Source: Lachnospiraceae bacterium | GTDB lineage: Bacteria; Bacillota; Clostridia; Lachnospirales; Lachnospiraceae | Assembly (NCBI GenBank): GCA_015056925.1 | Contig: SVFJ01000005.1 | Coordinates: forward strand, 1-64,000 | DNA length: 64,000 nt | Reading direction: 5' to 3' | Part shown: piece after piece, positions 1-64,000 of the stretch | Numbering within the stretch: position 1 is the first letter of the stretch | How the letters are laid out: each line of letters opens with the position of its first letter | Made by a program: the position numbers and the translations under genes | The notes under the pieces: model-generated | Databases searched by the model: none | What the model was told of the DNA's origin: nothing | What the model saw: only the letters and a program-made list of their open reading frames with translations

Positions 1-29
1 TTTTCTTACTGTAAGCTAAAGCATTTTTC

Positions 30-57
30 ACCACCCGCATAGCAGGTGGTTTTTTAG
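30..57. terminator. Rho-independent terminator-like hairpin
   Basis: ACCACC-N9-GGTGGT followed by a T run. Confidence 0.7.
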
Positions 58-173
58 TATTTGGGCTCCATTTTTCGGAACTCGAAAAACTCCGTCCCAA
101 ATACAGGGCCCTGCCCTAACAATAAAAGGAGCCCGCCGAAGCAGACTCCCTCTTACTTGTTAGGAAATTCCTA

Positions 174-461
174 TTATGACTCTTCACAGCCACATGTACC
201 CTGGCTCTGGAAGTTTGTATAATTTCTTGTCTGAATGAAAGTATCATTGCAGCCGCAGCCACAATCACAATCACAATCACAATCATTATCATTACGTAAA
301 ATCTGATGTGATATGCAATTTGACGTCTCATGGCAGTTATTACTGCGGCAATCGTTACGTCTTTCATCACATCCGCATTGACAAGAATTTTCTCTTTTGT
401 AACAGCATCTTTGATTATTCTGCAATCCGAAGAATAACAATAAGACCCATAAACATGACAT
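174..461 (-). CDS. Small Cys-rich protein with N-terminal hydrophobic segment and (DC)n/(GC)n tail
   Basis: ORF with AAAGGAG upstream of ATG at 461; translation MSCLWVLLLFFGL...NDNDCDCDCDCGCGCND. Confidence 0.5.
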   Translation of the reverse strand: MSCLWVLLLFFGLQNNQRCCYKRENSCQCGCDERRNDCRSNNCHETSNCISHQILRNDNDCDCDCDCGCGCNDTFIQTRNYTNFQSQGTCGCEES

Positions 462-496
462 ATTTATCAACTCCTTTAATATACTATATGAGTTGA

Positions 497-1051
497 TTAC
501 ATTTGGGTTCCTACTTTTCCATGCTTTCTTAAAATATCATACTTAATATAATCAAAGGTCTTCTTCTCTCCCTCATCAGCCAGCATATGAAGTAAAAACT
601 CCAACTCTCTTTGCGTCTCTTCATGAATCAGACCTGTAGGATTGCCATTCTCGTAATACTTAAGCGGCATATCATCCGTATAATTCTCTTTATTATAGTT
701 CTTAGACGCAGCAACTCTGTCAATAAACATCTCCAGCATATACTTCTTGGGCATCCTTGCCGGAATCATCTTACCGCCCTCTCTGGAGCTGTAATCCAGC
801 CAATACTCATAATGATGCTTATTGCGTCCCTTATGATGAAGCCATGCTGTCGAATAGCCAATTGCCAGTCGCTCTGCATTATTAGGGCTCTGCACTCCTT
901 GATAATACTTGGCACCAACCTTGAATTCTGTTGGCGTATATTTTGATAAATCGTGTGTGATTCCCTGCCAATATAATCCAACATAGAAACAGCCCTTCAT
1001 AACCAACAGCTTATGCTGTGTGATTGTCACAAAATGTTTCCACGCACTCAT
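497..1051 (-). CDS. DUF5662-like protein
   Basis: 184 aa ORF; HxxxL/HD-type pattern (ITHDLSKYTPTEF...HHKGRNKHHYEYW) recalled from this family. Confidence 0.65.
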   Translation of the reverse strand: MSAWKHFVTITQHKLLVMKGCFYVGLYWQGITHDLSKYTPTEFKVGAKYYQGVQSPNNAERLAIGYSTAWLHHKGRNKHHYEYWLDYSSREGGKMIPARMPKKYMLEMFIDRVAASKNYNKENYTDDMPLKYYENGNPTGLIHEETQRELEFLLHMLADEGEKKTFDYIKYDILRKHGKVGTQM

Positions 1052-1052
1052 C

Positions 1053-2933
1053 TTACTTCTTACCTTTCTTAGCTCTTGTCTTCTTACAGCCTGCCAAAAC
1101 CTTCACACTTCTGGATGTAACCTGCATCTGCGTCCTACCTGCCTCAAATGTCTTACCCGTATCGACCTCTGCCGTATCAAACACGCACTCCCACTGATAA
1201 TCCTTAGGTAATGCCGGAAGTGCAAGCTCTTTACTCTCCCAATGCATATTATATGCCAGATACACAAAATCATCCTGCTGGGTCTTTCCTGCAAATCTAC
1301 TATAATACATCATCGCAATATGTCTATTATAGTTCTCCATGCCCACACGCCATGCTTCCTCACCATGATATGACAAATCCGGATAGCCGTATCCATACTT
1401 ATCCATCATCGTTAATGGATTATCGGTATGCAATATCGGATGTTCCTTACGAAACGCTATTAACTCCTTCGTAAATGTAAAAATGTCCTGGTTCTTACGA
1501 AGACCACTCCAATCCAGCCATGTCATCTCATTATCCTGACAATAGGCGTTGTTATTGCCCTGCTGTGTATTACAGAACTCGTCTCCTGCCAACAGCAATG
1601 GCGTTGCCTGTGCTGTCATTAAAAAGCTTAATGCATTCTTCATCTGTTTCTTGCGAAGCTGCATAATCTGTTTCTTACGTGTTGCACCCTCTGCACCACA
1701 GTTCCAGCTATAGTTATAATCTGTTCCATCCTGATTATTCTCACCATTTGCCTCATTATGCTTTCTATCATAAGACACAAGGTCATTTAAAGTGAATCCA
1801 TAATAATTCGTAATGAAATGTACGATTCCACACTTTGGATTCTGATTACTCATATGATAACGGAATCCTTTGAGCATGTCCTCATCACCCTTCAAAAACC
1901 GTCTTGCATCTTTCATAAAATCTTCACGATAATAAGCAAGATTCTTATATCTAGGTGTTTCTGTATAATCATATATCTCATCCAGATTAAAATCATCACT
2001 CATAATCTTGGTGTTTGCAAATATAGGCTCTGTTGCAATCAATGTTACAGGAAGGTCTGCCCCCTTCAAATGAAAACCATCAATCTTATATTCTAATACC
2101 CAATGCTTCAACACTTCCAATATATATGCCTGACGAATCTCTCTAGGGAAATAGAACTGTAAAATCACTTCCAAGCCATTCTTATGAAACTCTCTTACCA
2201 GCTCCTTAAACTCCGTACAAGCATCATTACCTGCCGCATAGGAAGCCTTTGGTGCAAAATACCACCCCTTCTTAAAGCCCCAGTAATTCAGTTTATAATC
2301 TGTCTTACCTGACTCCAGATTCTCTAACGGCTCATCTATATGCTGTACCTGATACTCCATGGAATGAATATCCACGCCGGTCTCGCACTCTTCAAACTCA
2401 TAGATTGGCAGAAGCTCCACTCCTGTAATACCAAGCTCTTTTAAATAGTCCAGCTTCTCCATCAATCCCTTAAAGGTTCCCTTATGCTTTACCTTAGAAG
2501 ACTTATGCTGAGTAAATCCTCTGACATGCAAGCAATATAAAATACTATCCTGATACAGAATATGCAACGGCGTTGTTCTCTGCCAGTCAAAGTGCGGCTG
2601 ATAAATACCTCCGCGTATCACAACATCACCTGCTGCAGCCCCTTGCCAAACCTCATTACCGCACACCTTCTTAGCATATGGGTCTGTCAGTTCAGTGTCT
2701 CCAATATAATAGTTATATTCATAATTTTCTGCTTCTATATCTTCAATAAAAAGAGAAGAAATATTCCCTACCCGATTTTGGGCATCAAAAGGAATCCTTT
2801 CTTCTTCTTTTGTTTTCTTATTATATAAAATGATACCGCATTCCCTCTCTACAGAATTCACCATCGAGAAATTAATACCATTGCTTTTTCTTGTTGCTCC
2901 TAATGGATATGGCTGTCCCTTTTTAATACGCAT
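1053..2933 (-). CDS. Glycogen debranching enzyme / isoamylase-like GH13 protein
   Basis: Long ORF; CBM48-like N-terminus (GQPYPLGATRKSNGINFSMVNS), GH13-like blocks (LLAGDEFCNTQQGNNNAYCQDNEMTWLDW). Confidence 0.8.
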   Translation of the reverse strand: MRIKKGQPYPLGATRKSNGINFSMVNSVERECGIILYNKKTKEEERIPFDAQNRVGNISSLFIEDIEAENYEYNYYIGDTELTDPYAKKVCGNEVWQGAAAGDVVIRGGIYQPHFDWQRTTPLHILYQDSILYCLHVRGFTQHKSSKVKHKGTFKGLMEKLDYLKELGITGVELLPIYEFEECETGVDIHSMEYQVQHIDEPLENLESGKTDYKLNYWGFKKGWYFAPKASYAAGNDACTEFKELVREFHKNGLEVILQFYFPREIRQAYILEVLKHWVLEYKIDGFHLKGADLPVTLIATEPIFANTKIMSDDFNLDEIYDYTETPRYKNLAYYREDFMKDARRFLKGDEDMLKGFRYHMSNQNPKCGIVHFITNYYGFTLNDLVSYDRKHNEANGENNQDGTDYNYSWNCGAEGATRKKQIMQLRKKQMKNALSFLMTAQATPLLLAGDEFCNTQQGNNNAYCQDNEMTWLDWSGLRKNQDIFTFTKELIAFRKEHPILHTDNPLTMMDKYGYGYPDLSYHGEEAWRVGMENYNRHIAMMYYSRFAGKTQQDDFVYLAYNMHWESKELALPALPKDYQWECVFDTAEVDTGKTFEAGRTQMQVTSRSVKVLAGCKKTRAKKGKK

Positions 2934-2999
2934 ACTTACTCTCACTCTCTTTATAATCGAGAGCATTATATCATATTTTATAGAAAAATCCTATATTTA

Positions 3000-3785
3000 T
3001 TATAGTAAACGTGGAAGAATTTTATTTACCTCTCCCTTTACCGCAAAATCCAATTTTGCTCGAACCGCGGAAGGATTATGCCCAATCGCCATCCTCTTTT
3101 GCGTCACATACCTATCAGTCTTATATTTAATTTCCTCATCGGTAAAAATCCATCCAAGATACAATACCATATCTGCCCTCTCTAAAGCATGTACCGCTCT
3201 TGTTAGCACCTCATCATTCACTCTCTCGTCAATCAGGCGAATCCCGGGTCTAATCGGCGACTGACACTCGTCACATAATGAAACCCCTTCACTTTTAATC
3301 ATATAGCTGTTATTAAACATCTTATGGCATTTCGTGCAATGATTCTCATTCAGGCTTCCATGAAGATTGATAATATTATTCAATCCCATATATTTAGGCA
3401 CCTCATGATAATTTGTATTAATAATCGCTTTCAGCTTTCCCTTATCCTGTAATTGCTTCAATGCATCATGGGTTGCCGTCGGATTCACCTGCATGGATGC
3501 AATTTCCTTCTTATAAAACTGGTAAAACTTTTCTCTCTTTGCTGAATAAAAGGCTCCTGTTAACATCTCCTCCGGTGCATAACCATACTCATCTTCCACC
3601 CGGTAAGTTTCCTCATTATCCAGAAGTGCCTTTCCTCCACCCTCTAACACCATCTCGATTCCCAAAACTGCCACAATATTATCTGCCTCATTCAAATGAT
3701 GCTTCATCCATTTCAGGGTGTTTTCAATATTATTATTCAAGATAATCCTCCTTTCTTCCCAAAATGCATTGTTAAAAATAGTCAA
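3000..3785 (-). CDS. SIR2-family-like protein
   Basis: NLHGSLNENHCTKCHKMF...CDECQSPIRPGIRL zinc-ribbon/HG motif typical of sirtuins. Confidence 0.65.
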   Translation of the reverse strand: MTIFNNAFWEERRIILNNNIENTLKWMKHHLNEADNIVAVLGIEMVLEGGGKALLDNEETYRVEDEYGYAPEEMLTGAFYSAKREKFYQFYKKEIASMQVNPTATHDALKQLQDKGKLKAIINTNYHEVPKYMGLNNIINLHGSLNENHCTKCHKMFNNSYMIKSEGVSLCDECQSPIRPGIRLIDERVNDEVLTRAVHALERADMVLYLGWIFTDEEIKYKTDRYVTQKRMAIGHNPSAVRAKLDFAVKGEVNKILPRLL

Positions 3786-4003
3786 TTGACTTCTTGCATT
3801 CCTTATAAGTATAGCACATTTTTTTTACAATGAGCAACATATTGTCTGACTTTTATTATTTTTAACACCTTTTTGTAATTTATTTTTCTTTTTTATTTGT
3901 GCAATTTGTAAAATTCTCATAAATATCGTCTTTTCTTCTTGCCTTATCCAAATCCCTTCGCTAAAATAGATAGTAAGGAAATATTTTTACATTTAAGAAA
4001 GGC

Positions 4004-4348
4004 ATGGTATTTAAAATGGCAAAAAATAAATCAAATGGTTATGACGATGAAGAGATGACCGTTGAATTGGAATTGGATGACGGCGAAAAGGTTACCTGTG
4101 CTATTATCACAATTCTTACAGTTGACAAGCAGGATTACATCGTTCTTCTTCCTTTAGATGAAGATGGCAATAATGACGATGGAGAGGTCTGGTTCTACCG
4201 CTATTCCGAGAATGAAGACGACCCAAATGAAGAACCGGTATTAGGATATATCGACGATGATGAAGAGTATGAAAATGTTGCCGATGCATTCGATGAATAT
4301 TTAGATAATGTGGAGTTTGATGAAGTAGTTAACGAAGATAAGGAGTAG
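4004..4348 (+). CDS. DUF1292 domain protein
   Basis: Acidic small protein (VELELDDGEKVTCAIITILTVDKQDYIVLLPLDEDG). Confidence 0.75.
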   Translation: MVFKMAKNKSNGYDDEEMTVELELDDGEKVTCAIITILTVDKQDYIVLLPLDEDGNNDDGEVWFYRYSENEDDPNEEPVLGYIDDDEEYENVADAFDEYLDNVEFDEVVNEDKE

Positions 4349-4353
4349 GCCTT

Positions 4354-5145
4354 ATGGATGATAATGAAAAGACCCTGTTATTGGACCGTAATTACGAATG
4401 TCCAATCTGTGACAAGAAGATTAAAGCAAAGACAGTAAAAACAAATGTAGCAAAGTTCGTTGGTACAGAGATGGACTTGCGTCCTATTCACAGCAATATC
4501 AATGTAACAAAGTATGAAGTTGTTTCTTGCAATCACTGTGGTTATACTGCTATGATTAAGAATTTCTCTACTCTTTCCTCTTCTCAGCGTAAGCTGATTC
4601 GTGAAAAGATTCAGTCTAACTTTAAGCCTAGAGAGGAATTTACAGAGGATACCTATTCATATGACGTTGCAATCCAGCGATATAAGATGGCGCTTTTATG
4701 TGCTGTTACTAAGAATGGCAAAGGCAGTGAAATCGGTAATATCTGTTTAAAGCTCAGCTGGCTTTATCAGGATTTGGCTGATACCTTTGACGGCGAGGAT
4801 GAAGTAAGCGTTGCAAAGAAGGCTTCCCTTTTAGAAGAGGCAAAGAGCTTCCAAATCAGTGCATACGACAATCTGATGAATGCCCGCATGAACGAGGACT
4901 ATCCTATTGCCGGCATGAATGAAGCTACTTTGGATTACTTGCTGGCTTATCTTGGATATGTTAAGGGTGAATATACTACCGCTATGCAGTGCTTATCCAA
5001 CACGAATTCTACCAGAGGTATTAGTGACCGTCTGAAGGATAAGTGTTATGAATTAAAGCAGTTAATCTCAGCAAAGATCAAGGAAGAAAAGGGCGAAGGC
5101 GACGAGGACATAGATGCCGAAGCCGAAGAAGCTCCGGCGGAGTAA
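4354..5145 (+). CDS. DUF2225-like protein with N-terminal zinc-binding region
   Basis: YECPICDKKIKAKTV...SCNHCGYTAM. Confidence 0.75.
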   Translation: MDDNEKTLLLDRNYECPICDKKIKAKTVKTNVAKFVGTEMDLRPIHSNINVTKYEVVSCNHCGYTAMIKNFSTLSSSQRKLIREKIQSNFKPREEFTEDTYSYDVAIQRYKMALLCAVTKNGKGSEIGNICLKLSWLYQDLADTFDGEDEVSVAKKASLLEEAKSFQISAYDNLMNARMNEDYPIAGMNEATLDYLLAYLGYVKGEYTTAMQCLSNTNSTRGISDRLKDKCYELKQLISAKIKEEKGEGDEDIDAEAEEAPAE

Positions 5146-5153
5146 TCTGTTCA

Positions 5154-7040
5154 TTATTTTTTCGTAATTTCATTCATAAATCTGGAAGGCAGGTTATGAC
5201 CTGTCTTCTTTTTATTGTCTTCATCCGTCAAATAAAAAATAAACAGATTCTCCTTTGCCCTAGTCATTGCCACATAAAATAAACGTCTCTCCTCTTCTAT
5301 CTCAGTCTGCTTTTCTGCTCTTTTGTGGGGTACAACACCTTCATTGCAATCCGGCAGCACTACTACCTTCCATTCAAGTCCCTTTGACGCATGCATCGTA
5401 ACAATATCTACAGCATCTTCTACTGTCTGTATAGCCCCTTCCAAAACATTTTCATAATCTTCGATATGCGCAAGCCACTCCTTCAATGTCCCAAAGCCGG
5501 CTGCTTTCTTCTGCATATCCTCAAGCTGCTCCAAATAGATACTGTAATCCTCCTCATCCTCTTTTGCCTTTTTTATCAGATATTCCTCGTAACCGATTCC
5601 CTTTCTGATATAATTCACTGCTGCATATGGACTCATATTACGCAAAAACTTAAGCTGTTGGTAAAGATTCTCTATATTCTGCCTTACATACTCCTTACCT
5701 TGATAAGAGTCCAAAAGCTCTGCCTTGGAAAAGCGTTTCATTGGAACACTTCCACGACTGATATACCTGACCGGCTTATTCATAATCCGATAAAAATCCT
5801 GTATATCATTCTCATACACGGCATACCTGATATAGGAAAAAATATCCTTTGCCACCGGAATTTCATAAATATTTCGCAGTTTCTCCCTCATACGAAAGGG
5901 TATTTTTTCCCTTAATAATCGGTCTGCTATATCGGATGGACTGATATTGGTTCTGTAGATAATTGCAATATCGTTATAGCATGCGCCCTCCTGCCCCATA
6001 TACTGTTTAATCAGGGCAATAATATTCTCTTCCTGCTGTGCCCTTGATAAAAAGCTCTGTAATCGCACACCATCCAACGCCTTATTTTGAGCAGATATTT
6101 CCTTGGCAAAACGGCTCTTATTACGTTCAATCAGTCTACCTGCCTGCTCTACAATTCCCTGCTTACTTCTATAGTTCACATTCAAAAGCACTCTCTTCGC
6201 ATCCGGATAATCCTCAAAAAATTGAAACATCAGCTCCGGCTTAGAGCCTCGAAAACCATATATCGCCTGGTCATCATCCCCAACAGCAAAAATGTGATTC
6301 TGTGGCTTTGCAAGCATCTGTATTACCTCATATTGCAACGGATTAATATCCTGAAACTCATCAATTAAAATATATTCAAAGCGCTCCTGCCACTGCTTTA
6401 ATATATCAGGACGCTCCAAAAGCACCTGACGACACAATAAAAGCATATCATCAAAATCGACCTTCTTACGGTGCCTCATTTCCAATTGATACGCTCTGTA
6501 AATTTGTAAAAATTCCTCCTTGGGGCATACCTCACTTGCATAATTCTCAGGACTTGCTCCTAAGTTCTTGAAACGACTAATTTCTGACAACACCTTTGAC
6601 AAATATTCTGTATCAGGGGATATGCTGCCATCTTCGTCCTTTTTATTCATTTGGTTTAATTGTTTGTTTGGAATCTTCTTAAGAATCTCTGCAAGAAGCC
6701 TATACTTCTCACTCTCTTTGACAATGCTTGACGCATTGAAGGAATAGATTTGTCTTAGAATATGGAAAAAAATAGAATGAAACGTACCAAAAACTACAGG
6801 ATAGAAATTCTCATCCATAATCCTACGAAAACGCTGCTGCATCTCTGAAGCAGCCGCTTTTGTAAAGGTTATAACTAAAATCTTCTCTGGTGAAATTCTA
6901 TTCTGTGTAATTAAATGTTTAATACGCTGGGTAATCACGAAGGTTTTACCGGAGCCGGGACCTGCTAAGACTAGCATAGGCCCCTCTCCGTGTGTAATTG
7001 CTTTAGACTGGGCTTCGTTAACAGTCAGCTCATTATGCAT
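5154..7040 (-). CDS. UvrD/PcrA-like ATP-dependent DNA helicase
   Basis: Walker [50 protein letters not shown]. Confidence 0.92.
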
Positions 7041-8490
7041 TCTGTAATAACTCGATTCCCTTCTTGATACGTTTAATTGTCTCTTCTTTTCCTAAAATTT
7101 CCATAATCTCAGTTGCTCCTGCAGGTGTCATCTGCATACCGGAAGCAGCTGTTCTGATTGGCCACATTACATAGCCGTTCTTTACATCCTTCTCTGCTAC
7201 ATAAGATAAGAGAAGCTGATATAAAGCGTCATTAGAGTAGTCCTCCTGTGCCTCAAGCATCGGAAGAACATCCTTTAATACCTCAAGTGAAGACTCTGCT
7301 GTCGTCTTCATCTTCTTATGGGTATACATAGCGATGTCATACTCAGGAAGCTCCTCAAAGAAAGTAATCAATGGCATGATATCAGGGAATACCTCTATAC
7401 GTGTCTGTACCATCTTCGCAATCTTCTTGAAATCAAAATCCTTAGTAAGAACCTGCTTCATATATGGTAATGCCATCTCGTAGAACTTATCCTCGTCCAT
7501 TGCCTTGATGTACTCGCCATTCATCCACTTAAGCTTACCCATATCAAATACGGATGGGGACTTATTGATTCTTCTGTAATCAAAGCTCTCAATTAACTCC
7601 TGTAATGAGAAAATCTCTCTGTTATCCTCAGGACTCCATCCAAGAAGCGCAATATAGTTTACAACTGCTTCCGGTAAGAATCCCTGCTCAATAATATCCT
7701 CAAAAGAAGAATGTCCGCTTCTCTTGCTTAACTTCTTATGGTCTTCATCTGTAATTAATGGAAGATGCACATAAACAGGAATCTCCCATCCAAATGCCTC
7801 ATATAATCTGTTGTACTTTGGTGTAGATGAAAGGTACTCATTACCTCTTACTACATGTGTAATCTCCATTAAATGGTCATCTACTACGTTAGCAAAGTTA
7901 TAAGTTGGATATCCGTCAGACTTAATCAGAATCATATCATCAAGCTCTGAATTATCTACGCTGATATCTCCGTATAACTCGTCATGGAAAGTAGTTGTAC
8001 CCTCTGTAGGGTTATTCTGTCTTACTACATAAGGAATACCGCTTGCAAGCTTTGCCTCTACCTCTTCCTTAGAAAGTCCAAGACAGTGCTTATCATATAC
8101 AGTAATCTCCTTACCCTCTACAACCTCAGACTTAAGTGAGGCAAGTCTTTCCTTGTCGCAGAAGCAGTAATAAGCCTCTCCCTTATCAATAAGCTCCTTT
8201 GCGTACTGCATGTAAATACCTGCATTCACACGCTCACTCTGTACATAAGGGCCATATCCCTTATCCTTATCAGGACCTTCGTCGTACTCAAGTCCTGTTG
8301 CCTTCAAGGTGTTATGAATTATCTCTACAGCACCCTCTACATAGCGTTCTCTATCTGTATCCTCGATACGGAAAATAAAATCTCCATTATCATGCTTTGC
8401 AATCAAAAACTCATATAAAGCCGACCTTAAGTTACCAACATGCATTCTACCTGTTGGGCTTGGTGCAAATCTACATCTAACTTTGCTCAT
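7033..8490 (-). CDS. gltX: Glutamyl-tRNA synthetase
   Basis: [19 protein letters not shown] and KLSKRSG motifs. Confidence 0.95.
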
Positions 8491-8560
8491 GATGTACCTC
8501 CTAATTTTATTGAAACTATGACTCCACTACGTTCCATCATAGTTCGCGTATATCGTCAAA

Positions 8561-8651
8561 TGCTTGCTACGCAAGCACACATAATTCAAATGGACACATC
8601 ATTGCTTAAAATCCTGATGTGCCCATATGAATCATGTCTGCTACGCAGACA
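8561..8651. repeat. Three consecutive hairpins in intergenic DNA upstream of gltX
   Basis: TGCTTGC-TAC-GCAAGCA; ATGGACACATCA...TGATGTGCCCAT; TGTCTGC-TAC-GCAGACA. Confidence 0.6.
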
Positions 8652-8728
8652 CTTGACTCATAATGTCCGCGAATATTATAACCTGTTTTACATAAAAATT
8701 CCAGTATTATTGTGTAATATCTAAAATA

Positions 8729-10210
8729 TTACTTTTTCTCAGGTAATTTTCTCTCTGTCGCTGCCTTAAAGCTCTCTAATTCCTTCACAGCCTTAGGGAT
8801 TGCAATATTGGTACCTGCACCTGCAACACATCCTCCCGGACAAGCCATTCCCTCAATCAAACAGCCTGTCTTCTTACCGGCCTTCGCAAGCATCAGTATC
8901 TTCTTACATTCAGCAAGACTCTCAGCATGCTCGATATGAATCTCTGTATCAGGATAATACTCCTTAATACAAGCCTCTATCGCATTCGCAACACCACCAG
9001 CAACACTATAACCTCTACCTGCCGCTGTAGCGTCCTCCATCTTATCGTTCTCAGCAACCTCTTCTAAGTTAATACCCTTTGCCTCAAACATACCGGCAAG
9101 CTCTTCAAAGGTAATGACAAAATCTACATCAGAACGCACAGTTCTTCTGCTTGCTTCTAGCTTCTTACTTGCACATGGACCGATAAATACCACGCTAGCA
9201 TCAGGATGCTCTTCTTTAATCACTCTCGCTGTTGCAACCATCGGTGTCAATGCATTACTAATCTTATCAATCGTCTCAGGGAAGAACTTCTTTGCCATCT
9301 CAGACCATGACGGACAACAAGAAGTTAAAAGAAATGGTAACTCACCTGTCGCAACAGAATGCACATAATGCTCTGCCTCTGCCAAGGCTCCCATATCCGC
9401 ACCTATCGCTGTCTCATAAACATCATAGAAGCCAAGCTCCTTTAATGCCGTCTTGATTCTTGCTGGAGAAACATTCGGTCCAAACTGACCTACAAAGGCA
9501 GGTGCTACCTGTGCAATAATCTTTCTGCCTGACTGCATTGCGCGAATCAACTGGAAAATCTGGGACTTATCTGCAATCGCACCAAACGGACAGCTAACCA
9601 TACACTGACCGCAGGATACACACTTACTATTATCAATGCATGCTCTCTGATGTTCATCCGAACCAATCGCACCTACACCACATGCTGCAGCACATGGTCT
9701 CTGCTGATGGGAAATCGCATCATAAGGACATACGGTCTTACATTTACCACACTTAATACACTTCTCCTGGTCAATTACGGAACGACCATCCTTCATTGTG
9801 ATGGCACCTCTAGGACATACCTCATTACATGGATGCGCAAGACAGCCCATACATTTATTCGTTACCTCGTAGCGGTTCTCAGGACAAGCATTACATGCAG
9901 ATGAAATAACCTGCATAAGAGGCGGCTCATAATATTTCTCATCAATATTACTCTCCTCTACACCCTGACTCACCTGTACCGGCTCATCCTCAGGACGAAG
10001 GGACATACCCATTGCAAGACGGGTACGCTCACGAACAATTTCTCTTTCTCTATAAATATTTCCCCAGTAAGGAGAATTATTTGCATCTACCAGCTTATAA
10101 GGAAGCGCCTCCATATCCTCTACCAGATTCGTAGAATGATATGCCATATTGGCAACCTCTTTAAATATCTCACGTCTGATTTTTCTAACCTGTGTATCAA
10201 TACCTCTCAT
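8729..10210 (-). CDS. [FeFe]-hydrogenase-like protein with multiple 4Fe-4S clusters
   Basis: CxxCxxCxxxCP ferredoxin repeats; TSCCPSW, GPCASKK, MACPGGCVAG H-cluster-like motifs. Confidence 0.85.
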   Translation of the reverse strand: MRGIDTQVRKIRREIFKEVANMAYHSTNLVEDMEALPYKLVDANNSPYWGNIYREREIVRERTRLAMGMSLRPEDEPVQVSQGVEESNIDEKYYEPPLMQVISSACNACPENRYEVTNKCMGCLAHPCNEVCPRGAITMKDGRSVIDQEKCIKCGKCKTVCPYDAISHQQRPCAAACGVGAIGSDEHQRACIDNSKCVSCGQCMVSCPFGAIADKSQIFQLIRAMQSGRKIIAQVAPAFVGQFGPNVSPARIKTALKELGFYDVYETAIGADMGALAEAEHYVHSVATGELPFLLTSCCPSWSEMAKKFFPETIDKISNALTPMVATARVIKEEHPDASVVFIGPCASKKLEASRRTVRSDVDFVITFEELAGMFEAKGINLEEVAENDKMEDATAAGRGYSVAGGVANAIEACIKEYYPDTEIHIEHAESLAECKKILMLAKAGKKTGCLIEGMACPGGCVAGAGTNIAIPKAVKELESFKAATERKLPEKK

Positions 10211-10555
10211 GTAACCTAAACCTTTCTTATTATCACATTTTCACACATCTCTATTTTGACATATTTTTAACAAAAAGGCAATATGTTTTGCAGTTTAGCC
10301 ATGCACAAAATATATAAATAAAAAATGACAGTTTACTGGCATGTTTTTATTTATATATTTGTATGTGGCGCTCTGCCACACCGAAAAGAAGCAGCTTTGC
10401 TGCGTATTTGAGGGAATGGCTAAATTACAAAGGTATTTCATAGTGTCTAAAAGGCATGATGGGCTTTGGCATCTTGTATTCTTATTTGAGCTTTTCTATA
10501 CTACAGCTATAACAAACGTGCACGTAAAGTTAAATCCATAAAAGGAGTACAAGAT

Positions 10556-10993
10556 ATGAAACTAACCATACATCAAGACGAACAAATCAAAGAAACGGAA
10601 ATAGTCATCAATTGTTCCTATGTGGATAACCGTCTTGAAAAACTAAGCAATTATATTAGACAGTACACATTTTCCTTAGAATGTGAATCCGACAATAAGA
10701 TATATCAAATACCGCTTGAGGAAATCTTCTATGCGGAAACGGTGGACGGCAAGACCTTTCTCTATACTAAGGAGCATACTTACCTCTGTCGTCAGAGCCT
10801 GACTACCCTAGAAGACAGATTAAAACATATGACCTTCGTACGAATCAGTAAAAGCTGTATTTTAAACATCAGTCATTTAAAATGTGTTGCCCCATTTGTA
10901 AATCATCGTCTAAAGGCAGAGCTTACAAACGGTGAACAGCTGATTATTTCCAGAAATTATATTGATGCGCTCAAGGCGCAATTAAGAAAATAG
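10556..10993 (+). CDS. LytTR-type DNA-binding regulator
   Basis: LEEIFYAETVDGKTFLYT...FVRISKSCILNISHLKCV. Confidence 0.85.
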   Translation: MKLTIHQDEQIKETEIVINCSYVDNRLEKLSNYIRQYTFSLECESDNKIYQIPLEEIFYAETVDGKTFLYTKEHTYLCRQSLTTLEDRLKHMTFVRISKSCILNISHLKCVAPFVNHRLKAELTNGEQLIISRNYIDALKAQLRK

Positions 10994-11005
10994 GAGGATT
11001 CTATT

Positions 11006-11407
11006 ATGAAACAAATAATAAAAATATATTTACCATCCGCTTGCATTACCTTTACCCTTTCTATGCTCGGCACGACTATTCTCAATCTCATCAAGGGATA
11101 TCCATATCAAAGTAACGGCTGGATTCTGGCACTCTTTGGATTTATTGTGATAATTGACTTAATTGATTTAGGCTTAAGCTATATTAATTTCAATTCCTAT
11201 AAGGCATATTTTGTTGTGGAGCTTATTCTGACCTATACTCTTATGCTGGCAGCAGGTTATTTTGGACATTGGTTCTCTTTTACCCTAGCCAGTATAGTGA
11301 GCGTAAGTATCATTTATCTTATCGTTTACTGCTGTGTTCATGGATATTTTTATAAGATGAGACGCTATGAAGCAGATGAAATTAATGCGCTTTTGAATAG
11401 TCAGTGA
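11006..11407 (+). CDS. DUF3021-like membrane protein
   Basis: Multi-TM small protein directly downstream of LytTR gene, the usual pairing. Confidence 0.7.
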   Translation: MKQIIKIYLPSACITFTLSMLGTTILNLIKGYPYQSNGWILALFGFIVIIDLIDLGLSYINFNSYKAYFVVELILTYTLMLAAGYFGHWFSFTLASIVSVSIIYLIVYCCVHGYFYKMRRYEADEINALLNSQ

Positions 11408-11423
11408 TTGGAGGTATGATAGG

Positions 11424-11957
11424 ATGTTTTATTTTTTCAAGCCACTTCCACCAAATGACATAGATTATACTATCTATAAACCCTTCATTAAAAACGAATG
11501 GTTCCACAAAAATTATATGAAATTCGTATATGCCTTGCAATTAATACTTATCTACTTGTCAATTAAATTAGGAGTATGGAATTTCGCAAATTGGCTTATC
11601 CAAACTATAGTTTTTATCATGGTATTTTTATGCCATGAATTACTACACATAGTTGTAGTATATAAAATAGGAGATATTAGCTTAACTCACTCAGGAATAT
11701 TTTTTTGGCTGAACAGCAATGCAGTGATAAATAAAAAACGATATTGGTTATTTATGACGTTACCCCTGCTTGTTTTTACTATCATTCCGATAATCTTCTT
11801 ACCATTATTAGAGGGCTTCATTTTTGAAATGTTTGTGTATATTATATGGATTAATGCAATTATTGCTGGTTCAGATATTATCAATTCATTTTTGATTGCA
11901 ATCAAACCGTCACGTTCTAAATTTTGTAGAGGCTATTACACAATTGAAAGTGATTAG
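11424..11957 (+). CDS. DUF3267-like putative membrane metalloprotease
   Basis: HELLH motif between hydrophobic helices. Confidence 0.65.
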   Translation: MFYFFKPLPPNDIDYTIYKPFIKNEWFHKNYMKFVYALQLILIYLSIKLGVWNFANWLIQTIVFIMVFLCHELLHIVVVYKIGDISLTHSGIFFWLNSNAVINKKRYWLFMTLPLLVFTIIPIIFLPLLEGFIFEMFVYIIWINAIIAGSDIINSFLIAIKPSRSKFCRGYYTIESD

Positions 11958-12005
11958 CTGCTCGCCCTTAAATATTTCTGTAAAGTTATAATAAGATTCT
12001 AAAAA

Positions 12006-12036
12006 GGGAGTACTCTGTACTAAGCAGAATACTCCC
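12006..12036. terminator. Terminator-like hairpin between convergent genes
   Basis: GGGAGTACTCTG...CAGAATACTCCC. Confidence 0.7.
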
Positions 12037-12095
12037 AAATAAAAAAACTTATTAAAATCTTATTTTATCATCAATTTCAAAACCAAATTCTTACT

Positions 12096-12815
12096 TTAAT
12101 CTAAATCTTTCAAAAATACTTTCAACTCTTCATATCCACCCTGCGGGTACTTGGAAATATCCTGTTCCTTTTTATTAATCAAGTCATTTGTAAGCAAGAA
12201 TACCTTCATACCAAGTGTCTCGGCAATCATATCCTCGTTGACGTCATTACCAACCATGACACATTCCTCTGGCTGACAGCCTATCTTCTCACAAATTTCT
12301 ACATAATACTTCGGATTCGGCTTGCAATAAGAGGAATTCTCATAGGTTGTAATCAATTCAAAAGCATCCTTATCAAGTCCTGCCCAGCGTACACGAGACT
12401 CTGTTGCAATGCTCGGGAACAATGGATTGGTTGCAAGGATAACCTTTCTTCCGTTCTCTCCTGCAAGCTCTACTACTTCCTTCGCTGCCGCGTCAAACCC
12501 ACAGATACTCTGCACCTGCTGAAAATCATTGGCGTAAAAATCCTCAAAAACAGGCAAATCTCCTAATGCCTTCTCGCCGTATATCTTCGTAAACGCAGCC
12601 CAGAACGCATCTTCGTTCTTCATACTGCCATCATTCATCACCATCGCGCCTGTACTTTTCCAGATATTATCTACCAAAGTCTCAGGGTCATATCCTACTC
12701 CTGCCAGCTTCTTAGCCAACAGCTTAAAATATCCATGTACAAACTTATCATAATCCATCGGAAGCAATGTTCCATCCAAATCAAATAAAACTGCCTTAAT
12801 TGTCATGTTGTTCAA
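12096..12815 (-). CDS. HAD-family hydrolase
   Basis: FDLDGTLLPMD, ATNPLFP, MVGNDVNEDM. Confidence 0.85.
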   Translation of the reverse strand: MNNMTIKAVLFDLDGTLLPMDYDKFVHGYFKLLAKKLAGVGYDPETLVDNIWKSTGAMVMNDGSMKNEDAFWAAFTKIYGEKALGDLPVFEDFYANDFQQVQSICGFDAAAKEVVELAGENGRKVILATNPLFPSIATESRVRWAGLDKDAFELITTYENSSYCKPNPKYYVEICEKIGCQPEECVMVGNDVNEDMIAETLGMKVFLLTNDLINKKEQDISKYPQGGYEELKVFLKDLD

Positions 12816-12883
12816 CCTACTCTCTCATTTGTAATCTCTCTCATTTTGCCATATTTAACATAAAAAAACAATGTTAACTTCGT

Positions 12884-13879
12884 CTAATGACTTATTTCAA
12901 AGTACTCTGTTGGCAAACTATACGCATATTCACACCCAAGCAGTTTTCCATATCGAAACCGCTCACTTGCCGACTCGAATATCATATATAACTTATCATC
13001 ACGCACTGTAATGCCTTCCGACTTTGGCAATATCTCTATACAATCCAGCAAAGTACCTGCATCCAAATAATAAAGTGGCACATCATATACACCAATTTTC
13101 ATAACATCTTCCTGTTCTGACATAGCCTTCTCCCAATCGTATACATACAATTGAGAACCTTGAAAAACACTGGATGCCGACATCACAGCATTCCTTTCCA
13201 TAAAACACATTCCCTGTATTCTATCTGTTATAGACAATGCCATCTCTGGTCTCCCACTCACTCCTAAGGGTAATACATCATCTAGTGCAAACACTGTAAC
13301 CACCGCATGATTCTCATCTCCGGTTGGTGTAATTCTATGATGTGACTCATCCGTACTATACTTGAATTTGTGATAGTACTCACCTACAAATAAGCGATTA
13401 TCTTCCACACAACAAAAGGAGGCCTGATTATGTGTCTCAAAGCTTCCTAGCATTTGCAAACTTGATATCTGCTTCTCCATCAATTCTATTAAAGAAAACA
13501 CATAACACATTCCATCACAGCCTGCAAGATATACATAATTACCACTATAAGCAATTGCTCCCGAATGAGATATCAGTTCGTTTCTCTTTTCATCCATAAG
13601 GGAAACAACTCTATATTCTTCATCTTTCACAACGCATATTCTGGCATTTTCAGCTCCACAGATATATCCACTAATCAAATATGAGTCATATTCTTCACAA
13701 TATGTCAAGCCCTGTGGCACAAATCCCTCCTCAAGTTCAGGAATCAAAAACTCCTTTTGAGCACTATAATAAAACGCATGATAAAATAACCGCATACCTA
13801 ATACCACCGCACCACATAAACTGCAACCTATAATACAGACAATCAATATCTTTCTTACTAATCTATTTTTTTCTACCAT
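12884..13879 (-). CDS. Membrane-anchored extracytoplasmic hypothetical protein
   Basis: N-terminal TM helix followed by soluble repeats; no family recognised. Confidence 0.55.
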   Translation of the reverse strand: MVEKNRLVRKILIVCIIGCSLCGAVVLGMRLFYHAFYYSAQKEFLIPELEEGFVPQGLTYCEEYDSYLISGYICGAENARICVVKDEEYRVVSLMDEKRNELISHSGAIAYSGNYVYLAGCDGMCYVFSLIELMEKQISSLQMLGSFETHNQASFCCVEDNRLFVGEYYHKFKYSTDESHHRITPTGDENHAVVTVFALDDVLPLGVSGRPEMALSITDRIQGMCFMERNAVMSASSVFQGSQLYVYDWEKAMSEQEDVMKIGVYDVPLYYLDAGTLLDCIEILPKSEGITVRDDKLYMIFESASERFRYGKLLGCEYAYSLPTEYFEISH

Positions 13880-14064
13880 TATTTTGTCCTTTTCTTTTGT
13901 TGATAATTTGTATATTCTAGCACCGTTTCAGATATTATGTCAACTTATGTATATTCCAGAACGAAGTTTCCTATGATACCAAAAAAGAGCATCCAACGTA
14001 ACTTGAATGCTCCTCATTACTTTGTCTTTTGAATACTGCTCTAAAGCAACTATCACTTGTCCCA

Positions 14065-15084
14065 CTAAACTTTTGATTTCTTATACTTCTCTAATTCTGC
14101 ACGAAGTCTCGCAATTTCGTCTGCTTGCTCGAATATTGTGTCCGCTTGCTCCGCCACAGTACTCTTCAAATTCTCAACATCCTTCTGCAGTTCATTTACC
14201 ATGTATCTTTCTGTATTACGATCCATCATTCTAAGTGCTTCTGAAAACATACCAACCAACTCCTTCGGACTTCTACGGAATTCAAGAATATCTTGATAAT
14301 ACTCTGCAAACTCCGGATGGTTCATTACCAATCTTACAATATCGTCCGGCTCATCCGAACTCAAAAACGTAAGCCAAGCCTCTAACTTTGTAATTATATT
14401 TTGACTTAACTCTCGAAAGGTGTCAAGGGAAATATACATGATATTAAATAGTGAATTCACCTTCGCTTTACTATCATAAGATACCTCCATTCTATGAAGA
14501 TAGTAAGGTGCTACCTCTCGAAATTCCCTTGAGCTATTCTCCATAAGTACTATCAGAAATACCGGCTTCATATCACGATACTGAAAATGTTTGCCGCGTT
14601 CGCTCTTTAATTGATTATACTGGCGCATCGTCATATCCGACACATAGCAGCAGCTTCGCTCACCAGAAAATGCATAGCCAATTTTCTGCATCTCAACATT
14701 CATTAGAGAACCATCCTCTAAGGATAACAGTATATCCATAATCACAAAGCTACCTGCATCTAGCATCCGTACACCTTCTTTTGGAAATACCTTCGCAATA
14801 TGCACCTCCTGTCCCAATAACGCTGATAGTAGACTTTCAAGCCTTTCCGGATGCTCCTGCGGCGCCATGACCTTATGAAAGAATGTATCATAAGTAATCG
14901 GCAGACCTCTTTGTCCCTGCATAAATGCTAATAGTTTTTCCTGCTCTTCTTTAGGAAAGGCCTGAAATGTTCGATAAGTATCGTAATCATCCTGCAATCG
15001 TGTAATTACTTCTTCTCTTGCTATTTCTTTCCCTAAGATTTCGGAAATCTCTATCATACCTGAACGGTTTTGATTTGAACTCAT
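14065..15084 (-). CDS. Rpn/PD-(D/E)XK-type nuclease (transposase-like family)
   Basis: TYDTFFHKVM...LLSALLG...MLDAGSFVIMDILLSLEDGSLMNVEMQ...RQYNQLKSERGKHF; coiled-coil C-terminus. Confidence 0.75.
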   Translation of the reverse strand: MSSNQNRSGMIEISEILGKEIAREEVITRLQDDYDTYRTFQAFPKEEQEKLLAFMQGQRGLPITYDTFFHKVMAPQEHPERLESLLSALLGQEVHIAKVFPKEGVRMLDAGSFVIMDILLSLEDGSLMNVEMQKIGYAFSGERSCCYVSDMTMRQYNQLKSERGKHFQYRDMKPVFLIVLMENSSREFREVAPYYLHRMEVSYDSKAKVNSLFNIMYISLDTFRELSQNIITKLEAWLTFLSSDEPDDIVRLVMNHPEFAEYYQDILEFRRSPKELVGMFSEALRMMDRNTERYMVNELQKDVENLKSTVAEQADTIFEQADEIARLRAELEKYKKSKV

Positions 15085-15171
15085 TGTGTTCCTTCTTTCA
15101 ATTATAGATTTGAAACATTAAGATATGTGCACGTTCTTTCGCTTCACACGAGACTCTATCACACACTAATT

Positions 15172-15231
15172 AAAAAGTCCACTCGAAATGTAAAAAATGG
15201 GTAATTCTTACATTTCAAGCAGACTTTTTAG
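15172..15231. terminator. Long terminator-like hairpin
   Basis: AAAAAGTCcaCTcGAAATGTAA...TTACATTTCaAGcaGACTTTTT. Confidence 0.7.
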
Positions 15232-15233
15232 TC

Positions 15234-16070
15234 CTAACTATTCTTATAAATTTCCTTAATATAATTCAAGCAGGCAACTGCATTATCAGGCTTAGTATCC
15301 TCCAAGGTTGCATGCATGAAAGGCTTCTCCTTCTTCATATAAGGAATAATCTTATCCCAATGTGCCTGTCCTTGACCTACACCAACAGACTTCAATTTTC
15401 CATCCTCGATAACAAAGTCTTTTACATGAAGTACTGCTACGTCCTTACCAAGAAGCTCTATAGCCTCTGCAAAGATTTCATCCTGTTTCTCATAATTATA
15501 AATCTCAAGAAGATTTACAGGGTCAAGAATAATTCTAAGGTTAGGCGAATTAATCTCATCTAATACTCTTCTAGCACGAACAGGATTGCATACGATATGT
15601 CTTACAACAGGCTCAATTGCAAGCAATACGCCCATCTGCTCTGCATACTTCACAACTGGTCTAAGGTTCTTAATGAAAATCTCTAATGCTTCCTCTGACC
15701 AACATGCCTCCTCAAACTTGTACTCAACGTTTGGAGCACCTGTCTCAGTACCAACAACACCAACTCCTAAGTGTGCTGCAAAGCGGATATGTGCCATATA
15801 TTTATCCTGAATTGCCTTAAGCTGAACAGGGTCAGGATTAGCAAGATTCAAATAACAGCCTAATACTGCCAAATCTACCTCATTCTTCTCAAATACTCTC
15901 TTAAGATACATCGCGTAGCCCGGTGTCAAAGCACTATCTGCTACGGAGTTCTCGCTGATAACCTTTGATAAAGCAACATGTGCACAGGCAAAGCCCTGCT
16001 CACGAACTGCCTTAACTCTTTCTTCAATCGGTACATTAACCGCATCATGTAATCTAATACCAAACTGCAT
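15234..16070 (-). CDS. Sugar phosphate isomerase/epimerase-like TIM-barrel protein
   Basis: TIM-barrel motifs (LAIEPV, ILDPVNLLE, HVKDF). Confidence 0.8.
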   Translation of the reverse strand: MQFGIRLHDAVNVPIEERVKAVREQGFACAHVALSKVISENSVADSALTPGYAMYLKRVFEKNEVDLAVLGCYLNLANPDPVQLKAIQDKYMAHIRFAAHLGVGVVGTETGAPNVEYKFEEACWSEEALEIFIKNLRPVVKYAEQMGVLLAIEPVVRHIVCNPVRARRVLDEINSPNLRIILDPVNLLEIYNYEKQDEIFAEAIELLGKDVAVLHVKDFVIEDGKLKSVGVGQGQAHWDKIIPYMKKEKPFMHATLEDTKPDNAVACLNYIKEIYKNS

Positions 16071-16141
16071 GTTTGTAACCTCCAGTCATACTAAAATCAT
16101 TATTTTCATTCTAAGCTAAGAAAGCTTGCATTTCAACCGCC

Positions 16142-17224
16142 TTAGTCTGTATTTCTATGCAAAAACAAGCACTCTAATATATCATCCAAATTCTCATCAT
16201 GCCAGCAATGTACACCCTCATGAATATCATGCATAACTAAGTCCGTCTTATGGTAGACCTCATAAGCCTTCTTAATAATATCTAACTGCTCATAAACATT
16301 ATGCAAGCCTCTTGGCCCATTCAGATGGTCGCCACGACATGACTGCACAACTAATGGTCTGGGAGCTATCAGCGAAGCAATATCTCCCATATCAAAATGC
16401 TCCCACAGATGAGGCACGTAGTTACAATTACAATTGCCATTCAATAACTGTAGAGAATCCTTAAAGCCATACATATAGCCACTGATACACACGCCTGCCA
16501 CTCTTTCATCCAAAGCAGCCAAATACAAGGCCTGCATACCTCCGCCAGAGAAGCCAACACAGCCTATATTCTCTGTATTCCACTCTCCGCGCGTCTTGAT
16601 ATAGTCAATGGCACGCATCAAATCCCATGTACAAAGACCTGCAACTGTCATTCCCAAAGGCTCTGCCATATGTGCCAGATGAAAGCAGGTTGAATTCATA
16701 AAAGACTTCTTGTTATCATTCTGCAAGGCTTCATCCCTACGCTCACCAAAGCCTCTGGCATCAGGACAAACTGCCACATAGCCCTTCTTTACAAGCTGCA
16801 TACCATAGTCATAGTTAAATCGCTTAATTGCTTCTACGACATCCTCATCCTCATAAAAGCCTGCTACAGAATACTTACCTGCGCCCTGATGTCCCGGCGG
16901 TGCCAGTACTACTCTTGGCTTTTCACCTTCAAATTCAGCAGGTATCAAGATATACATTGGCATCCAGACATCCTCTTCTGTCTGAATGACAACCTTCTCT
17001 CTGACAATTCCTCCGTCCAGTGTCACAACCTCTTCCACTCTCGCTTCTAGAGGCACACTGTCCATCTTATCTATTCCAAGAAGAAAAGAAAGCGTCTTTC
17101 TTGACGCCTCTCTCCACTCTTCAAACTCAACTACTGTATTTCCTTTGAAATAATCCTGCCTTGCATATCTGTCATATTTCTTCTGCATATTTGCAAGACT
17201 TCCGTAATATTTTGTTATCTGCAT
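16142..17224 (-). CDS. Alpha/beta hydrolase (acetyl-esterase-like)
   Basis: GCVGFSGGGMQALY nucleophile elbow; DARGFGERR. Confidence 0.8.
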   Translation of the reverse strand: MQITKYYGSLANMQKKYDRYARQDYFKGNTVVEFEEWREASRKTLSFLLGIDKMDSVPLEARVEEVVTLDGGIVREKVVIQTEEDVWMPMYILIPAEFEGEKPRVVLAPPGHQGAGKYSVAGFYEDEDVVEAIKRFNYDYGMQLVKKGYVAVCPDARGFGERRDEALQNDNKKSFMNSTCFHLAHMAEPLGMTVAGLCTWDLMRAIDYIKTRGEWNTENIGCVGFSGGGMQALYLAALDERVAGVCISGYMYGFKDSLQLLNGNCNCNYVPHLWEHFDMGDIASLIAPRPLVVQSCRGDHLNGPRGLHNVYEQLDIIKKAYEVYHKTDLVMHDIHEGVHCWHDENLDDILECLFLHRNTD

Positions 17225-17280
17225 GAAATACCCTCTCTGAATTCATGGAAACGCAAATTGATAATAATCAAACCTATCTT

Positions 17281-18240
17281 CTAAAAACCGAGCACCTGTT
17301 CCTTCGTGTATTCAGCCGCCTCAGTCTCAGTAAGCATCTTTACAAACGGTGCTCTCTCATCACTTGCACCCTCACCAAAGTTGCCATACTCTGCAAAATA
17401 CATCGTCTCCCAAGCATGCTTCTTATTCCAGTCATCCCAGCCCTCTTTCTTAATATGAGGACCAATCTCTGAATTCATAATCACACACTTAGCGTGGTCT
17501 CTCCAAGGACGACCCAAGTATCCACTTTCCTTCGGGCAATCGCTTGTAAATCTACAGTGATTAAACACATAACCATACTTCATACCTTCATAAGTAGAAG
17601 GTGCTGTCACAAAGCCCTTAGGATTACCTTCTCGATTCTTCATGAATATCTCACAGTTCTCAAAATAAGCCGTCGCACTACCAAAGATAAAGTCAATATT
17701 CCCTGCTATATAGCAGTCCTTGTAATAATGTCTTCCATGAACCCTAGGTGCAAACTCCTTAGGACCCTTAAATCCTCCCGGTTGCATCTCCTTTAATGGC
17801 AATGGTGCTGTAAAAATCGTATCCTGATGTCCGTCGAAACGGCAATTCTCAAACACAAGCTCATCACCATCTGCATAGAGAGCCAATGCCTGACCAACCA
17901 CTTCCCCCTGACCTGCATCATTCATAAAAGTAATATTTATCGCCTTAAAATGGTTCGCATCAATAAATACGGAAGGTGTTCTAAAGGTTCCTCTCTTATC
18001 GCCATCCTCCAGCAAATCAAAGGCTCCATCACCATGCACTAGAATCGTATTCTCAGCATCCATACCAATGAATGTGATATGGTCCTGACTTACTACGATA
18101 CGCTCTCTGTACTCACCCGGTGCAATATGGATATAAACTTCCTTACCTTCAAACTGCTTTGCATATTCCAAGGCATGCATAACCTCACTAAACTCTGCAT
18201 CCTCTCTTTGGGATACATAGATTTCCTTAATATCTGCCAT
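17281..18240 (-). CDS. Pectinesterase (pectin methylesterase)
   Basis: GHQDTIFTAP, YIAGNIDFIFGSATAYFENCE, YLGRPWRD. Confidence 0.95.
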   Translation of the reverse strand: MADIKEIYVSQREDAEFSEVMHALEYAKQFEGKEVYIHIAPGEYRERIVVSQDHITFIGMDAENTILVHGDGAFDLLEDGDKRGTFRTPSVFIDANHFKAINITFMNDAGQGEVVGQALALYADGDELVFENCRFDGHQDTIFTAPLPLKEMQPGGFKGPKEFAPRVHGRHYYKDCYIAGNIDFIFGSATAYFENCEIFMKNREGNPKGFVTAPSTYEGMKYGYVFNHCRFTSDCPKESGYLGRPWRDHAKCVIMNSEIGPHIKKEGWDDWNKKHAWETMYFAEYGNFGEGASDERAPFVKMLTETEAAEYTKEQVLGF

Positions 18241-18259
18241 AAGAACTTCCTGACTTTCC

Positions 18260-19393
18260 TTATTTCTCTAATCTTAACATCTCAGCATATGCTAATAAGA
18301 AAGGAGCTGTTCCCTTCGCATCATCCTTAACAATCGGCTCTGACATATAGTATTCATAAGAACCATCACGTCTTCTATTATCCTCTGGTCCTAAGCCTGC
18401 CACAAGACAAATACCACCAAGACTCATATTGCCATCTACCTCAGATAAGTACTTATCACAAATACCATTAAATGCCTTAATACCATACTCACGATATTCC
18501 TCAGGTAAAAGACCAAGTCTTACACCCTTTAATAGGCTATATGCCATAATAGAGCTTCCACTTGTCTCTAAATAATTCTTCTCTCTTCCAGGGAAGTTTG
18601 GCACCTGATACCACATTCCCTCTGGCGACTGGAACTTCAGCATTGCATCCATGTAATCGCGATACATCTTTAATAAATGGTCGTAATCCTTATAGTTCTT
18701 ATCAGCCAAGCTCAAAGTATCAAGAAGAGCCATAGCAAACCAACCAAGTGCACGAAGCCAGAAGTTCTGAGAAAGTCCTGTCTCCTTATCGCACCAGAAA
18801 GCCACTTTTGAAGAATCATAAGCATGGAAATAGAGACCTGTCTCTGCATCCTTAAGTTTCTCCTCTACTACAAAGAACTGATTGAAGATATCTTCATAAT
18901 TCTTCTTATCATTAAAACGATTCTCATACTCCATATAATAAGGCTGTGCCATATATAAGCCATCAAGCCATACCTGATTTGGATAAATCTGCTTATGCCA
19001 GAAGTTACCCTCTGCTGTTCTAGGCATTTCTAAAATCTGCTCATAAATCTTAGAAGTTGCCTTAGCATACTTCTCCTTACCTGTTAAATCATATAAGGTA
19101 AACAAATTCTTACCTTCATTAATATTATCAATATTCAATTCATCCTTATCATAGCCGCGAATAGTACCATCATCCTCGATACGATAACTGATATACTCTT
19201 CGGCAAACTCAAAGTACTTCTTATTCTCTGTTACCTTATACAACTCTAGCAAAGACATAATCATACAGCCGTCAATATAGTCCCAAGTTGCCTTCTTACC
19301 TGCACGAATCTTTTCAATATTCCATACAGGCTCTTCCATTGTACTTCTATCAATTAAACCATTCACATACTTTTCTACGATTTCTATTGCCAT
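18260..19393 (-). CDS. GH105-like unsaturated rhamnogalacturonyl hydrolase
   Basis: Six-hairpin-type motifs (WLDGLYMAQPYYMEY, FWLRALGWFAMAL). Confidence 0.9.
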   Translation of the reverse strand: MAIEIVEKYVNGLIDRSTMEEPVWNIEKIRAGKKATWDYIDGCMIMSLLELYKVTENKKYFEFAEEYISYRIEDDGTIRGYDKDELNIDNINEGKNLFTLYDLTGKEKYAKATSKIYEQILEMPRTAEGNFWHKQIYPNQVWLDGLYMAQPYYMEYENRFNDKKNYEDIFNQFFVVEEKLKDAETGLYFHAYDSSKVAFWCDKETGLSQNFWLRALGWFAMALLDTLSLADKNYKDYDHLLKMYRDYMDAMLKFQSPEGMWYQVPNFPGREKNYLETSGSSIMAYSLLKGVRLGLLPEEYREYGIKAFNGICDKYLSEVDGNMSLGGICLVAGLGPEDNRRRDGSYEYYMSEPIVKDDAKGTAPFLLAYAEMLRLEK

Positions 19394-19413
19394 AATTCAA
19401 CCCATACCTTTCA

Positions 19414-20967
19414 TTATTTATTATAAGTATCAATACCTTCTGTAATTACTTCGTCACCAATCTGTCCCGTAACTGTTACATTTCTAAGCTCTAAAGTTTC
19501 AATATTCTTAGCAAAAATACCTGTATTGGTCTGCTCATCTACACCATCCATCATAGCCGGTACGAAAGGTGTTGGATTCTCTGTAAATGAAAATGAAGCA
19601 TTCTCAAAGATTACATGATGAATCTTCTGCTCCGGAAGACCATACATATAAGAAGCTGCCGCATGACAATTTGTAGCCTCTAAATTCTTAAACATAAAAT
19701 CACCAAGATATGGTGTTCTCTCATCTACAGGGTGGAACTCCTTAGACTGTACATACTCTGAGTGTCCGTCCCAATCGCAGAAGTAGAAAGAATTTATAAC
19801 AACAGGTGTCTTTACATGGTCCATAATGATATTCTCAAACTTAATACCTGTTACGATAGCATCCTTACCACGACCGCGCCTTGTCTTAATACGAAGTCCT
19901 CTGTCAGTATGAAGGAATAAGCAGTTCTCAACGTTTAAGTTCTTTACACCGCCTGCCATCTCACTACCGATTGTAATGGCACCATGACCATCTCTCATGC
20001 AGCACTGTCTAATGGTTAAATTCTCAGATGGAGTCTTATACTTAGCTCCCATATAAATCTTACCTGATTTAATCGCGATACAGTCATCACCTACTGAGAA
20101 GTAAACACCAATAATGTCTACATTCTTACATGACTCAGGGTCCAGACCATCTGTATTTGGTGAATCCTGTGGACCAAGTACAGAAATACCGATAAATCTT
20201 AAATCCTGCGAGAAATATGGGTGAATATTCCATGATGGGCTGTTCTGCACTGTGATTCCATGAACAACAACATTCTTACAATTATTTAAGAAAAGCATTC
20301 TAGGTCTCCATGCAATACGCATAACCTTGGCATCATGCCACCAGTTCTCACGGCTTGCGCAACCATCAATGGTTCCCTGACCTGTAATCACTACATTCTC
20401 AACATTAATACCTGTAATGATACCGGCGAACATATCAAGCGGGTCTCCCTCCCAAGTACCAAGGAGATATTCTTTCTCAGGATTCACGCACTCAATCTTG
20501 CCCGGAAGAATCGGGAACTTTGTTCTATCCGTAAATGCTGATAATACAGCATCCTTACCAATCTCTAATACCAAGTCACTCTTTAAGAAAAGAGGATAAA
20601 TCTTATATACACCTGCAGGTATGTATACTCTTCCACCCTTTGGGCAGGCATTAATCGCACACTGTATGAAAGCGGTATCATCTGTTTCTCCGTCACCCTT
20701 TGCACCAAAATCCTTAACATTTAATGTTACATACTCGTCATTGGTCGTAACGGTAAACTCCTCTGTTTCCTTATCGCCACATACAACCTTTACCTTGTAA
20801 GTTGTTGCAGGTGTTAACCCAAATACTGTTGCCACATTTCTATTACTCTTCTCTGCTACAGCGCCATTTACATAGATTTCATGCTCTGTCTCAGAGGAAA
20901 AATATCCGTTGTCCTTAAGCTCTACTACAAAAGAAGTTGCAGTTGTGTAAATAATTTCGTAATTCAT
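19414..20967 (-). CDS. GH28 polygalacturonase-like with N-terminal FN3-like domain
   Basis: NTDGLDPESCKNV, SVGDDCIAIKSG, GHGAITIGSEMAGG. Confidence 0.93.
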   Translation of the reverse strand: MNYEIIYTTATSFVVELKDNGYFSSETEHEIYVNGAVAEKSNRNVATVFGLTPATTYKVKVVCGDKETEEFTVTTNDEYVTLNVKDFGAKGDGETDDTAFIQCAINACPKGGRVYIPAGVYKIYPLFLKSDLVLEIGKDAVLSAFTDRTKFPILPGKIECVNPEKEYLLGTWEGDPLDMFAGIITGINVENVVITGQGTIDGCASRENWWHDAKVMRIAWRPRMLFLNNCKNVVVHGITVQNSPSWNIHPYFSQDLRFIGISVLGPQDSPNTDGLDPESCKNVDIIGVYFSVGDDCIAIKSGKIYMGAKYKTPSENLTIRQCCMRDGHGAITIGSEMAGGVKNLNVENCLFLHTDRGLRIKTRRGRGKDAIVTGIKFENIIMDHVKTPVVINSFYFCDWDGHSEYVQSKEFHPVDERTPYLGDFMFKNLEATNCHAAASYMYGLPEQKIHHVIFENASFSFTENPTPFVPAMMDGVDEQTNTGIFAKNIETLELRNVTVTGQIGDEVITEGIDTYNK

Positions 20968-21081
20968 ATATATCCTCCATCTCATCCCGGTGCACCTAAA
21001 ATGCACATTGTATCTTTAGCATAGCATATCTTAGTTTAAATATCTACCACAAAATGTAAGCGTTTACAACACGAGCAAGCT

Positions 21082-21921
21082 TTACTTAACCTCATACTGA
21101 AATTTGTCACGGCTCTTCCTGAATTCTCTTGGTGATACCTTCTTGATTTTTCGAAAAGCATCTCCAAAGTAATTACTGTCCATATAGCCGCATTCCTCTG
21201 AAATCCTCGTAATACTCCAATCCGTGGAAACCAGGAGTTCACAGGCATGTCTGATTCGTACCATATTCAGATACTCCTTAAATCCAAAACCTGTTACCTG
21301 CTTGAATCTTCTGGAAAAATAAGAATCACTCATACCATACTTGTCAGCAATCCCCGGCAATGTAATTGCTTCCATAAAGTTCTGATTAATATACTGTGCC
21401 GCAGATTCCATTTCCCTATCCTCTATTCCCAGCTCATATACATCCTCGTCCATCTTTATACTATACTGTTTCTGACAACGTATGATAAAAAGAATAATCT
21501 CCTCACAATACAAATAGCACAGCGTATCCGACAGCTCATCCTGTCCCTGATACTCTGTAAGCAGCTTTTCAAACATTCTCTCCAGTTCCCCCCTTTTTTC
21601 AACCGGTATAGACAAATGTCTATGTTGAAAACACTGCTCAAACTTCACCATTCCAATGCCCGTCTGCAATCTTCTTACAAAATCATCATCAAAGCACATG
21701 GCAAATCGTTCATGCTCACTTCCCTCCCCATAAAAGGTCGTTCTATGAATCTCTCTTTTGGGAATCAGCATGATATCACCGCTTTTAATACGATAGCTTT
21801 TACCACTCAGGAAAAACCTTCTTTCCCCCGATACCAAATAATAAAACTCATAAAACGGATGATAATGCTCATTCTGCATCTCAAAGGTCGCTTCTCTTTT
21901 AATCTTTGTTATCTTAAACAC
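21082..21921 (-). CDS. AraC-family transcriptional regulator
   Basis: Cupin-like N-terminus; HTH (YFSRRFKQVTGFGFKEYLNMVRIRHACELL...GYMDSNYFGDAFRK). Confidence 0.92.
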   Translation of the reverse strand: MFKITKIKREATFEMQNEHYHPFYEFYYLVSGERRFFLSGKSYRIKSGDIMLIPKREIHRTTFYGEGSEHERFAMCFDDDFVRRLQTGIGMVKFEQCFQHRHLSIPVEKRGELERMFEKLLTEYQGQDELSDTLCYLYCEEIILFIIRCQKQYSIKMDEDVYELGIEDREMESAAQYINQNFMEAITLPGIADKYGMSDSYFSRRFKQVTGFGFKEYLNMVRIRHACELLVSTDWSITRISEECGYMDSNYFGDAFRKIKKVSPREFRKSRDKFQYEVK

Positions 21922-22098
21922 ACAATCTCCCTCTCCACATTTTATCGCTTCTATTATAACAAGTTTTCAGTGGTTTCTGCAATATTGTTCATTAAATATG
22001 TAGTTATTACTGTATTTATGTTGTATGATATAAGAGTCGGCATGGAATGTCAATCCTTTTTTTACCAAATCCAACCCTTGCCGTAAGAGGTGTATATT

Positions 22099-23472
22099 AT
22101 GAAGAAAAAATTTAACCCTGAATTAATACTTAGCGGAAATATGCTACAGGCAATTCTATCCATAGCAATTCCTGTTGTGATTAATTCCTTTTTACAAACC
22201 ATGTATAATCTGACCGATACTTACTGGCTCGGGAAGATTGGTACAGAACAGCTTGCTGCCATCAATCTGGTAAGTCCTGTACAGAATATGATATTAAACT
22301 TTGGCTCCGGCATCACTGTTGCAGGTGCCGTACTGATTTCCCAATACATAGGCGCCAAGGATTATAAGAATGCCAACAGCATGGCAAACCTGATTTTTTC
22401 ATGTGCTATGATTTTTGCTTTTGCCTGTGCAGGTATCTGCTTCTTGTGTACACCTGCTATCGTGTCGTGGCTTGGTGCAGAAGGGACAACCTTTACCTAT
22501 GGTAAGACCTATCTGCAAATCGTCGTACTTGATATGCCGCTTTTATATGCAATAAATATATATAGTGCTACCAATCAGGCACAGGGCGATACGGTTCGTC
22601 CCATGCTTCTGAATTTCTTTGGCATCGTTATCAATATGATATTAGACCCGTTATTTATGGTTGTTCTAGATTTAAATATCGCCGGTGCAGCCCTTGCAAC
22701 ACTGCTTGCCAAAGCACCATCTGCAGCCATTGCATTCTATGCATTAAACCGCAAGGACAAGACCATTCACCTGGATTTAAGGCATCTTCGTTTTGAAAAG
22801 GATAAGCTGCTCTCTATCTTAAGAGTAGGCCTTCCTACCGCAATCGGCGGCAGCACCATGCAGCTTGGTTTCCTTCTTATGAGCAGAAATGTCTACGAAT
22901 ACGGTACACAGGCTATGGCAGCTTACGGTATCGGCAATAAATGTAACGGTGTCATCACTCTTCCGTCTAACGGTATCGGCTCCGCTGTTGCTACTATTGT
23001 CGGTCAAAATGTGGGTGCCAAGCAATACGAACGTGCCGAACAAGGCTATCGTCTTTCTCGGAGAATCTGTGTTATCTTCCTTTTTGTGGGCGGTATGATT
23101 CTCTCAAGAGCCCCTATTTCTACTGCAATTGTCAGTATCTTTTCCGATGACCCTGAGGTTATCACCATGGCAGCAGATTTTCTGAGTATTATGGCATTCT
23201 GCTGTTGGACTAACGGTATATATAACACAACAGTCGGCCTCTTCCAAGGAACAGGACATACCGAAGTCAATATGATTGTAGATGCAACACGACTCTGGGT
23301 ATTCCGTTTCTTAACCCTGTTTATCTGTGAAAGTGTCTTCCATATGGGTGTACGAAGCATATGGTTCTCCGTTGTTATCAGTAATGCCATTTCATCACTG
23401 ATTCTTTGGGGTTTATACAAAACAAATTATTGGAAGAAACCTGCAACCACCAAGAAAAAAGCGTCGCATTAG
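22099..23472 (+). CDS. MATE-family efflux transporter
   Basis: 12-TM protein, MATE signatures (IPVVINSFLQTMYNLTDTYWLGKIG). Confidence 0.9.
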   Translation: MKKKFNPELILSGNMLQAILSIAIPVVINSFLQTMYNLTDTYWLGKIGTEQLAAINLVSPVQNMILNFGSGITVAGAVLISQYIGAKDYKNANSMANLIFSCAMIFAFACAGICFLCTPAIVSWLGAEGTTFTYGKTYLQIVVLDMPLLYAINIYSATNQAQGDTVRPMLLNFFGIVINMILDPLFMVVLDLNIAGAALATLLAKAPSAAIAFYALNRKDKTIHLDLRHLRFEKDKLLSILRVGLPTAIGGSTMQLGFLLMSRNVYEYGTQAMAAYGIGNKCNGVITLPSNGIGSAVATIVGQNVGAKQYERAEQGYRLSRRICVIFLFVGGMILSRAPISTAIVSIFSDDPEVITMAADFLSIMAFCCWTNGIYNTTVGLFQGTGHTEVNMIVDATRLWVFRFLTLFICESVFHMGVRSIWFSVVISNAISSLILWGLYKTNYWKKPATTKKKASH

Positions 23473-23484
23473 CGCGACGCTTTA
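23462..23484. terminator. Bidirectional terminator between convergent genes
   Basis: AAGCGTCGC-loop-GCGACGCTT, overlapping both 3' ends. Confidence 0.7.
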
Positions 23485-25520
23485 AATTTTTCCCATTCAT
23501 ATACAGCTCTTAACAGCTCTCCTACACTCCATGCCTGTGCAAAACAGCCTCTTGAAACGGTCGGTTCCTCACCATCATAGATTTCTGCGATTTGACCGAC
23601 ACAGCCCTCATAGAGCCATTCCTTGATACTCTCTATTGCCATACCAAGCTTTGTCACCTGCGTAGCATTTACCTTATCCGGATACTGAACCATATAGCGG
23701 ATACATGCCCTGTAAAATGCTCCCAGCGGGAATGCCCATGTTGTTCCCTGATGATAAGCTCTATCTCTTTCTTCCATTGGTCCCATATAAATTCCATGGA
23801 ATTCTCTGTCCTTTGGCGATAAAGTTCGCAAGCCAATCGGTGTATACAACTCATTGGTAATCTTTTCAAGCACCTTACGCTCCATTTCTTCATTTGTCAT
23901 AGTAAACGGCATTGATAATGCCCATATCTGATTGCAGCGGACCTGATTCTCATCCCGTTTGCCGGACAGAACATCCTTTAAGCACTGCTCCTCTTCATTC
24001 CAATAATTCATCATAAAAGAGTTCTTCACCTTCGCTGCCAGACCTGAGTACTCGCCCTGTAACAGATACAGCGTCATAGCATCTTCCTGATTCATAAAAC
24101 CGCTGCTTGCCAGTTTCTCAGCCATATACCCCATAACACAAAGCGCATTATACCAATAGGCATTAATTTCAACAGGCTTTCCATGTCTTGGTGTCGGCAG
24201 ATAATCCCCTACCCTTACATCCATCCATGTAAGCTGCTGTAAACCGGAACCACCCTTAATCAGATAATCCTCATCCATACGAATGCCAAAATTTGTTCCC
24301 TTCATATAAGAATCCATTACCTGAACCAAATATTGCCATATTTCATACAAAAACTCTTCATCGTTGGAAAATTCCATATATTCATATACTGCATTGACAA
24401 ACAGTAACGGCGCATCAATGGAATTATACATTGGCTCAATATCACCTTCCGGGAACAGATTCGGCAGCAGACCATCCTTCATATATTTGGCAAAGGTTCG
24501 AAGAATGCTCTTACACTCTTCAAATCGACCCGTTACCATTGTAACACCATTCAATGCAATCATGGTATCTCTACCCCAGTCCTCAAAGAACGGATATCCG
24601 GCTATGATACTCTTTCCCATTGTAGAGTCGCGGTTTACGATATAGGAGTCCGCACTCATGGCAAGCTGTTTTCCTAATTCGCTTGTCGTAAATGCCATAT
24701 CCATAAGCCCTGCACGATATTCCTTTTCCATTTCTAAGAAATCGTCGTACATTCCTTCGTAATACTCATATTCATTGGTGCTGTATAAAAGGTAGCAATC
24801 CTCCGTCTCCTCAGAAAGTTCAAAAACATAATAATGGTTGATATGTGCCCTACCCTTCTCATCACGACCATCTCTTTCATCTTGAGAAAAGTAAAGGTTC
24901 TCTGTGGTATCGCTTTTATCCTTTTGTATCATGGCATTGGTTGCCACACACAGCTTGTCCTCGCCGCACTGAATGATATTGCCTCTCAGTTCAAACTTCT
25001 GTGTTTCTGAGAACGGTGTATTTTTGGCAGTAAAACGCATCCACGGTGTCAGCTTCAAATCCACAGTATGTCCCTTAGCATCCTCGAGCCAATAGCGGAT
25101 TCCTACGATATTTTCACCATGAACCATATACATCGTCTTATGAATGCGCAGTCCTTCTACCTCAAACACCCACTCCGGATAATTCTCAAATACAAATTCC
25201 TTTAAATATCGAAAGCCCTCATAATCAGGTGCATCCTGCATTCTTTGCGAGGTAAGTACATGACGTCTTCCATCAACAAATACCTCCTCTAACAGATTGG
25301 TTACCATATGCCATCTTACATTTGGAGCTTTCTTTGCTGCCATAAAAAGCGCCTGGTCTCCTCGCGCAACAGAACCAATCAAGGTAAGCGATACATAACC
25401 GCCCAATGCATTTGTTAGCAGGAAACAGTTTTTCTCTCCTTCCTCAATATTTTTCCAATTCTCTTGCGTATAAACAAACCTCATATCTGTCCCTTTCCTT
25501 TCTGTCCTATTTATCAGCAC
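23469..25520 (-). CDS. Amylo-alpha-1,6-glucosidase / glycogen debranching-like enzyme
   Basis: IIAGYPFFEDWGRDTMIALNG, HQGTTWAFPLGAFY; true start likely MRFVYTQENW. Confidence 0.88.
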   Translation of the reverse strand: MLINRTERKGTDMRFVYTQENWKNIEEGEKNCFLLTNALGGYVSLTLIGSVARGDQALFMAAKKAPNVRWHMVTNLLEEVFVDGRRHVLTSQRMQDAPDYEGFRYLKEFVFENYPEWVFEVEGLRIHKTMYMVHGENIVGIRYWLEDAKGHTVDLKLTPWMRFTAKNTPFSETQKFELRGNIIQCGEDKLCVATNAMIQKDKSDTTENLYFSQDERDGRDEKGRAHINHYYVFELSEETEDCYLLYSTNEYEYYEGMYDDFLEMEKEYRAGLMDMAFTTSELGKQLAMSADSYIVNRDSTMGKSIIAGYPFFEDWGRDTMIALNGVTMVTGRFEECKSILRTFAKYMKDGLLPNLFPEGDIEPMYNSIDAPLLFVNAVYEYMEFSNDEEFLYEIWQYLVQVMDSYMKGTNFGIRMDEDYLIKGGSGLQQLTWMDVRVGDYLPTPRHGKPVEINAYWYNALCVMGYMAEKLASSGFMNQEDAMTLYLLQGEYSGLAAKVKNSFMMNYWNEEEQCLKDVLSGKRDENQVRCNQIWALSMPFTMTNEEMERKVLEKITNELYTPIGLRTLSPKDREFHGIYMGPMEERDRAYHQGTTWAFPLGAFYRACIRYMVQYPDKVNATQVTKLGMAIESIKEWLYEGCVGQIAEIYDGEEPTVSRGCFAQAWSVGELLRAVYEWEKFKASR

Positions 25521-25565
25521 GAAAAGACACTACTCCGACGGAGTAATGTCTTATTCCATGTTTAC

Positions 25566-27332
25566 TTATTCCTCTGCTGCTTCCTGTGACTGCATTTGAA
25601 GTTTTACAAATCTGTCTGCCTCATTTTTCAGCTCACCGGCAATCTGACTGTTATGCTCCATCTGCTCATTAATCTGGTTAATTTCCTTTACCAAATCATT
25701 GGTATTCATAGCTGCAGTAGTAACACCATTGGTACTTTCCTCTACTGCCAAAGCAATACCATTTACAGAATCTGTAATGCTGCTAACCAGCTGTGAAAGA
25801 TTCTCTGCCATGTCATTAAACTGTCCCACGACCTCATTCACATGGGCTGCATCATTTCTATACTGCTGTCCTGATTCCACAAAGCCATCATAATCAGGTA
25901 AAACAGTTTCATTTACATACTGCACAATCGCATCTGAATTTTCAATCAAATCCTTTACAGCCTTTGTTACCATTCCGGTAATACTTTGAATGTTATTTGC
26001 GGCTTCCTTACTGGAATCAGCCAGCTGTCTGATTTCATCTGCCACAACAGCAAAGCCTTTTCCGGCTTCTCCCGCTCTGGCTGCCTCGATAGAAGCATTT
26101 AATGCAAGCAGATTCGTCTGACCTGAAATACTAAGAATCTCATTGGTAAGACTGTTAACCTTATCAACACTCTTACTGTCTTCCATTGCCTGCTTTAAGG
26201 AAGTTAAAATTCCTTCAATTGTATTACTTGTATTCTGTTTATTTTCTACAGCATTCTGTTCCAGCTCCTGTGCACGCTCTTTCATTTCATTTGCGTAACG
26301 ATATAACTGAGTTGAAGCACTCGCTATCTCTTTTACATGACTATCCACATCATTTACGTTTTCATTTACATTAGTAACCGTTGCAGATACCTCTTCCATA
26401 GATGCAGAGAGTTCTTCCATAACTGCCGAAATATCACAAGAGCTTTCATTTGCAGTCGAAACATTGGCTGAAACCGTAGAAACGATTTCATCTAATTTCT
26501 CGGAATCATCCGTAATTTTACTCATAATTCCCTGCAATGTTTCTATAAAGGTATTAATAGAAATACCCAGCTTTGAAATCTCATCCTTACCAACTACAGT
26601 GATACGTGCAGTCAAATCTCCCTGTCTAGCCTCAATATTCTCAACAATGGTACCGATTTCTTTATTTGCCTTATCCAGAGGTCGTACAATTTCTACAATG
26701 CAAACAAACCATCCAAGAATCATTACTGCAACACCGACTACTGCGAAGGTATTTGTTGTCGCTACCGAAGCATGGTAAACAGTTTCATTATACGCTATCG
26801 CATTTTCCATAGCCGCCGTATTGTTGACAACCATAGCATCCAAATCCGCACGTATTAAGGCACGAGCAGAGGTTAACTGACCATTGGCCACAGATGCTGC
26901 CATATCATCCTGATTCATAGAGCTATACATAATTGCGATATCATACTTTCCAAGGTATTCCGCTAAATGAACCTGAAATGACTCAAATAACTCTGTTTCC
27001 TCTCCGGCATCCAGCCTCAATGCAAAGGCTTCGCAATATGTACTTAATTCTTCTACCAGAGTAAGATACTCCTCTTCCAGATTCCTTTGCTGGTCAGATG
27101 TTGTTGCAATACAATGTGCAAAAATGACACGATGCAAAGACTCAAAGCTCTCTGAAATGGCTCCAAGCTCCTCTATACTCATCGCATAGTTCTGCGAAAT
27201 TTCTTCACTCGCCTTTAACATATTGTCCATTCCACCCATGGTTACAACCATTGCTACAATCAAAATAACTGACAGCACTGTCATTGGCAAAAGTGCTTTG
27301 ATTTTAATCGGAATATTCTTTAAAAAACGCAT
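25566..27332 (-). CDS. Methyl-accepting chemotaxis protein
   Basis: HAMP plus [36 protein letters not shown]. Confidence 0.95.
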
Positions 27333-27510
27333 ATCTCATTCCTCCATTTAATCCGGCGAATACATTTTCGCCGGATTATTTTTTCTAACTGATTAAATTA
27401 TACTGATTTGGAGGAATTTTTTCAACAGTTTCAGTCTATTTCCTTGTTCATAACCAAAATTTACATTTTATGTCACTTTGTTTTCTCATGTGTGCACACA
27501 ATAGAGTGTT

Positions 27511-27562
27511 CAATCAAAAGCGGGATTGAACGAAACTCCTTCAATCAAAAGCGGGATTGAAG
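27511..27562. repeat. Two near-tandem copies of TTCAATCAAAAGCGGGATTGAA, each a hairpin
   Basis: Copies at 27511-27532 and about 27539-27560; the second encodes FNPAFD-stop of cotJC on the minus strand. Confidence 0.8.
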
Positions 27563-28119
27563 GAGTAGAAGTTCTTAGAATCAAGCTCTTCCTGAAGAAT
27601 GCGCAGAGCCTCTCCAAAACGTTGGAAATGTACAATTTCACGTTCACGAAGGAATTTAATTGGTGCTGCAATCTCCGGTTCCTTGATTAATCGTAAAATA
27701 TTATCATAAGTAGTTCTTGCCTTCTGCTCTGCTGCCATATCCTCAAACAAATCTGTAATCGGGTCTCCCTTTGACTGGAACTGGTTTGCATTGAAAGGCA
27801 CACCGCCTGCCGCCTGAGGCCACAAACCAACCGTGTGGTCCACATAGTATTTATCAAAACCCGAACGTTCTATTTCCTCTATCGATAAATCCTTTGTCAG
27901 CTGATGTACTATAGCTCCCACCATCTCCAAATGAGCCAGTTCTTCTGTGCCGATATCCGTTAAAAGTCCTGCAATCTTTGGATTCTTCATGGAATATCTC
28001 TGTGAAAGATAGCGCATACTTGCGGCTAACTCACCGTCAGGACCACCAAATGTCACTAACATATAATTATTAACAAAGTTTCTTCCAGATAGATTTTGTT
28101 CGCTTGCCGACAATACCAT
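27541..28119 (-). pseudogene. cotJC: 3' portion of manganese-catalase-like spore coat gene cotJC, 5' end replaced by prophage sequence
   Basis: FGGPDGELAASMRYLSQRYSM...DIGTEELAHLEMVGAIV...KNFYSFNPAFD; N-terminal ~30 aa absent, upstream residues are frame-shifted endolysin 3' end. Confidence 0.8.
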
Positions 28120-28975
28120 CCGCAGTCAGTCCAAGCAGATGTTGCGCTTCTTTAATCAATGCAACATCTGCATCTGTAAGATATCCGTCAATCTGTGTTG
28201 CATCCGGCAAGCCTTCCTTATCTACTAACTTACCAAAGCGCCACAAATACCACAAGGCCCAGTTTGCATCATTTCCCATTGCTCCCACAGTCACATTACC
28301 TGTCGGTTCTGTGTATGGGTTGTATTCAAACGGAATCTCTTCAAGCATATTCTTGAATGACTCATTCTCAAACCACACATTCAAATCGACATATCCTCTT
28401 ACGCGTGGCAAGACTCCCTTAGAACTGTACTGCCAACCACTAAGTTCAAGATTCTTCGGCAAATTCTTTGTCACTGGAATATTATCCGCAATACTCTTTT
28501 CTGATACACTTGGATATCTTGCCCACCAGAATGGTATATCTGCAAGCTCTGACATATACTTTTTCAAACATGGTGTATAGAAACTTGCACCTGTGTAGAT
28601 AGCAAATCTCATTCCTGCCTGCTCTGCCGTGTGACGATATATGTTGATAATATCCAAGATTCCACTTCCAAGACCACGAATGCTTGCGTCCTCCAAGTCA
28701 AGAATCATCTGACTAATTCCCTGCGGAGCTGCCAACTCTACGAAAGAGGCAGATGCTCTCAATGCTTTTTCTTTTGTGTTCGCATAACAATAATTATACC
28801 CTGCAATTACAGGAATATTCGCATCCTTAAATCCTGTCATATGCTCATGGAATCTCTTGTCTGCTACATTACCTGCATTATTAACCTTAACGATGGCATA
28901 CTCAACACCCGCTCCTCTTAATGCATCATAGTCTTGAATCTCATTCCATCGAGATACATCTATTCCTTTTCTCAT
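28070..28975 (-). CDS. Endolysin: GH25-type lysozyme with peptidoglycan-binding-like C-terminus
   Basis: KGIDVSRWNEI, MILDLEDAS, C-terminal LLGLTADGIVGKRT. Confidence 0.9.
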   Translation of the reverse strand: MRKGIDVSRWNEIQDYDALRGAGVEYAIVKVNNAGNVADKRFHEHMTGFKDANIPVIAGYNYCYANTKEKALRASASFVELAAPQGISQMILDLEDASIRGLGSGILDIINIYRHTAEQAGMRFAIYTGASFYTPCLKKYMSELADIPFWWARYPSVSEKSIADNIPVTKNLPKNLELSGWQYSSKGVLPRVRGYVDLNVWFENESFKNMLEEIPFEYNPYTEPTGNVTVGAMGNDANWALWYLWRFGKLVDKEGLPDATQIDGYLTDADVALIKEAQHLLGLTADGIVGKRTKSIWKKLC

Positions 28976-29460
28976 GCTTTCTGCTCCTCCAGCTCATCCT
29001 CTGTCTCATTGTCCGGAAGCTCATCGGTGTACTTTCCAAGAAATTTTGTAACCATCTTCCATAATTTTTTAACTGGCAAGTCGCATAATGACATATTTTT
29101 TAGTGTGCTCACTACTTCATAACTAAGATATAAGATTCCAAATATCTCAACCAATCCAACCGTCACTAATGTTGTTTGTAAATACTCTCTCGCCTCTTCC
29201 GGCGCAAACTTAATCACAAAGCCAATTAAATTCCATCCTAACATCGAATCAATGATAGCCAAGAATACAAGCGAGGTAATCATTGCTATTTTTCTGATTG
29301 CTCCATCAATACCAACCGAAGAATTAAATTTCCTCTGTTTAATTGCTCTCCATATACCAAAAAAGGTATCCATTACTACAGTCAGTGTGACCATCTGAAA
29401 CACTATGTTGCTTGTCAAAATTGTTGCTAACTCCTTCATTTGTTTATCTCTCCTTTTCAA
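28972..29460 (-). CDS. Phage holin family protein
   Basis: TM helices, FGIWRAIKQRKFNSSVGIDGAIRK; ATGA overlap with endolysin. Confidence 0.85.
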   Translation of the reverse strand: MKRRDKQMKELATILTSNIVFQMVTLTVVMDTFFGIWRAIKQRKFNSSVGIDGAIRKIAMITSLVFLAIIDSMLGWNLIGFVIKFAPEEAREYLQTTLVTVGLVEIFGILYLSYEVVSTLKNMSLCDLPVKKLWKMVTKFLGKYTDELPDNETEDELEEQKA

Positions 29461-29469
29461 TATAAAATA

Positions 29470-29506
29470 AGAAAGAGATGCAGTCCTCTTCTCTGCATCT
29501 CTTTCT
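29470..29506. terminator. Terminator-like hairpin
   Basis: AGAAAGAGATGCAG...CTGCATCTCTTTCT 14-bp perfect stem. Confidence 0.7.
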
Positions 29507-29596
29507 ATTAATGTACCATATTAAAGTGTGTCATTGTATGTCAATATATCATTCAAAAGAGGTCATGAACATTTCTGTCACAACCTCTTTCTTCTC

Positions 29597-30000
29597 CTAA
29601 TAAGTAATTCCACATCTATGCAAATAACTTTCGTAGCCATAGCCTTCATTTGGAATATTCACTATTTTTCCAATTGCATACTGCTCCGAAGATATAGACA
29701 TTGTATCCAAATTAGGATATGGGATGTACATTCTTAATCCATCTACTGCTGCTGTATAAAATCTTTCAATAACGACTCCATTATAACACAATGAAAATTC
29801 TTTTCTTCTTGCAGTAGCATCTGGGTGTCTTATCGCCCATTCTTCATAAAATTTACCAGATTCACTGTAATCAATCTCTGAACCAACAATTGAAATACTT
29901 AAATCGTTTTTAAATACATATGTTGAATTCTCGTCATCATACAACCACTCGTCTGGTGTTGAGTTTGTTATCGTCTGCCAAAAATTATCATAAGTCATTG
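29597..30000 (-). CDS. Hypothetical prophage protein
   Basis: ORF from MTYDNFWQT with good RBS. Confidence 0.6.
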
Positions 30001-30098
30001 CTTCTTCTCCTTTCTTTTGTTTTTTGTTATATTTATTATATAACAATAGGCACGCAAACATCAATCGAACGCATTATGAAAAAAATGTAAAATACATT

Positions 30099-30494
30099 TT
30101 ATCCATTCCACCTTGCTTTGGTTTCTCTCACATCAATATGCGTGAAATTTTCATATATTCCAATGCCTCCCTTATTCGGCATTAAAGTATTGGCAAATGC
30201 TGCCACTTCGTTAGGTTTCACACCAGTGACTTTGATATCCGCTGCTGTTCCATACTGATGCTGTGAATATATTGTACCTTTAACCTTCTTATTGTACGGC
30301 GGTGTTCTATAAGCACTGTTAATCTTTACCGTTTTACCAAAATGGTCTCTGATACTCTGCAACACCTGTACCAGTTCTGGTGAAACAAATACTACATCAG
30401 ACTTATCCTTGCAAGCAAATTCTCTTACCAGAAAATTCGCAGAAAGCTTTTGTTTTCCCTGTTTTGATTTAGAATATACTTCTACTGTCATCTT
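30099..30494 (-). CDS. Peptidase M15-like D-Ala-D-Ala carboxypeptidase (second lytic enzyme)
   Basis: VKINSAYRTPPYNKKVKGTIYSQHQYGTAADIKV. Confidence 0.85.
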   Translation of the reverse strand, partial: KMTVEVYSKSKQGKQKLSANFLVREFACKDKSDVVFVSPELVQVLQSIRDHFGKTVKINSAYRTPPYNKKVKGTIYSQHQYGTAADIKVTGVKPNEVAAFANTLMPNKGGIGIYENFTHIDVRETKARWNG

Positions 30495-30550
30495 AAGTCC
30501 TCCTGTTATACTATTTATATTGCAAAATAATATAAAGTTTCTCATAAATA

Positions 30551-30578
30551 TTGTAATTATTAAAAATTATGATATAAT
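30551..30578 (+). promoter_or_regulatory. Putative sigma70-type promoter for plus-strand RNA
   Basis: TTGTAA-N16-TATAAT. Confidence 0.6.
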
Positions 30579-30642
30579 CAACTCGTATTTTGAAACTTGA
30601 CAACCAAATAGTGTTTCTTCAACTGAAGAGAAAGGGGCAACC

Positions 30643-30807
30643 ATGAAAAGATTTATTCGTAGGATTACACTACTCTTGGCCACAAAAAAGCATGATGCGT
30701 ATGAATTTCTAACGCAAAATGGATTCTTCGAAGAATTAGTTCGAGGAACTGTTAGGTTGATTTTCCTTATCATCATCTTCTACTGCTTTGACCAAGTAGT
30801 ATGGTAA
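30643..30807 (+). CDS. Possible 54-aa small membrane protein inside the ncRNA transcript
   Basis: MKRFIRRITLLLATKKHDAYEFLTQNGFFEELVRGTVRLIFLIIIFYCFDQVVW; AAAGGGG upstream of ATG; may instead be structured RNA. Confidence 0.4.
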   Translation: MKRFIRRITLLLATKKHDAYEFLTQNGFFEELVRGTVRLIFLIIIFYCFDQVVW

Positions 30808-31116
30808 TTAAAAGTCTTGGCCTAGTATACAACGGTCATATGTTGCATAATTAGCTAGGCTAAGACGCCACCACTAATTTACATGGACAACTTTTGTATG
30901 CGTACTTAACACCTGCAAGTCGTATTAACATTAGATGAAATGATTCTAACATTAATAACGGACGGATGAGTAACCCGTGAATAACCTACCTTATACCGAG
31001 TAATCGTCATTTGACTTTACTGGTTGTAAGTACTTGCTAAATGTTGGTTAAGTCCCATAACTAATGCTAGTAGCCTCGTATAAAAAGCAAGTTGCTAAAC
31101 ACTATTTGGTTTTATT

Positions 31117-31150
31117 AAGAAGGATAGCTTTTAGTTATCCTTCTTATATT
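31117..31150 (+). terminator. Rho-independent terminator of the 16S-like RNA
   Basis: AAGAAGGATA-N9-TATCCTTCTT then ATATTTT. Confidence 0.8.
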
Positions 31151-31208
31151 TTGCTACTCAGACTTCATTCTTTTCTATTTATTCTTAAATATGAATTTAG
31201 TTGAGTAA

Positions 31209-32951
31209 TTATAATCTTGTGATTTTATTCAACTCATTAATGACTGCATTCACAGTCATTTCAATAGCCTTGTCTGTTGTAAGATGTAAGCCGTCTGGAA
31301 TAATTTCAGCAATATTGTTATCATTAATACCTGATATTCTACCAACATTAAAACCCTTAAAACCCCACAATCCTGCAATCTCAACCAAAGCATCCCCATA
31401 CTGTACAGTTTGCAAATTATGATTATTTAACAAGCCGTAACTGTTTGTAAAAACCTCTCTGTTCGCCAATTTACCGAATGGCGCACCAACAGCTATAACA
31501 ACTGCATTAGGGAACAATTCCGTTACATTTTTGAAGAATTGATGACACGCGCCATAATATGTACTTGTGTCTAACTCGATTGCTCCCTCATCATTAAAGG
31601 TTATTTCCTTTGTCCCTAATTCTTTATTTCTCGACCAATCGTTAGCTCCAGCCTCAATAAAAATAATTTCTACATCACTAGGAACTGCAACACCAGTGCT
31701 TGTTACTTCTCCTGTATTTTCGTCAGTGACTTCTGAATATTGACCTAACAGCCTTTCTTGTGTACACATAGATGCTTCATCTTCATAGCACATTGCTGTG
31801 CCACCTACACCGCAATTAGTTGCATCAAATCCAAAGTATTCACTAACTCTTGTACACCACGTTCCTAACTGCGTAATGCTAGTACCAATCCATGCTACCT
31901 TTTTCCCTTGTAATGGAGATGTTAGTATTCCATACTCTTCTTTTAGTTGCTCTTTGGCTTTATCTGTCAATCCATCTGCAATATTGCTTTTAATCGCATC
32001 AAAATATCCCTTATTGATAATTTCGATAATCTCCGACTCTGTCATATCTGTTACATCAACAATTACAATATCCGAAATATTAATAGCCCCTATATTCCCA
32101 CTTTCTGTAAGTGCTCCGCTTATCAGAAAATCTATATTGGCGTAATTTTCGTCAGTTGGTGTCACAAGCACCGCCATTCTCTTTAATTCAAGCGATGTAT
32201 CTGTTGTAAGTAACTTTTTATCAAATCCGTACACAGTATTATTAGGTGCATCTGTAGTCGTTCCATCATATCTACCTGTTAGCAGCCAACATTGCGATGA
32301 TTCCTCTATTTCCTGTAGATTTACAGCAAACAAATATGTGTGATTTACCTCTACTGGCACAGTGCAAATGTAATTCGGATATGCCCCTGTAAACGTTCCG
32401 TCAAGAGTGATTGTTCTATCTTCGACTGACAAAACTGGTGTGACCCCTCGTACAGCATTTGTATGCCATGATGTAATCGGGAAAAGATTTTCAATAACAT
32501 CACAATCTGCTTTACTATCCAAATCAGTCTTTTTAGCAAGTGTATTGTCCTTAGCTAAATAGTCATTTACCTTGCTGTCGAACTCACTGTTAGTAACCAC
32601 GTCTGCAACTCTCTCTTTAATTTCTTCCCAAATCTCTTTGTGCGGAACTGCTATAGCATATGTATCCTGCTTAATAGATTCTCTGACAGTGATATTAACT
32701 CTTGAAGAAGCCAGTCCGTCGGCAAATACACCAATTGATACATTACCCTTCTTGAGCATATGTGCCGGAATGGTGCACTTATCATCTACTATATCAATAT
32801 CTTCGCTTGCTCTATTATTCCATACTACTTTAACCTGTACCGCTTTACCGTCCCATTCGTCATCGAGCACAAAGATTGCCTCATAATCGTTGTCTCCAAC
32901 GATTTCTTTCACATCACACTCAATGATTTTCTTTTCTACTATAAATTCCAT
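31209..32951 (-). CDS. Baseplate/tail protein with SGNH hydrolase domain
   Basis: KVAWIGTSITQLGTW...IIFIEAGANDWS...IPDGLHLT; BppU-like N-terminus. Confidence 0.8.
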   Translation of the reverse strand: MEFIVEKKIIECDVKEIVGDNDYEAIFVLDDEWDGKAVQVKVVWNNRASEDIDIVDDKCTIPAHMLKKGNVSIGVFADGLASSRVNITVRESIKQDTYAIAVPHKEIWEEIKERVADVVTNSEFDSKVNDYLAKDNTLAKKTDLDSKADCDVIENLFPITSWHTNAVRGVTPVLSVEDRTITLDGTFTGAYPNYICTVPVEVNHTYLFAVNLQEIEESSQCWLLTGRYDGTTTDAPNNTVYGFDKKLLTTDTSLELKRMAVLVTPTDENYANIDFLISGALTESGNIGAINISDIVIVDVTDMTESEIIEIINKGYFDAIKSNIADGLTDKAKEQLKEEYGILTSPLQGKKVAWIGTSITQLGTWCTRVSEYFGFDATNCGVGGTAMCYEDEASMCTQERLLGQYSEVTDENTGEVTSTGVAVPSDVEIIFIEAGANDWSRNKELGTKEITFNDEGAIELDTSTYYGACHQFFKNVTELFPNAVVIAVGAPFGKLANREVFTNSYGLLNNHNLQTVQYGDALVEIAGLWGFKGFNVGRISGINDNNIAEIIPDGLHLTTDKAIEMTVNAVINELNKITRL

Positions 32952-32962
32952 GCTCTTCCTCC

Positions 32963-33148
32963 TTACTCATCTTCATTCTTTACAATGCAATCCTCATATC
33001 CATTCTGTACAAGAATTGCATCTGTTTCCGTTTGATATCTCTGAGCCTTGTCACTTACAAGAAAATAAGCCTCATATTTTTCCTGTGCAGCCTCGACTCC
33101 TCCCTTATCTTTGGCATCCGTGATTCTCATAGCAATCCACTTACTCAT
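32963..33148 (-). CDS. Small prophage tail-region protein
   Basis: 61 aa ORF in packed operon. Confidence 0.6.
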   Translation of the reverse strand: MSKWIAMRITDAKDKGGVEAAQEKYEAYFLVSDKAQRYQTETDAILVQNGYEDCIVKNEDE

Positions 33149-33521
33149 CTGTTGCCTCTCCTTCCTCTGTTAAAATGTAATCAAAAAGGAAGCTCTCGAA
33201 GGCATTATTTGTAGCCTCTAAAGCTTCCTTTGCTGTCGCTAATTCTTTTTCTAACAATTCCACCTTTTGACCGAGCGTCAGACTGTTTTCCGGCTTCGTA
33301 GCTTCTCCTACTGATGTCGAAAAAACAAAGCCATCTGCAAAGCTTTCCTTGATTACTTTATAATCTGAATAATCCCCTAGCTTAGTACCTGCATCGCTAT
33401 ACACTATGAATCCGCTCGTATTTGAAATAACTTCGTGCATAAATGTCACTCTGACATCATTGTCATTCTTTTCCAATACACATTCATATTTCACGTTTGA
33501 ATCCTTAAATACAATATACAT
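33141..33521 (-). CDS. Hypothetical prophage tail-region protein
   Basis: Packed operon. Confidence 0.65.
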   Translation of the reverse strand: MYIVFKDSNVKYECVLEKNDNDVRVTFMHEVISNTSGFIVYSDAGTKLGDYSDYKVIKESFADGFVFSTSVGEATKPENSLTLGQKVELLEKELATAKEALEATNNAFESFLFDYILTEEGEATDE

Positions 33522-33537
33522 CTATCTTTACCTCCTC

Positions 33538-33921
33538 TTATACTGCAAGGATTTGACCTGTTACAAGATGCACCCTGAAAGATGATACATCGGAATGAAC
33601 ATTAAGAACTGCCTTATCCCCTTCTCCATCACTATTTGTCCCGGAAGCATCGGATGACAGCGAACATGATAATATGCCCGTATCCGGATTATACGATTTG
33701 ACAAGCGATGAGGATGAGGTTGCGCTAGGACTTCCTGCTCCCCATTCATACCCGGTTTGGGTAATCTCACAATTTCCCGAGCAATTAAGGCATGTCGCTT
33801 CAACAATAAAATTATCCTCTGTCAGATTTTCGTATCCTGCAATATCTGATACATCAAATGTCCGTCCGTTCCCTAAACATATAACCTTACAACCGCTCAC
33901 GGCATTAGTACGTCCTACCAT
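33538..33921 (-). CDS. Hypothetical prophage tail-region protein
   Basis: Packed operon. Confidence 0.6.
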   Translation of the reverse strand: MVGRTNAVSGCKVICLGNGRTFDVSDIAGYENLTEDNFIVEATCLNCSGNCEITQTGYEWGAGSPSATSSSSLVKSYNPDTGILSCSLSSDASGTNSDGEGDKAVLNVHSDVSSFRVHLVTGQILAV

Positions 33922-33922
33922 C

Positions 33923-34735
33923 TTACCCTGCCTTTCTTATACACTGAATCGTTGGTATCGTGATTGTAGCTGTTGGTTTCGTGTTGGCATAAATATAGAC
34001 TGCATTAGTTACGCTTGTTGCTACAGGTGCTAATATCCCCTCATTGCAATCTGCGACACCAAACATAACATTCGGTACATAATTAACATCTACACCGGAA
34101 CAACTAACAGCTGCTCTATACGGATAATCTGCATAGGTAGAATCCGGTACCCATGAAGCAGCAAGAACTGATTTGTTTACAAATGTTAATATCTGCTTCT
34201 TCATCAGCAAAGCATCGACAAGATAGCCGTCCTCTGTCAAGGCGCTAAGCTCTGTGAATGTACTAATCGAAAGATACGGTTTCGTGATTATTGGTACATT
34301 ACTCTCAAAGTTCGTAATGCCGGAGCTGGCAGCTCTGTATGTTGCAACAGGCATTTCCCATATTCCATTTACATGGTTTATTTCCTCATCCTGTTCAAAA
34401 TCACTGGTGTTCCACTCGGAACTTGTCGCAAAAGTTGCAATCCGCACAGGCTCCTCATCATTCTCTAATTCAAGAACAATGCAAACATATCCATAATAAG
34501 ATACATTATCTACAGATGGTATCGTTGCATAAATGGTATGCTCTGCGATTTCAAACAATCTGCCACGAATAATTCCGTAACCTGCATCAATATGCAACTG
34601 ATTACTTCCTACCCAAGTAATGTCACATCCGTATATTATTCCATTCTGCTGCCTTGTCAGTAAATCGTACAAAACAGCATCATCCTTGGGAGATACTGTA
34701 GAGCCGTTATACTGCTTCAATGTAATATTTCCCAT
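33923..34735 (-). CDS. Phage structural protein, baseplate region
   Basis: DAVLYDLLTRQQNGIIYGCDITWVGSNQLHI. Confidence 0.65.
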   Translation of the reverse strand: MGNITLKQYNGSTVSPKDDAVLYDLLTRQQNGIIYGCDITWVGSNQLHIDAGYGIIRGRLFEIAEHTIYATIPSVDNVSYYGYVCIVLELENDEEPVRIATFATSSEWNTSDFEQDEEINHVNGIWEMPVATYRAASSGITNFESNVPIITKPYLSISTFTELSALTEDGYLVDALLMKKQILTFVNKSVLAASWVPDSTYADYPYRAAVSCSGVDVNYVPNVMFGVADCNEGILAPVATSVTNAVYIYANTKPTATITIPTIQCIRKAG

Positions 34736-35788
34736 TTACTTCTTCCTCCTTTTTAATTTCTTTGTCAGCTCTCTTCTGACTGCGCCATACACCAGTTTGA
34801 CTGTACCTTTCCTGATTTCCATACCTGTAAGAATCGTCTGATACTCCTTTTTCTTGTGTAGCACCACTGTTTCTTGTCCGATGCTCCACTCTAAAGGCTT
34901 TACCAGTTCATCATCAGCAAGCAATGTTATTTCAATCAGATTGTCATATTTCTCAGGTGTAAGAGTCTCTACTGCTTCCAGCAGAGCCACATCCTCAAAC
35001 ACCTCATCATCTCCAACCGTTACCAACTTCGTTTCAAACACAACAGGAGTGATGCGCTGTGCTTCTTCAATATCGTTTCCTATTGTTCCATTAACAGCCA
35101 GATAGTACGATAACCGTTCTGACGGATTCTCTTCGTTCACGACAATCAGTTTATTCAATGCCTCTTCATTCTTTTTGATTGAAACCTCTTTCTCAATCAC
35201 ATTCGGGAGGTCAGCTTCAATGTATCTAACCCCAGCCCTCTTGCAAAGGGAAATAGAAATAGTCTTTCTCTGTACATCAACATCTGCATCCACAACAATA
35301 TCGTGATAAAGCAAAGCATTGACCATAATCTCATATAAATTCGATATACTTTCTGTAAGACCTAATGTCTTTATGCCTATCGTTGAGCTTTCTGCACTAA
35401 CAGATAGCCCTGCTATATTCTGCAATTTGTCATCACTGGATACATATATTTCAGTAATAATATCCGCAATCCACTGCTCCACAGATGTGCTCTCTTTTTT
35501 CAATACCTCCAAATCTGCGTAGACATTAACATCGAAGAGTGAAAGAATTGGCTTATACTCAATCACTCTCTTGGTGTCCGAATCGGACACCCCATCAACA
35601 ATTCCGCAAAACCGTTGACTGCCTTTGGATATTCTTATGAAATCCCCTCTCTCAGCCTTTACTCCTTGTAGTTTGATTTTCTTTTTTGATAATGCCAAAT
35701 AATCGAACTCATACTCTATCTCAGACACTTGCATGCCGGAACGATATGCGAACTCTTGCGTGAAGATTTCAATATTATACAGATTCAT
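34736..35788 (-). CDS. Siphovirus tail/baseplate protein (Gp37-like)
   Basis: Position and size between Dit and baseplate; IRISKGSQRFCGIVDGVSDSDTKRVIEYKPILSLFDV. Confidence 0.7.
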   Translation of the reverse strand: MNLYNIEIFTQEFAYRSGMQVSEIEYEFDYLALSKKKIKLQGVKAERGDFIRISKGSQRFCGIVDGVSDSDTKRVIEYKPILSLFDVNVYADLEVLKKESTSVEQWIADIITEIYVSSDDKLQNIAGLSVSAESSTIGIKTLGLTESISNLYEIMVNALLYHDIVVDADVDVQRKTISISLCKRAGVRYIEADLPNVIEKEVSIKKNEEALNKLIVVNEENPSERLSYYLAVNGTIGNDIEEAQRITPVVFETKLVTVGDDEVFEDVALLEAVETLTPEKYDNLIEITLLADDELVKPLEWSIGQETVVLHKKKEYQTILTGMEIRKGTVKLVYGAVRRELTKKLKRRKK

Positions 35789-36596
35789 ATTCTATCTCAG
35801 CCTCCACCGATATATTGATTGCTTCTGACGACTCATGCATAAAAGAAATCTTATTCACTCCACTTTCAAGTAACAGAAAACGTTCTGTGGAAAAGTCTGA
35901 TTTGTCATATACATCCTTTACCAACTCATTTCTTACTGTGCAAAGTTTGATACTGTATGGTATCACTGTAGAATCAATGATTAATTTGTATCCATCCTCC
36001 ACGGTTACATTCACTTTACCGTCTGCCTTTACTTCTCCATTCAAATAATGGATATATGACGGATTCGTACACGGTCCAAATATACTAATTCTAATACCTG
36101 ACTCCATTACACTATCAGAATCCACAATTACGGTACCGCTTGCGGCATCATAATATGCATATGGATAAGCCAAGGGATATGCCTTTCCCTCACTGTCTGC
36201 ACTACGGAAATTCTGTCTCTTGACCGTCTTATAATATGTACCAAGGCTCTTCATCGTTATATTGGAATATAAGCCACCTGTCGCAAGCTCTTTCTTTTCA
36301 AGCTTATCAATACTCACTCTGATTCGATATTCTTCCCCGATGTTATACACCAAGACCAAAGGCTTGTATTGTATAAACATTACAAACTGTCTGTATTGCT
36401 CATAATCAGTAAAGCATATCTTTCCTTTGATTTGCTTTTGAGCAAGCACATCCTCTTCCGGCATATATCTCGTACCTGCTCTGGTGTAGCTTGCCTTGCG
36501 TTCCAGTCCAAGTCCTGACACATCATGAAAAAAGGACCTGCTATCGTTCAGGTCCCATTTCTTACCTAAAGAATTTATTAATTGAAATCGTCTCAT
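35775..36596 (-). CDS. Distal tail protein
   Basis: RRFQLINSLGKKWDLND..., located between tape measure and baseplate genes. Confidence 0.75.
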   Translation of the reverse strand: MRRFQLINSLGKKWDLNDSRSFFHDVSGLGLERKASYTRAGTRYMPEEDVLAQKQIKGKICFTDYEQYRQFVMFIQYKPLVLVYNIGEEYRIRVSIDKLEKKELATGGLYSNITMKSLGTYYKTVKRQNFRSADSEGKAYPLAYPYAYYDAASGTVIVDSDSVMESGIRISIFGPCTNPSYIHYLNGEVKADGKVNVTVEDGYKLIIDSTVIPYSIKLCTVRNELVKDVYDKSDFSTERFLLLESGVNKISFMHESSEAINISVEAEIEYESV

Positions 36597-39500
36597 TCGT
36601 ATAAATCCCCCAGTTCTCTGTTAATCTTTGCCGTAATACCGCTCATATCAACAGAATTAATTGCATAGTCAACAGCCCCTTGTAACGCATCTTTGATGAG
36701 GTCTTGTCCTTCCAAGACACCTTGTGCAATACCTTGTGGCATCGAATAACCTACTGCCACAAAAGATGCCGATGTACCTTCTTCGCCAATCTGCAGAGCT
36801 TCATTTGCTCCATCTATGGATGCAGTGCAAAGTTCCTGCGTTGTTGCTTTCAGCTCTGGTGCCTTCGCAACCAATGTAACATTCATATCATCCATTCCGG
36901 CAAGCGCAAGAGCTAAAGCCTCATCATATGTTCCTGTAAGGGATGTGATAATGTCTTTACCTAATGCGTCTGCTTCTGCTGTAATCAGTGCATTTTTGTC
37001 TGACTGTGCTAAAAGAATGGAATCCATCGACTCTGTATATCCGGCTTCCAATGTTGCCAATGTATCTGTAAGACTTTCTTTCGCCTCACTCATAAGCGCC
37101 CATTCACCCATCAAAGAATTGAATGCCTGTGTATCTGTCTGCGCTGTTGTAACGAGTTCATGTAAGTATCCTGCGCCGTCAATGCCAAGCTCCTTGAATG
37201 CCCCAAGCAAACCTTCATCAAGAAGTCCCTGTTCTGCAAGAGCTGTCGCCAAGAGTAAATCGTGCTGATATGTGTAAATAGTCGCTGTCTGCGACTGCAA
37301 AGCGGTTATCATTTCCTGCGCACTTTTCTCAGACGTAACACTCAGCTCATCAAATAAAGATATCTGTCCTGATAATGTCTTGTCTGCTTCCTCATAAGCC
37401 TCCTGATATGCTGACTTCACTTCCTCAACACTCTTAACAGTCTCCTTAGAAACCTCTTTGACTGTGCTTTCATACTTTCTCATAGACTTGTCAAAGTTCT
37501 CAGTACTCGCCTCCATATCCATGGCCTCTGTAATCTTCTTGGCCAGTCTGTCGGCTTCGTCAGACATCTCATCATCTGCATCCGACTGCACCTCGAGCAA
37601 GTCATCCATAGTCTCAGAATAACCCTCTTTGATATCTGCCATTGTGTCAGCGAGATTATCCTTAGCCTCTGTCATAAGTGCCCATTCATTCATGATGGCA
37701 ACGAATGCGGCGGTATCTTCCTCTGCTGCCAATACCAATTCATGCAAGTAAGCAGCACCTTCTACACCAAGAGCCTGTATTGAACCAAGTAACCCCTCTT
37801 CCATAAGACCTTTTTCTACAAGCTTTGCTGCTATCTGCATATCATTCTTGTAAGTAGTCATTACAAGCACTTGTGACTGTAGGCTCTTAGCCATATCTCT
37901 TGCTGTCATATCGGATTCAAGGCTTAACTCCTCAAACAATCCAATCTGACCGTCTATAGACTTCACAGCCTCATTGTATGCTGTCTGATAAGATTCTGTG
38001 ATGGTATCAATATTACCGGATACCTCACTTGATACCTTATGCATCTTGCCCTGGTACTCTACCTCTACTTTGGTAAGAGACTCCGTGCTCTCCTGCATTT
38101 CTTCTTGTGCAGACTGTGCCTCTTCCATCTTGACCTTTAATTCTTCATATTCCGTCTCAAGCTCTGCTACGAGGTTCTTAGAATCATTGAGAGACGGTTC
38201 AAGGTCAAGCATCTTTTGATTGTACTCAGCGATTGCTTCTGTTGCATGTTGTCCGAGTTCTTCATTGAACTCTCGCATAGCAGTCTCGCCAGCTTCGCAA
38301 GCGGCAGCCCAGTCTTTTTGAAGCTCTGCAGACTTCATAGAATACTCATTATATTCCTCTTCAATCTTGATAAGGTCTGTCTGAGCATCGTACAGCTCTC
38401 TATAGACTTCCTCTATATCCTCCTGCATAAACTTCAACCGGAGAGATTCTTCCATATTGCTGATGTAAGACTCCAACTCCGCATTCGTCTGAGAAAGATA
38501 TCCGCTCTCTTCCTCAATCGCAAGGTTTAACTCCGGCAAAGCTTCGTTCAACTGGTCGACCAGCATCTGCATCTTGGTTTTTTCTTCGTTGGTAAGAGAT
38601 TCTTGCTCATTCAGTTCCAAAAGCTCATTCTTCATTCTTTCAATCAAAACAAGCTCTGCCGCTTCACTCTTCTGTGCATTCTCTCTTTCAGCTACAGAAT
38701 CCCTAATAAGCTGATTGCTCTCGCTTATCTCCTCTGCGAACAACTCTGTCTCTGTCTTTGCAGTTGCAGTCTTAACCGCATATGTCGCAAGTGCGGCTGT
38801 AAGACCCACAATCGCTGTCACAAGCATTCCTGCCGGATTTGCATTCATAGCTCCATTCAAAGCCCACTGTGCAACTGTAGCACCTTCATTCGCCGCCTTA
38901 TATGCCTTCCATGCATTCATAGCAGTGGTAATCATCGGAGCAACTGTTCCGTGATAAACTGTTGCCGATGTTATACCAGTAATACCAGCGATAACTAAAT
39001 CCGAGTTATCCATAACCCATGTCAAACCATCAATTAATGCCGGAAGCGCATCCTCAGCAAAATCAATCGCCCCTGCTGCCGCTTCGTCAAGAGCCTCTGC
39101 AAAGTCATCCATAGCCCTGCCAAGCTCTCCACTCTCTAAAGACATCTGTAAATCATTAACGCTGTCGTTTGCTTCATCAACACTATTTTTGAGTGTGCCT
39201 TCTATCTTGTCATATGCAGTGATTGCAAGACCTTCCAGTGCTGACTCTAAATTATCTAACTTACCAGTCAAGTTTGCCGACATTGTATCTGCCATGTCCT
39301 TAGCGGCACCGTCACAACTATTAATCTGTGCATACAGGTTGTCAAACTCATCACCGGTACCCTTTAGCAACGCATTTACAGCAGCAATATCCGTCTTATT
39401 GAAAATGGTACTAATAACATTAGACTTCTCAACTGCTGACATATCAGAAAGCGCATTGTTCATGTCAACCATGATATCATTCAGATTTCTTATCTGTCCG

Positions 39501-40813
39501 GAGCTGTCTGCTACCTCGACACCAAGGCTCTTCAATGCCTTGGCTCCAACATCTGTCGGAGATACCAAGCTCAAGATTACATTTCTAAGATGTGTACCAC
39601 CTTCCGCTCCCTTGATACCATTATTCGCTAGAACACCAAGCTCTGCATTCATGGTTTCCAATGGCTGATTTGCCAAAGATACCGTACCTGCACATACAAG
39701 AGTTGCTTCTCCAAGCTGTGCCACACTGGTATTTGACTTCTGAGAAGTCTTTGCCATCTGGTCTATATAGCTGTCAAGCTGTGATGTTTCCATTCCTAAA
39801 GCAGCCATTGCATCTGTTACAAGGTCAGAAGCATAAGCCAAATCCAAACCGCCTGCTGCCGCAAGGTCTAACACCCTCGGCAATACCTCTGCTGACTTTG
39901 TGGCATCATATCCGGCTAATGCAAGATAATTCAATGCCTCTGCTGCTTGGCTTGCGCTATACTTTGTAGCAGCTCCGCATTCCTCTGCTGCTGTCTTTAA
40001 TGTCTCATAGTCCTTACTCCCCTCGGCAATCTCTTGGGCTGTCATTCCCATGGTAGCAGCAACTTGACTCATGGAAGACTCAAAAGATGAACCAAGAGTA
40101 ACTGTCGACTGCGATACTGTCTTAATGCCATCTACAATCGCATTCACACCTTCTCTGATGATATCCGATGCCAGATTTGCCTTAAGTACATCTCCGAATA
40201 CAGATGTCTTCTCGCTTGCATTTTCAATCTCAGTCCCCATTTCCTTAATGGACTCAGTATTGTCTTCTGTCGAAAGCTGTGCCTGCCTTAATGCATCTCT
40301 GTTCTCTTCCACCTCAGAGTTCAGATTGTTAAGCTCTACCTGCGCATTATTCAATGACGTTTTCCAATTTGCTGTAGAGTTCTGCGCTTTCCTGTATCCG
40401 TCTTCCGCAAGAGAAAGCTTCTGTCTTAACTCTTCAACAATCTTCTGCTGTGCATCCAAAACTTCGTTGGATATCTTGGTGTTTGATGCCATTGCATCAT
40501 ATTCCTCACTCGCTTTTGCAAGTGCTGTCTTTAACTGACTTACTTTTTCTGCTGCCTCATCCTGCTTTTTGCCGGACTCCTCAACCGCCTTGGTATATAT
40601 ATCTACCTTATCTGCCTGTACCTGATACTGCTTGGATAAGATATCCTGTTTCTTTGTCAGAGCCTCAACTGAATCCTGCTGTTTTCCGAACTCGGAAGTA
40701 GCAAGCTTCATCTCTGAGCGCAATTCTTTCTGTTCAGCATTAATATTTTTAAGGGCTTTCCGATATTCCGCTTCGCCCTCTAATACGATTTTTGCACCAA
40801 TTTTGTTTGCCAT
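36593..40813 (-). CDS. Tail tape measure protein
   Basis: 1406 aa coiled-coil, TMP core (SQAAEALNYLALAGYDATKSAEVLPRVLDLAAAGGLDLAYASDLVTDAM). Confidence 0.95.
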   Translation of the reverse strand: MANKIGAKIVLEGEAEYRKALKNINAEQKELRSEMKLATSEFGKQQDSVEALTKKQDILSKQYQVQADKVDIYTKAVEESGKKQDEAAEKVSQLKTALAKASEEYDAMASNTKISNEVLDAQQKIVEELRQKLSLAEDGYRKAQNSTANWKTSLNNAQVELNNLNSEVEENRDALRQAQLSTEDNTESIKEMGTEIENASEKTSVFGDVLKANLASDIIREGVNAIVDGIKTVSQSTVTLGSSFESSMSQVAATMGMTAQEIAEGSKDYETLKTAAEECGAATKYSASQAAEALNYLALAGYDATKSAEVLPRVLDLAAAGGLDLAYASDLVTDAMAALGMETSQLDSYIDQMAKTSQKSNTSVAQLGEATLVCAGTVSLANQPLETMNAELGVLANNGIKGAEGGTHLRNVILSLVSPTDVGAKALKSLGVEVADSSGQIRNLNDIMVDMNNALSDMSAVEKSNVISTIFNKTDIAAVNALLKGTGDEFDNLYAQINSCDGAAKDMADTMSANLTGKLDNLESALEGLAITAYDKIEGTLKNSVDEANDSVNDLQMSLESGELGRAMDDFAEALDEAAAGAIDFAEDALPALIDGLTWVMDNSDLVIAGITGITSATVYHGTVAPMITTAMNAWKAYKAANEGATVAQWALNGAMNANPAGMLVTAIVGLTAALATYAVKTATAKTETELFAEEISESNQLIRDSVAERENAQKSEAAELVLIERMKNELLELNEQESLTNEEKTKMQMLVDQLNEALPELNLAIEEESGYLSQTNAELESYISNMEESLRLKFMQEDIEEVYRELYDAQTDLIKIEEEYNEYSMKSAELQKDWAAACEAGETAMREFNEELGQHATEAIAEYNQKMLDLEPSLNDSKNLVAELETEYEELKVKMEEAQSAQEEMQESTESLTKVEVEYQGKMHKVSSEVSGNIDTITESYQTAYNEAVKSIDGQIGLFEELSLESDMTARDMAKSLQSQVLVMTTYKNDMQIAAKLVEKGLMEEGLLGSIQALGVEGAAYLHELVLAAEEDTAAFVAIMNEWALMTEAKDNLADTMADIKEGYSETMDDLLEVQSDADDEMSDEADRLAKKITEAMDMEASTENFDKSMRKYESTVKEVSKETVKSVEEVKSAYQEAYEEADKTLSGQISLFDELSVTSEKSAQEMITALQSQTATIYTYQHDLLLATALAEQGLLDEGLLGAFKELGIDGAGYLHELVTTAQTDTQAFNSLMGEWALMSEAKESLTDTLATLEAGYTESMDSILLAQSDKNALITAEADALGKDIITSLTGTYDEALALALAGMDDMNVTLVAKAPELKATTQELCTASIDGANEALQIGEEGTSASFVAVGYSMPQGIAQGVLEGQDLIKDALQGAVDYAINSVDMSGITAKINRELGDLYE

Positions 40814-40821
40814 ACTGCCTC

Positions 40822-41055
40822 CTAGAGTTCTGATAGTTTCGCCACTGGTTTTGGCTCATCTGTAACATACAGGCATCTCTTCGTTTCAAAATTGTAGATA
40901 CGCTTATGTACTTCGAACATATCAACATACCTGCCAAAGTAAAGCCTGCCTGCTTCCTTAAACGAGAATCCCAGCCTATTCATGGCAGTATAGTAGATAT
41001 AATCAAAATCAATCTCTATATCCTGCTCATTGTTGCTAGGCTGGGATTTTATTTT
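40822..41055 (-). CDS. Tail assembly chaperone -1 frameshift extension (GT-like)
   Basis: Open -1 frame IKSQPSNNEQDIEIDFDYIYYTAMNRLGFSFKEAGRLYFGRYVDMFEV... after A_AAA_AAA_TAA. Confidence 0.75.
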   Translation of the reverse strand, partial: KIKSQPSNNEQDIEIDFDYIYYTAMNRLGFSFKEAGRLYFGRYVDMFEVHKRIYNFETKRCLYVTDEPKPVAKLSEL

Positions 41056-41420
41056 TTTATTTCAAAGCACCTGCGCAATTCTTCGTGTATATCATTTGCT
41101 AATGCTCTGTAATCTCTTGTAATCACATTGAGAAGCTGTCTGCGTGATAAATCTGTATATTCCGTGTGATTCTCTTCTCTGTCAATTTCAATCCCTTCAA
41201 GGACCATCAATGTCAATCCGAATGTAACAGCTCCAATATCCGGTTCTTTAGGTAATCGCTTTATTTCCTCCCCAACAGTAACCTCTCTAAAAGGGACAAT
41301 CCTCTTCTCAAACTCTGCCACTGTTCCATATTCCTTCTGTATGGCTTCCAGAACATTCAGATTACACTTAACAGGAAGTTCTATGCTCTTTGCGAGCTTA
41401 ATCTTTGATAATTGAATCAT
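41049..41420 (-). CDS. Tail assembly chaperone (G-like)
   Basis: Position between major tail protein and TMP; ends at slippery heptamer. Confidence 0.75.
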   Translation of the reverse strand: MIQLSKIKLAKSIELPVKCNLNVLEAIQKEYGTVAEFEKRIVPFREVTVGEEIKRLPKEPDIGAVTFGLTLMVLEGIEIDREENHTEYTDLSRRQLLNVITRDYRALANDIHEELRRCFEIKK

Positions 41421-41472
41421 ATTACCTCCAACAAGGCAGTGGGTTACCCCACCGCCACTACTTAAGCAAATA

Positions 41473-42027
41473 CTATTCTGTAATATTCAGATAATCCTTA
41501 ATGAAGGCAATCGCTTCATCCTCAGTTTTGAACCACTGCTTCACTCTCCACTCTCCATCCTTATCTGATGAAGCTACACCGGTAAGTGATGGTGTCTTAA
41601 ATGTGATATTCTCACCCTTGGTCTCATAACTGTCAGCAGTATCCTTAAACTTAACCTTTGGTAAAACTGCTGCGATATACTTCTTTTCACCATCATCATC
41701 AATCTCGCTTGCGTAGAAACCATAGCCAACAAAATTAGCTGTATCTGAATCCTTGTATACCACCTTGCTAGTCGCTTCATCAACAGTATGGCCAAACATA
41801 ACGTTTGCAGCCTTTAAAGGTAACTGAGTAACCTGAAGCTTAACATTTGCAAATTTAAACTCTGAATGGTCGATAACAAGCTTATTGTCGCCGTATACCT
41901 TCGCTTCTCCATACTGTGGGTCAACATCTGTTCCCACTGCTGTTCCGCACTTAAATCCGTCTGAATATGTTCCTGTTTTTACATCCAACTTGGAAATGTA
42001 TGGATGACTTAATCCATAATGTGCCAT
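41473..42027 (-). CDS. Major tail protein
   Basis: phi13-type (AHYGLSHPYISKLDVKTGTYSDG). Confidence 0.85.
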   Translation of the reverse strand: MAHYGLSHPYISKLDVKTGTYSDGFKCGTAVGTDVDPQYGEAKVYGDNKLVIDHSEFKFANVKLQVTQLPLKAANVMFGHTVDEATSKVVYKDSDTANFVGYGFYASEIDDDGEKKYIAAVLPKVKFKDTADSYETKGENITFKTPSLTGVASSDKDGEWRVKQWFKTEDEAIAFIKDYLNITE

Positions 42028-42040
42028 TATAATATCCTCC

Positions 42041-42424
42041 TTAATGTTTATCTGTGTAATTCATCTTAAATACTGTGCACCGAGAACGCTTATTACTTGT
42101 AGCACTCTGCGTAACACTTTCATAAGTTGTTTCCAAGAATGAAAACTTGCTTGTAATCTGAAAGCCTCTGCTCTCAAAATACTCTCCTGTCCTGCGTTTC
42201 AACTCATGGTAGTTGAACTCCTTGGGTGTATGCATCCGAAGTTGTATATAAGCTGTATCGAACAAGGGCCTGTCATCACCAAATTGTGTCGGTGTTTCAT
42301 CCTCATAAGAAAATGTAAAGTAAATATCTGATTCATCATCCTCGTAAATATCCTCTGCAACAGGATAGCCTATATGCTCACTAAACTCTGTTACAAATAA
42401 TTCATTAAGATTCATCCCTTGCAC
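42041..42424 (-). CDS. Tail terminator/completion-like protein
   Basis: Gene order. Confidence 0.65.
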   Translation of the reverse strand: MQGMNLNELFVTEFSEHIGYPVAEDIYEDDESDIYFTFSYEDETPTQFGDDRPLFDTAYIQLRMHTPKEFNYHELKRRTGEYFESRGFQITSKFSFLETTYESVTQSATSNKRSRCTVFKMNYTDKH

Positions 42425-42887
42425 CTGTCTTTCTGTTGTATACTTCCTGCATCTTTGTCATGGATGCGCTCCTTGTCTGATTCACCAATCTTTGTAAGAA
42501 TGGCCGAGCTGGTTGCCTACCTGCAACACCATATTCAATCCATATCATCTTGAGTGAATTGGAAATCTTATATTTCCTCATCTTCTCTCCTTTTCCTTTT
42601 ACTGAAAATGAATTGATAGAGCTGTATCCGGTAGGTCTTACATGTACCATCCATGCACCATTTTTAGCCTTTTTCGGCTTGGTTGCTTTAATAGAATCAA
42701 TAAGTTCTCCTGATAACTCATGGTTATCCTGACGAAGTATGTCTTTCATATTGTTTTCAAGAATAGGCGCAGTCTCTTGCAGAGCTTCAAAACAGATATC
42801 ATCCGCATCTGTCTGTAATAGCTCACTTAAGAAATCTTCGGGAAAATCCATCTCAAATCCTGCCATCAGCTTGTACCTATCTTGCAA
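42405..42887 (-). CDS. HK97 gp10-like protein
   Basis: Gene order; RPFLQRLVNQ. Confidence 0.75.
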   Translation of the reverse strand: MQDRYKLMAGFEMDFPEDFLSELLQTDADDICFEALQETAPILENNMKDILRQDNHELSGELIDSIKATKPKKAKNGAWMVHVRPTGYSSINSFSVKGKGEKMRKYKISNSLKMIWIEYGVAGRQPARPFLQRLVNQTRSASMTKMQEVYNRKTGARDES

Positions 42888-43198
42888 TATAATTCGATAT
42901 ACTCATGCTTATCGTCTATGTCATTGATATCCTCAATGTCATATATCTTCCCAGCATATTTAACCTTCATCTTTGTGTTATACTCTGTCTCTGAGTATCT
43001 GATGAGAAAACGAATTGAATTAATGCTGATATCTGTATCTGCTACCTCTTTCTCCTTATCCTTGGATGAGCTTCTTTTCGTATACTTCGCCCAACATTTT
43101 CTAACAGATACCAATTCTCTTCCAAAGCCCTGCTTATCCGGCTTGGAATACTTCAATATCTCAATTCGCTTGTTCAGTTCTCCCGGATTAATATTCAT
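42866..43198 (-). CDS. Head-tail adaptor/head closure protein
   Basis: MNINPGELNKRIEILKY...; gene order. Confidence 0.8.
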   Translation of the reverse strand: MNINPGELNKRIEILKYSKPDKQGFGRELVSVRKCWAKYTKRSSSKDKEKEVADTDISINSIRFLIRYSETEYNTKMKVKYAGKIYDIEDINDIDDKHEYIELYCKIGTS

Positions 43199-43207
43199 AC
43201 ATGCCTC

Positions 43208-43516
43208 CTATACATAATTTGCACTATGCATGTTTAAAATGCTTGATACCGTCTGATTCGTGTAACTCTTGCCGACGGTAAATGAACGGTTGTCATGCAT
43301 ATCCTGGCAAAGTACAAGGACAGCAATCGGAAACTTGGCATAATCATCCAAGGTCTTTCCCTCAATACCTTCCTCGTACTTTGGAATATGCGTATAGTCA
43401 GCAACGTATTCTACCGCCGCATCCAGAATCATCTGCATTTGCGTCGGTTCATACTCATCCTCTTCCAGTTTAAGGAACTCAGCTACATAGGGGACCGTAA
43501 TCTCACTTACCTTCAT
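43208..43516 (-). CDS. Head-tail connector protein (gp6-like)
   Basis: LKLEEDEYEPTQMQMILDAAVEYVADYT. Confidence 0.8.
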   Translation of the reverse strand: MKVSEITVPYVAEFLKLEEDEYEPTQMQMILDAAVEYVADYTHIPKYEEGIEGKTLDDYAKFPIAVLVLCQDMHDNRSFTVGKSYTNQTVSSILNMHSANYV

Positions 43517-43541
43517 GCCTTACCTCCTTAAACCAACACCA

Positions 43542-44702
43542 CTATGATGCAGACTTCATATCAAGAGCAGCAATCATCTCTGCATTCTGCACCTTTGCAT
43601 CAAGTTCAACGAAACCAAGAACCTCAAGCAAATGTAAACGTGCCTTTGTCTCTCTTAATACCTCAATGTCGATATCCTCTGAAATCTTAACAGCAAGCCC
43701 CTTGTAATCTCCGTAGAAGATTGCTCTTGCACCTGCTGCCATCTTAGGCATTGCATCAGAAATGCGTACATCCTTGCCAAATAAGGTGTAACCCCATTTA
43801 GCTGTTGCATCCTTCTGTAACAGATAGTTACCCTGACCATCCTTAAGCTTACGAATATGCTTTCTGGTATCCTTATTCATAATCCAGTAAGCATTTGCCT
43901 GATATCTGTCTGGTACAGACTCCTGTAAATCAATAAGTTCATCTGCTGTGATAGCAGTTTCGGAAGCAGCTTCTACAATCTGTGTTACTCCACTTAACCC
44001 CTCAATCTTGCCAGATGTACCAATCAAAAGTTCATGCTCTAAGAATAAAGCAATTGCCTCTGCCATCTTACGAATAACATAGTTCACGATATCGAACTTA
44101 CTGTTATTAATAAGACTCTTAGAAATATCTGTGATAGCTCTCGCAAGATATTCCTTAAGTTCAATGCTCTTGAATTTACCTGATGTGCTGCTTCCGTCAA
44201 CACCTTCTGTTGCATAAGTCATAGTAATTGCACCTGATGATTCATCGTAGTATGGCAATGACAATGTACCTGCTACGGTATAATGCTCCGAATCTGCAAA
44301 GATAGGGCAAATCTCCTTAGTCTTCTCGATAATCTTATTGGCGATTGTAGTTGGAATAATTGCCCCATTTTCGCCCTTTGCCATTGTCACATCGGCTCTC
44401 TCTTCTACTACACCTCTGATAAAGCTCTCAAAAGCTCTCTCCTCTGCTTTCTCCTGCTCTTCCTTGGACTTATCGCCCTCATCAGAACCTGCATCTGTTC
44501 TGTCTTCCTCTTCAAGAAAACCTCTTGCTCTCTCTTCTGCCTCGATGGTTGCATCAATCGCCTTAATCTGCTTCTCGTAATCGCCGAACTTCTTAACCTC
44601 ATCTTCATTCATGGCTCTTTCTTCTGCCTCTGCCTGCTCTAACAGCTTCTTTGTCTCTGCCATCAGCTTTGCTCTCTGCTCTTTTAATTTCTTAATATGC
44701 AT
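43542..44702 (-). CDS. HK97-type major capsid protein
   Basis: N-terminal delta-domain-like coiled coil; AYWIMNKDTRKHIRKLKDGQGNYLLQ. Confidence 0.92.
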   Translation of the reverse strand: MHIKKLKEQRAKLMAETKKLLEQAEAEERAMNEDEVKKFGDYEKQIKAIDATIEAEERARGFLEEEDRTDAGSDEGDKSKEEQEKAEERAFESFIRGVVEERADVTMAKGENGAIIPTTIANKIIEKTKEICPIFADSEHYTVAGTLSLPYYDESSGAITMTYATEGVDGSSTSGKFKSIELKEYLARAITDISKSLINNSKFDIVNYVIRKMAEAIALFLEHELLIGTSGKIEGLSGVTQIVEAASETAITADELIDLQESVPDRYQANAYWIMNKDTRKHIRKLKDGQGNYLLQKDATAKWGYTLFGKDVRISDAMPKMAAGARAIFYGDYKGLAVKISEDIDIEVLRETKARLHLLEVLGFVELDAKVQNAEMIAALDMKSAS

Positions 44703-44740
44703 CTTTCTTACCTCCGTTTTTGTTTAATATAAAAAGCTGA

Positions 44741-45331
44741 CTAAATAGCCAGCTTCTTTAACCTGTTCTTATACTCCGCATTGTCATACGTCTTTTTCTG
44801 ATTGTCGATGATATCCATATCATCATCAAATGCTCTGCACTCTAATTCTAATACTTCATCATCAGCTCTACACTCTACACTTGTAGCCGAGTATACCGGA
44901 GTCTTATTAACCACCAGCGTAATATGGTCCAAATCAAATCCCCGTACATGACGTAACGGTAACTGGTCGGCTCTCTCCTCGATTTTGTCCTGAATCCTAC
45001 GCATACCAAAGGACCAACCTTTGATTTTACCCTGCTTTGCCTCTGCAATCGTGTTCGCATCTGTAATTTCAGCCTTGGCATATAGACCGATGCGGTCTTC
45101 TTTTAGACTCAGAGTATTCGCTCTGGTCTCTGCAAGGACACAGCCTGCATCATGGTCCTTTGTCATCGGCACATTCTCAGCTCTTGCAAGAGCGTCTGCA
45201 AATGCTCGCTCTTCAATCACTTCGATTACCCTCTGACCTTTGGCCGTAATCACAGGACGGCTAGGCTTGCCCGTCACATTAACGTACCCGGTTATCTCTA
45301 AGACACCGTCAGCTCTCACTTCCACTTTCAT
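44741..45331 (-). CDS. HK97-type prohead protease
   Basis: ERAFADALARAENVPMTKDHDAGCVLAET...KGWSFGM. Confidence 0.88.
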   Translation of the reverse strand: MKVEVRADGVLEITGYVNVTGKPSRPVITAKGQRVIEVIEERAFADALARAENVPMTKDHDAGCVLAETRANTLSLKEDRIGLYAKAEITDANTIAEAKQGKIKGWSFGMRRIQDKIEERADQLPLRHVRGFDLDHITLVVNKTPVYSATSVECRADDEVLELECRAFDDDMDIIDNQKKTYDNAEYKNRLKKLAI

Positions 45332-46574
45332 CAGCTATCTTCTCTCCTTTCTTGAAATTTTTCATATTGGTTGTCGCATTGGTATTTGGTGTGTAGATTT
45401 CTCCTGTTTTGATGTTATACAAGACACTATCCAAACCAAGGCGAACAAATTCAAAGCCTAACGGCTCTAAATCCTCTTTTTCTCTAATTTCATCGACTAA
45501 AAGAAAATTGTTCTTATAGGCGATTTCATATGCCTCATAACGTTCTTTGATATTTCCACGTTTGAGTTCCTTTACATCAAAATAAAAATGATAACCCTGC
45601 TCTTTCTCAAGCTCAGTCAATAAATCTCTGTCTAAGCTCGCCTCAATATCTGCAATCAGTGGCATGATACAGAAATTAATAAAATTATCAATATCCTTCT
45701 GTGTCGCATTGCCTCTGATGATTGGATTTGCAATGGAGAAGAGCATTGTTAACTCTGCCGAGTTGGTCTCTTTATTCTCATTGAGCTGTAGCTCTGTCGG
45801 TGTACTAGATAACTCGTGGAACTCAGCACCCCTAGAGAATACTGCCACCCTGTCTCCATTTGGACTAAACAAAGATATCAGTCTGCTTTTTATCTTGTTT
45901 AGTGTTGCTTCGTCCTTAACACTGTCTGGGCAAAGATATCCTTTCTTTCCTCCACCAGTCTCTACAAGACTTTTTTCAAAACGCAACTCATTGTAGGCAA
46001 CTGCTGCCATCGTTCCACTCTGCTCCTGCATCGGTGTACTCTTGTGACCATCTCTGGTGTTTCTTAGCAATTTGATAAATTCATACTTGCCGTATCTTTT
46101 CCCATTTACACAGATGTCATAATCTTTGAATATTGGGTCTGTGTTGGTTAAGAAGCTAATATTCTCGCACTTCACATGATGAATGCTTACCACATCTTCA
46201 TAACGCTTATTGATATAAGCAAAGGCACCTTTGCCGAGGTAATAATCTTCCAGCATGGCTCTCCAAAACTGTGGAGCTGTCATAGTATCGCCTGTGTCAT
46301 AATTTAGCAAGTAGCACCTTCTGTCACCCTTAATCTGCTTAACCTCTCCCTTCTCTGTTTTAAACAGATTAACTGGCAAAGCAGATATAACATCTGATAT
46401 CAGCTTAATAGATGCACCAACACTTGGAATCTCTAAAGCCTGCTCTCTTGTCAAAGACGTATTTTCTCCGAGAAATCTTCTCAATTCATCGGATACTGCA
46501 ACACCACTGGTGTCCGAATCGGACACCGAAGACGTATCTGCTCTTTTCTCGATAGTCCAACCGAATAAATTCAT
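45309..46574 (-). CDS. HK97-type portal protein
   Basis: QFWRAMLEDYYLGKGAFAYI; gene order. Confidence 0.9.
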   Translation of the reverse strand: MNLFGWTIEKRADTSSVSDSDTSGVAVSDELRRFLGENTSLTREQALEIPSVGASIKLISDVISALPVNLFKTEKGEVKQIKGDRRCYLLNYDTGDTMTAPQFWRAMLEDYYLGKGAFAYINKRYEDVVSIHHVKCENISFLTNTDPIFKDYDICVNGKRYGKYEFIKLLRNTRDGHKSTPMQEQSGTMAAVAYNELRFEKSLVETGGGKKGYLCPDSVKDEATLNKIKSRLISLFSPNGDRVAVFSRGAEFHELSSTPTELQLNENKETNSAELTMLFSIANPIIRGNATQKDIDNFINFCIMPLIADIEASLDRDLLTELEKEQGYHFYFDVKELKRGNIKERYEAYEIAYKNNFLLVDEIREKEDLEPLGFEFVRLGLDSVLYNIKTGEIYTPNTNATTNMKNFKKGEKIADESGSES

Positions 46575-46584
46575 TTTCTGCCTC

Positions 46585-48270
46585 CTAACATACTATAAAA
46601 TCACTTCCGTATAACATCTCCTGCTGCGCAAGATAGATAGCATTAATCAATGACACAACCATATCCACCTTACCGTTTGAACGTTTTTTATTGACATAGC
46701 GATTCATGTTCGTGTCATAAGTACACCTTGCGTTCTCAAAGTTGATTTCCAAAAGCAAATTCTCATCGTATAAGAATTTCTTGCCTAATATAGCCTCTTT
46801 TAGAAGCTTTGTAGGCATATGTAAGGTATCTGAATGCTGTCGGACAATGACGCACTCATATCCCTCTCTTTCAAGTGCCTGCATCGTTGAAATTGCATTG
46901 TATTTATCAAATGCCAACTGGACTATCTCCACACCATACTTTGTTTGCAAATCCATGATGAAGTTCTGCACATCCAGATAGTCAACCAAGGCTCCCTCGC
47001 TTGCAAAGCACACTCCCTGACGTATCAGTTTCGCATAATCAACACTTTCTTTCTGCCTCTTGGCGGCAAGTTTATCCTCCGGCAACCATCCCCAAACCTT
47101 GGCATAAATCACATCATCTTCCACTGTTACCATTGCAACAGATGTGTTATCCTCGGTCATGGATAAGTCGCATCCTATATATACTTTCCTGCCTCTCCAC
47201 CAGTCAATATCTTCCTTGCGTCTGCATTCCTTGACGCTCGTAATCTCAATATAGGCTTCTGCTCCCATGCCCTTGAACTTGATGTTGCAATGCTTACAAA
47301 GGAAATTTTCCCTCTTATTCGGGTAAAGGATTGCATTCGCTCTCTTTTCTTTGATTTTCTCAAAGACTTTTTCATTACTGACTGCTACAGGATTTGCCTG
47401 ATACAAAATCGTGTCATCATCCTGCCACGAATCCTCATGTACAAGCTCCTCATCCGGCTCATAAAGTAATGCAAAATATCTGTCTGACAAGCCCTCATTC
47501 AATCCGTCTAAGGTCTTCTTGGCTCTGTCAATTTCATCAATCATGACGTTATCATCATTCGGGTACTGTGTACTGATGATGATACCTAAAGCATTAGCCA
47601 ATGTTATCTGTGATGAGCGCATCGCCTCAACGGGATAATCGTCAAGTGCACCTGCCTCATCAGCAAGGAACGCATTTGCAAGTTTTCCGTCCATACCGTC
47701 TTTCGAGTATGCAAGCGGTGTATACTCCGAATCAGTCAGATTACATCGAATCTGACTGCGAAGCAGCTTAAAATGTTTGCTGACATATGGACTCGACTTA
47801 ATAATCTTTCTGATAGCTCCTTTCAGCTCAGAAGACAAAGCCAAATCAGGAGCAACCGAGAAGAATCTCGAAAACTGTGGTTCTGTCAGCATCAAGAGTA
47901 TAAAAATAACGCCACAGTTGAAGGTCTTGAAATTCTTTCGAGCAATCTCCAACAATGCCGTCTCGTAATATCTTATGTCTTTATTCTCATTATTTCTCAA
48001 TTTGGTACAGAAAGTGGCTGTAATCAATAGACAAGCATACGGTTCCAAGCCTTCGTTCATCGGGCACCCTAAATCCGGGTGTACCATCAAAGACAATATG
48101 GACTCGATACGCTCATAAGCCTTCTCATCGACATAAGCCTCTGCATTCTTTCCATCCACGATATCAACCCAGCGCTTAGCCTGCTTCTTGACATATTTGC
48201 CAACATAGAAATTATCGTCAGTAATACACCACTTTGCGTACTGGTAAGCAACCGAATCTTTAACTGCCAT
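46585..48270 (-). CDS. Terminase large subunit
   Basis: ARKNFKTFNCGVIFI, FLADEAGALDDYPVEAM, YIGCDLSMTEDNTS. Confidence 0.92.
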   Translation of the reverse strand: MAVKDSVAYQYAKWCITDDNFYVGKYVKKQAKRWVDIVDGKNAEAYVDEKAYERIESILSLMVHPDLGCPMNEGLEPYACLLITATFCTKLRNNENKDIRYYETALLEIARKNFKTFNCGVIFILLMLTEPQFSRFFSVAPDLALSSELKGAIRKIIKSSPYVSKHFKLLRSQIRCNLTDSEYTPLAYSKDGMDGKLANAFLADEAGALDDYPVEAMRSSQITLANALGIIISTQYPNDDNVMIDEIDRAKKTLDGLNEGLSDRYFALLYEPDEELVHEDSWQDDDTILYQANPVAVSNEKVFEKIKEKRANAILYPNKRENFLCKHCNIKFKGMGAEAYIEITSVKECRRKEDIDWWRGRKVYIGCDLSMTEDNTSVAMVTVEDDVIYAKVWGWLPEDKLAAKRQKESVDYAKLIRQGVCFASEGALVDYLDVQNFIMDLQTKYGVEIVQLAFDKYNAISTMQALEREGYECVIVRQHSDTLHMPTKLLKEAILGKKFLYDENLLLEINFENARCTYDTNMNRYVNKKRSNGKVDMVVSLINAIYLAQQEMLYGSDFIVC

Positions 48271-48853
48271 TTCCTAATATCTTTTTCAATGGGTCCTCTT
48301 CGTTTTCATTCGTCTTTTTCGGAATACTGCGCAAACCACCACTAATCGTCATGAGGTTCTCTTTCTCAATATCCATCAGCATTTTTCTCTTTGCCTGTAG
48401 CTGTTTATCAATGGCTGTGACCTGACTCTGAAAGCTACCAAGCATCTTGTAATACTCCGCATAGGACATTCCGGATTCAATAAGCTGACTTTCCTTTTCC
48501 TCGAACTTCTGCGCACGCTGGTAAAAGCTCTCCCTCTTCTGCTCAAACTCCTCACATTCCGCAACTAACATACAGTATCTGTTGATGACCCCCTCAAAGA
48601 GCGCATCATTCTTATTAATTTTCTTAAGCAGCTTATTTACTTTCATAAACTCCTTATGCGCTCTGTCATTCTCTCTGACTTCCTTGCGCTCCTTAAGGGA
48701 TACTCCTGTCAACAGTTCCTCTTCGGCCTTTTTTCGCTGTTCCATTTCAGCTTTGGTTCGATGTGATTTTCCTTCTGTGGAAATTACCGAAAACGGCTTT
48801 GATGGTCTACCCATTTTGTCTCTCCTTTCTCCCCTTTCAGAAAAATTTCTCAT
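48260..48853 (-). CDS. Terminase small subunit (P27-like)
   Basis: MGRPSKPFSVISTEGKSHRTKAEMEQRKKAEEELLTG; gene order. Confidence 0.85.
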   Translation of the reverse strand: MRNFSERGERRDKMGRPSKPFSVISTEGKSHRTKAEMEQRKKAEEELLTGVSLKERKEVRENDRAHKEFMKVNKLLKKINKNDALFEGVINRYCMLVAECEEFEQKRESFYQRAQKFEEKESQLIESGMSYAEYYKMLGSFQSQVTAIDKQLQAKRKMLMDIEKENLMTISGGLRSIPKKTNENEEDPLKKILGNGS

Positions 48854-48908
48854 TTTGGGAATATTTTACAAATGAATCCTTGCTGTAGGTGTGGAGCGAT
48901 TCTGTATT

Positions 48909-49306
48909 TCAAAATGCCACATCCCCGGGGGGAGTTTGTTCAGCAATTATGCGCTTTACAACCTCTATCGGTATCTCGAAATTGTCACACATTTTGTGGT
49001 GCATTTCGCACACTGTCAACAAGTTATCATTATCCAATCTTTTTTCATAATTTTCTTCTATTTTTTCTGCATGATGCACAGAGATATTTATATTATTTAA
49101 TATCTTTTTTGTACCATAGAGATTGCGAATGCATATCTGACACAAGTAGTTGTCTCTCTGCTTAATCTCTTCTCTCTTCTGCTGCCATGCAGATGTATTT
49201 CTGAATCGGTCTGCTGCCGAATCTTTCTTCTGTATCTTCGCAGGTCGCATACCGCAATCATAATCACTTTTATGTACACGATTGCAATACTTACATGACT
49301 TTAACA
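48909..49306 (-). CDS. HNH endonuclease
   Basis: RDNYLCQIC...ISVHHAEKIEE...LDNDNLLTVCEMHH; start approximate. Confidence 0.85.
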
Positions 49307-49398
49307 TCTCTTCCTCCTGCACATAGTAAAAGGCACTGGGTTCTGTTCCCAATGCCTTATCTCTATGCTACTAATATACACCATTGTTATGTGCCATT

Positions 49399-49857
49399 CT
49401 ATGCCGTCTTCTCTTTTGCTTCCGGCAATTGAAATGATTCGAGTGCTCTTGCGTGGATACGATGCATATTTCTCCAACTCATATTGATATCCGATGCTAT
49501 CTTCTCCCATTTATAGCCTCTAATATATCTCAATGTAAGCACTTCTCTTTCATCTTCCTTCTCAATCATTTCGATACGTCTGAATATATCTGTATACGTT
49601 TCGATGCGCTTATATCGAAGCCTTATCATCTCACCAATCAACGCATGCTCTTTCACGATGTAGTCAGATAAATCTCCCTGCCCTGCATTCGCTCTTGGCA
49701 TATCCGATATATGCATACTCGGACACATAGCATTGATGCGCAACTCTTCTATCTGGCCTTCGATTCTTCTTACTGCTCTGATGCATTCTAGGTACTGATT
49801 TAGATACTCTTTCTTCTTCTCATTCAACTCTGCTTCTGCACTTAATTCTTTCTTCAT
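49399..49857 (-). CDS. ArpU/DUF1492-like sigma-type regulator
   Basis: ILTLRYIRGYKWEKIASDINMSWRNMHRIHARAL HTH; adjacent to HNH/terminase. Confidence 0.75.
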   Translation of the reverse strand: MKKELSAEAELNEKKKEYLNQYLECIRAVRRIEGQIEELRINAMCPSMHISDMPRANAGQGDLSDYIVKEHALIGEMIRLRYKRIETYTDIFRRIEMIEKEDEREVLTLRYIRGYKWEKIASDINMSWRNMHRIHARALESFQLPEAKEKTA

Positions 49858-49961
49858 ATGACACCTCTTTATATATCAATTTTCTCCCATTTGTGATATA
49901 CTTAACGTGTCGTTAGGACATTGCTTAACTTTGGTCGGTGGAGCAATGTCCTTATTCATTT

Positions 49962-50978
49962 CTACACGATTTCCACATAACTGTGGAATATCTGTTCAAC
50001 ATATTGGTCTGACTTAAATGTGTAATGTCTACCTGTTACATTCCTTGGAGCATGTCCCAAATATTCTCCTGCTGCCGATTCGCTTCCCCCTCTGCGAACA
50101 ATGGCTGTTGCTGTTGTCTTTCTAAAGATATGCGGATATACTCTTTTATCTACTCCAGAACGTTTTGCAATCATCTTTACTACATAGTATATTCCATCTG
50201 CCGATAAAGCTCTGTGGATATTCCTTGCACGTGTAAATAGTGCCTCATCTGACGATAACGAAACTTCTCGTTCTTCCAGATACTCTTTGATATATTGCAG
50301 TGCAACCTTATCCAAGAATACTGGTCTGAACCGATTTGACTTATGACCGTATATGATTATCTTTCCTGTTCCAAAATCTATATCGCTTATTTTAACACTA
50401 GGTATCTCTCCCACTCTCATTGCTGTCGAACGTAAAAATTCAAGGATTGCTCTGTCTCTCTTGCTGGTGCACCCTCTCTTTATCACTTCAACATCTGTCG
50501 CTTCCAAATGTTCGATAGGCTTTACAACTTGTGCAAAAGGTTCTACTCCGTCGCATGGGTTCTCTGTTACCAATTTGACTTTGCGCATCCATGTGAAGAA
50601 TGCCGATAAGTTCCTTCTGTAATTGTTCAGTGATGTGTTCGAATTTCCCAACTGTTTCTTCTGGAACAGATAGTACTCTACATCACTTTCACTAATATTA
50701 TTCAATGGCTTATTTATATACTCTACAAACTCTTTAAGTGTTCCAAGATAAGCTTTTACCGTTTCGTGGCTCAGCTTATTGGCTTTCCTCGCCATGAATA
50801 ATTCGATAATGTATTTGTTGGTATCATCAATTGCCGCTGGAAGGGTTTCCATCTCTGACATCTCGATATCCTGTGCTGCCTTAACAATGACAGCCTCCAG
50901 TATTGCCATTGTCGTTACATCTAAATACATTCTCATTCCAACCATAATGTCATTCTTTAACTTCGTCTTTGCATTCAT
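49962..50978 (-). CDS. Tyrosine recombinase
   Basis: RSTAMRVGEI, HIFRKTTATAI, YLGHAPRNVTGRHY. Confidence 0.93.
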   Translation of the reverse strand: MNAKTKLKNDIMVGMRMYLDVTTMAILEAVIVKAAQDIEMSEMETLPAAIDDTNKYIIELFMARKANKLSHETVKAYLGTLKEFVEYINKPLNNISESDVEYYLFQKKQLGNSNTSLNNYRRNLSAFFTWMRKVKLVTENPCDGVEPFAQVVKPIEHLEATDVEVIKRGCTSKRDRAILEFLRSTAMRVGEIPSVKISDIDFGTGKIIIYGHKSNRFRPVFLDKVALQYIKEYLEEREVSLSSDEALFTRARNIHRALSADGIYYVVKMIAKRSGVDKRVYPHIFRKTTATAIVRRGGSESAAGEYLGHAPRNVTGRHYTFKSDQYVEQIFHSYVEIV

Positions 50979-51065
50979 AACAATAACCTCGCTATTCTTT
51001 TGTTTACTGGTTACTATTAATCATTTATATCCCCTGCTAACTCAGCTTTATTTCAGTTTTCCGTT

Positions 51066-51218
51066 TTAGTCCTCTATTTCAACGGCTTCAAAATTATCTG
51101 CTATCAATGCAACATTGATATTTTTAAGTTGTTCTTGTGCCTTGCTAATGGCTTCATTTTCGTTTTCAGCTTCTACCTCTACGACTTCACTATAATAGGC
51201 TGTTACTTCATATCTCAT
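51066..51218 (-). CDS. Small acidic protein (50 aa)
   Basis: MRYEVTAYYSEVVEVEAENENEAISKAQEQLKNINVALIADNFEAVEIED; below ORF-track cutoff. Confidence 0.6.
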   Translation of the reverse strand: MRYEVTAYYSEVVEVEAENENEAISKAQEQLKNINVALIADNFEAVEIED

Positions 51219-51220
51219 AA

Positions 51221-51388
51221 CTATATTTCTCCACGTTCTGTAAGAAGATTTTTAATGTGTTCTTTTTCTTCTATTTCATTTTGAGATAGTCCATGCTTCT
51301 CTTCCCATTCTGTCAAATGTTCCAATCTTGCTTTTAAGCGCTTACTATCTGCGTTTTTATAAATTCCCATTTCTTTGTAGCTACTCAT
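51221..51388 (-). CDS. Small hypothetical prophage protein
   Basis: MSSYKEMGIYKNADSKRLKARLEHLTEWEEKHGLS...; start approximate. Confidence 0.6.
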   Translation of the reverse strand: MSSYKEMGIYKNADSKRLKARLEHLTEWEEKHGLSQNEIEEKEHIKNLLTERGEI

Positions 51389-51429
51389 ATTTTCTACCTC
51401 CATAAAAAGTTCCAAAGTTAGCTAAATTC

Positions 51430-51585
51430 TTAATCCATTGCTTTCCATATAATCGGCACAAATAGTAGCATTATAATGTCATCCACTATTCTACTTGTAA
51501 CTTGTCCGTATATAAGTAGTTCTAATGCCATCCAAACTAAGCAATATGCAAGTGCAATGCAACACGTTTTAATTACTTTCTTCAT
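51430..51585 (-). CDS. Small membrane protein (51 aa)
   Basis: MKKVIKTCCIALAYCLVWMALELLIYGQVTSRIVDDIIMLLFVPIIWKAMD. Confidence 0.5.
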   Translation of the reverse strand: MKKVIKTCCIALAYCLVWMALELLIYGQVTSRIVDDIIMLLFVPIIWKAMD

Positions 51586-51609
51586 CACAACCATTACCTC
51601 GCCAAATTT

Positions 51610-51921
51610 TTATACATTGAAATATACTCTTACAAATGTACCTTTTTCATCTGTCGCAAAATACAAGTGACCGTAGAAATCATCTTCTATATATCCTTGT
51701 GATTGGTCGCAATAATAATCATCATCAACTAATCCATCACGGTCTAATTTGTTTCCAAGCTCTGTATATAAATGACCGTCTTTTTCTACACACCCTTTGA
51801 CAAATACGGCTGTTGTAAAATCAATTCCATCTGCGTCAATTTTTTCATTAACCTTTTTTGTTAATTCTTCTATTCTTGCATTTAATTCTGCAATCTCTTT
51901 TATCTCATTATATACGTTCAT
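51610..51921 (-). CDS. Hypothetical prophage protein
   Basis: 103 aa ORF. Confidence 0.6.
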   Translation of the reverse strand: MNVYNEIKEIAELNARIEELTKKVNEKIDADGIDFTTAVFVKGCVEKDGHLYTELGNKLDRDGLVDDDYYCDQSQGYIEDDFYGHLYFATDEKGTFVRVYFNV

Positions 51922-52085
51922 ATCAATCCCTCACCTAAATTCTTATCTTCTTCACAAATTACTGGTAACTCAGACACACGTTTTTTTACTTCAAACAACA
52001 CAATATCTGCTGCATACCCAATTTTCAAATTCATTTCATCGTGAATAATATCCAATACTGCTTGTTTGCTTATTAAATCACTCAT
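51918..52085 (-). CDS. Small hypothetical prophage protein (55 aa)
   Basis: MSDLISKQAVLDIIHDEMNLKIGYAADIVLFEVKKRVSELP...; SD GGAGG. Confidence 0.65.
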   Translation of the reverse strand: MSDLISKQAVLDIIHDEMNLKIGYAADIVLFEVKKRVSELPVICEEDKNLGEGLI

Positions 52086-52109
52086 TTTCCGCCTCCATTA
52101 AATTCTTAT

Positions 52110-52340
52110 TTACCGTTCATCTAAATCTTTTTCTGAAATCCAATCTCCAAATGTTCCATAACATGTAAATTCTGTATGGCAACTTGGGCAATAACAAAAC
52201 GAATCATTTTCATCTTCTATTGAATCAGTCATCTTATCAGTAATATATCCATCGTCATCAACAATGTATTTTTTACTATAACTTCCAGAAACAACATATT
52301 CTAAATCATATCCACATTTAGGGCATTTCATAGTATGCAA
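52110..52340 (-). CDS. Zinc-ribbon-like protein
   Basis: CPKCGYDL...CYCPSCHTEF. Confidence 0.65.
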   Translation of the reverse strand: MHTMKCPKCGYDLEYVVSGSYSKKYIVDDDGYITDKMTDSIEDENDSFCYCPSCHTEFTCYGTFGDWISEKDLDER

Positions 52341-52370
52341 CTCCTCTCTAAATTCTTAATTTTCTCTCTG

Positions 52371-52880
52371 TTAGTCATGTCTGTACCTTTCTGTGCTTGC
52401 ATGGAAGAAAATCTTAATATCTCCCAGACCTGCACTTGATAATTTTTCTATAATCCTTGCTAATTCTTTCTGTTCCCATTTTACTGGTCCATTATCGCTG
52501 TTTTGAAAATGTACCGCTCCACCTCTGCATAGCAGAAATCTCTTTACTGCCTCTGCTGTTGTACTTCCGAGCATTCGCCATCGTCCTGACGCAATATAGA
52601 ATATCTGATTAGGTGTCAACTGAAATCCTAACGTCTTTTCTATCTTGGCAAGCTCTTCCTCAGTAGCCATTCCGCTTAGTACAAGTTCTCTCACTGCCTT
52701 CTCTCTTGGCATAATAAAGTTTGCTGTTGCGTGAAGTTTGTTCATCGGACAAGCCTCGCACTTTTCCTCTAATTTCTCTGCATCATCTTCATGACAGTAC
52801 AGTTCCGGCCATGTGCAGTACGAATCACACATCTCTTCTCTAATCTTCTCTAATTCCTGCTCGGTCATTGATACCTCCAT
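52371..52880 (-). CDS. Hypothetical Cys-rich prophage protein
   Basis: CDSYCTWPELYCHEDDAEKLEEKCEACPMNKL. Confidence 0.6.
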   Translation of the reverse strand: MEVSMTEQELEKIREEMCDSYCTWPELYCHEDDAEKLEEKCEACPMNKLHATANFIMPREKAVRELVLSGMATEEELAKIEKTLGFQLTPNQIFYIASGRWRMLGSTTAEAVKRFLLCRGGAVHFQNSDNGPVKWEQKELARIIEKLSSAGLGDIKIFFHASTERYRHD

Positions 52881-54501
52881 AGATGTTCTTCAATCCTAAG
52901 ATGCAATATTTATCTTCAATTCCTGTATGCTCCTGCATCACATATCCTACAGTTGCCGTTAATGCCTTTCCGCTTTCCTGTCCTCTAACAAGTTCCTTGA
53001 GGATTAGCTTGTCATCTTTTCTGTAATCCTGCTGCATCACCAGAAGAAAATTGCGCTCCTTGTATTCCAACTCAGCAAACTGGCGAATAGAAAGAGTAAT
53101 AACCTTCGGCTCATTGCTCCGCTCTTGCTCCACAGGTGGAAGCTTCTCGAATTTCTTCTCTGCAAGCTCATGCATCTTCTTTCTGGTCTCTCTATCAATC
53201 TTGTCCTGCTCTTCTGAATATCTTTGTTCTTCTGTCTTTTCTGCCTCAGCCTTATTCTTATACTGGTCGCACTCGGATACTGCTGCCGACTTCTTATCGC
53301 AATCTGCATAGTGCAAACACGAATAGCAAGGAACATCTTTGTAGACTGGTCTAGGTTCTTCTAGTGTCTGATTCTTTTCTGCGTCAAGCATTTCCTGATA
53401 CTCTTTCTCTAATCTGCTGTTCTCTACGTCAAACGTTGGCTTTCCATCCGCTCCGCAAAATACAGTTACATTTTCCTTTCTTTCCACCATCATCCATGAG
53501 CCATGCACATTAATCGAAACTGCTTGTCTAATCTTGCTGTCCTCATATCTTGTAGCAAGAAATTCATGGACTATCTTGTGTCGATACCAGCCATAACCAT
53601 TGTCACTATTCAATACTCCATCTACAAAGTGCTTAATATCTTGTTCGGGTTCTTTCTGTTCTTCCGTCTCTTTTTCTTCCTGTTCTTCAATTGTCATCTG
53701 TCCCGGTATCGGCTTTGAAGCTTTCTCCTGCATCTTTAACATTTCTACGCTTTGAAGATTCATGTATCCCAAATCGTTATAGATGCCCTCTGCTTTCTCT
53801 TGCCACTCTGGTGACAAGGTTGCAAGCTCATAAGCAATTGAGATACTGATATTCTTTGCTTGAAAAGCTGTCATGAATACTTCGCTCAAGCTGTTATGTA
53901 TCTTCTCGTATCTGGCAACCTGTGTGGCCGATATGTTAAGGCTCTTTGCCATGAAGTCTCGAAGCTTCATGTCCTCATCTGTCTGAATCTCAAGTAATTC
54001 TTTCAGCATCTTCTGAGTCTGCTTATCCAACTTGCGATTCTCCAAAATCTCGTTGAATATGGATTTCAGCTCTACAACTTCCATCATTCTTTCCCAGTCA
54101 GACTTATCTCTAAAACGATTGGCTACAATCAATGCAAGCTTCTGTAATGTCTGACTCTTCTTAGGCTTTATGATTGCCGGAACATATCTGTACTGTTTCA
54201 TGCCTTTCTGCTCAACCAGATAGATACATGCTGTTCGTCTTCTGTGCCCTGCAACAATCTCATACATATCCTCTTCTTCGTCTGATTCATTCAGTAGCAA
54301 AGGTTGTAATATTCCCGCCATTGGAATTGTCGCAACCAAATCATCTATCTCTTTGACACTGTAATGATTATCCTTTGATGGAATCATCTTGTAGATATCA
54401 ATCAACTCTACTTCTCCGTCTATCTTAATCTCATCTGTACTCTGCATATCGTTTACCTTACTTCTCTCGTTTAATATATCCTTCAAATCAAATTTCCCCA
54501 T
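52840..54501 (-). CDS. parB: ParB-like partition protein
   Basis: IDIYKMIPSKDNHYSVKEIDDLVATIPMAGILQPLLL...YEIVAGHRRRTA; downstream of parA. Confidence 0.88.
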   Translation of the reverse strand: MGKFDLKDILNERSKVNDMQSTDEIKIDGEVELIDIYKMIPSKDNHYSVKEIDDLVATIPMAGILQPLLLNESDEEEDMYEIVAGHRRRTACIYLVEQKGMKQYRYVPAIIKPKKSQTLQKLALIVANRFRDKSDWERMMEVVELKSIFNEILENRKLDKQTQKMLKELLEIQTDEDMKLRDFMAKSLNISATQVARYEKIHNSLSEVFMTAFQAKNISISIAYELATLSPEWQEKAEGIYNDLGYMNLQSVEMLKMQEKASKPIPGQMTIEEQEEKETEEQKEPEQDIKHFVDGVLNSDNGYGWYRHKIVHEFLATRYEDSKIRQAVSINVHGSWMMVERKENVTVFCGADGKPTFDVENSRLEKEYQEMLDAEKNQTLEEPRPVYKDVPCYSCLHYADCDKKSAAVSECDQYKNKAEAEKTEEQRYSEEQDKIDRETRKKMHELAEKKFEKLPPVEQERSNEPKVITLSIRQFAELEYKERNFLLVMQQDYRKDDKLILKELVRGQESGKALTATVGYVMQEHTGIEDKYCILGLKNIYGGINDRAGIRED

Positions 54502-55295
54502 CGTGCAATCCCCCTATCTTGCAGTGTCCGATTCGGACACTGCAACATCAAATATTCTTCAACCAGTGCCTTATAATCCGCAGATGCTTTGCATCTCTTG
54601 GAATATGTCATAAGCGGCTCTCTTGCAAATGTACTCTCTTTGACCTTCGGTGTCTTATGAATTACCGTGTCGAGAACCGGATAACCAAGGCTCTTGATGT
54701 ACTCGATTCCATCTGTATCGTTTGCTCTATCAAAATGTGTGACGAAGCAACCAAGAAAATTAAGATTTTCGTTAAGGTCCTCTTTGGTGTTATCTATCTG
54801 TTCCTTGAGTTCTGCCAATCCCTCAATAGAATAATCATCAATGATAACCGGCACTAGCACATCATCTGATGCAACCAAGGCGTTGATTGTCGAGATATTG
54901 ATATCGGGTGCATTGTCGATGATTACATAATCGTAATCATCTCTTATCTGCTCAAAGGCTTTTGCAAATCTTGTCTGCTGTGGTCGCACCTGGTCTAGCA
55001 TGACCTGTAGGTTTGCACTAAGTAAATTCATGTTGGCGGTGATGATATCCAGATTATCGTAGTCTGTATGCTGTATCAGACTTCTCATGTTTACCCTGCG
55101 CTCTGTCATCAGCTCCGCTGTACCATTGCTGTCATAACTGTGCCTGTTGAAGTGCTTGCTGGCATTACCCTGCTTGTCGTTATCAATCAGCAGTACTCTC
55201 TTGTTATGCCCTGCTGCCAACTGGTAAGACATATTAATGCTTGAAATGCTCTTGCCAACTCCACCCTTCATAGCGATTATTGATAATACTCTCAT
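54483..55295 (-). CDS. parA: ParA-like partition ATPase
   Basis: AMKGGVGKSISSINMSYQLA, VIIDNAPDIN. Confidence 0.93.
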   Translation of the reverse strand: MRVLSIIAMKGGVGKSISSINMSYQLAAGHNKRVLLIDNDKQGNASKHFNRHSYDSNGTAELMTERRVNMRSLIQHTDYDNLDIITANMNLLSANLQVMLDQVRPQQTRFAKAFEQIRDDYDYVIIDNAPDINISTINALVASDDVLVPVIIDDYSIEGLAELKEQIDNTKEDLNENLNFLGCFVTHFDRANDTDGIEYIKSLGYPVLDTVIHKTPKVKESTFAREPLMTYSKRCKASADYKALVEEYLMLQCPNRTLQDRGIARWGNLI

Positions 55296-55311
55296 TTCCT
55301 ACTCCTCCTCG

Positions 55312-56265
55312 TTAATTTGCTAATAACTGCTCTTCCAACTGTTCCCATTCCCTGTCACTGTACTTTGTCTGCGAAAAGCAACTGAATGCATTCCGCTTTG
55401 GCGGTGACTTGGATATCTCATGCCCGGCAACAATATTGTTAAGGCATGTGCCTACATAGGCGCTTACGTTTGCAATCTCTCCCGAATGCTCCTCTACATT
55501 CCTGCACACTGACAGAAACATATTCTCCGTAATCGGTAGCTTGCGATTGTTGTCCTTAACCAATTCCTCTAACGCAATCCTTGCAATGGTCGGATACTCC
55601 TTGCTTACCCTCTGGTATCCAACCCGAGCTTTTATATCATCGTCATCATCCGTTCCCTCATCCTGTGAAGGGGGTTTAGGGGATGATGATATAATCTCTG
55701 TAGTAATCTCTGTAGTAATCTCTGTATTTGTATGACGATTTTGCGACACACCTATGACGTTTTTTTGACACAGGGTTGGCGGTTTTTCGTCAGACCTATG
55801 ACGTTTTTTCGTCATAGGGGTATTCACTTCTCCACCATGCGTTATTTCATGTAATCTTTGTGGTATCAATTCTATGAAAAGCACGTTATTGCACTTCACA
55901 CCGCTTGGTGTCTCTATCGTTCGGAAAATTCTTCGTATCACTCCGAGCTTTTCTAAACGAGCCATTGCGTCCTTAACGCTTCGCTTGCTTTCTCCAAATT
56001 GTTCTGCAAGCTGTTCATAATTTCTCTGTAGCAGGTCAGCTGAGAATTTCTTTTTCATTCCAATCACTTGCCCGGTTACTTCATCCCTTACCTCTACAGG
56101 TCGATACCAGTACACAATATCAGCAAGAAGAACAATGCCTAGCAAATCGGGTTTGCCTGTCTCCTTCAAAATATTTTTGTACCAGATTTGTGGGATTACA
56201 TTTCCAGTCAATTGGATAGATGCCATTGCATCTACAGTACTGCTGCCCGATGTATATTCGGTCAT
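55312..56265 (-). CDS. Replication-associated winged-helix protein
   Basis: GESKRSVKDAMARLEKLGVIRRIFR; gene order. Confidence 0.65.
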   Translation of the reverse strand: MTEYTSGSSTVDAMASIQLTGNVIPQIWYKNILKETGKPDLLGIVLLADIVYWYRPVEVRDEVTGQVIGMKKKFSADLLQRNYEQLAEQFGESKRSVKDAMARLEKLGVIRRIFRTIETPSGVKCNNVLFIELIPQRLHEITHGGEVNTPMTKKRHRSDEKPPTLCQKNVIGVSQNRHTNTEITTEITTEIISSSPKPPSQDEGTDDDDDIKARVGYQRVSKEYPTIARIALEELVKDNNRKLPITENMFLSVCRNVEEHSGEIANVSAYVGTCLNNIVAGHEISKSPPKRNAFSCFSQTKYSDREWEQLEEQLLAN

Positions 56266-56370
56266 GCACTCCCCCCTCTTCTTTGATTATTGAATAATGT
56301 TGAAAATAGACTTATGTACGTCCTTCACTATATAGCCTATTTCTTCATAGCACATTGTTATGTAATCCTG

Positions 56371-56426
56371 TATAATCTCCTTACAGGGTGTCGTTACCAC
56401 CCCAGTACCAATGAAAGGAGATTATA
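56371..56426 (+). promoter_or_regulatory. SD-sequestering leader hairpin 1
   Basis: TATAATCTCCTT / AAGGAGATTATA perfect 12-bp stem with nested GGGTG/CACCC. Confidence 0.7.
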
Positions 56427-56430
56427 CATA

Positions 56431-56574
56431 ATGGGTACATGTCCTTTTTCTAATCCACCAAAGCTATGCAATAATGGTTGTGCTTTGATGATTAATGGCG
56501 AATGTGCCTTCACTGTTATTGCGCAGAATTTAGCTTGTCAGTCAGTGAAGGATGGAAAGAAAGACCAAAAATAA
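56431..56574 (+). CDS. Small Cys-rich protein (47 aa)
   Basis: MGTCPFSNPPKLCNNGCALMINGECAFTVIAQNLACQSVKDGKKDQK; AAAGGAG upstream. Confidence 0.65.
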   Translation: MGTCPFSNPPKLCNNGCALMINGECAFTVIAQNLACQSVKDGKKDQK

Positions 56575-56698
56575 AATGGTTATTTTGCATCGCAAGCGAT
56601 ATCAATTCCAATTCTGTTGGGCTGATGTCGCTTTTCTTTATCGCTTTAGTAGCTCTCTCATTCAATGCCTCAGTAAATTCTTTATATGCCTGATACAT
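56516..56698 (-). CDS. Small hypothetical protein
   Basis: 60 aa ORF MYQAYKEFTEALNERATKAIKKSDISPTELELISLAMQ. Confidence 0.5.
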   Translation of the reverse strand: MYQAYKEFTEALNERATKAIKKSDISPTELELISLAMQNNHFIFGLSFHPSLTDKLNSAQ

Positions 56699-56827
56699 TC
56701 GGACACCTCCTTCTATCCGGCAGAAAGGGTCCTGCTCCCCTTCTGCCCCTTAACTTTATAATTTCCTTTTGCCTTCCGGGGCGTAGACAGGAAGGCTTCA
56801 CCATGCTTTGTGATATATAAATTCCTT

Positions 56828-57181
56828 CTAGGAACAAAAGGACTGTAGCTGTTCCTGCTTATACTCTCTAAGCAGCTCTACTATCTTCTCAATCTCTGCC
56901 TGCTCTTTGTATGGCACTTGGCAGAACACATCGTACTTCACCCACACACACACGATTTCTTTCGTGCCGAGCATATAATCAAATACCAGATACACACCAT
57001 GCGCATTCATGCGGTCTCTGACGCTGTCATACCCTCGTCTACGGTAATATACTCTGTTCTCCATATCCGGCAGAGACAGCGCAAAATCAAAATCTACCCT
57101 CACGGAGCAGAAGAACTTTCCTGCACCGAAGTCAAACTCCTTGTAGTCCTTGCTGTATTCAGTTATGCTGTCAATCTTCAT
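56828..57181 (-). CDS. Hypothetical protein paired with rep
   Basis: 117 aa ORF directly downstream of rep. Confidence 0.65.
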   Translation of the reverse strand: MKIDSITEYSKDYKEFDFGAGKFFCSVRVDFDFALSLPDMENRVYYRRRGYDSVRDRMNAHGVYLVFDYMLGTKEIVCVWVKYDVFCQVPYKEQAEIEKIVELLREYKQEQLQSFCS

Positions 57182-57190
57182 TGGTTATCC

Positions 57191-58078
57191 TCACGTTATC
57201 AGATGCATGGATAGATATATGCTCCACCGCCCGAGGTACTCATTGAACTCATAACGGCATCTGTCTAATGCATATCCGTCATATATTCGCTCGAATATCT
57301 TTCGCACATTCTCGCAATCCGGCGGCATACTTACAATCTTCTCCACATCTCTTCGACTGTACTTGTAATCATTAGGCGGCATACTCCAAGGTCTTACCAG
57401 TCCCTTACTCTGCATCCATCGTCTCTTACCCTTGACCTTCTTCTCCGAGAACAAATCCTCTAAGGTCAACTGACCTTCCGTCAACTGCTCCTGCCTCATG
57501 TCCTTGGTTATGTAGCGGAACAATCCCTCGATACCCTCATCGGTAAATTGGAGATTGTCACAGTTCACGGTTCCAAGTCTTTCACGTTTGGCTTGTCCTG
57601 CCCTCTTGCGGTCACACCAAAGAGCTTCCATGAGCTGTCGGTCTAATCCACCACTTATCAGCATATGATGATGTATACGGCCATTCTTCTTACCGTACTC
57701 ATGTATGCAGATATAAGCAGCCTTCGGCAGTCCACGTTTCAACCGTTCCCGGTTCACTCTGTCTACAAAATTCTTAACTCGTCTTGTGGCTTCCTCTTCC
57801 GACCGAGGTCGGAACTTGTTACTGTAAGTCAAATCAATGCGGTAATCTTCATCTGTGAAGTTGCTCTTAATGAGCTGATACAGATATCTGATTGCCCTTT
57901 TGGTATTAAGACTCTTCTGCTTTGGAGCTGAGACATTCCTCTTTCTTCTCCTGCTCCTCTTATGCCTACCATTGTCGATGTTGGGTACAATGTCTACTTC
58001 GATGTAGTCACATTTCCTTCCGTACCTTCCACATCTGATAACCTTCTCTCTTACGCTTCCGTATCCCTTCATACTCAC
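57191..58078 (-). CDS. HUH-type replication initiator (rolling-circle Rep-like)
   Basis: NGRIHHHMLISGG HUH-like motif, RYITKDM. Confidence 0.75.
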   Translation of the reverse strand: MSMKGYGSVREKVIRCGRYGRKCDYIEVDIVPNIDNGRHKRSRRRKRNVSAPKQKSLNTKRAIRYLYQLIKSNFTDEDYRIDLTYSNKFRPRSEEEATRRVKNFVDRVNRERLKRGLPKAAYICIHEYGKKNGRIHHHMLISGGLDRQLMEALWCDRKRAGQAKRERLGTVNCDNLQFTDEGIEGLFRYITKDMRQEQLTEGQLTLEDLFSEKKVKGKRRWMQSKGLVRPWSMPPNDYKYSRRDVEKIVSMPPDCENVRKIFERIYDGYALDRCRYEFNEYLGRWSIYLSMHLIT

Positions 58079-58191
58079 CCTTACCGGTGCGTATTCAATC
58101 CCCTTAGAATATATAGAATAATTCTAAAGTTAATACTTATATACCAGCTCGAAACGCCCTGGATATCGACGTTTTTGAAAGTTTACGATAG

Positions 58192-58220
58192 TTGACTTTA
58201 GTCAATATTCTTGGTATAAT
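58192..58220 (+). promoter_or_regulatory. Sigma70-type promoter, plus strand
   Basis: TTGACT-N17-TATAAT. Confidence 0.75.
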
Positions 58221-58226
58221 AAATAT

Positions 58227-58290
58227 GATTATTGAATACTTTCATTGCAAACCTCGAAGCATTGCCCTCGCTTCGAGGTTTGTTTTTTTG
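58227..58290 (+). ncRNA. Putative short counter-transcript RNA opposite the rep leader
   Basis: Promoter at 58192-58220; terminator CAAACCTCGAAGC-N-GCTTCGAGGTTTG-T7. Confidence 0.6.
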
Positions 58291-58493
58291 CACCTCTGAA
58301 ATATTGATTATTGAATACTTTGGTTTCAGAGAAATGGACCAGTGAGGAATCGAACCCCAAGCGCATATTTATTTCAGGAGGAAATAATACGTGTCAAAGC
58401 AATCATACTTTGCGCTATGCCCTGCATCTGCTCCGGATTGGCGGCACTGCTGCCGCCTTGTTTTATGAACGGTATATAAGATATTTATCTTGA

Positions 58494-58634
58494 CTGTAGC
58501 TTCCGCAGAAGAACACCATTCAGAAAATGATTAATGAAAAAATGTCTTACTTTCGGTACTTTTTGTATAACTAATGGAGATTACTTGCAAATTGCGAATA
58601 CTCTCTGAATGATGTCCTTCTGCGGAAGCTACAG
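58494..58634. repeat. Long inverted repeat with ~79-nt loop
   Basis: CTGTAGCTTCCGCAGAAG / CTTCTGCGGAAGCTACAG 18-bp perfect; inner CATTCAGA/TCTGAATG. Confidence 0.85.
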
Positions 58635-58641
58635 CTTGGTA

Positions 58642-58884
58642 CTATGCCTGTTGCATCCGCTCGGCTCTCTCCCTCTCCTTGCGTTCTATCTCTTCAAATC
58701 TCTTGCGTGCCGCCTCTTGGTCTTTTGACGGATAATATCCCAGATGTGCCATAAACTGGTCACAGAGCTTCTGCACTATCTCATCATGCTTCTCTTTTGG
58801 TAATGTATCCATATCAATCGGCTCTCCGTCATTGATGCGGACAAAATACTTAAATGTTGGCTTGGTTCTTGCTTTTCCTGCCAT
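58642..58884 (-). CDS. Hypothetical protein
   Basis: MAGKARTKPTFKYFVRINDGEPIDMDTLPKEKHDEIVQ. Confidence 0.6.
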   Translation of the reverse strand: MAGKARTKPTFKYFVRINDGEPIDMDTLPKEKHDEIVQKLCDQFMAHLGYYPSKDQEAARKRFEEIERKERERAERMQQA

Positions 58885-58990
58885 GCTTACACCTCTAATC
58901 TCTATCTCTAATAACTATGTCAGCGACATTCGTTATTTGCCTGTCTGAATTATTTTGTCTGCCCCCTGCCCGAAGACAGGGGGCTTTCCC

Positions 58991-59128
58991 TTATGATGAC
59001 TGTTTGTCCTTTGACCAGTTGGCTGGCGTGAGCATCATTCCAATAATCATGCCCTTCTCAAAATCGCTTTTGGTCTTAAACTCTTCCAGCGCAACCTTCC
59101 ATAATGCTGTCATATCCTTGTCTTTCAT
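58991..59128 (-). CDS. Small hypothetical protein (45 aa)
   Basis: MKDKDMTALWKVALEEFKTKSDFEKGMIIGMMLTPANWSKDKQSS; SD present. Confidence 0.55.
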   Translation of the reverse strand: MKDKDMTALWKVALEEFKTKSDFEKGMIIGMMLTPANWSKDKQSS

Positions 59129-59178
59129 TTCGCCACCTCCTTGGCTGGTATCTTATGTTAATTAGTTACTTACTGTGT

Positions 59179-59230
59179 TATAATCTCCTTTACAGGCTAT
59201 TGCCGTAGCCGAGTACTAAAGAAAGGAGAC
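59179..59230 (+). promoter_or_regulatory. SD-sequestering leader hairpin 2
   Basis: AATCTCCTTT / AAAGGAGA with nested GGCTA/TAGCC; same layout as 56371-56426. Confidence 0.65.
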
Positions 59231-59237
59231 TGTTTAT

Positions 59238-59420
59238 ATGTACGATACTGGTCTTGCTCATGACCTTGCTATGATTGCATGTCAAAATTGCGAAATTGAC
59301 ACTGGCGAAACAGTTGTAGATTTTTCTGCTCGCTTATATGAGACTTATAATAAATGCAATGAAAAAATTCTTAGTCTCATGCAAAAGGACACACCCGAAG
59401 AGCCGTTTATTATGGATTAG
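59238..59420 (+). CDS. Small hypothetical protein (60 aa)
   Basis: MYDTGLAHDLAMIACQNCEIDTGETVVDFSARLYETYNKC; AAAGGAG upstream. Confidence 0.65.
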   Translation: MYDTGLAHDLAMIACQNCEIDTGETVVDFSARLYETYNKCNEKILSLMQKDTPEEPFIMD

Positions 59421-59733
59421 GTTTTAACTTCTGTGTCGAAAGGATGAGGTATTGTGAAATCTTCAAACTTTGCAATGCCTCATCTACTGTCAAATCTTTC
59501 ATCTCAAGAAATCTCACAACCTCATTTGCTGTAGCCTTTGTTTTATCTGTAGCAAATCCACCTGTAACGGATTTATCATTCACTACCTTATCAAGACGTT
59601 CCATTGTCTCCGATAACTGCGAAGCGTCTTTTTGCATCTTCTTTAATGTCTTTTTAACTCTTTTCGTTCCCTTGAGCTTTATCTTATATTTCTTCACTTG
59701 CTCCATGCTTACACCTTCTTCCAACTTGTATTC
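59410..59733 (-). CDS. Hypothetical protein
   Basis: MEQVKKYKIKLKGTKRVKKTLKK...; start approximate. Confidence 0.55.
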   Translation of the reverse strand, partial: EYKLEEGVSMEQVKKYKIKLKGTKRVKKTLKKMQKDASQLSETMERLDKVVNDKSVTGGFATDKTKATANEVVRFLEMKDLTVDEALQSLKISQYLILSTQKLKPNP

Positions 59734-59864
59734 TTTTTTCGTTTCGTTGAATACATAATAATATTCTTCGACACGCTTTGTCAAGGGTTTTTGTATTCTT
59801 TGACACACTTTTTGTTGCTTTTTTTGTTTTTTGCTGATATTCTTATAGTGAAGGAGGTGTGTAC

Positions 59865-60299
59865 ATGACTGAAAATGAACGCATAAAGGAAATTCGACAG
59901 CACTTTAAAATGACTGGCGAAGAATTCGGCACAAGACTTGGCATTACTAGAGGCGCTTTATCAAATATTGAAAACGGAAATCGTAGTGTAACTCCACAGA
60001 TACGCAAAGCCATTTGTCGTGAATTTGGAGTTGATTATATATGGTTAACCCAAGGACATGGCGAAATGTTCTTTGATGATGATGACGAAGATGATGGTTT
60101 TGGCCTTATGGTCGACGAAATTCTTGCAGATGAACCTGAATCAGTAAGAAATGCTTTTAAGATGTTCAAGAAAAAGTATACTCGTGAAGATTGGAAGATG
60201 CTCTTTAGGCTCATAGCCAGAAGTGCAACATATCTCCAAGAGCTTCAGGAAGAAGCAGAAAAGGAAGTGTCCGAATCGGACACCGAAGAAGAGGACTGA
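59865..60299 (+). CDS. XRE-family repressor
   Basis: MTGEEFGTRLGITRGALSNIENGNRSVTPQIRKAICREFGVDYIWL. Confidence 0.9.
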   Translation: MTENERIKEIRQHFKMTGEEFGTRLGITRGALSNIENGNRSVTPQIRKAICREFGVDYIWLTQGHGEMFFDDDDEDDGFGLMVDEILADEPESVRNAFKMFKKKYTREDWKMLFRLIARSATYLQELQEEAEKEVSESDTEEED

Positions 60300-60399
60300 T
60301 TTTCAGTCCTTTTTTATTTTATACCTATAGCTCCTTTATTTTTATCAGATTTTGTCATATTATGTTAATTAGGTATTTTAATTAATGGAGGAATTTAAT

Positions 60400-61398
60400 A
60401 TGGCAATTTCTATTTCTATTAGTCCTGATGGGACTGTTTCTTTTGATGTCAATCTTTTACCACCCAAAACCGTTCGAGAACAGAAAGGTGCAAGCCTCAT
60501 AGAGTTCCCTGATTCTTACTGCCTCATTGATATTGAGACCACTGGACTCTCTCCTGCTTACGACAGCATTATCGAGGTTGCAGCTTTAAAAATCGAAAAC
60601 GATACTATTATTTCTTCTTTTTCTTCTTTAGTGAAACCTTTTGAGTCAAGCAGTAACAACTATGTAGACGAATACATTACTGAATTAACAGGCATCACTA
60701 ATGAGATGCTCGCTACTGCTCCAGACACCAAGACTGTGCTTTCTGATTTCATCAAGTTCGTTGGAAGTGATATTCTTATTGGTCATAATGTTCACTTCGA
60801 TATTAACTTTTTGTACGATAACTGCTTGGATACTTGCTCTCACTATCTCTCAAATGACTTTGTAGATACTATGAGATTATTCAGACGTGCACATAGAGAA
60901 CTAGAGCACCATAGACTGTGTGACTTTACCGAATACTACAAAATTAAACAAGATACAGCACACAGAGCTTGGGCTGACTGTGAAAGTACATTCAAAGCAT
61001 TCCTTGCATTGAAGAATGATATCGAAGAAAAACATATTTCATTGGAGAACTTCAAGAAGAAATATCATGCTTCTGTCTCAGCAAAAGACATCAATGCAAC
61101 TCAGTTACTTTCTGAGGAAACACCTTTTTATGGAAAGGTATGTGTATTCACTGGAACACTAGAAAAGATGCTCCGTAAAGATGCAATGCAACTAATTGCT
61201 AACTTAGGTGGTATCAATGCTGATGGTGTAACCGCCAAGACTAATTTCTTGATACTGGGCAACAATGACTACTGTACTCAAATCAAAGATGGCAAAAGCA
61301 ACAAACAGAAGAAAGCAGAATCTCTCATCCTGAAAGGAAAGGATATTCAAATCATTCCAGAAAATGTATTTTATGATATGGTCAATGATTTTCTGTAA
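60400..61398 (+). CDS. DEDD (DnaQ-like) exonuclease fused to BRCT domain
   Basis: LIDIETTGLSPAYDSIIEVAAL, LIGHNVHFDINFL; C-terminal VCVFTGTLEKMLRKDAMQLIANLGG. Confidence 0.88.
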   Translation: MAISISISPDGTVSFDVNLLPPKTVREQKGASLIEFPDSYCLIDIETTGLSPAYDSIIEVAALKIENDTIISSFSSLVKPFESSSNNYVDEYITELTGITNEMLATAPDTKTVLSDFIKFVGSDILIGHNVHFDINFLYDNCLDTCSHYLSNDFVDTMRLFRRAHRELEHHRLCDFTEYYKIKQDTAHRAWADCESTFKAFLALKNDIEEKHISLENFKKKYHASVSAKDINATQLLSEETPFYGKVCVFTGTLEKMLRKDAMQLIANLGGINADGVTAKTNFLILGNNDYCTQIKDGKSNKQKKAESLILKGKDIQIIPENVFYDMVNDFL

Positions 61399-61432
61399 TA
61401 TATAAAAAGGACTTCTTGCGAAGTCCTTTTTA

Positions 61433-61633
61433 TTATTTGAGTTCCAACATCTCATCAGCAGATACTTTCAGTTCCCGGCAAATTTGCGCAAACGCTTCCA
61501 AGGATGGAGTACGCTCTCCGTTCTCCCACCTGCTAATATCCTTCTGATATACCTGCAAACGTTCCGCCAGTTCCTTTTGAGATATACCTGCTTCTTTTCT
61601 TGCCAGCTTTATCTTTTCTCCAATCTCCATCAT
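61433..61633 (-). CDS. Small XRE-type HTH regulator
   Basis: IKLARKEAGISQKELAERLQVYQKDISRWENGERTPSLEAF. Confidence 0.88.
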   Translation of the reverse strand: MMEIGEKIKLARKEAGISQKELAERLQVYQKDISRWENGERTPSLEAFAQICRELKVSADEMLELK

Positions 61634-61725
61634 CTACCACTCTTTTCTTTGTGTCTTATAACTGCTGCCACTACGAGCTTCACAGCTCCTGCTACGATAA
61701 GAAAAATTCCTAATTTCATCAACAT
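61630..61725 (-). CDS. 31-aa membrane peptide, ATGA-overlapped with HTH gene
   Basis: MLMKLGIFLIVAGAVKLVVAAVIRHKEKSGR. Confidence 0.5.
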   Translation of the reverse strand: MLMKLGIFLIVAGAVKLVVAAVIRHKEKSGR

Positions 61726-61807
61726 ATCTTTACTTGGCTTTTTGGGTATGATATATTTTAAGTAAGCGGTGGGTTTTCGCCCACCTAGTGCTTACCGTAG
61801 GAAGCTG

Positions 61808-61939
61808 TTAGTCAAACAGCTTCTCTACTAAGATAAGTGCTACACCTATGATTAAGTCTATCAGTGCGGTGATTGTGAGTTCTCTCCACTGTATAGGCTT
61901 TTTCTTTTTGGCTTTCTTGCACTTCTTATGCTTACCCAT
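61808..61939 (-). CDS. 43-aa basic/membrane peptide
   Basis: MGKHKKCKKAKKKKPIQWRELTITALIDLIIGVALILVEKLFD. Confidence 0.55.
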   Translation of the reverse strand: MGKHKKCKKAKKKKPIQWRELTITALIDLIIGVALILVEKLFD

Positions 61940-62042
61940 GTTAGCCTGCCTCCTTTCTCGTTTTCTATAATTATATTATATACCCTTTTGGGTATACTGT
62001 CAACTGTTTTTAGAAAGAAATCGTGAAAAATATACAGTAATA

Positions 62043-62138
62043 TTAACGTGCGTATACTCTGTATGTTGCCTTGTATACCTGCTTAAGCTCCTCATCTCTG
62101 AGTTGGTCAAGCATCTCAATAATTGCCTGCTTATACAT
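62043..62138 (-). CDS. 31-aa microprotein, paralogue of 63352-63450
   Basis: MYKQAIIEMLDQLRDEELKQVYKATYRVYAR; SD AAGGAGG. Confidence 0.55.
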   Translation of the reverse strand: MYKQAIIEMLDQLRDEELKQVYKATYRVYAR

Positions 62139-62300
62139 ACTTATCACCTCCTTCCGATATCCTTATAAAGCAATTAACATTATCAAGTCAACACATTTCT
62201 CCAAACTTACGAATTATTTACAATTTATGTTCAGCATAAGAAAAAGGACTCGTTGCGAAGTCCTTTTTCTTTTCGTGCGATATCTTTAATTTTTAATTAG

Positions 62301-62645
62301 TTACATTGACAATTTATACACCGCCAACTGGTTAAGGCTCACACCTTCCCTCTCTGCTTCAATTGCCAGTCTCTGATGTAATGACTTTGGCAATCTCACA
62401 ACAAACTTTCCACTATAATCATCAGCAGTATTAGGCATTGGAATTGGTAAATTATTCTCTAACTTTACTTCTATATATCCTTCCAATGCTTCATTTAAAC
62501 ACTCATACAACTCTTCTAACGTATCTCCTGTACTTTGGCAACCATCAAGCTCTAAAATTCTTCCATAGAAATAATGTCCTGATTCATCATTCATTTCCTG
62601 TATTATTCTAGTATATGGTAACTCTAAGTAATCTTGCACTTCCAT
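62301..62645 (-). CDS. hicB: HicB-like antitoxin
   Basis: GRILELDGCQSTGDTLEELYECLNEALEGYI...KFVVRLPKSLHQRLAIEAEREGVSLNQL; start approximate. Confidence 0.85.
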   Translation of the reverse strand: MEVQDYLELPYTRIIQEMNDESGHYFYGRILELDGCQSTGDTLEELYECLNEALEGYIEVKLENNLPIPMPNTADDYSGKFVVRLPKSLHQRLAIEAEREGVSLNQLAVYKLSM

Positions 62646-62924
62646 GCGTTTCATCATCCAACCTCCATATCTATACTGACTGACATTGCTGTCTCTCTAC
62701 ACTCAACCTTCGTACATAATTCAAAACTAATTTTTTTAAATTCTTTCCTCTGTAAATTCAACTAATTCCTGTTGATTTTCAAAACTCTTTCCTTTACAAT
62801 TCAAGCTGTTTTCTCTTGAATTACAATTCTTCTTTATAAAATATAAAGAAGTCTTCACCTCCTCACACTAAATATAGTGTGGTTAAAATGCTGCATGATT
62901 TATAGTTATTCAGAATAGGAGTTT

Positions 62925-63227
62925 TTATTCTCCTATTCTGCGTAAGATATCTTTTACATATGCCTTTTTCAACGGATTCTCTTGCTTGATTGTTATTACA
63001 TCTCCAGTCGTTTTATTTAAGTACTGTCTGTGACTTCCTTTTTGTCTTACAGGCTCATATCCGTAGGCAATTAATACTTTTTCGGCTTCCTCTGGCCTGA
63101 TACCATGTGGTTGCCTTTTCATCTTATCGATGTTTTTTTCAACGTCCGCCAAGTTCTCACCTCCCTTGTACATAGTATCATATATAATACTATTTGTCAA
63201 CACTTTTGATACTATATTCAGTATCAC
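62925..63227 (-). CDS. hicA: HicA-like toxin
   Basis: EEAEKVLIAYGYEPVRQKGSHRQYLN; true start likely internal. Confidence 0.8.
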   Translation of the reverse strand: MILNIVSKVLTNSIIYDTMYKGGENLADVEKNIDKMKRQPHGIRPEEAEKVLIAYGYEPVRQKGSHRQYLNKTTGDVITIKQENPLKKAYVKDILRRIGE

Positions 63228-63351
63228 TTTAAGATTCTTTCTATCAAAAAAGTGAAGAGATTAATACCTCTTCACTTAATATTGCGTGTTTAAGCTCTAG
63301 CATTTAAAAACCTAAATTTTTAAATGCCGTTTGCCAACTGGCAAAGACTTC

Positions 63352-63450
63352 CTACTGCTTGTGCAAAATGCGATATACGAATCTGTAAATACGTTTCAAT
63401 TCTTTTTCGCTTGCATTGCCAAGCATTTCAATGATAGCCTGCTTAAACAT
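63352..63450 (-). CDS. 32-aa microprotein, paralogue of 62043-62138
   Basis: MFKQAIIEMLGNASEKELKRIYRFVYRILHKQ. Confidence 0.55.
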   Translation of the reverse strand: MFKQAIIEMLGNASEKELKRIYRFVYRILHKQ

Positions 63451-63545
63451 CCTATTACTTCCTCTCTTTGTTGATGATGTTAATATAACATAGAAAAGGT
63501 ATAAAATCTACACTCATGCTTTCATATCTTATAAAATTTATTCAT

Positions 63546-63725
63546 AACGAAAAAAGCTCAGAAGATAGAATTTCTATCTCTGAGCTTTCTCCGTTCATTT
63601 TCGTCATTTGGATTCATAGTCACACTAATCCTCCAACTATCTCCTTATTGCGTACAAGAACTTGAAGTCACACTTCGCATATCCTTGTATATCAGCAAGT
63701 CTTAGTCACACTATCCCTACTGATA
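63546..63725 (-). ncRNA. Multi-hairpin small RNA with three AGTGTGACT motifs
   Basis: Promoter TTGACA-N18-TATAAT (plus-strand 63731-63760), hairpins, terminator 63546-63586. Confidence 0.7.
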
Positions 63726-63838
63726 TACAAATTATATACTTTTATTTGCTATTATGTCAAGTTTTTGCTTATATAAAAATTAAACAAATTAAAATAGATT
63801 AATACAATTTGAAATAAATTAACACGCTTCTATACGGC

Positions 63839-64000
63839 CTAAACAATTCTAAATAATCCCACAATATCTTTACAGTTCCCTTCTATCGAAAAACATTTAT
63901 TCATAAAATTATTAGATACATTATAAAAATTTTTAGAACCATTTACATTTCTCATGAATGAATCAGGAGCAAAATCTGCTATCTGAAGCCCTATGCAATT
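63839..64000 (-). CDS. C-terminal fragment of DUF3800-like protein (runs off window)
   Basis: ...NCIGLQIADFAPDSFMRNVNGSKNFYNVSNNFMNKC. Confidence 0.6.
   Translation of the reverse strand, partial: NCIGLQIADFAPDSFMRNVNGSKNFYNVSNNFMNKCFSIEGNCKDIVGLFRIV

Follow-up and report, generated by a model that had tools for sequence, protein, structure and literature searches.

Elements that interrupt a gene and are excised when the cell forms a spore have been described in a handful of cases, chiefly from Bacillus and Clostridioides difficile. SPbeta, which interrupts spsM in Bacillus subtilis (SprA/SprB), is a temperate phage that seems to be complete, and its target is a spore-envelope gene of the mother cell; its large serine recombinase (LSR) is expressed in growth, restoration of the target is precise, a small protein of the recombination directionality factor (RDF) type acts as the timing factor, and the phage is excised in the lytic cycle as well as for spore development (PMC4191935). 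The skin-Cd element in sigK of C. difficile (CD1231/CD1234) shares with SPbeta a recombinase expressed in growth and an RDF under a mother-cell sigma factor (PMC5025042; PMC4191935). In Bacillus cereus, gerE is interrupted by gin (GirC/GirX), a non-phage element with a serine recombinase and an accessory factor (PMC5595907), and yin in yabG (Clostridium botulinum), vfbin in spoVFB and vrin in spoVR are prophage-like and again reside in mother-cell sporulation genes (PMC10747680; PMC4191935). These are the respects in which the cotJC elements described below are, or are proposed to be, like the known ones. The prophage treated here differs from SPbeta in its target, which is cotJC rather than spsM, in its host family, and in that there is no excision experiment for it. 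As far as the accessible parts of these papers go, the genes known to be interrupted are sigK, spsM, spoVFB, spoVR, gerE and yabG, with cotJC not among them, and no cotJC intervening element was found in the open-access full-text literature (subscription papers and preprints lay outside this scope); a C. difficile paper with a CotJC homologue next to phi027 does not concern an interruption. We regard novelty as probable rather than certain.

The stretch of DNA analyzed, hereafter the window, comprises positions 1–64,000 of a 69,936-bp contig from a Lachnospiraceae draft genome (3.50 Mb, 183 contigs, 96.6% complete) that carries spoIVA, spoIIID and sigE/sigK homologues. A preliminary description of this DNA had taken a minus-strand ORF for CotJC lacking its N-terminus, and a whole-genome profile search agrees: ORF 27541–28119 is CotJC from residue 32 onward, with positions 23–199 of the Mn_catalase profile PF05067 matching 27580–28068 (E 7.5e-41). 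The residues preceding GGPDG had been ascribed to the out-of-frame 3' end of the endolysin gene, which is correct as far as it goes, an attP arm being there in addition. The predictions that one junction would lie at about 28.04–28.08 kb, and that a cotJC 5' fragment with cotJA and cotJB, and a large serine recombinase beside it, would be found past 64 kb, were met in every particular (Table 1); the 5' part lies directly behind cotJB, cotJA and a GerA-family gene. That description would have been refuted by a complete cotJC elsewhere or by the absence of a flanking 5' end. In fact, the PF05067 profile matches the genome at two places and no more, the one above and another at contig 66250–66345 (profile 1–32), a 197-aa CotJC query returns the same two, and neither search reveals a second complete cotJC in this 96.6%-complete assembly.

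Table 1. Features of the interrupted cotJC locus and its prophage. Positions are those of the window unless marked as contig positions.
Feature	Position	Strand	Basis or remark
cotJC 3' part, residues 32-197 + stop, without own start codon	27541..28044	-	PF05067 match, ORF, splice
Attachment core GGTC, cotJC 3' junction	28041..28044	-	phage arm TATATGTTAGTGACATT just beyond, towards higher coordinates
Prophage in cotJC, 38.2 kb	28044..64000 in window, on to contig 66254	.	
Endolysin, glycosyl hydrolase 25 (GH25)	28070..28975	-	PF01183 E 2.8e-21
Holin	28972..29460	-	PF05105 E 2.1e-16
Tail tape-measure protein	36593..40813	-	PF10145 E 4.5e-44
Major capsid protein	43542..44702	-	PF05065 E 2e-45
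Portal protein	45309..46574	-	PF04860 E 1.1e-42
Large terminase	46585..48270	-	PF20441 E 1e-33
Candidate RDF, 80 aa	58642..58884	-	homology to small ORFs of short cotJC elements
cI-like repressor	59859..60299	+	ORF with helix-turn-helix N-terminus; named from sequence only, no profile test
LSR, 488 aa	contig 64720-66186 (beyond window)	+	points at cotJC 5' part
cotJC 5' part, residues 1-31	contig 66252-66345 (beyond window)	-	ends in core GGTC, then phage arm AATGTCACTAACATATA
cotJB	contig 66345-66629	-	CotJB PF12652 E 3.3e-25
cotJA	contig 66617-66808	-	

The cut in cotJC falls between Gly31 and Pro32 (GG31/PDGE35). Joining the two parts in silico at GGTC yields ...AQVIISQFGG/PDGELAASM... within an open frame of 197 codons, and the joined protein, read together with an alignment of intact relatives, contains GGPDGE, TEELAH, AAEQKAR and HFQRFGE. 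The cotJC stop codon lies within a repeat of the 22-nt sequence TTCAATCAAAAGCGGGATTGAA, whose copies are set apart by a short spacer (27511–27562).

Both junctions share the 4-nt core GGTC. The reciprocal product of the join, attP, reads TATATGTTAGTGACATT-TGGTGGTCTG-AATGTCACTAACATATA and is a perfect dyad, with 17/17 bp paired around a 10-nt centre. These are features of the sites of large serine integrases, for which a short common core and a dyad-symmetric attP, unlike attB, are typical. Two phages in the same genus (G435 and G449) have the same attP dyad with small changes, and in G435 it is the cotJC 3' part that the LSR adjoins, not the 5' part, so both orientations of the element are possible. 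The LSR of the window's phage has all three domains of the phiC31/SprA type (PF00239, E 7e-27; PF07508, E 1.8e-26; PF13408, E 3.5e-5), with a zinc ribbon that scores 24.5 bits, just below the 25.3 cut-off; its length falls within the range of about 450–600 aa, and it matches the phrog_95 integrase with E 5.9e-113. TTGACA is present upstream of it, and the motif CATAnnnT, discussed below, is absent from its upstream region. The nearest LSR in the phage collection is 40% identical. LSRs that are 48–67% identical, found in 8 other genomes or phages, all lie in cotJC at the same codon. For the more distant relatives (L042–L052, 42–48% identical), cotJC is absent within the fetched flanks and the ones inspected sit elsewhere, so cotJC is not the target of every member of the clade. 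An IMG/VR contig (L077) with an identical LSR was rejected as evidence of excision, as it stops right after that gene.

By its predicted gene content, the 38.2-kb insert amounts to a complete siphoprophage whose relationship to sequenced phages is slight (the best DNA match being 65% over the terminase). Integration of this complete temperate siphophage, by means of its LSR, into the invariant GG31/PDGE35 codons of cotJC, which encodes a spore-coat manganese catalase within the cotJABC operon, is, at the level of sequence, demonstrated. Besides the LSR, a tyrosine recombinase is encoded in mid-genome (49962–50978; PF00589, E 2.9e-28). The phage also has a ParB-domain protein with a ParA-like neighbour (52840–55295) and a Rep protein of the ORF2/G2P type (57191–58078), and might, given these, also replicate as a plasmid.

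Split cotJC genes are common in this family. Among 397 Lachnospiraceae genomes, 245 have cotJC, and pieces were listed for 115 of those; by our own count from these lists, at least 85 of the 245 have a split cotJC represented by pieces from either side of the site, as do about half of the 38 species of the window's genus. There are four points of interruption, following approximately residues 31, 65, 137 and 177 (sites A, B, C and D), within GGPDGE, TEELAH, AAEQKAR and HFQRFGE respectively, all of them invariant among 47 intact proteins. The LSR families differ by site, those at site A forming one similarity group and B, C and D using others. Several genes hold two serial inserts, e.g., G253 and G456 (A + B) and G349 (B + D), so that a single mother cell would have to complete several excisions independently of one another. 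Where both ends lie on one contig (n = 64), 26 elements are shorter than 4 kb and 10 are phage-sized (30–45 kb). Many of the short ones consist of an LSR and little else, and some of these LSRs are truncated, which suggests that excision has been lost in some lineages. In our estimation, cotJC in Lachnospiraceae is quite probably a standing hot spot for “DNA introns,” having at least four sites, one per invariant catalase motif and served by different recombinase families, with two serial elements in some genes and, at site A, a continuum from full phages such as the window's to vertically inherited elements of ~2.5 kb that have little cargo, if any, besides a recombinase and a directionality factor. 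This sets cotJC apart from skin-Cd, for which neither four insertion sites, nor serial elements in one gene, nor sizes down to about 2.5 kb are matched, and whose target is a sigma factor rather than a coat enzyme; gin, at 28.6 kb and with three recombinases, is some ten times larger than the short cotJC elements with their one.

Of the sampled cotJC-bearing members of this family, which is a dominant one among the spore-formers of the gut, about a third or more have this coat gene split, and in such species automatic annotation will report cotJC as absent or broken. The reduced elements suggest a route from phage to developmental switch, in which what is retained is the recombinase, along with a small protein controlled by a mother-cell promoter. 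Split cotJC genes also offer many ready-made sets of LSR, att sites and candidate RDF for testing what determines the direction of recombination.

Two candidates were removed from the survey: G037, which proved to be a frameshift rather than a split, and L112 (G265:C1:413751-417693), which had seemed to be among the smallest elements and has a transposase-like ORF with no detectable LSR. G265 has a diverged cotJC copy interrupted by a 1.7-kb insert. Proteins with a Spo0A C-terminal domain (PF08769) are encoded in three short elements, L116 (4389–4901; G253), L111 (1333–1668; G350) and L120 (1261–2067; G030); two of the three lack a receiver domain, and they might tie these elements to the initiation of sporulation.

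Besides the LSR, site-A elements encode a conserved protein of ~50 aa. With a profile built from the small ORFs of short cotJC elements, an 80-aa protein of the window's phage is detected (E 4.4e-8, or 6.7e-21 after iteration), as is one homologue each in the other phages and in LSR relatives. This family is the best RDF candidate, an inference from co-occurrence, size and promoter only. It has no Pfam match, no member in the phage collection and a weak match to a single PHROG of unknown function (26314), in which it again differs from SPbeta. The motif CATAnnnT, matching the −10 element of sigma-E/sigma-K promoters, stands 28–38 nt upstream of 10 of 16 candidate genes (0.5 expected; none of 2000 shuffles reaches 10). 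The window's candidate has CATAGTTA ~35 nt upstream of its start, where its relatives have CATAnnnT, from which this −10 differs by a single mismatch. The candidate of the G321 genus is ~52 aa long, and 14 of 15 species there have essentially one and the same promoter, AAACArGTACAAT..TGTCACATACATTTTA, 30 nt upstream of the start codon, even though the proteins themselves are only about 40–70% alike. The AAACAr of this promoter resembles a SpoIIID box (consensus from PMC5025042), and the likeness of this conserved AAACArG to the SpoIIID box core is a point of contact with skin-Cd.

The window's phage possesses an LSR and a homologue of the RDF candidate, which are the components of an SPbeta-like system. 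The account we propose, and consider likely though well short of certain, is that the siphophage leaves cotJC split in vegetative cells and that the gene would be rejoined in the mother cell. There, the small RDF, identified in the window by homology, would be made under sigma-E/sigma-K control and would turn the constitutively made recombinase to excision; attL and attR would rejoin at GGTC, which in silico restores the 197-codon frame exactly, so that cotJC would be whole before it is needed. The forespore would retain the prophage. The window has the marks of a sporulation gene-intervening element insofar as a sporulation gene is interrupted with both parts at the element's ends, the element brings its own site-specific recombinase, and precise excision rebuilds the frame. 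Mother-cell sigma control of the RDF is represented by a sequence motif in the short relatives, from which the window's −10 departs by the one mismatch.

A complete-looking prophage may, on the other hand, excise mainly in its lytic cycle. One could suppose that this is an ordinary prophage in a conserved but dispensable gene, with cotJC inactive in lysogens and restored only upon phage induction. The full set of structural and lysis genes would fit, as would the imperfect promoter of the window's RDF candidate, the retention of an intact cotJC paralog in some species, and the fact that each of the four insertion sites lies in an invariant catalase motif, which is what a preference of integrases for conserved DNA would lead one to expect. 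Against this supposition, which we consider unlikely without being able to set it aside, at least 69 of the 85 clearly split genomes have no intact copy (our own count), yet in silico joining gives one open frame in 46 of 47 cases; five of the joins (G416, G033, G323, G201 and G310) are clumsy and were excluded from the dN/dS set. In-frame joining alone says nothing about development, because precise integration is always reversible in principle.

More telling is the selection acting on relatives, albeit not on the window's phage itself. In the genus of G321 (25 species, several represented by single-contig genomes), one cotJC paralog is split at site A in most species. All 15 species examined have the same order of cotJA, cotJB, cotJC 5' part, an LSR facing it, the divergent RDF candidate and the cotJC 3' part, and in all 15 the LSR ORF is intact. 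Pairwise Nei–Gojobori dN/dS for the joined cotJC is 0–0.06 (12 species, pairs with dS <0.9), the closest pairs showing 0 nonsynonymous versus 8–13 synonymous changes, and the 5' piece taken by itself has hardly changed in sequence between species. The recombinase is itself under purifying selection, with dN/dS 0.06–0.12, and the cotJC and LSR trees have 6 of 9 splits in common (with shuffled labels, at most 5, mean 0.2). Here, too, belongs the site-C insertion common to G012 and G337, with dN 0 at dS 0.16. The simplest reading of this purifying selection, inferred though it is from comparison alone, is that the split gene is rejoined and used in each spore generation, because a permanently split gene would not evolve at such dN/dS.

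Developmental excision therefore appears strongly supported for the short relatives, resting as it does on purifying selection on split gene and recombinase together with a conserved sporulation-type promoter. Mother-cell excision of the window's phage is an inference, likely but not shown. The analogy with skin and SPbeta drawn in the preliminary description accordingly fares well on the comparative side: short elements with the same recombinase family are kept in cotJC across many species of one genus, cotJC and LSR are under purifying selection, and the promoter of mother-cell type at the RDF candidate is near-invariant. What that analogy still lacks is a demonstration that this prophage is excised in sporulation, and its own RDF-candidate promoter is imperfect.

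Could the fragments simply be remnants of a dead, decaying gene? Broken recombinases in some elements and a joined gene in G155 that lacks an open frame would be in keeping with decay. The window's joined frame, however, is full length with the motifs at the junction restored, its LSR is intact, and selection in the vertically inherited split cases is strong, which leaves a pseudogene very improbable. That phage ends were wrongly joined to cotJC pieces in a draft assembly of 183 contigs can be dismissed almost entirely, as a single contig spans both prophage ends, the reconstituted attP is a perfect dyad, and a like arrangement occurs in the single-contig genomes G282, G319, G391, G271, G458, G468, G459 and G473.

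Some loci depart from the common plan. In the genus of G321, elements measure 2.5–3.4 kb in the 12 species that have both cotJC parts on one fetched stretch, except for G469, where a 9.3-kb tandem array (L244, G469:C9:2056097-2066967) holds two cotJC 5' parts with cotJA and cotJB, and three LSR–RDF copies ahead of one 3' part. At L251 (G452:C23:248007-251833), after an intact cotJC come an RDF-candidate gene, the relic of an LSR start and a residual cotJC piece; by its looks, this element decayed once the gene had been made whole in the germ line. At L267 (G434:C124), the 5' and middle parts of cotJC lie on opposite strands of one contig, ~3 kb apart, reflecting either inversion or misassembly. 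Finally, L269 (G447:C11:8444-14820), and likewise G445, has an intact cotJC plus a second copy of residues about 170–197 some 5 kb downstream, and the sequence separating them is LSR-like; this may be a site-D element that carried in a 3' end of its own.

What the first reader, a model, noticed from the sequence alone, without database searches (positions are those of the whole stretch)
52840..58078. Integrated siphoprophage carrying ParAB plus an HUH Rep: phage-plasmid hybrid
A full HK97-type morphogenesis module is joined to ParA/ParB, a winged-helix replication protein and an HUH-type Rep. Partition and plasmid-type replication genes make little sense for a stable chromosomal prophage, so the element may alternate between integrated (cotJC) and plasmid states.
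Basis: partly seen in the sequence, partly recalled or inferred. Interest (0 to 1): 0.7.

Follow-up and report, generated by a model that had tools for sequence, protein, structure and literature searches.

The report
Prophage with scattered partition sites, splitting cotJC
A 38-kb bacterial virus sits inside a spore-coat gene (cotJC) of a gut-type Lachnospiraceae bacterium and carries a complete plasmid-style partition system, whose DNA target sites, scattered through the viral genome, turn up in many other viruses of Clostridia.

Summary
An intact HK97-type siphoprophage carries ParA, ParB (fused to DUF3850), an O-like initiator with iterons and an HUH Rep with intact motifs. The whole element is about 38.2 kb (28,041 to 66,252 of the contig) and its right end lies outside the window. 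A large serine recombinase sits beside attR. Attachment sites split cotJC after codon 31, and joining the flanks restores a 197-aa CotJC in frame. HUH Reps of this family also occur in other temperate phages, so that gene does not prove plasmid life, and no circular form was found. ParAB is very probably a real partition system, however. Four copies of a 17-bp palindrome, GTGTCCGAWTCGGACAC, occur in the 3.5-Mb genome, all inside the prophage. The same palindrome retrieves phages with ParB relatives of 27-36% identity (34 of 46 records), and symmetric variants lie at the par loci of ParB relatives picked by protein alone. It is therefore very probably parS. Most likely reading: an integrating temperate phage whose ParABS serves the excised circle. 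cotJC is also an insertion hotspot: four positions in one genus.

The parts
27541..28044 (-). 3' part of cotJC (codon 32 onward), cut off from its start by the prophage
   Evidence: Mn-catalase Pfam hit; the 5' part (31 codons) is at contig 66250-66345, followed by cotJB and cotJA; joining restores 197 aa in frame
28041..28064 (-). attL: core GGTC shared with attR plus phage arm ATATGTTAGTGACATT, which is repeated inverted at attR (contig 66234-66255)
   Evidence: sequence comparison
28070..30545 (-). lysis genes: GH25 endolysin, holin, M15 peptidase
   Evidence: PHROGs and Pfam
34736..48853 (-). tail, tape measure, major tail protein, head closure, major head protein, protease, portal, terminase: HK97-type siphophage block
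   Evidence: PHROGs
35574..35590 (.). candidate parS 1 (GTGTCCGAATCGGACAC) inside a tail gene
46510..46526 (.). candidate parS 2 inside the portal gene
49962..50978 (-). second, Xer-like tyrosine recombinase; dimer resolution is one possible role (inferred)
   Evidence: Pfam Phage_integrase; NCBIfam XerA/XerC/XerD below cut-off
52840..54501 (-). parB: ParB_N CTPase domain, HTH domain, C-terminal DUF3850
   Evidence: Pfam; AlphaFold model confident for most of residues 31-262, best PDB matches Noc, ParB and KorB
54483..55295 (-). parA, deviant Walker A motif KGGVGKS
   Evidence: Pfam and PHROG; sequence
54519..54545 (.). candidate main parS: 27-bp perfect palindrome TTGCAGTGTCCGATTCGGACACTGCAA at the 3' end of parA, just before parB
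55312..56265 (-). O/DnaD-like winged-helix replication initiator
   Evidence: PHROGs
55733..55819 (.). four 22-bp iteron-like repeats inside the initiator gene: probable phage (theta) origin
   Evidence: a related prophage has 24-bp repeats inside its initiator gene
57191..58078 (-). HUH rolling-circle Rep; HHH motif (H136-138) and Y..K motif intact
   Evidence: Pfam PF23343, phrog_3584; alignment A2
59859..60299 (+). cI-like HTH repressor
   Evidence: PHROGs and Pfam
60267..60283 (.). candidate parS 4 inside the repressor gene
60385..61398 (+). DnaQ-like exonuclease with BRCT domain
   Evidence: Pfam
62301..63227 (-). HicA/HicB toxin-antitoxin pair (maintenance module)
   Evidence: Pfam

Best explanation
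This is an integrating temperate siphophage of a Lachnospiraceae host with two separate maintenance systems. Shown by sequence: (1) a large serine recombinase and att sites place the phage in cotJC after codon 31, and recombination between attL and attR would release a 38.2-kb circle and restore cotJC in frame; (2) the phage carries parA, parB and four dispersed palindromic sites with the hallmarks of parS; (3) it carries two initiators, an O-like protein with iterons and an HUH Rep. Inferred: as a circle (after infection before integration, after induction, or after excision during sporulation) the DNA replicates from the iteron origin. ParB loads at the four scattered sites and spreads as a CTP clamp, and ParA on the nucleoid positions the circles so that no daughter cell loses the phage. 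The HUH Rep probably drives rolling-circle (late or lytic) replication. The circular stage is thus at least a transient plasmid-like stage; whether it is a long-lived plasmid is open. Excision timed to the mother cell of sporulating cells, as for skin and SPbeta, is expected from the insertion site but not shown.
For: Genes intact and identified. Palindrome: 4 copies in the prophage, 0.02 expected in the window, none elsewhere in 3.5 Mb even with one mismatch. A DNA-only scan of viral contigs with it stopped at 120 stretches, against 0, 4 and 20 for three altered palindromes. Of those 120 loci, 31 have a tblastn match to the window's ParB and 35 to its ParA (the window's own record is among them). 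34 of 46 palindrome-bearing records of 20 kb or more hold this ParB family, with up to 7 sites per record; 0 of 4 control records do. 16 of 36 sites in loci with parB lie within 300 bp inside to 150 bp upstream of the parB frame start. Reverse test: among 39 whole genomes of the same family the site occurs in 3, all with this ParB, and 9 of the 10 sites are on the ParB contig. Par loci chosen by ParB homology alone show symmetric variants such as GTGTCAGAATCTGACAC and GTGTCCGAAACGGACAC. A related cotJC prophage (ParA 65%, ParB 41%, HUH 37%, recombinase 67%) has five copies, only the par one clearly at the matching place. ParB folds like Noc, ParB and KorB. attL, attR, recombinase and in-frame cotJC.
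Against: No circular form or attP junction was found. The IMG/VR copy is the same integrated contig. HUH Rep and O-like initiators are ordinary phage replication genes, so they do not by themselves show plasmid replication. ParB-DNA binding is inferred from co-occurrence only. No excision (directionality) factor was identified.
Confidence: 0.65

Rival explanations
1. True phage-plasmid: the element is mainly a low-copy plasmid that replicates stably through the HUH Rep or O initiator and only occasionally integrates.
For: ParABS, HicAB toxin-antitoxin, a Xer-like recombinase that could resolve dimers, and two replication initiators.
Against: Only the integrated form is in the data. Serine recombinase and att sites are intact, and relatives are found integrated in the same cotJC codon in other genomes. 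No attP in viral contigs. ParB relatives in plasmids are few and distant.
Confidence: 0.2
2. The palindromes are operators or stoperators of a phage repressor, or a regulatory ParB target, and the ParAB genes regulate transcription rather than partition DNA.
For: Scattered repressor sites exist in L5-type mycobacteriophages (own knowledge). ParB-like KorB is a transcriptional regulator and a fold match. One site is in the repressor gene.
Against: All four sites lie inside coding frames, not at promoters. Sites cluster at the parA-parB junction across phages. Site variants change symmetrically at the par loci of different ParB relatives. A linked parA argues for partition.
Confidence: 0.12
3. 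ParB-DUF3850 with ParA has an RNA-related or anti-defence role in prophages, as suggested for this fusion class (PMC12704722), and the palindrome is incidental.
For: The published survey found that only the DUF3850 fusion is consistently next to parA and proposed RNA-related functions.
Against: The window ParB has the fusion and four parS-like sites; phage ParB relatives without a DUF3850 match share the same site. The fold is ParB CTPase plus HTH.
Confidence: 0.08
4. Decaying or ordinary prophage: par and rep are leftovers without function.
For: Only one integrated copy was seen.
Against: All frames are open; the 17-bp sites are kept exactly while their positions move between related phages.
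Confidence: 0.05

Closest known systems
Cluster A parABS mycobacteriophages (RedRock, Miko; PMC7157519)
   Same: Temperate siphophages with parA, parB and more than one parS locus
   Different: In that group (about 20% of cluster A) parABS replaces the integration cassette and RedRock's parS loci are clusters of 8-bp direct repeats. Here recombinase and parABS coexist and the candidate parS is a single 17-bp palindrome scattered through the genome
N15 / PY54 / phiKO2 prophages (own knowledge)
   Same: Partition sites dispersed over a phage genome
   Different: Linear plasmid prophages of Enterobacteria with no chromosomal integration; site sequences differ
ParB-CTPase-DUF3850 fusions beside parA in prophages (PMC12704722)
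   Same: Window ParB has this architecture with parA next to it; one such phage fusion was shown to bind CTP
   Different: The passages on this fusion that I read give no DNA site and suggest an RNA-related role; here a cognate palindrome is proposed
Flavonifractor phage Cormatin (ON453905.1)
   Same: Phage of a gut bacterium with ParA, a ParB relative and GTGTCCGATTCGGACAC in the 5' part of parB
   Different: Its other two candidate sites are GTGTCCAAGTTGGACAC; not annotated as partition sites
skin (sigK), SPbeta (spsM), vfbin, gin, yin intervening elements
   Same: Recombinase-bearing element splitting a spore gene; exact join restores the frame
   Different: Gene here is cotJC; none of the four papers checked mentions it; excision in sporulation untested here
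C. difficile phi027
   Same: Integrated next to a CotJC homologue; excises and is seen circular in cells (PMC11222575)
   Different: Abuts rather than splits the gene as described; different phage
Temperate phages with an HUH Rep of this family (Latilactobacillus TMW phages, Faecalibacterium FP_Toutatis)
   Same: Related Rep, 30-38% identical
   Different: I know of no description of them as phage-plasmids on that ground (own knowledge)

Membership tests
Phage-plasmid | Phage structural and packaging genes | tested here: met
Phage-plasmid | Plasmid-type partition and replication genes | tested here: met
   ParABS met; Rep genes present but not specific to plasmids
Phage-plasmid | Exists as an extrachromosomal replicon | not testable with these tools
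   Only integrated form seen; attP not found in viral contigs; no reads available
ParABS partition system | ParA ATPase with deviant Walker A | tested here: met
   KGGVGKS, AAA_31 E=2.6e-44
ParABS partition system | ParB with CTPase and HTH domains | tested here: met
   Pfam, profile search and fold match to Noc/ParB/KorB
ParABS partition system | Cis palindromic parS near parAB | tested here: met
   27-bp palindrome at the parA 3' end plus three 17-bp copies; identified by co-occurrence, binding not shown
ParABS partition system | ParB binds parS and stabilises DNA | not testable with these tools
   needs bench work
Sporulation-gene intervening element | Interrupts a sporulation gene | tested here: met
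   cotJC split at codon 31, cotJA and cotJB upstream
Sporulation-gene intervening element | Own site-specific recombinase at one end; exact join restores the frame | tested here: met
   LSR at contig 64720-66186; joined gene 197 aa
Sporulation-gene intervening element | Excises in the mother cell during sporulation | not testable with these tools
   no expression or junction data
HUH replication initiators | HUH motif and catalytic tyrosine | tested here: met
   HHH at 136-138 invariant in 9 sequences; Y..K motif in 8 of 9

The most novel reading that the evidence does not exclude
A large, unrecognised class of integrating Clostridia phages shares one ParABS type whose ParB reads GTGTCCGAWTCGGACAC and symmetric variants, with sites scattered over the genome. 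This gives each phage a plasmid-like stage between integration events and makes unrelated phages in one cell compete for partition. It also explains why ParB-DUF3850 proteins sit beside parA.
Probability: 0.45. Interest if true: 0.75.

Novelty: new variant of a known kind. Interest (0 to 1): 0.6.

Why it matters
It offers a concrete, testable DNA target for a ParB class of gut prophages whose function is an open question, and shows chromosomal integration and a full partition system together in one phage, whereas in the best-studied phage group one mostly replaces the other. The site is a handle for finding such phages by DNA alone and for asking why integrating phages keep partition genes. 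It also adds cotJC, with at least four insertion positions in one genus, to the sporulation genes split by mobile elements.

Tried and rejected
The IMG/VR hit with 100% ParB identity looked like an independent copy but is the same contig trimmed at gene ends: rejected as evidence. The attP pattern scan gave nothing. One control palindrome, GTGACCGAWTCGGTCAC, turned out not to be a clean control: 4 of its 20 loci carry this ParB family, in L158 and L169 with the site at the parB start, in L168 with three copies beside parB, so it looks like a variant parS. 'HUH Rep means plasmid' was rejected because other temperate phages have it. 'Peptide motif, not DNA motif' (VS[DE]SDT is encoded at three of the four sites) was rejected because the par site is read in another frame, one site of the related prophage lies in no long open frame, and symmetric variants change the coded peptide. 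The literature scan for the palindrome gave only papers that look unrelated by title among the 20 of 40 shown; no paper was found that links cotJC with an intervening element. The genus-wide cotJC fragments include some that end at contig ends (G339, G341); those were not counted as insertions.
Full report
What is there. The window is bases 1-64,000 of a 69,936-base contig of a 3.5-Mb draft genome. The head, tail, terminase and lysis genes of an HK97-type siphophage lie to their left. The HUH Rep keeps the HHH motif at 136-138 and a Y..K motif. The initiator gene contains four 22-bp repeats at 55733-55819, an arrangement like the lambda origin inside gene O (the comparison is own knowledge). 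The host is placed in Lachnospiraceae by inference: a genome of the same genus is deposited as an uncultured Lachnospiraceae bacterium (L176; its contig of 50,578 bases matches the genus-mate G349).

Ends of the element. The cotJC piece at 27541-28044 lacks its start. The missing first 31 codons are at contig 66250-66345, directly after cotJB and cotJA in the direction of transcription. The two junctions share the core GGTC, and both phage arms are the same 16 bp, ATATGTTAGTGACATT, in inverted orientation, as expected for a serine-integrase attP. A 488-aa large serine recombinase (Resolvase and Recombinase domains) lies at contig 64720-66186, beside attR. Joining the two flanks gives a 197-aa CotJC in frame, and genus-mates have an uninterrupted 197-residue gene. 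The element is thus about 38.2 kb. IMG/VR's copy (28070-66186) is the identical contig and not independent.

Partition sites. A 17-bp palindrome, GTGTCCGAWTCGGACAC, occurs at 35574, 46510, 54524 and 60267. The window expectation is 0.02, and no other copy exists in the genome even with one mismatch. The copy at the end of parA extends to a 27-bp perfect palindrome. In a 38.2-kb circle the spacings are about 10.9, 8.0, 5.7 and 13.5 kb. All four lie in coding frames; three are read in one phase and the parA one in another.

Forward test. Using the window's own ParB as query, 31 of the 120 loci matched (most at 27-36% identity; one is the window's own record), and 35 matched its ParA. On full records of at least 20 kb, 34 of 46 hold the ParB family and 0 of 4 control records do; sites per record range from 1 to 7. 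Caveats: the profile was built mostly from proteins of these same loci, some records are near-duplicates, the window's own record is one of the 46, and the controls are few.

Reverse test. Starting from ParB relatives found by protein in genomes of the same family, the site (up to one mismatch) occurs in 3 of 39 genomes searched, all three with this ParB, and 9 of the 10 sites are on the ParB contig. Searching 20 ParB loci (the window's included) for any palindrome of the GTG(11)CAC type gave 7 perfect ones, where by my estimate about 0.07 are expected; they include the symmetric variants GTGTCAGAATCTGACAC and GTGTCCGAAACGGACAC. Phage Cormatin has the exact site in the 5' part of parB. Sixteen of 36 sites in loci with parB lie within 300 bp inside to 150 bp upstream of the parB frame start. 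A related prophage in the same cotJC codon (contig CAMBAN010000007.1; ParA 65%, ParB 41%, HUH 37%, recombinase 67% identical) has five copies, and only the one at the par locus clearly matches in position: the motif is kept while its places move. This is what a centromere should look like. Binding itself is not shown.

ParB. The model is confident for most of residues 31-262 (mean over the whole protein 65) and resembles Noc, ParB and KorB. The C-terminal DUF3850 fusion is a class that a 2025 survey singled out as the only ParB-fold fusion consistently beside parA, proposing an RNA-related role; one phage member bound CTP (PMC12704722). A cognate DNA site makes ordinary partition the simpler reading.

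Is it a phage-plasmid? HUH Reps of this family are shared with other temperate phages, so the gene does not prove plasmid life. ParABS, HicAB and a Xer-like recombinase fit a plasmid-like stage. In cluster A mycobacteriophages parABS is reported as a replacement of the integration cassette (PMC7157519), though a review says that some carry both (PMC11652158); here both are present, as in several relatives with recombinases. The best-supported view is an integrating phage whose partition system serves the circle. A stable plasmid state is possible and untested.

Site of insertion. Serine recombinases at least 47% identical to this one lie beside cotJC fragments in seven other loci, in L176 with the prophage inverted. 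In the genus of the host, cotJC is split at about residues 31, 62, 135 and 175, each with a serine recombinase in the insert; G330 carries two elements in one cotJC, and fragments suggest the same in G348 and G356. The papers read on sporulation-gene intervening elements do not mention cotJC, and I found no paper linking them; phi027 of C. difficile sits next to a CotJC homologue. Excision during sporulation is the expected mechanism by analogy with skin and SPbeta and remains to be tested.

Noticed in passing
contig 66250-66345 with window 27541-28044; L236-L244 (genomes G337, G330, G329, G364, G356, G348): cotJC is a hotspot: four distinct insertion positions (about residues 31, 62, 135, 175) in one genus, inserts of about 3 to 38 kb each with a serine recombinase; one gene copy holds two elements (G330) and fragments suggest the same in two more genomes.
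   Followed up: partly
L176 (CAMBAN010000007.1), L246, L253-L255: A related prophage in the same cotJC codon is inserted in the opposite orientation (recombinase next to the 3' part instead of the 5' part), so orientation is not fixed across this recombinase group.
   Followed up: partly
L184, L186, L188 just after the recombinase: Recombinases 43-46% identical to this one sit in a gene coding for a polysaccharide deacetylase-like protein (RPPYGDYND...), possibly also spore-related.
   Followed up: no
window 49962-50978: A second, Xer-like tyrosine recombinase in the middle of the prophage, in addition to the serine recombinase at the end; dimer resolution or DNA inversion are possible roles.
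   Followed up: no
L158, L168, L169: GTGACCGAWTCGGTCAC, meant as a control, sits at parB starts or in triplicate beside parB of related ParBs, so it looks like a variant parS.
   Followed up: partly
window 62301-63227: HicB/HicA toxin-antitoxin pair inside the prophage near attR.
   Followed up: no
L002 3839-4576 (contig 63839-64576, partly beyond the window): DUF3800 protein next to the recombinase inside the prophage.
   Followed up: no

Follow-up and report, generated by a model that had tools for sequence, protein, structure and literature searches.

A three-hairpin RNA beside a DUF3800 gene in a Lachnospiraceae prophage: a probable dedicated partner of the encoded protein

What is the role of a small RNA that has a consensus promoter of its own and presents one nine-nucleotide motif in each of three hairpins? 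An element of this kind spans 63760-63546 on the minus strand of the window, the whole 64,000-nucleotide stretch analysed here, which lies on a 69,936-bp contig from a Lachnospiraceae bacterium; it runs from a promoter through three hairpins, each displaying AGTGTGACT, to a terminator. The initial annotation, drawn within the limits 63546-63760, missed the DUF3800 gene just upstream. We propose that the RNA is very probably the dedicated partner of the protein which that gene encodes. We further propose, with a probability of roughly 0.48 for the reading as a whole, that this partner RNA restrains a DUF3800 nuclease in a toxin-antitoxin-like or abortive-infection module of a prophage.

Direct reading of the sequence places a sigma-70-type promoter, TTGACA-N18-TATAAT, at 63731-63760 on the minus strand, just as first claimed, with the -35 box TTGACA at 63760-63755, TATAAT at 63736-63731 and a spacer of 18 nt; the match to consensus is exact. 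Downstream on the same strand, hairpin module 1 folds at 63685-63730 with AGTGTGACT at 63704-63712. Module 2, at 63649-63679, carries the motif at 63666-63674 within GAAGTGTGACTTC; its inner stem is part of the minimum-energy fold, and its outer stem, TGCG/CGCA, is less certain. Module 3 forms by local fold at 63608-63636 with the motif at 63618-63626, and an intrinsic terminator hairpin with a T run follows at 63546-63595. The initial annotation was right to describe three motif copies and a long terminator, and to read the letters flanking the copies as T..A, A..T and T..A. Its account of two hairpins needs amendment. The first copy does lie within hairpin 1, not in a plain large loop but in a small inner stem-loop, UAG-UGUGA-CUA, atop an internal loop; the third does lie in a hairpin, but TTGGATT...AATCCAA is not a literal contiguous helix, since GGAT and TGAA intervene (TTGGA[GGAT]TAG-TGTGA-CTA[TGAA]TCCAA). 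Hairpins 1 and 3 share a plan of outer stem, internal loop and short inner stem closing a UGUGA loop. The 9-nt core is common to all three hairpins, but the outer stems are dissimilar and the units are not copies joined head to tail. The putative 191-nt transcript has a folding energy of -65.4 kcal/mol, compared with a mean of -38.2 for shuffled sequences (z -7.1). The window holds three exact copies of AGTGTGACT, all on the minus strand and one per hairpin, where 0.40 would be expected; three of the ten exact copies in the 3.5-Mb genome fall within the RNA, and just two further sites in the window show any 9-mer three times within 100 nt.

Is this architecture conserved? The same layout of DUF3800 gene, promoter and three hairpins recurs in relatives with 33-44% protein identity, from other Lachnospiraceae and Clostridiaceae genomes and one 159-kb viral contig; the RNA lies directly 3' of the DUF3800 gene in these relatives, and a promoter of the same type stands at the same place in all homologues. 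In an alignment of seven sequences, both partners have changed, with pairing kept, in 18 of the 24 base pairs. The covariation score is 0.80 versus 0.30 in shuffles, none of 500 shuffles reaches it, and sliding the partner as a control cuts it to 0.27 or less. For module 1, both partners have changed in the homologues in 7 of 9 pairs of the outer stem and 2 of 3 of the inner stem; for module 3 this holds for 7 of 8 pairs. Adding two loci from outside the covariance model (L029 and L277) gives the same picture, in an alignment fitted to that model. The loop of hairpin 2 is one base longer in L023 and L024, and module 3 itself passes directly into the T run in L025, L026 and L028. Conservation of the motif copies in homologues was examined, and the copies are conserved; a structured, strongly promoted small RNA repeating one motif, as originally described, is upheld by sequence and by covariation.

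The motif itself is not fixed. In homologues it turns into GGTGTGACC or GGTGTAACC with flanks that are still complementary, and among loci it takes the forms AGUGUGACU, GGUGUGACC and GGUGUAACC, or AGCUUGUCU in a sister class, shifting along with DUF3800. The sister class (L019 and L022), whose DUF3800 proteins are 40 and 42% identical to that of the window, keeps this shape, and its hairpins 1 and 3 carry TAGCTTGTCTA or TAGCTTAGTCTA. Likewise, the pair adjoining the loop-closing G-C is of one type in all hairpins of a locus: it is A-U in the window, L023 and L024, and G-C in the remaining loci. This concerted choice across hairpins suggests, as far as sequence comparison goes, a single recognising partner; the loci being related, the switch between A-U and G-C may have happened only once.

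How closely is the RNA tied to the DUF3800 gene? A protein search of 397 genomes of the family gave matches in eight, and the covariance model found the RNA in three of the 397, exactly those with the three best protein matches (G000, the window's own genome, G192 and G111); among 391 sampled genomes of the class, the model found the RNA in G000 only. The RNA adjoins a DUF3800 gene at the window locus and in 9 of 9 independent relatives that have it; as the model was made from RNAs beside DUF3800, presence there is partly by design, whereas absence elsewhere is not, and the model found no RNA away from DUF3800 in the 397 family genomes or the 391 of the class. The G111 RNA (L277), which lay outside model building, is on another contig, directly after the 3' end of DUF3800. 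Distances between RNAs follow those between proteins at eight loci (Mantel r 0.95, p 2e-4), a correlation that co-inheritance alone would also give. Two broad motif-pair patterns were also run on viral contigs: the first-set loci that were read among the matches listed (L033, L044 and L070) have repeats that look protein-coding, and the covariance model gave nothing below E 0.9 at the 99 second-set loci among the matches listed. A stricter pattern yielded 12 loci, of which the two best scorers, L269 and L270, are coding repeats. In the G111 assembly, the contig ending at L013 breaks inside the RNA promoter and the contig starting at L277 breaks inside the 3' part of DUF3800; both breaks occur at AAGTGTCGAAAAC-type inverted ends resembling an insertion sequence, and about 110 bases are found on both sides, reflecting two alleles or a duplication.

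The partner gene enters the window with its 3' end at 63839-64000 on the minus strand (PF12686, E 1.4e-12; predicted RNase HII-like fold). The full open reading frame has 245 codons (contig 63839-64576), is on the same strand as the RNA and 5' of it, and crosses the right edge of the window; it ends with a stop at 63839, 78 nt upstream of the -35 box of the RNA, and its likely start, judged from the sequence, is a GTG at 64561 behind AGGAGG. Sequence reading places TTGATA-N17-TATAAT upstream of the gene, so gene and RNA each seem to have a promoter of their own. Pfam assigns the upstream gene to DUF3800 alone, with no ToxN, CptN, TenpN or AbiQ family, PADLOC has no model matching the protein, and a DUF3800 profile compared with PDB chains by sequence gave no match. 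An AlphaFold2 model built with nine relatives had pLDDT 80.9 and pTM 0.83. Foldseek put RNase HII at the top of its list, with a marginal E of 2.3e-3; VIA-align, applied to that list, aligned RNase HII with Z 10.0 (160 residues, 3.8 angstrom), and the top 15 rows were all RNase HII, H2 and H3 chains (Z 10.0 to 8.4). Residues D14, E15, E148 and D201 are invariant across ten relatives. The model thus predicts an RNase H-type fold with conserved acidic residues, from which we infer nuclease activity; an RNase H fold with catalytic rearrangement has been reported independently for DUF3800 (PMC10910872). At one further locus (L029, 4001-4691), the middle of DUF3800, with E148 and D201, is missing, and hairpin 3 has been lost where foreign sequence begins, with the promoter and hairpins 1 and 2 kept; both partners seem to be decaying together.

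Structured RNAs beside DUF3800 genes have been described before. Rfam holds DUF3800-I (RF02969), DUF3800-VII (RF02967) and DUF3800-IX (RF02968), and PMC10910872 refers to Weinberg et al. 2017 on noncoding RNAs that accompany DUF3800. The window RNA resembles these in being a structured noncoding RNA beside a DUF3800 gene, conserved by covariation, and differs in that its motif and three-hairpin layout are absent from Rfam. The window RNA and its relatives had no relevant match in Rfam 15 at gathering or relaxed thresholds, and RF02969 and RF02967, searched by name over the whole genome, were not found. We therefore file the RNA as a separate family among the DUF3800-associated RNAs, a new family of putative DUF3800 partner RNAs set apart by Rfam models only. 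The sequences 3' of distant DUF3800 genes give folds of other RNAs, none of which has a DUF3800 match in Rfam. On a Psychrobacillus glaciei plasmid (L286:829-1158), a distant DUF3800 gene is followed by an RNA with three similar hairpins (AATTGGTTTTCCGATT) and then a terminator, and the three-module plan may be wider than the window's RNA family. Proteobacterial DUF3800 genes (L282, L283, L285, L287, L288, L289 and L290) have in common a GC-rich element around GCGCCGACCGGGAAC..CCCAGTCCACTT, near the stop codon, with no Rfam match above cut-off.

The gene content around the RNA and DUF3800 indicates that the cassette is carried in a prophage: reading of open reading frames gives terminase, portal, capsid, tape-measure and endolysin genes to its left, and a serine recombinase at 64720-66186 to its right. 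A viral contig in IMG/VR (38,117 bp) is 100% identical over the 6,345 bases compared. Two phage-like contigs, 159 kb and 176 kb long, encode close relatives of the window's DUF3800, and when viral contigs were scanned again using a broader protein alignment, the same two came up. The cassette also has toxin-antitoxin neighbours in its prophage arm, the genes for the toxin HicA (62925-63149) and the antitoxin HicB (62301-62657), both on the minus strand. Between the RNA and HicA there is a 32-codon open reading frame (MFKQAIIEMLGNASEKELKRIYRFVYRILHKQ; 63353-63451, minus strand), which has a good ribosome-binding site and no Pfam match.

We propose that the prophage carries the pair as a toxin-antitoxin-like or abortive-infection module, in which each of the three hairpins would be a probable candidate binding site for the DUF3800 protein. 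The abundant RNA would keep the RNase HII-like nuclease inactive, in the manner of a type III RNA antitoxin, and loss of the RNA, for example when another phage shuts down host transcription, would free the nuclease. This polarity, with the RNA as antitoxin and DUF3800 as toxin, draws on analogy, and we give it an even chance. The closest tested analogue is AbiF/RCd22 of Clostridioides difficile, a type III-like pair in which a two-motif RNA binds and neutralises a prophage-encoded protein (PMC12373285), and it is by analogy with this pair that we picture the RNA as holding the nuclease inactive. Both pairs are prophage-borne and set a noncoding RNA with repeated hairpins and its own strong transcription unit beside a protein gene. 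AbiF, however, is an Abi_2 protein and its RNA has two motifs and lies 5' of the gene, whereas here the protein is DUF3800 and the RNA has three motifs and lies 3'. Moreover, binding and neutralisation were shown for AbiF/RCd22, whereas for the window pair we infer the binding, as well as the identity of the toxic partner and the defence role. ToxIN, CptIN and TenpIN likewise pair a nuclease gene with a repeat-bearing RNA, and ToxIN has three RNA units binding three proteins (PMC8860590); the protein family is unrelated, however, the gene order is opposite, and the repeats are head-to-tail and form pseudoknots, in contrast to the degenerate hairpins of the window RNA. By definition, a type III RNA antitoxin gene lies 5' of its toxin under one promoter, with a terminator between them (PMC8860590). 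The window RNA departs from this order, being 3' of DUF3800 under its own promoter; because of gene order and protein family we do not file the pair as type III, although it may work like one all the same. The suggestion of a TA-type antitoxin RNA in the initial annotation is compatible with these observations, and since the RNA is locked to a nuclease-like gene it comes close to our best explanation.

Could the roles be reversed, with the three-hairpin RNA harmful and DUF3800 a protein antitoxin that cleaves or sequesters it? We regard this as improbable. It would accord with the exactly consensus promoter of the RNA and with a predicted fold typical of enzymes that cut RNA. In Legionella, moreover, a strain-specific DUF3800 gene is essential by transposon sequencing, with a transposon whose outward promoter reduces polar effects, and it appears in a list with antitoxin genes (PMC7811196). 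Since one would expect a toxin gene to be dispensable, this essentiality counts against DUF3800 as toxin. The Legionella protein, however, is a distant homologue at best, and a toxic RNA of such a kind is not known. The L029 locus, where the promoter and two hairpins persist despite deletion of the catalytic part of DUF3800, also speaks against a harmful RNA, yet hairpin 3 has been lost as well. The specific version, in which a toxic RNA of three protein-binding hairpins is destroyed or masked by an RNase HII-like DUF3800 antitoxin, appears distinctly improbable; if true and general for DUF3800, it would mean that bacteria and phages carry a new class of module for addiction or defence.

Alternatively, the RNA might serve as a cofactor or scaffold of DUF3800, activating or positioning the protein, for instance in a prophage defence or counter-defence ribonucleoprotein without toxin-antitoxin logic. 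DUF3800 proteins do occur as accessory nucleases at some Cas12a2 and type VI-F CRISPR loci (PMC10910872; PMC12669027), and the relatives in the two large phage-like contigs fit such a role. We saw neither a conserved third gene next to the cassette nor a variable segment able to guide, however, and we consider this reading unlikely. An RNA-guided nuclease of the TnpB or IscB-like kind was dropped, since a guide segment is lacking: in L025, L026 and L028 the RNA ends in module 3 and the T run. That the RNA is a sponge for an unrelated host protein or RNA, with DUF3800 a mere neighbour, is very unlikely. This proposal of the initial annotation appeals to the three exposed copies of AGTGTGACT, but it found no support here: the motif varies by locus along with DUF3800 and is not fixed to a host target, near-complements in the window are at chance (15 found versus 12.4 expected), and the RNA was not found away from DUF3800 in the genomes of the family and class.

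Finally, DUF3800 proteins are found on phages, on plasmids and beside some CRISPR systems, and RNAs adjacent to them have been catalogued since 2017; a literature search found no tested function for these RNAs. The family in the window offers a small and clear test case, with one short gene, one RNA and three equivalent sites whose sequence varies in step from locus to locus.
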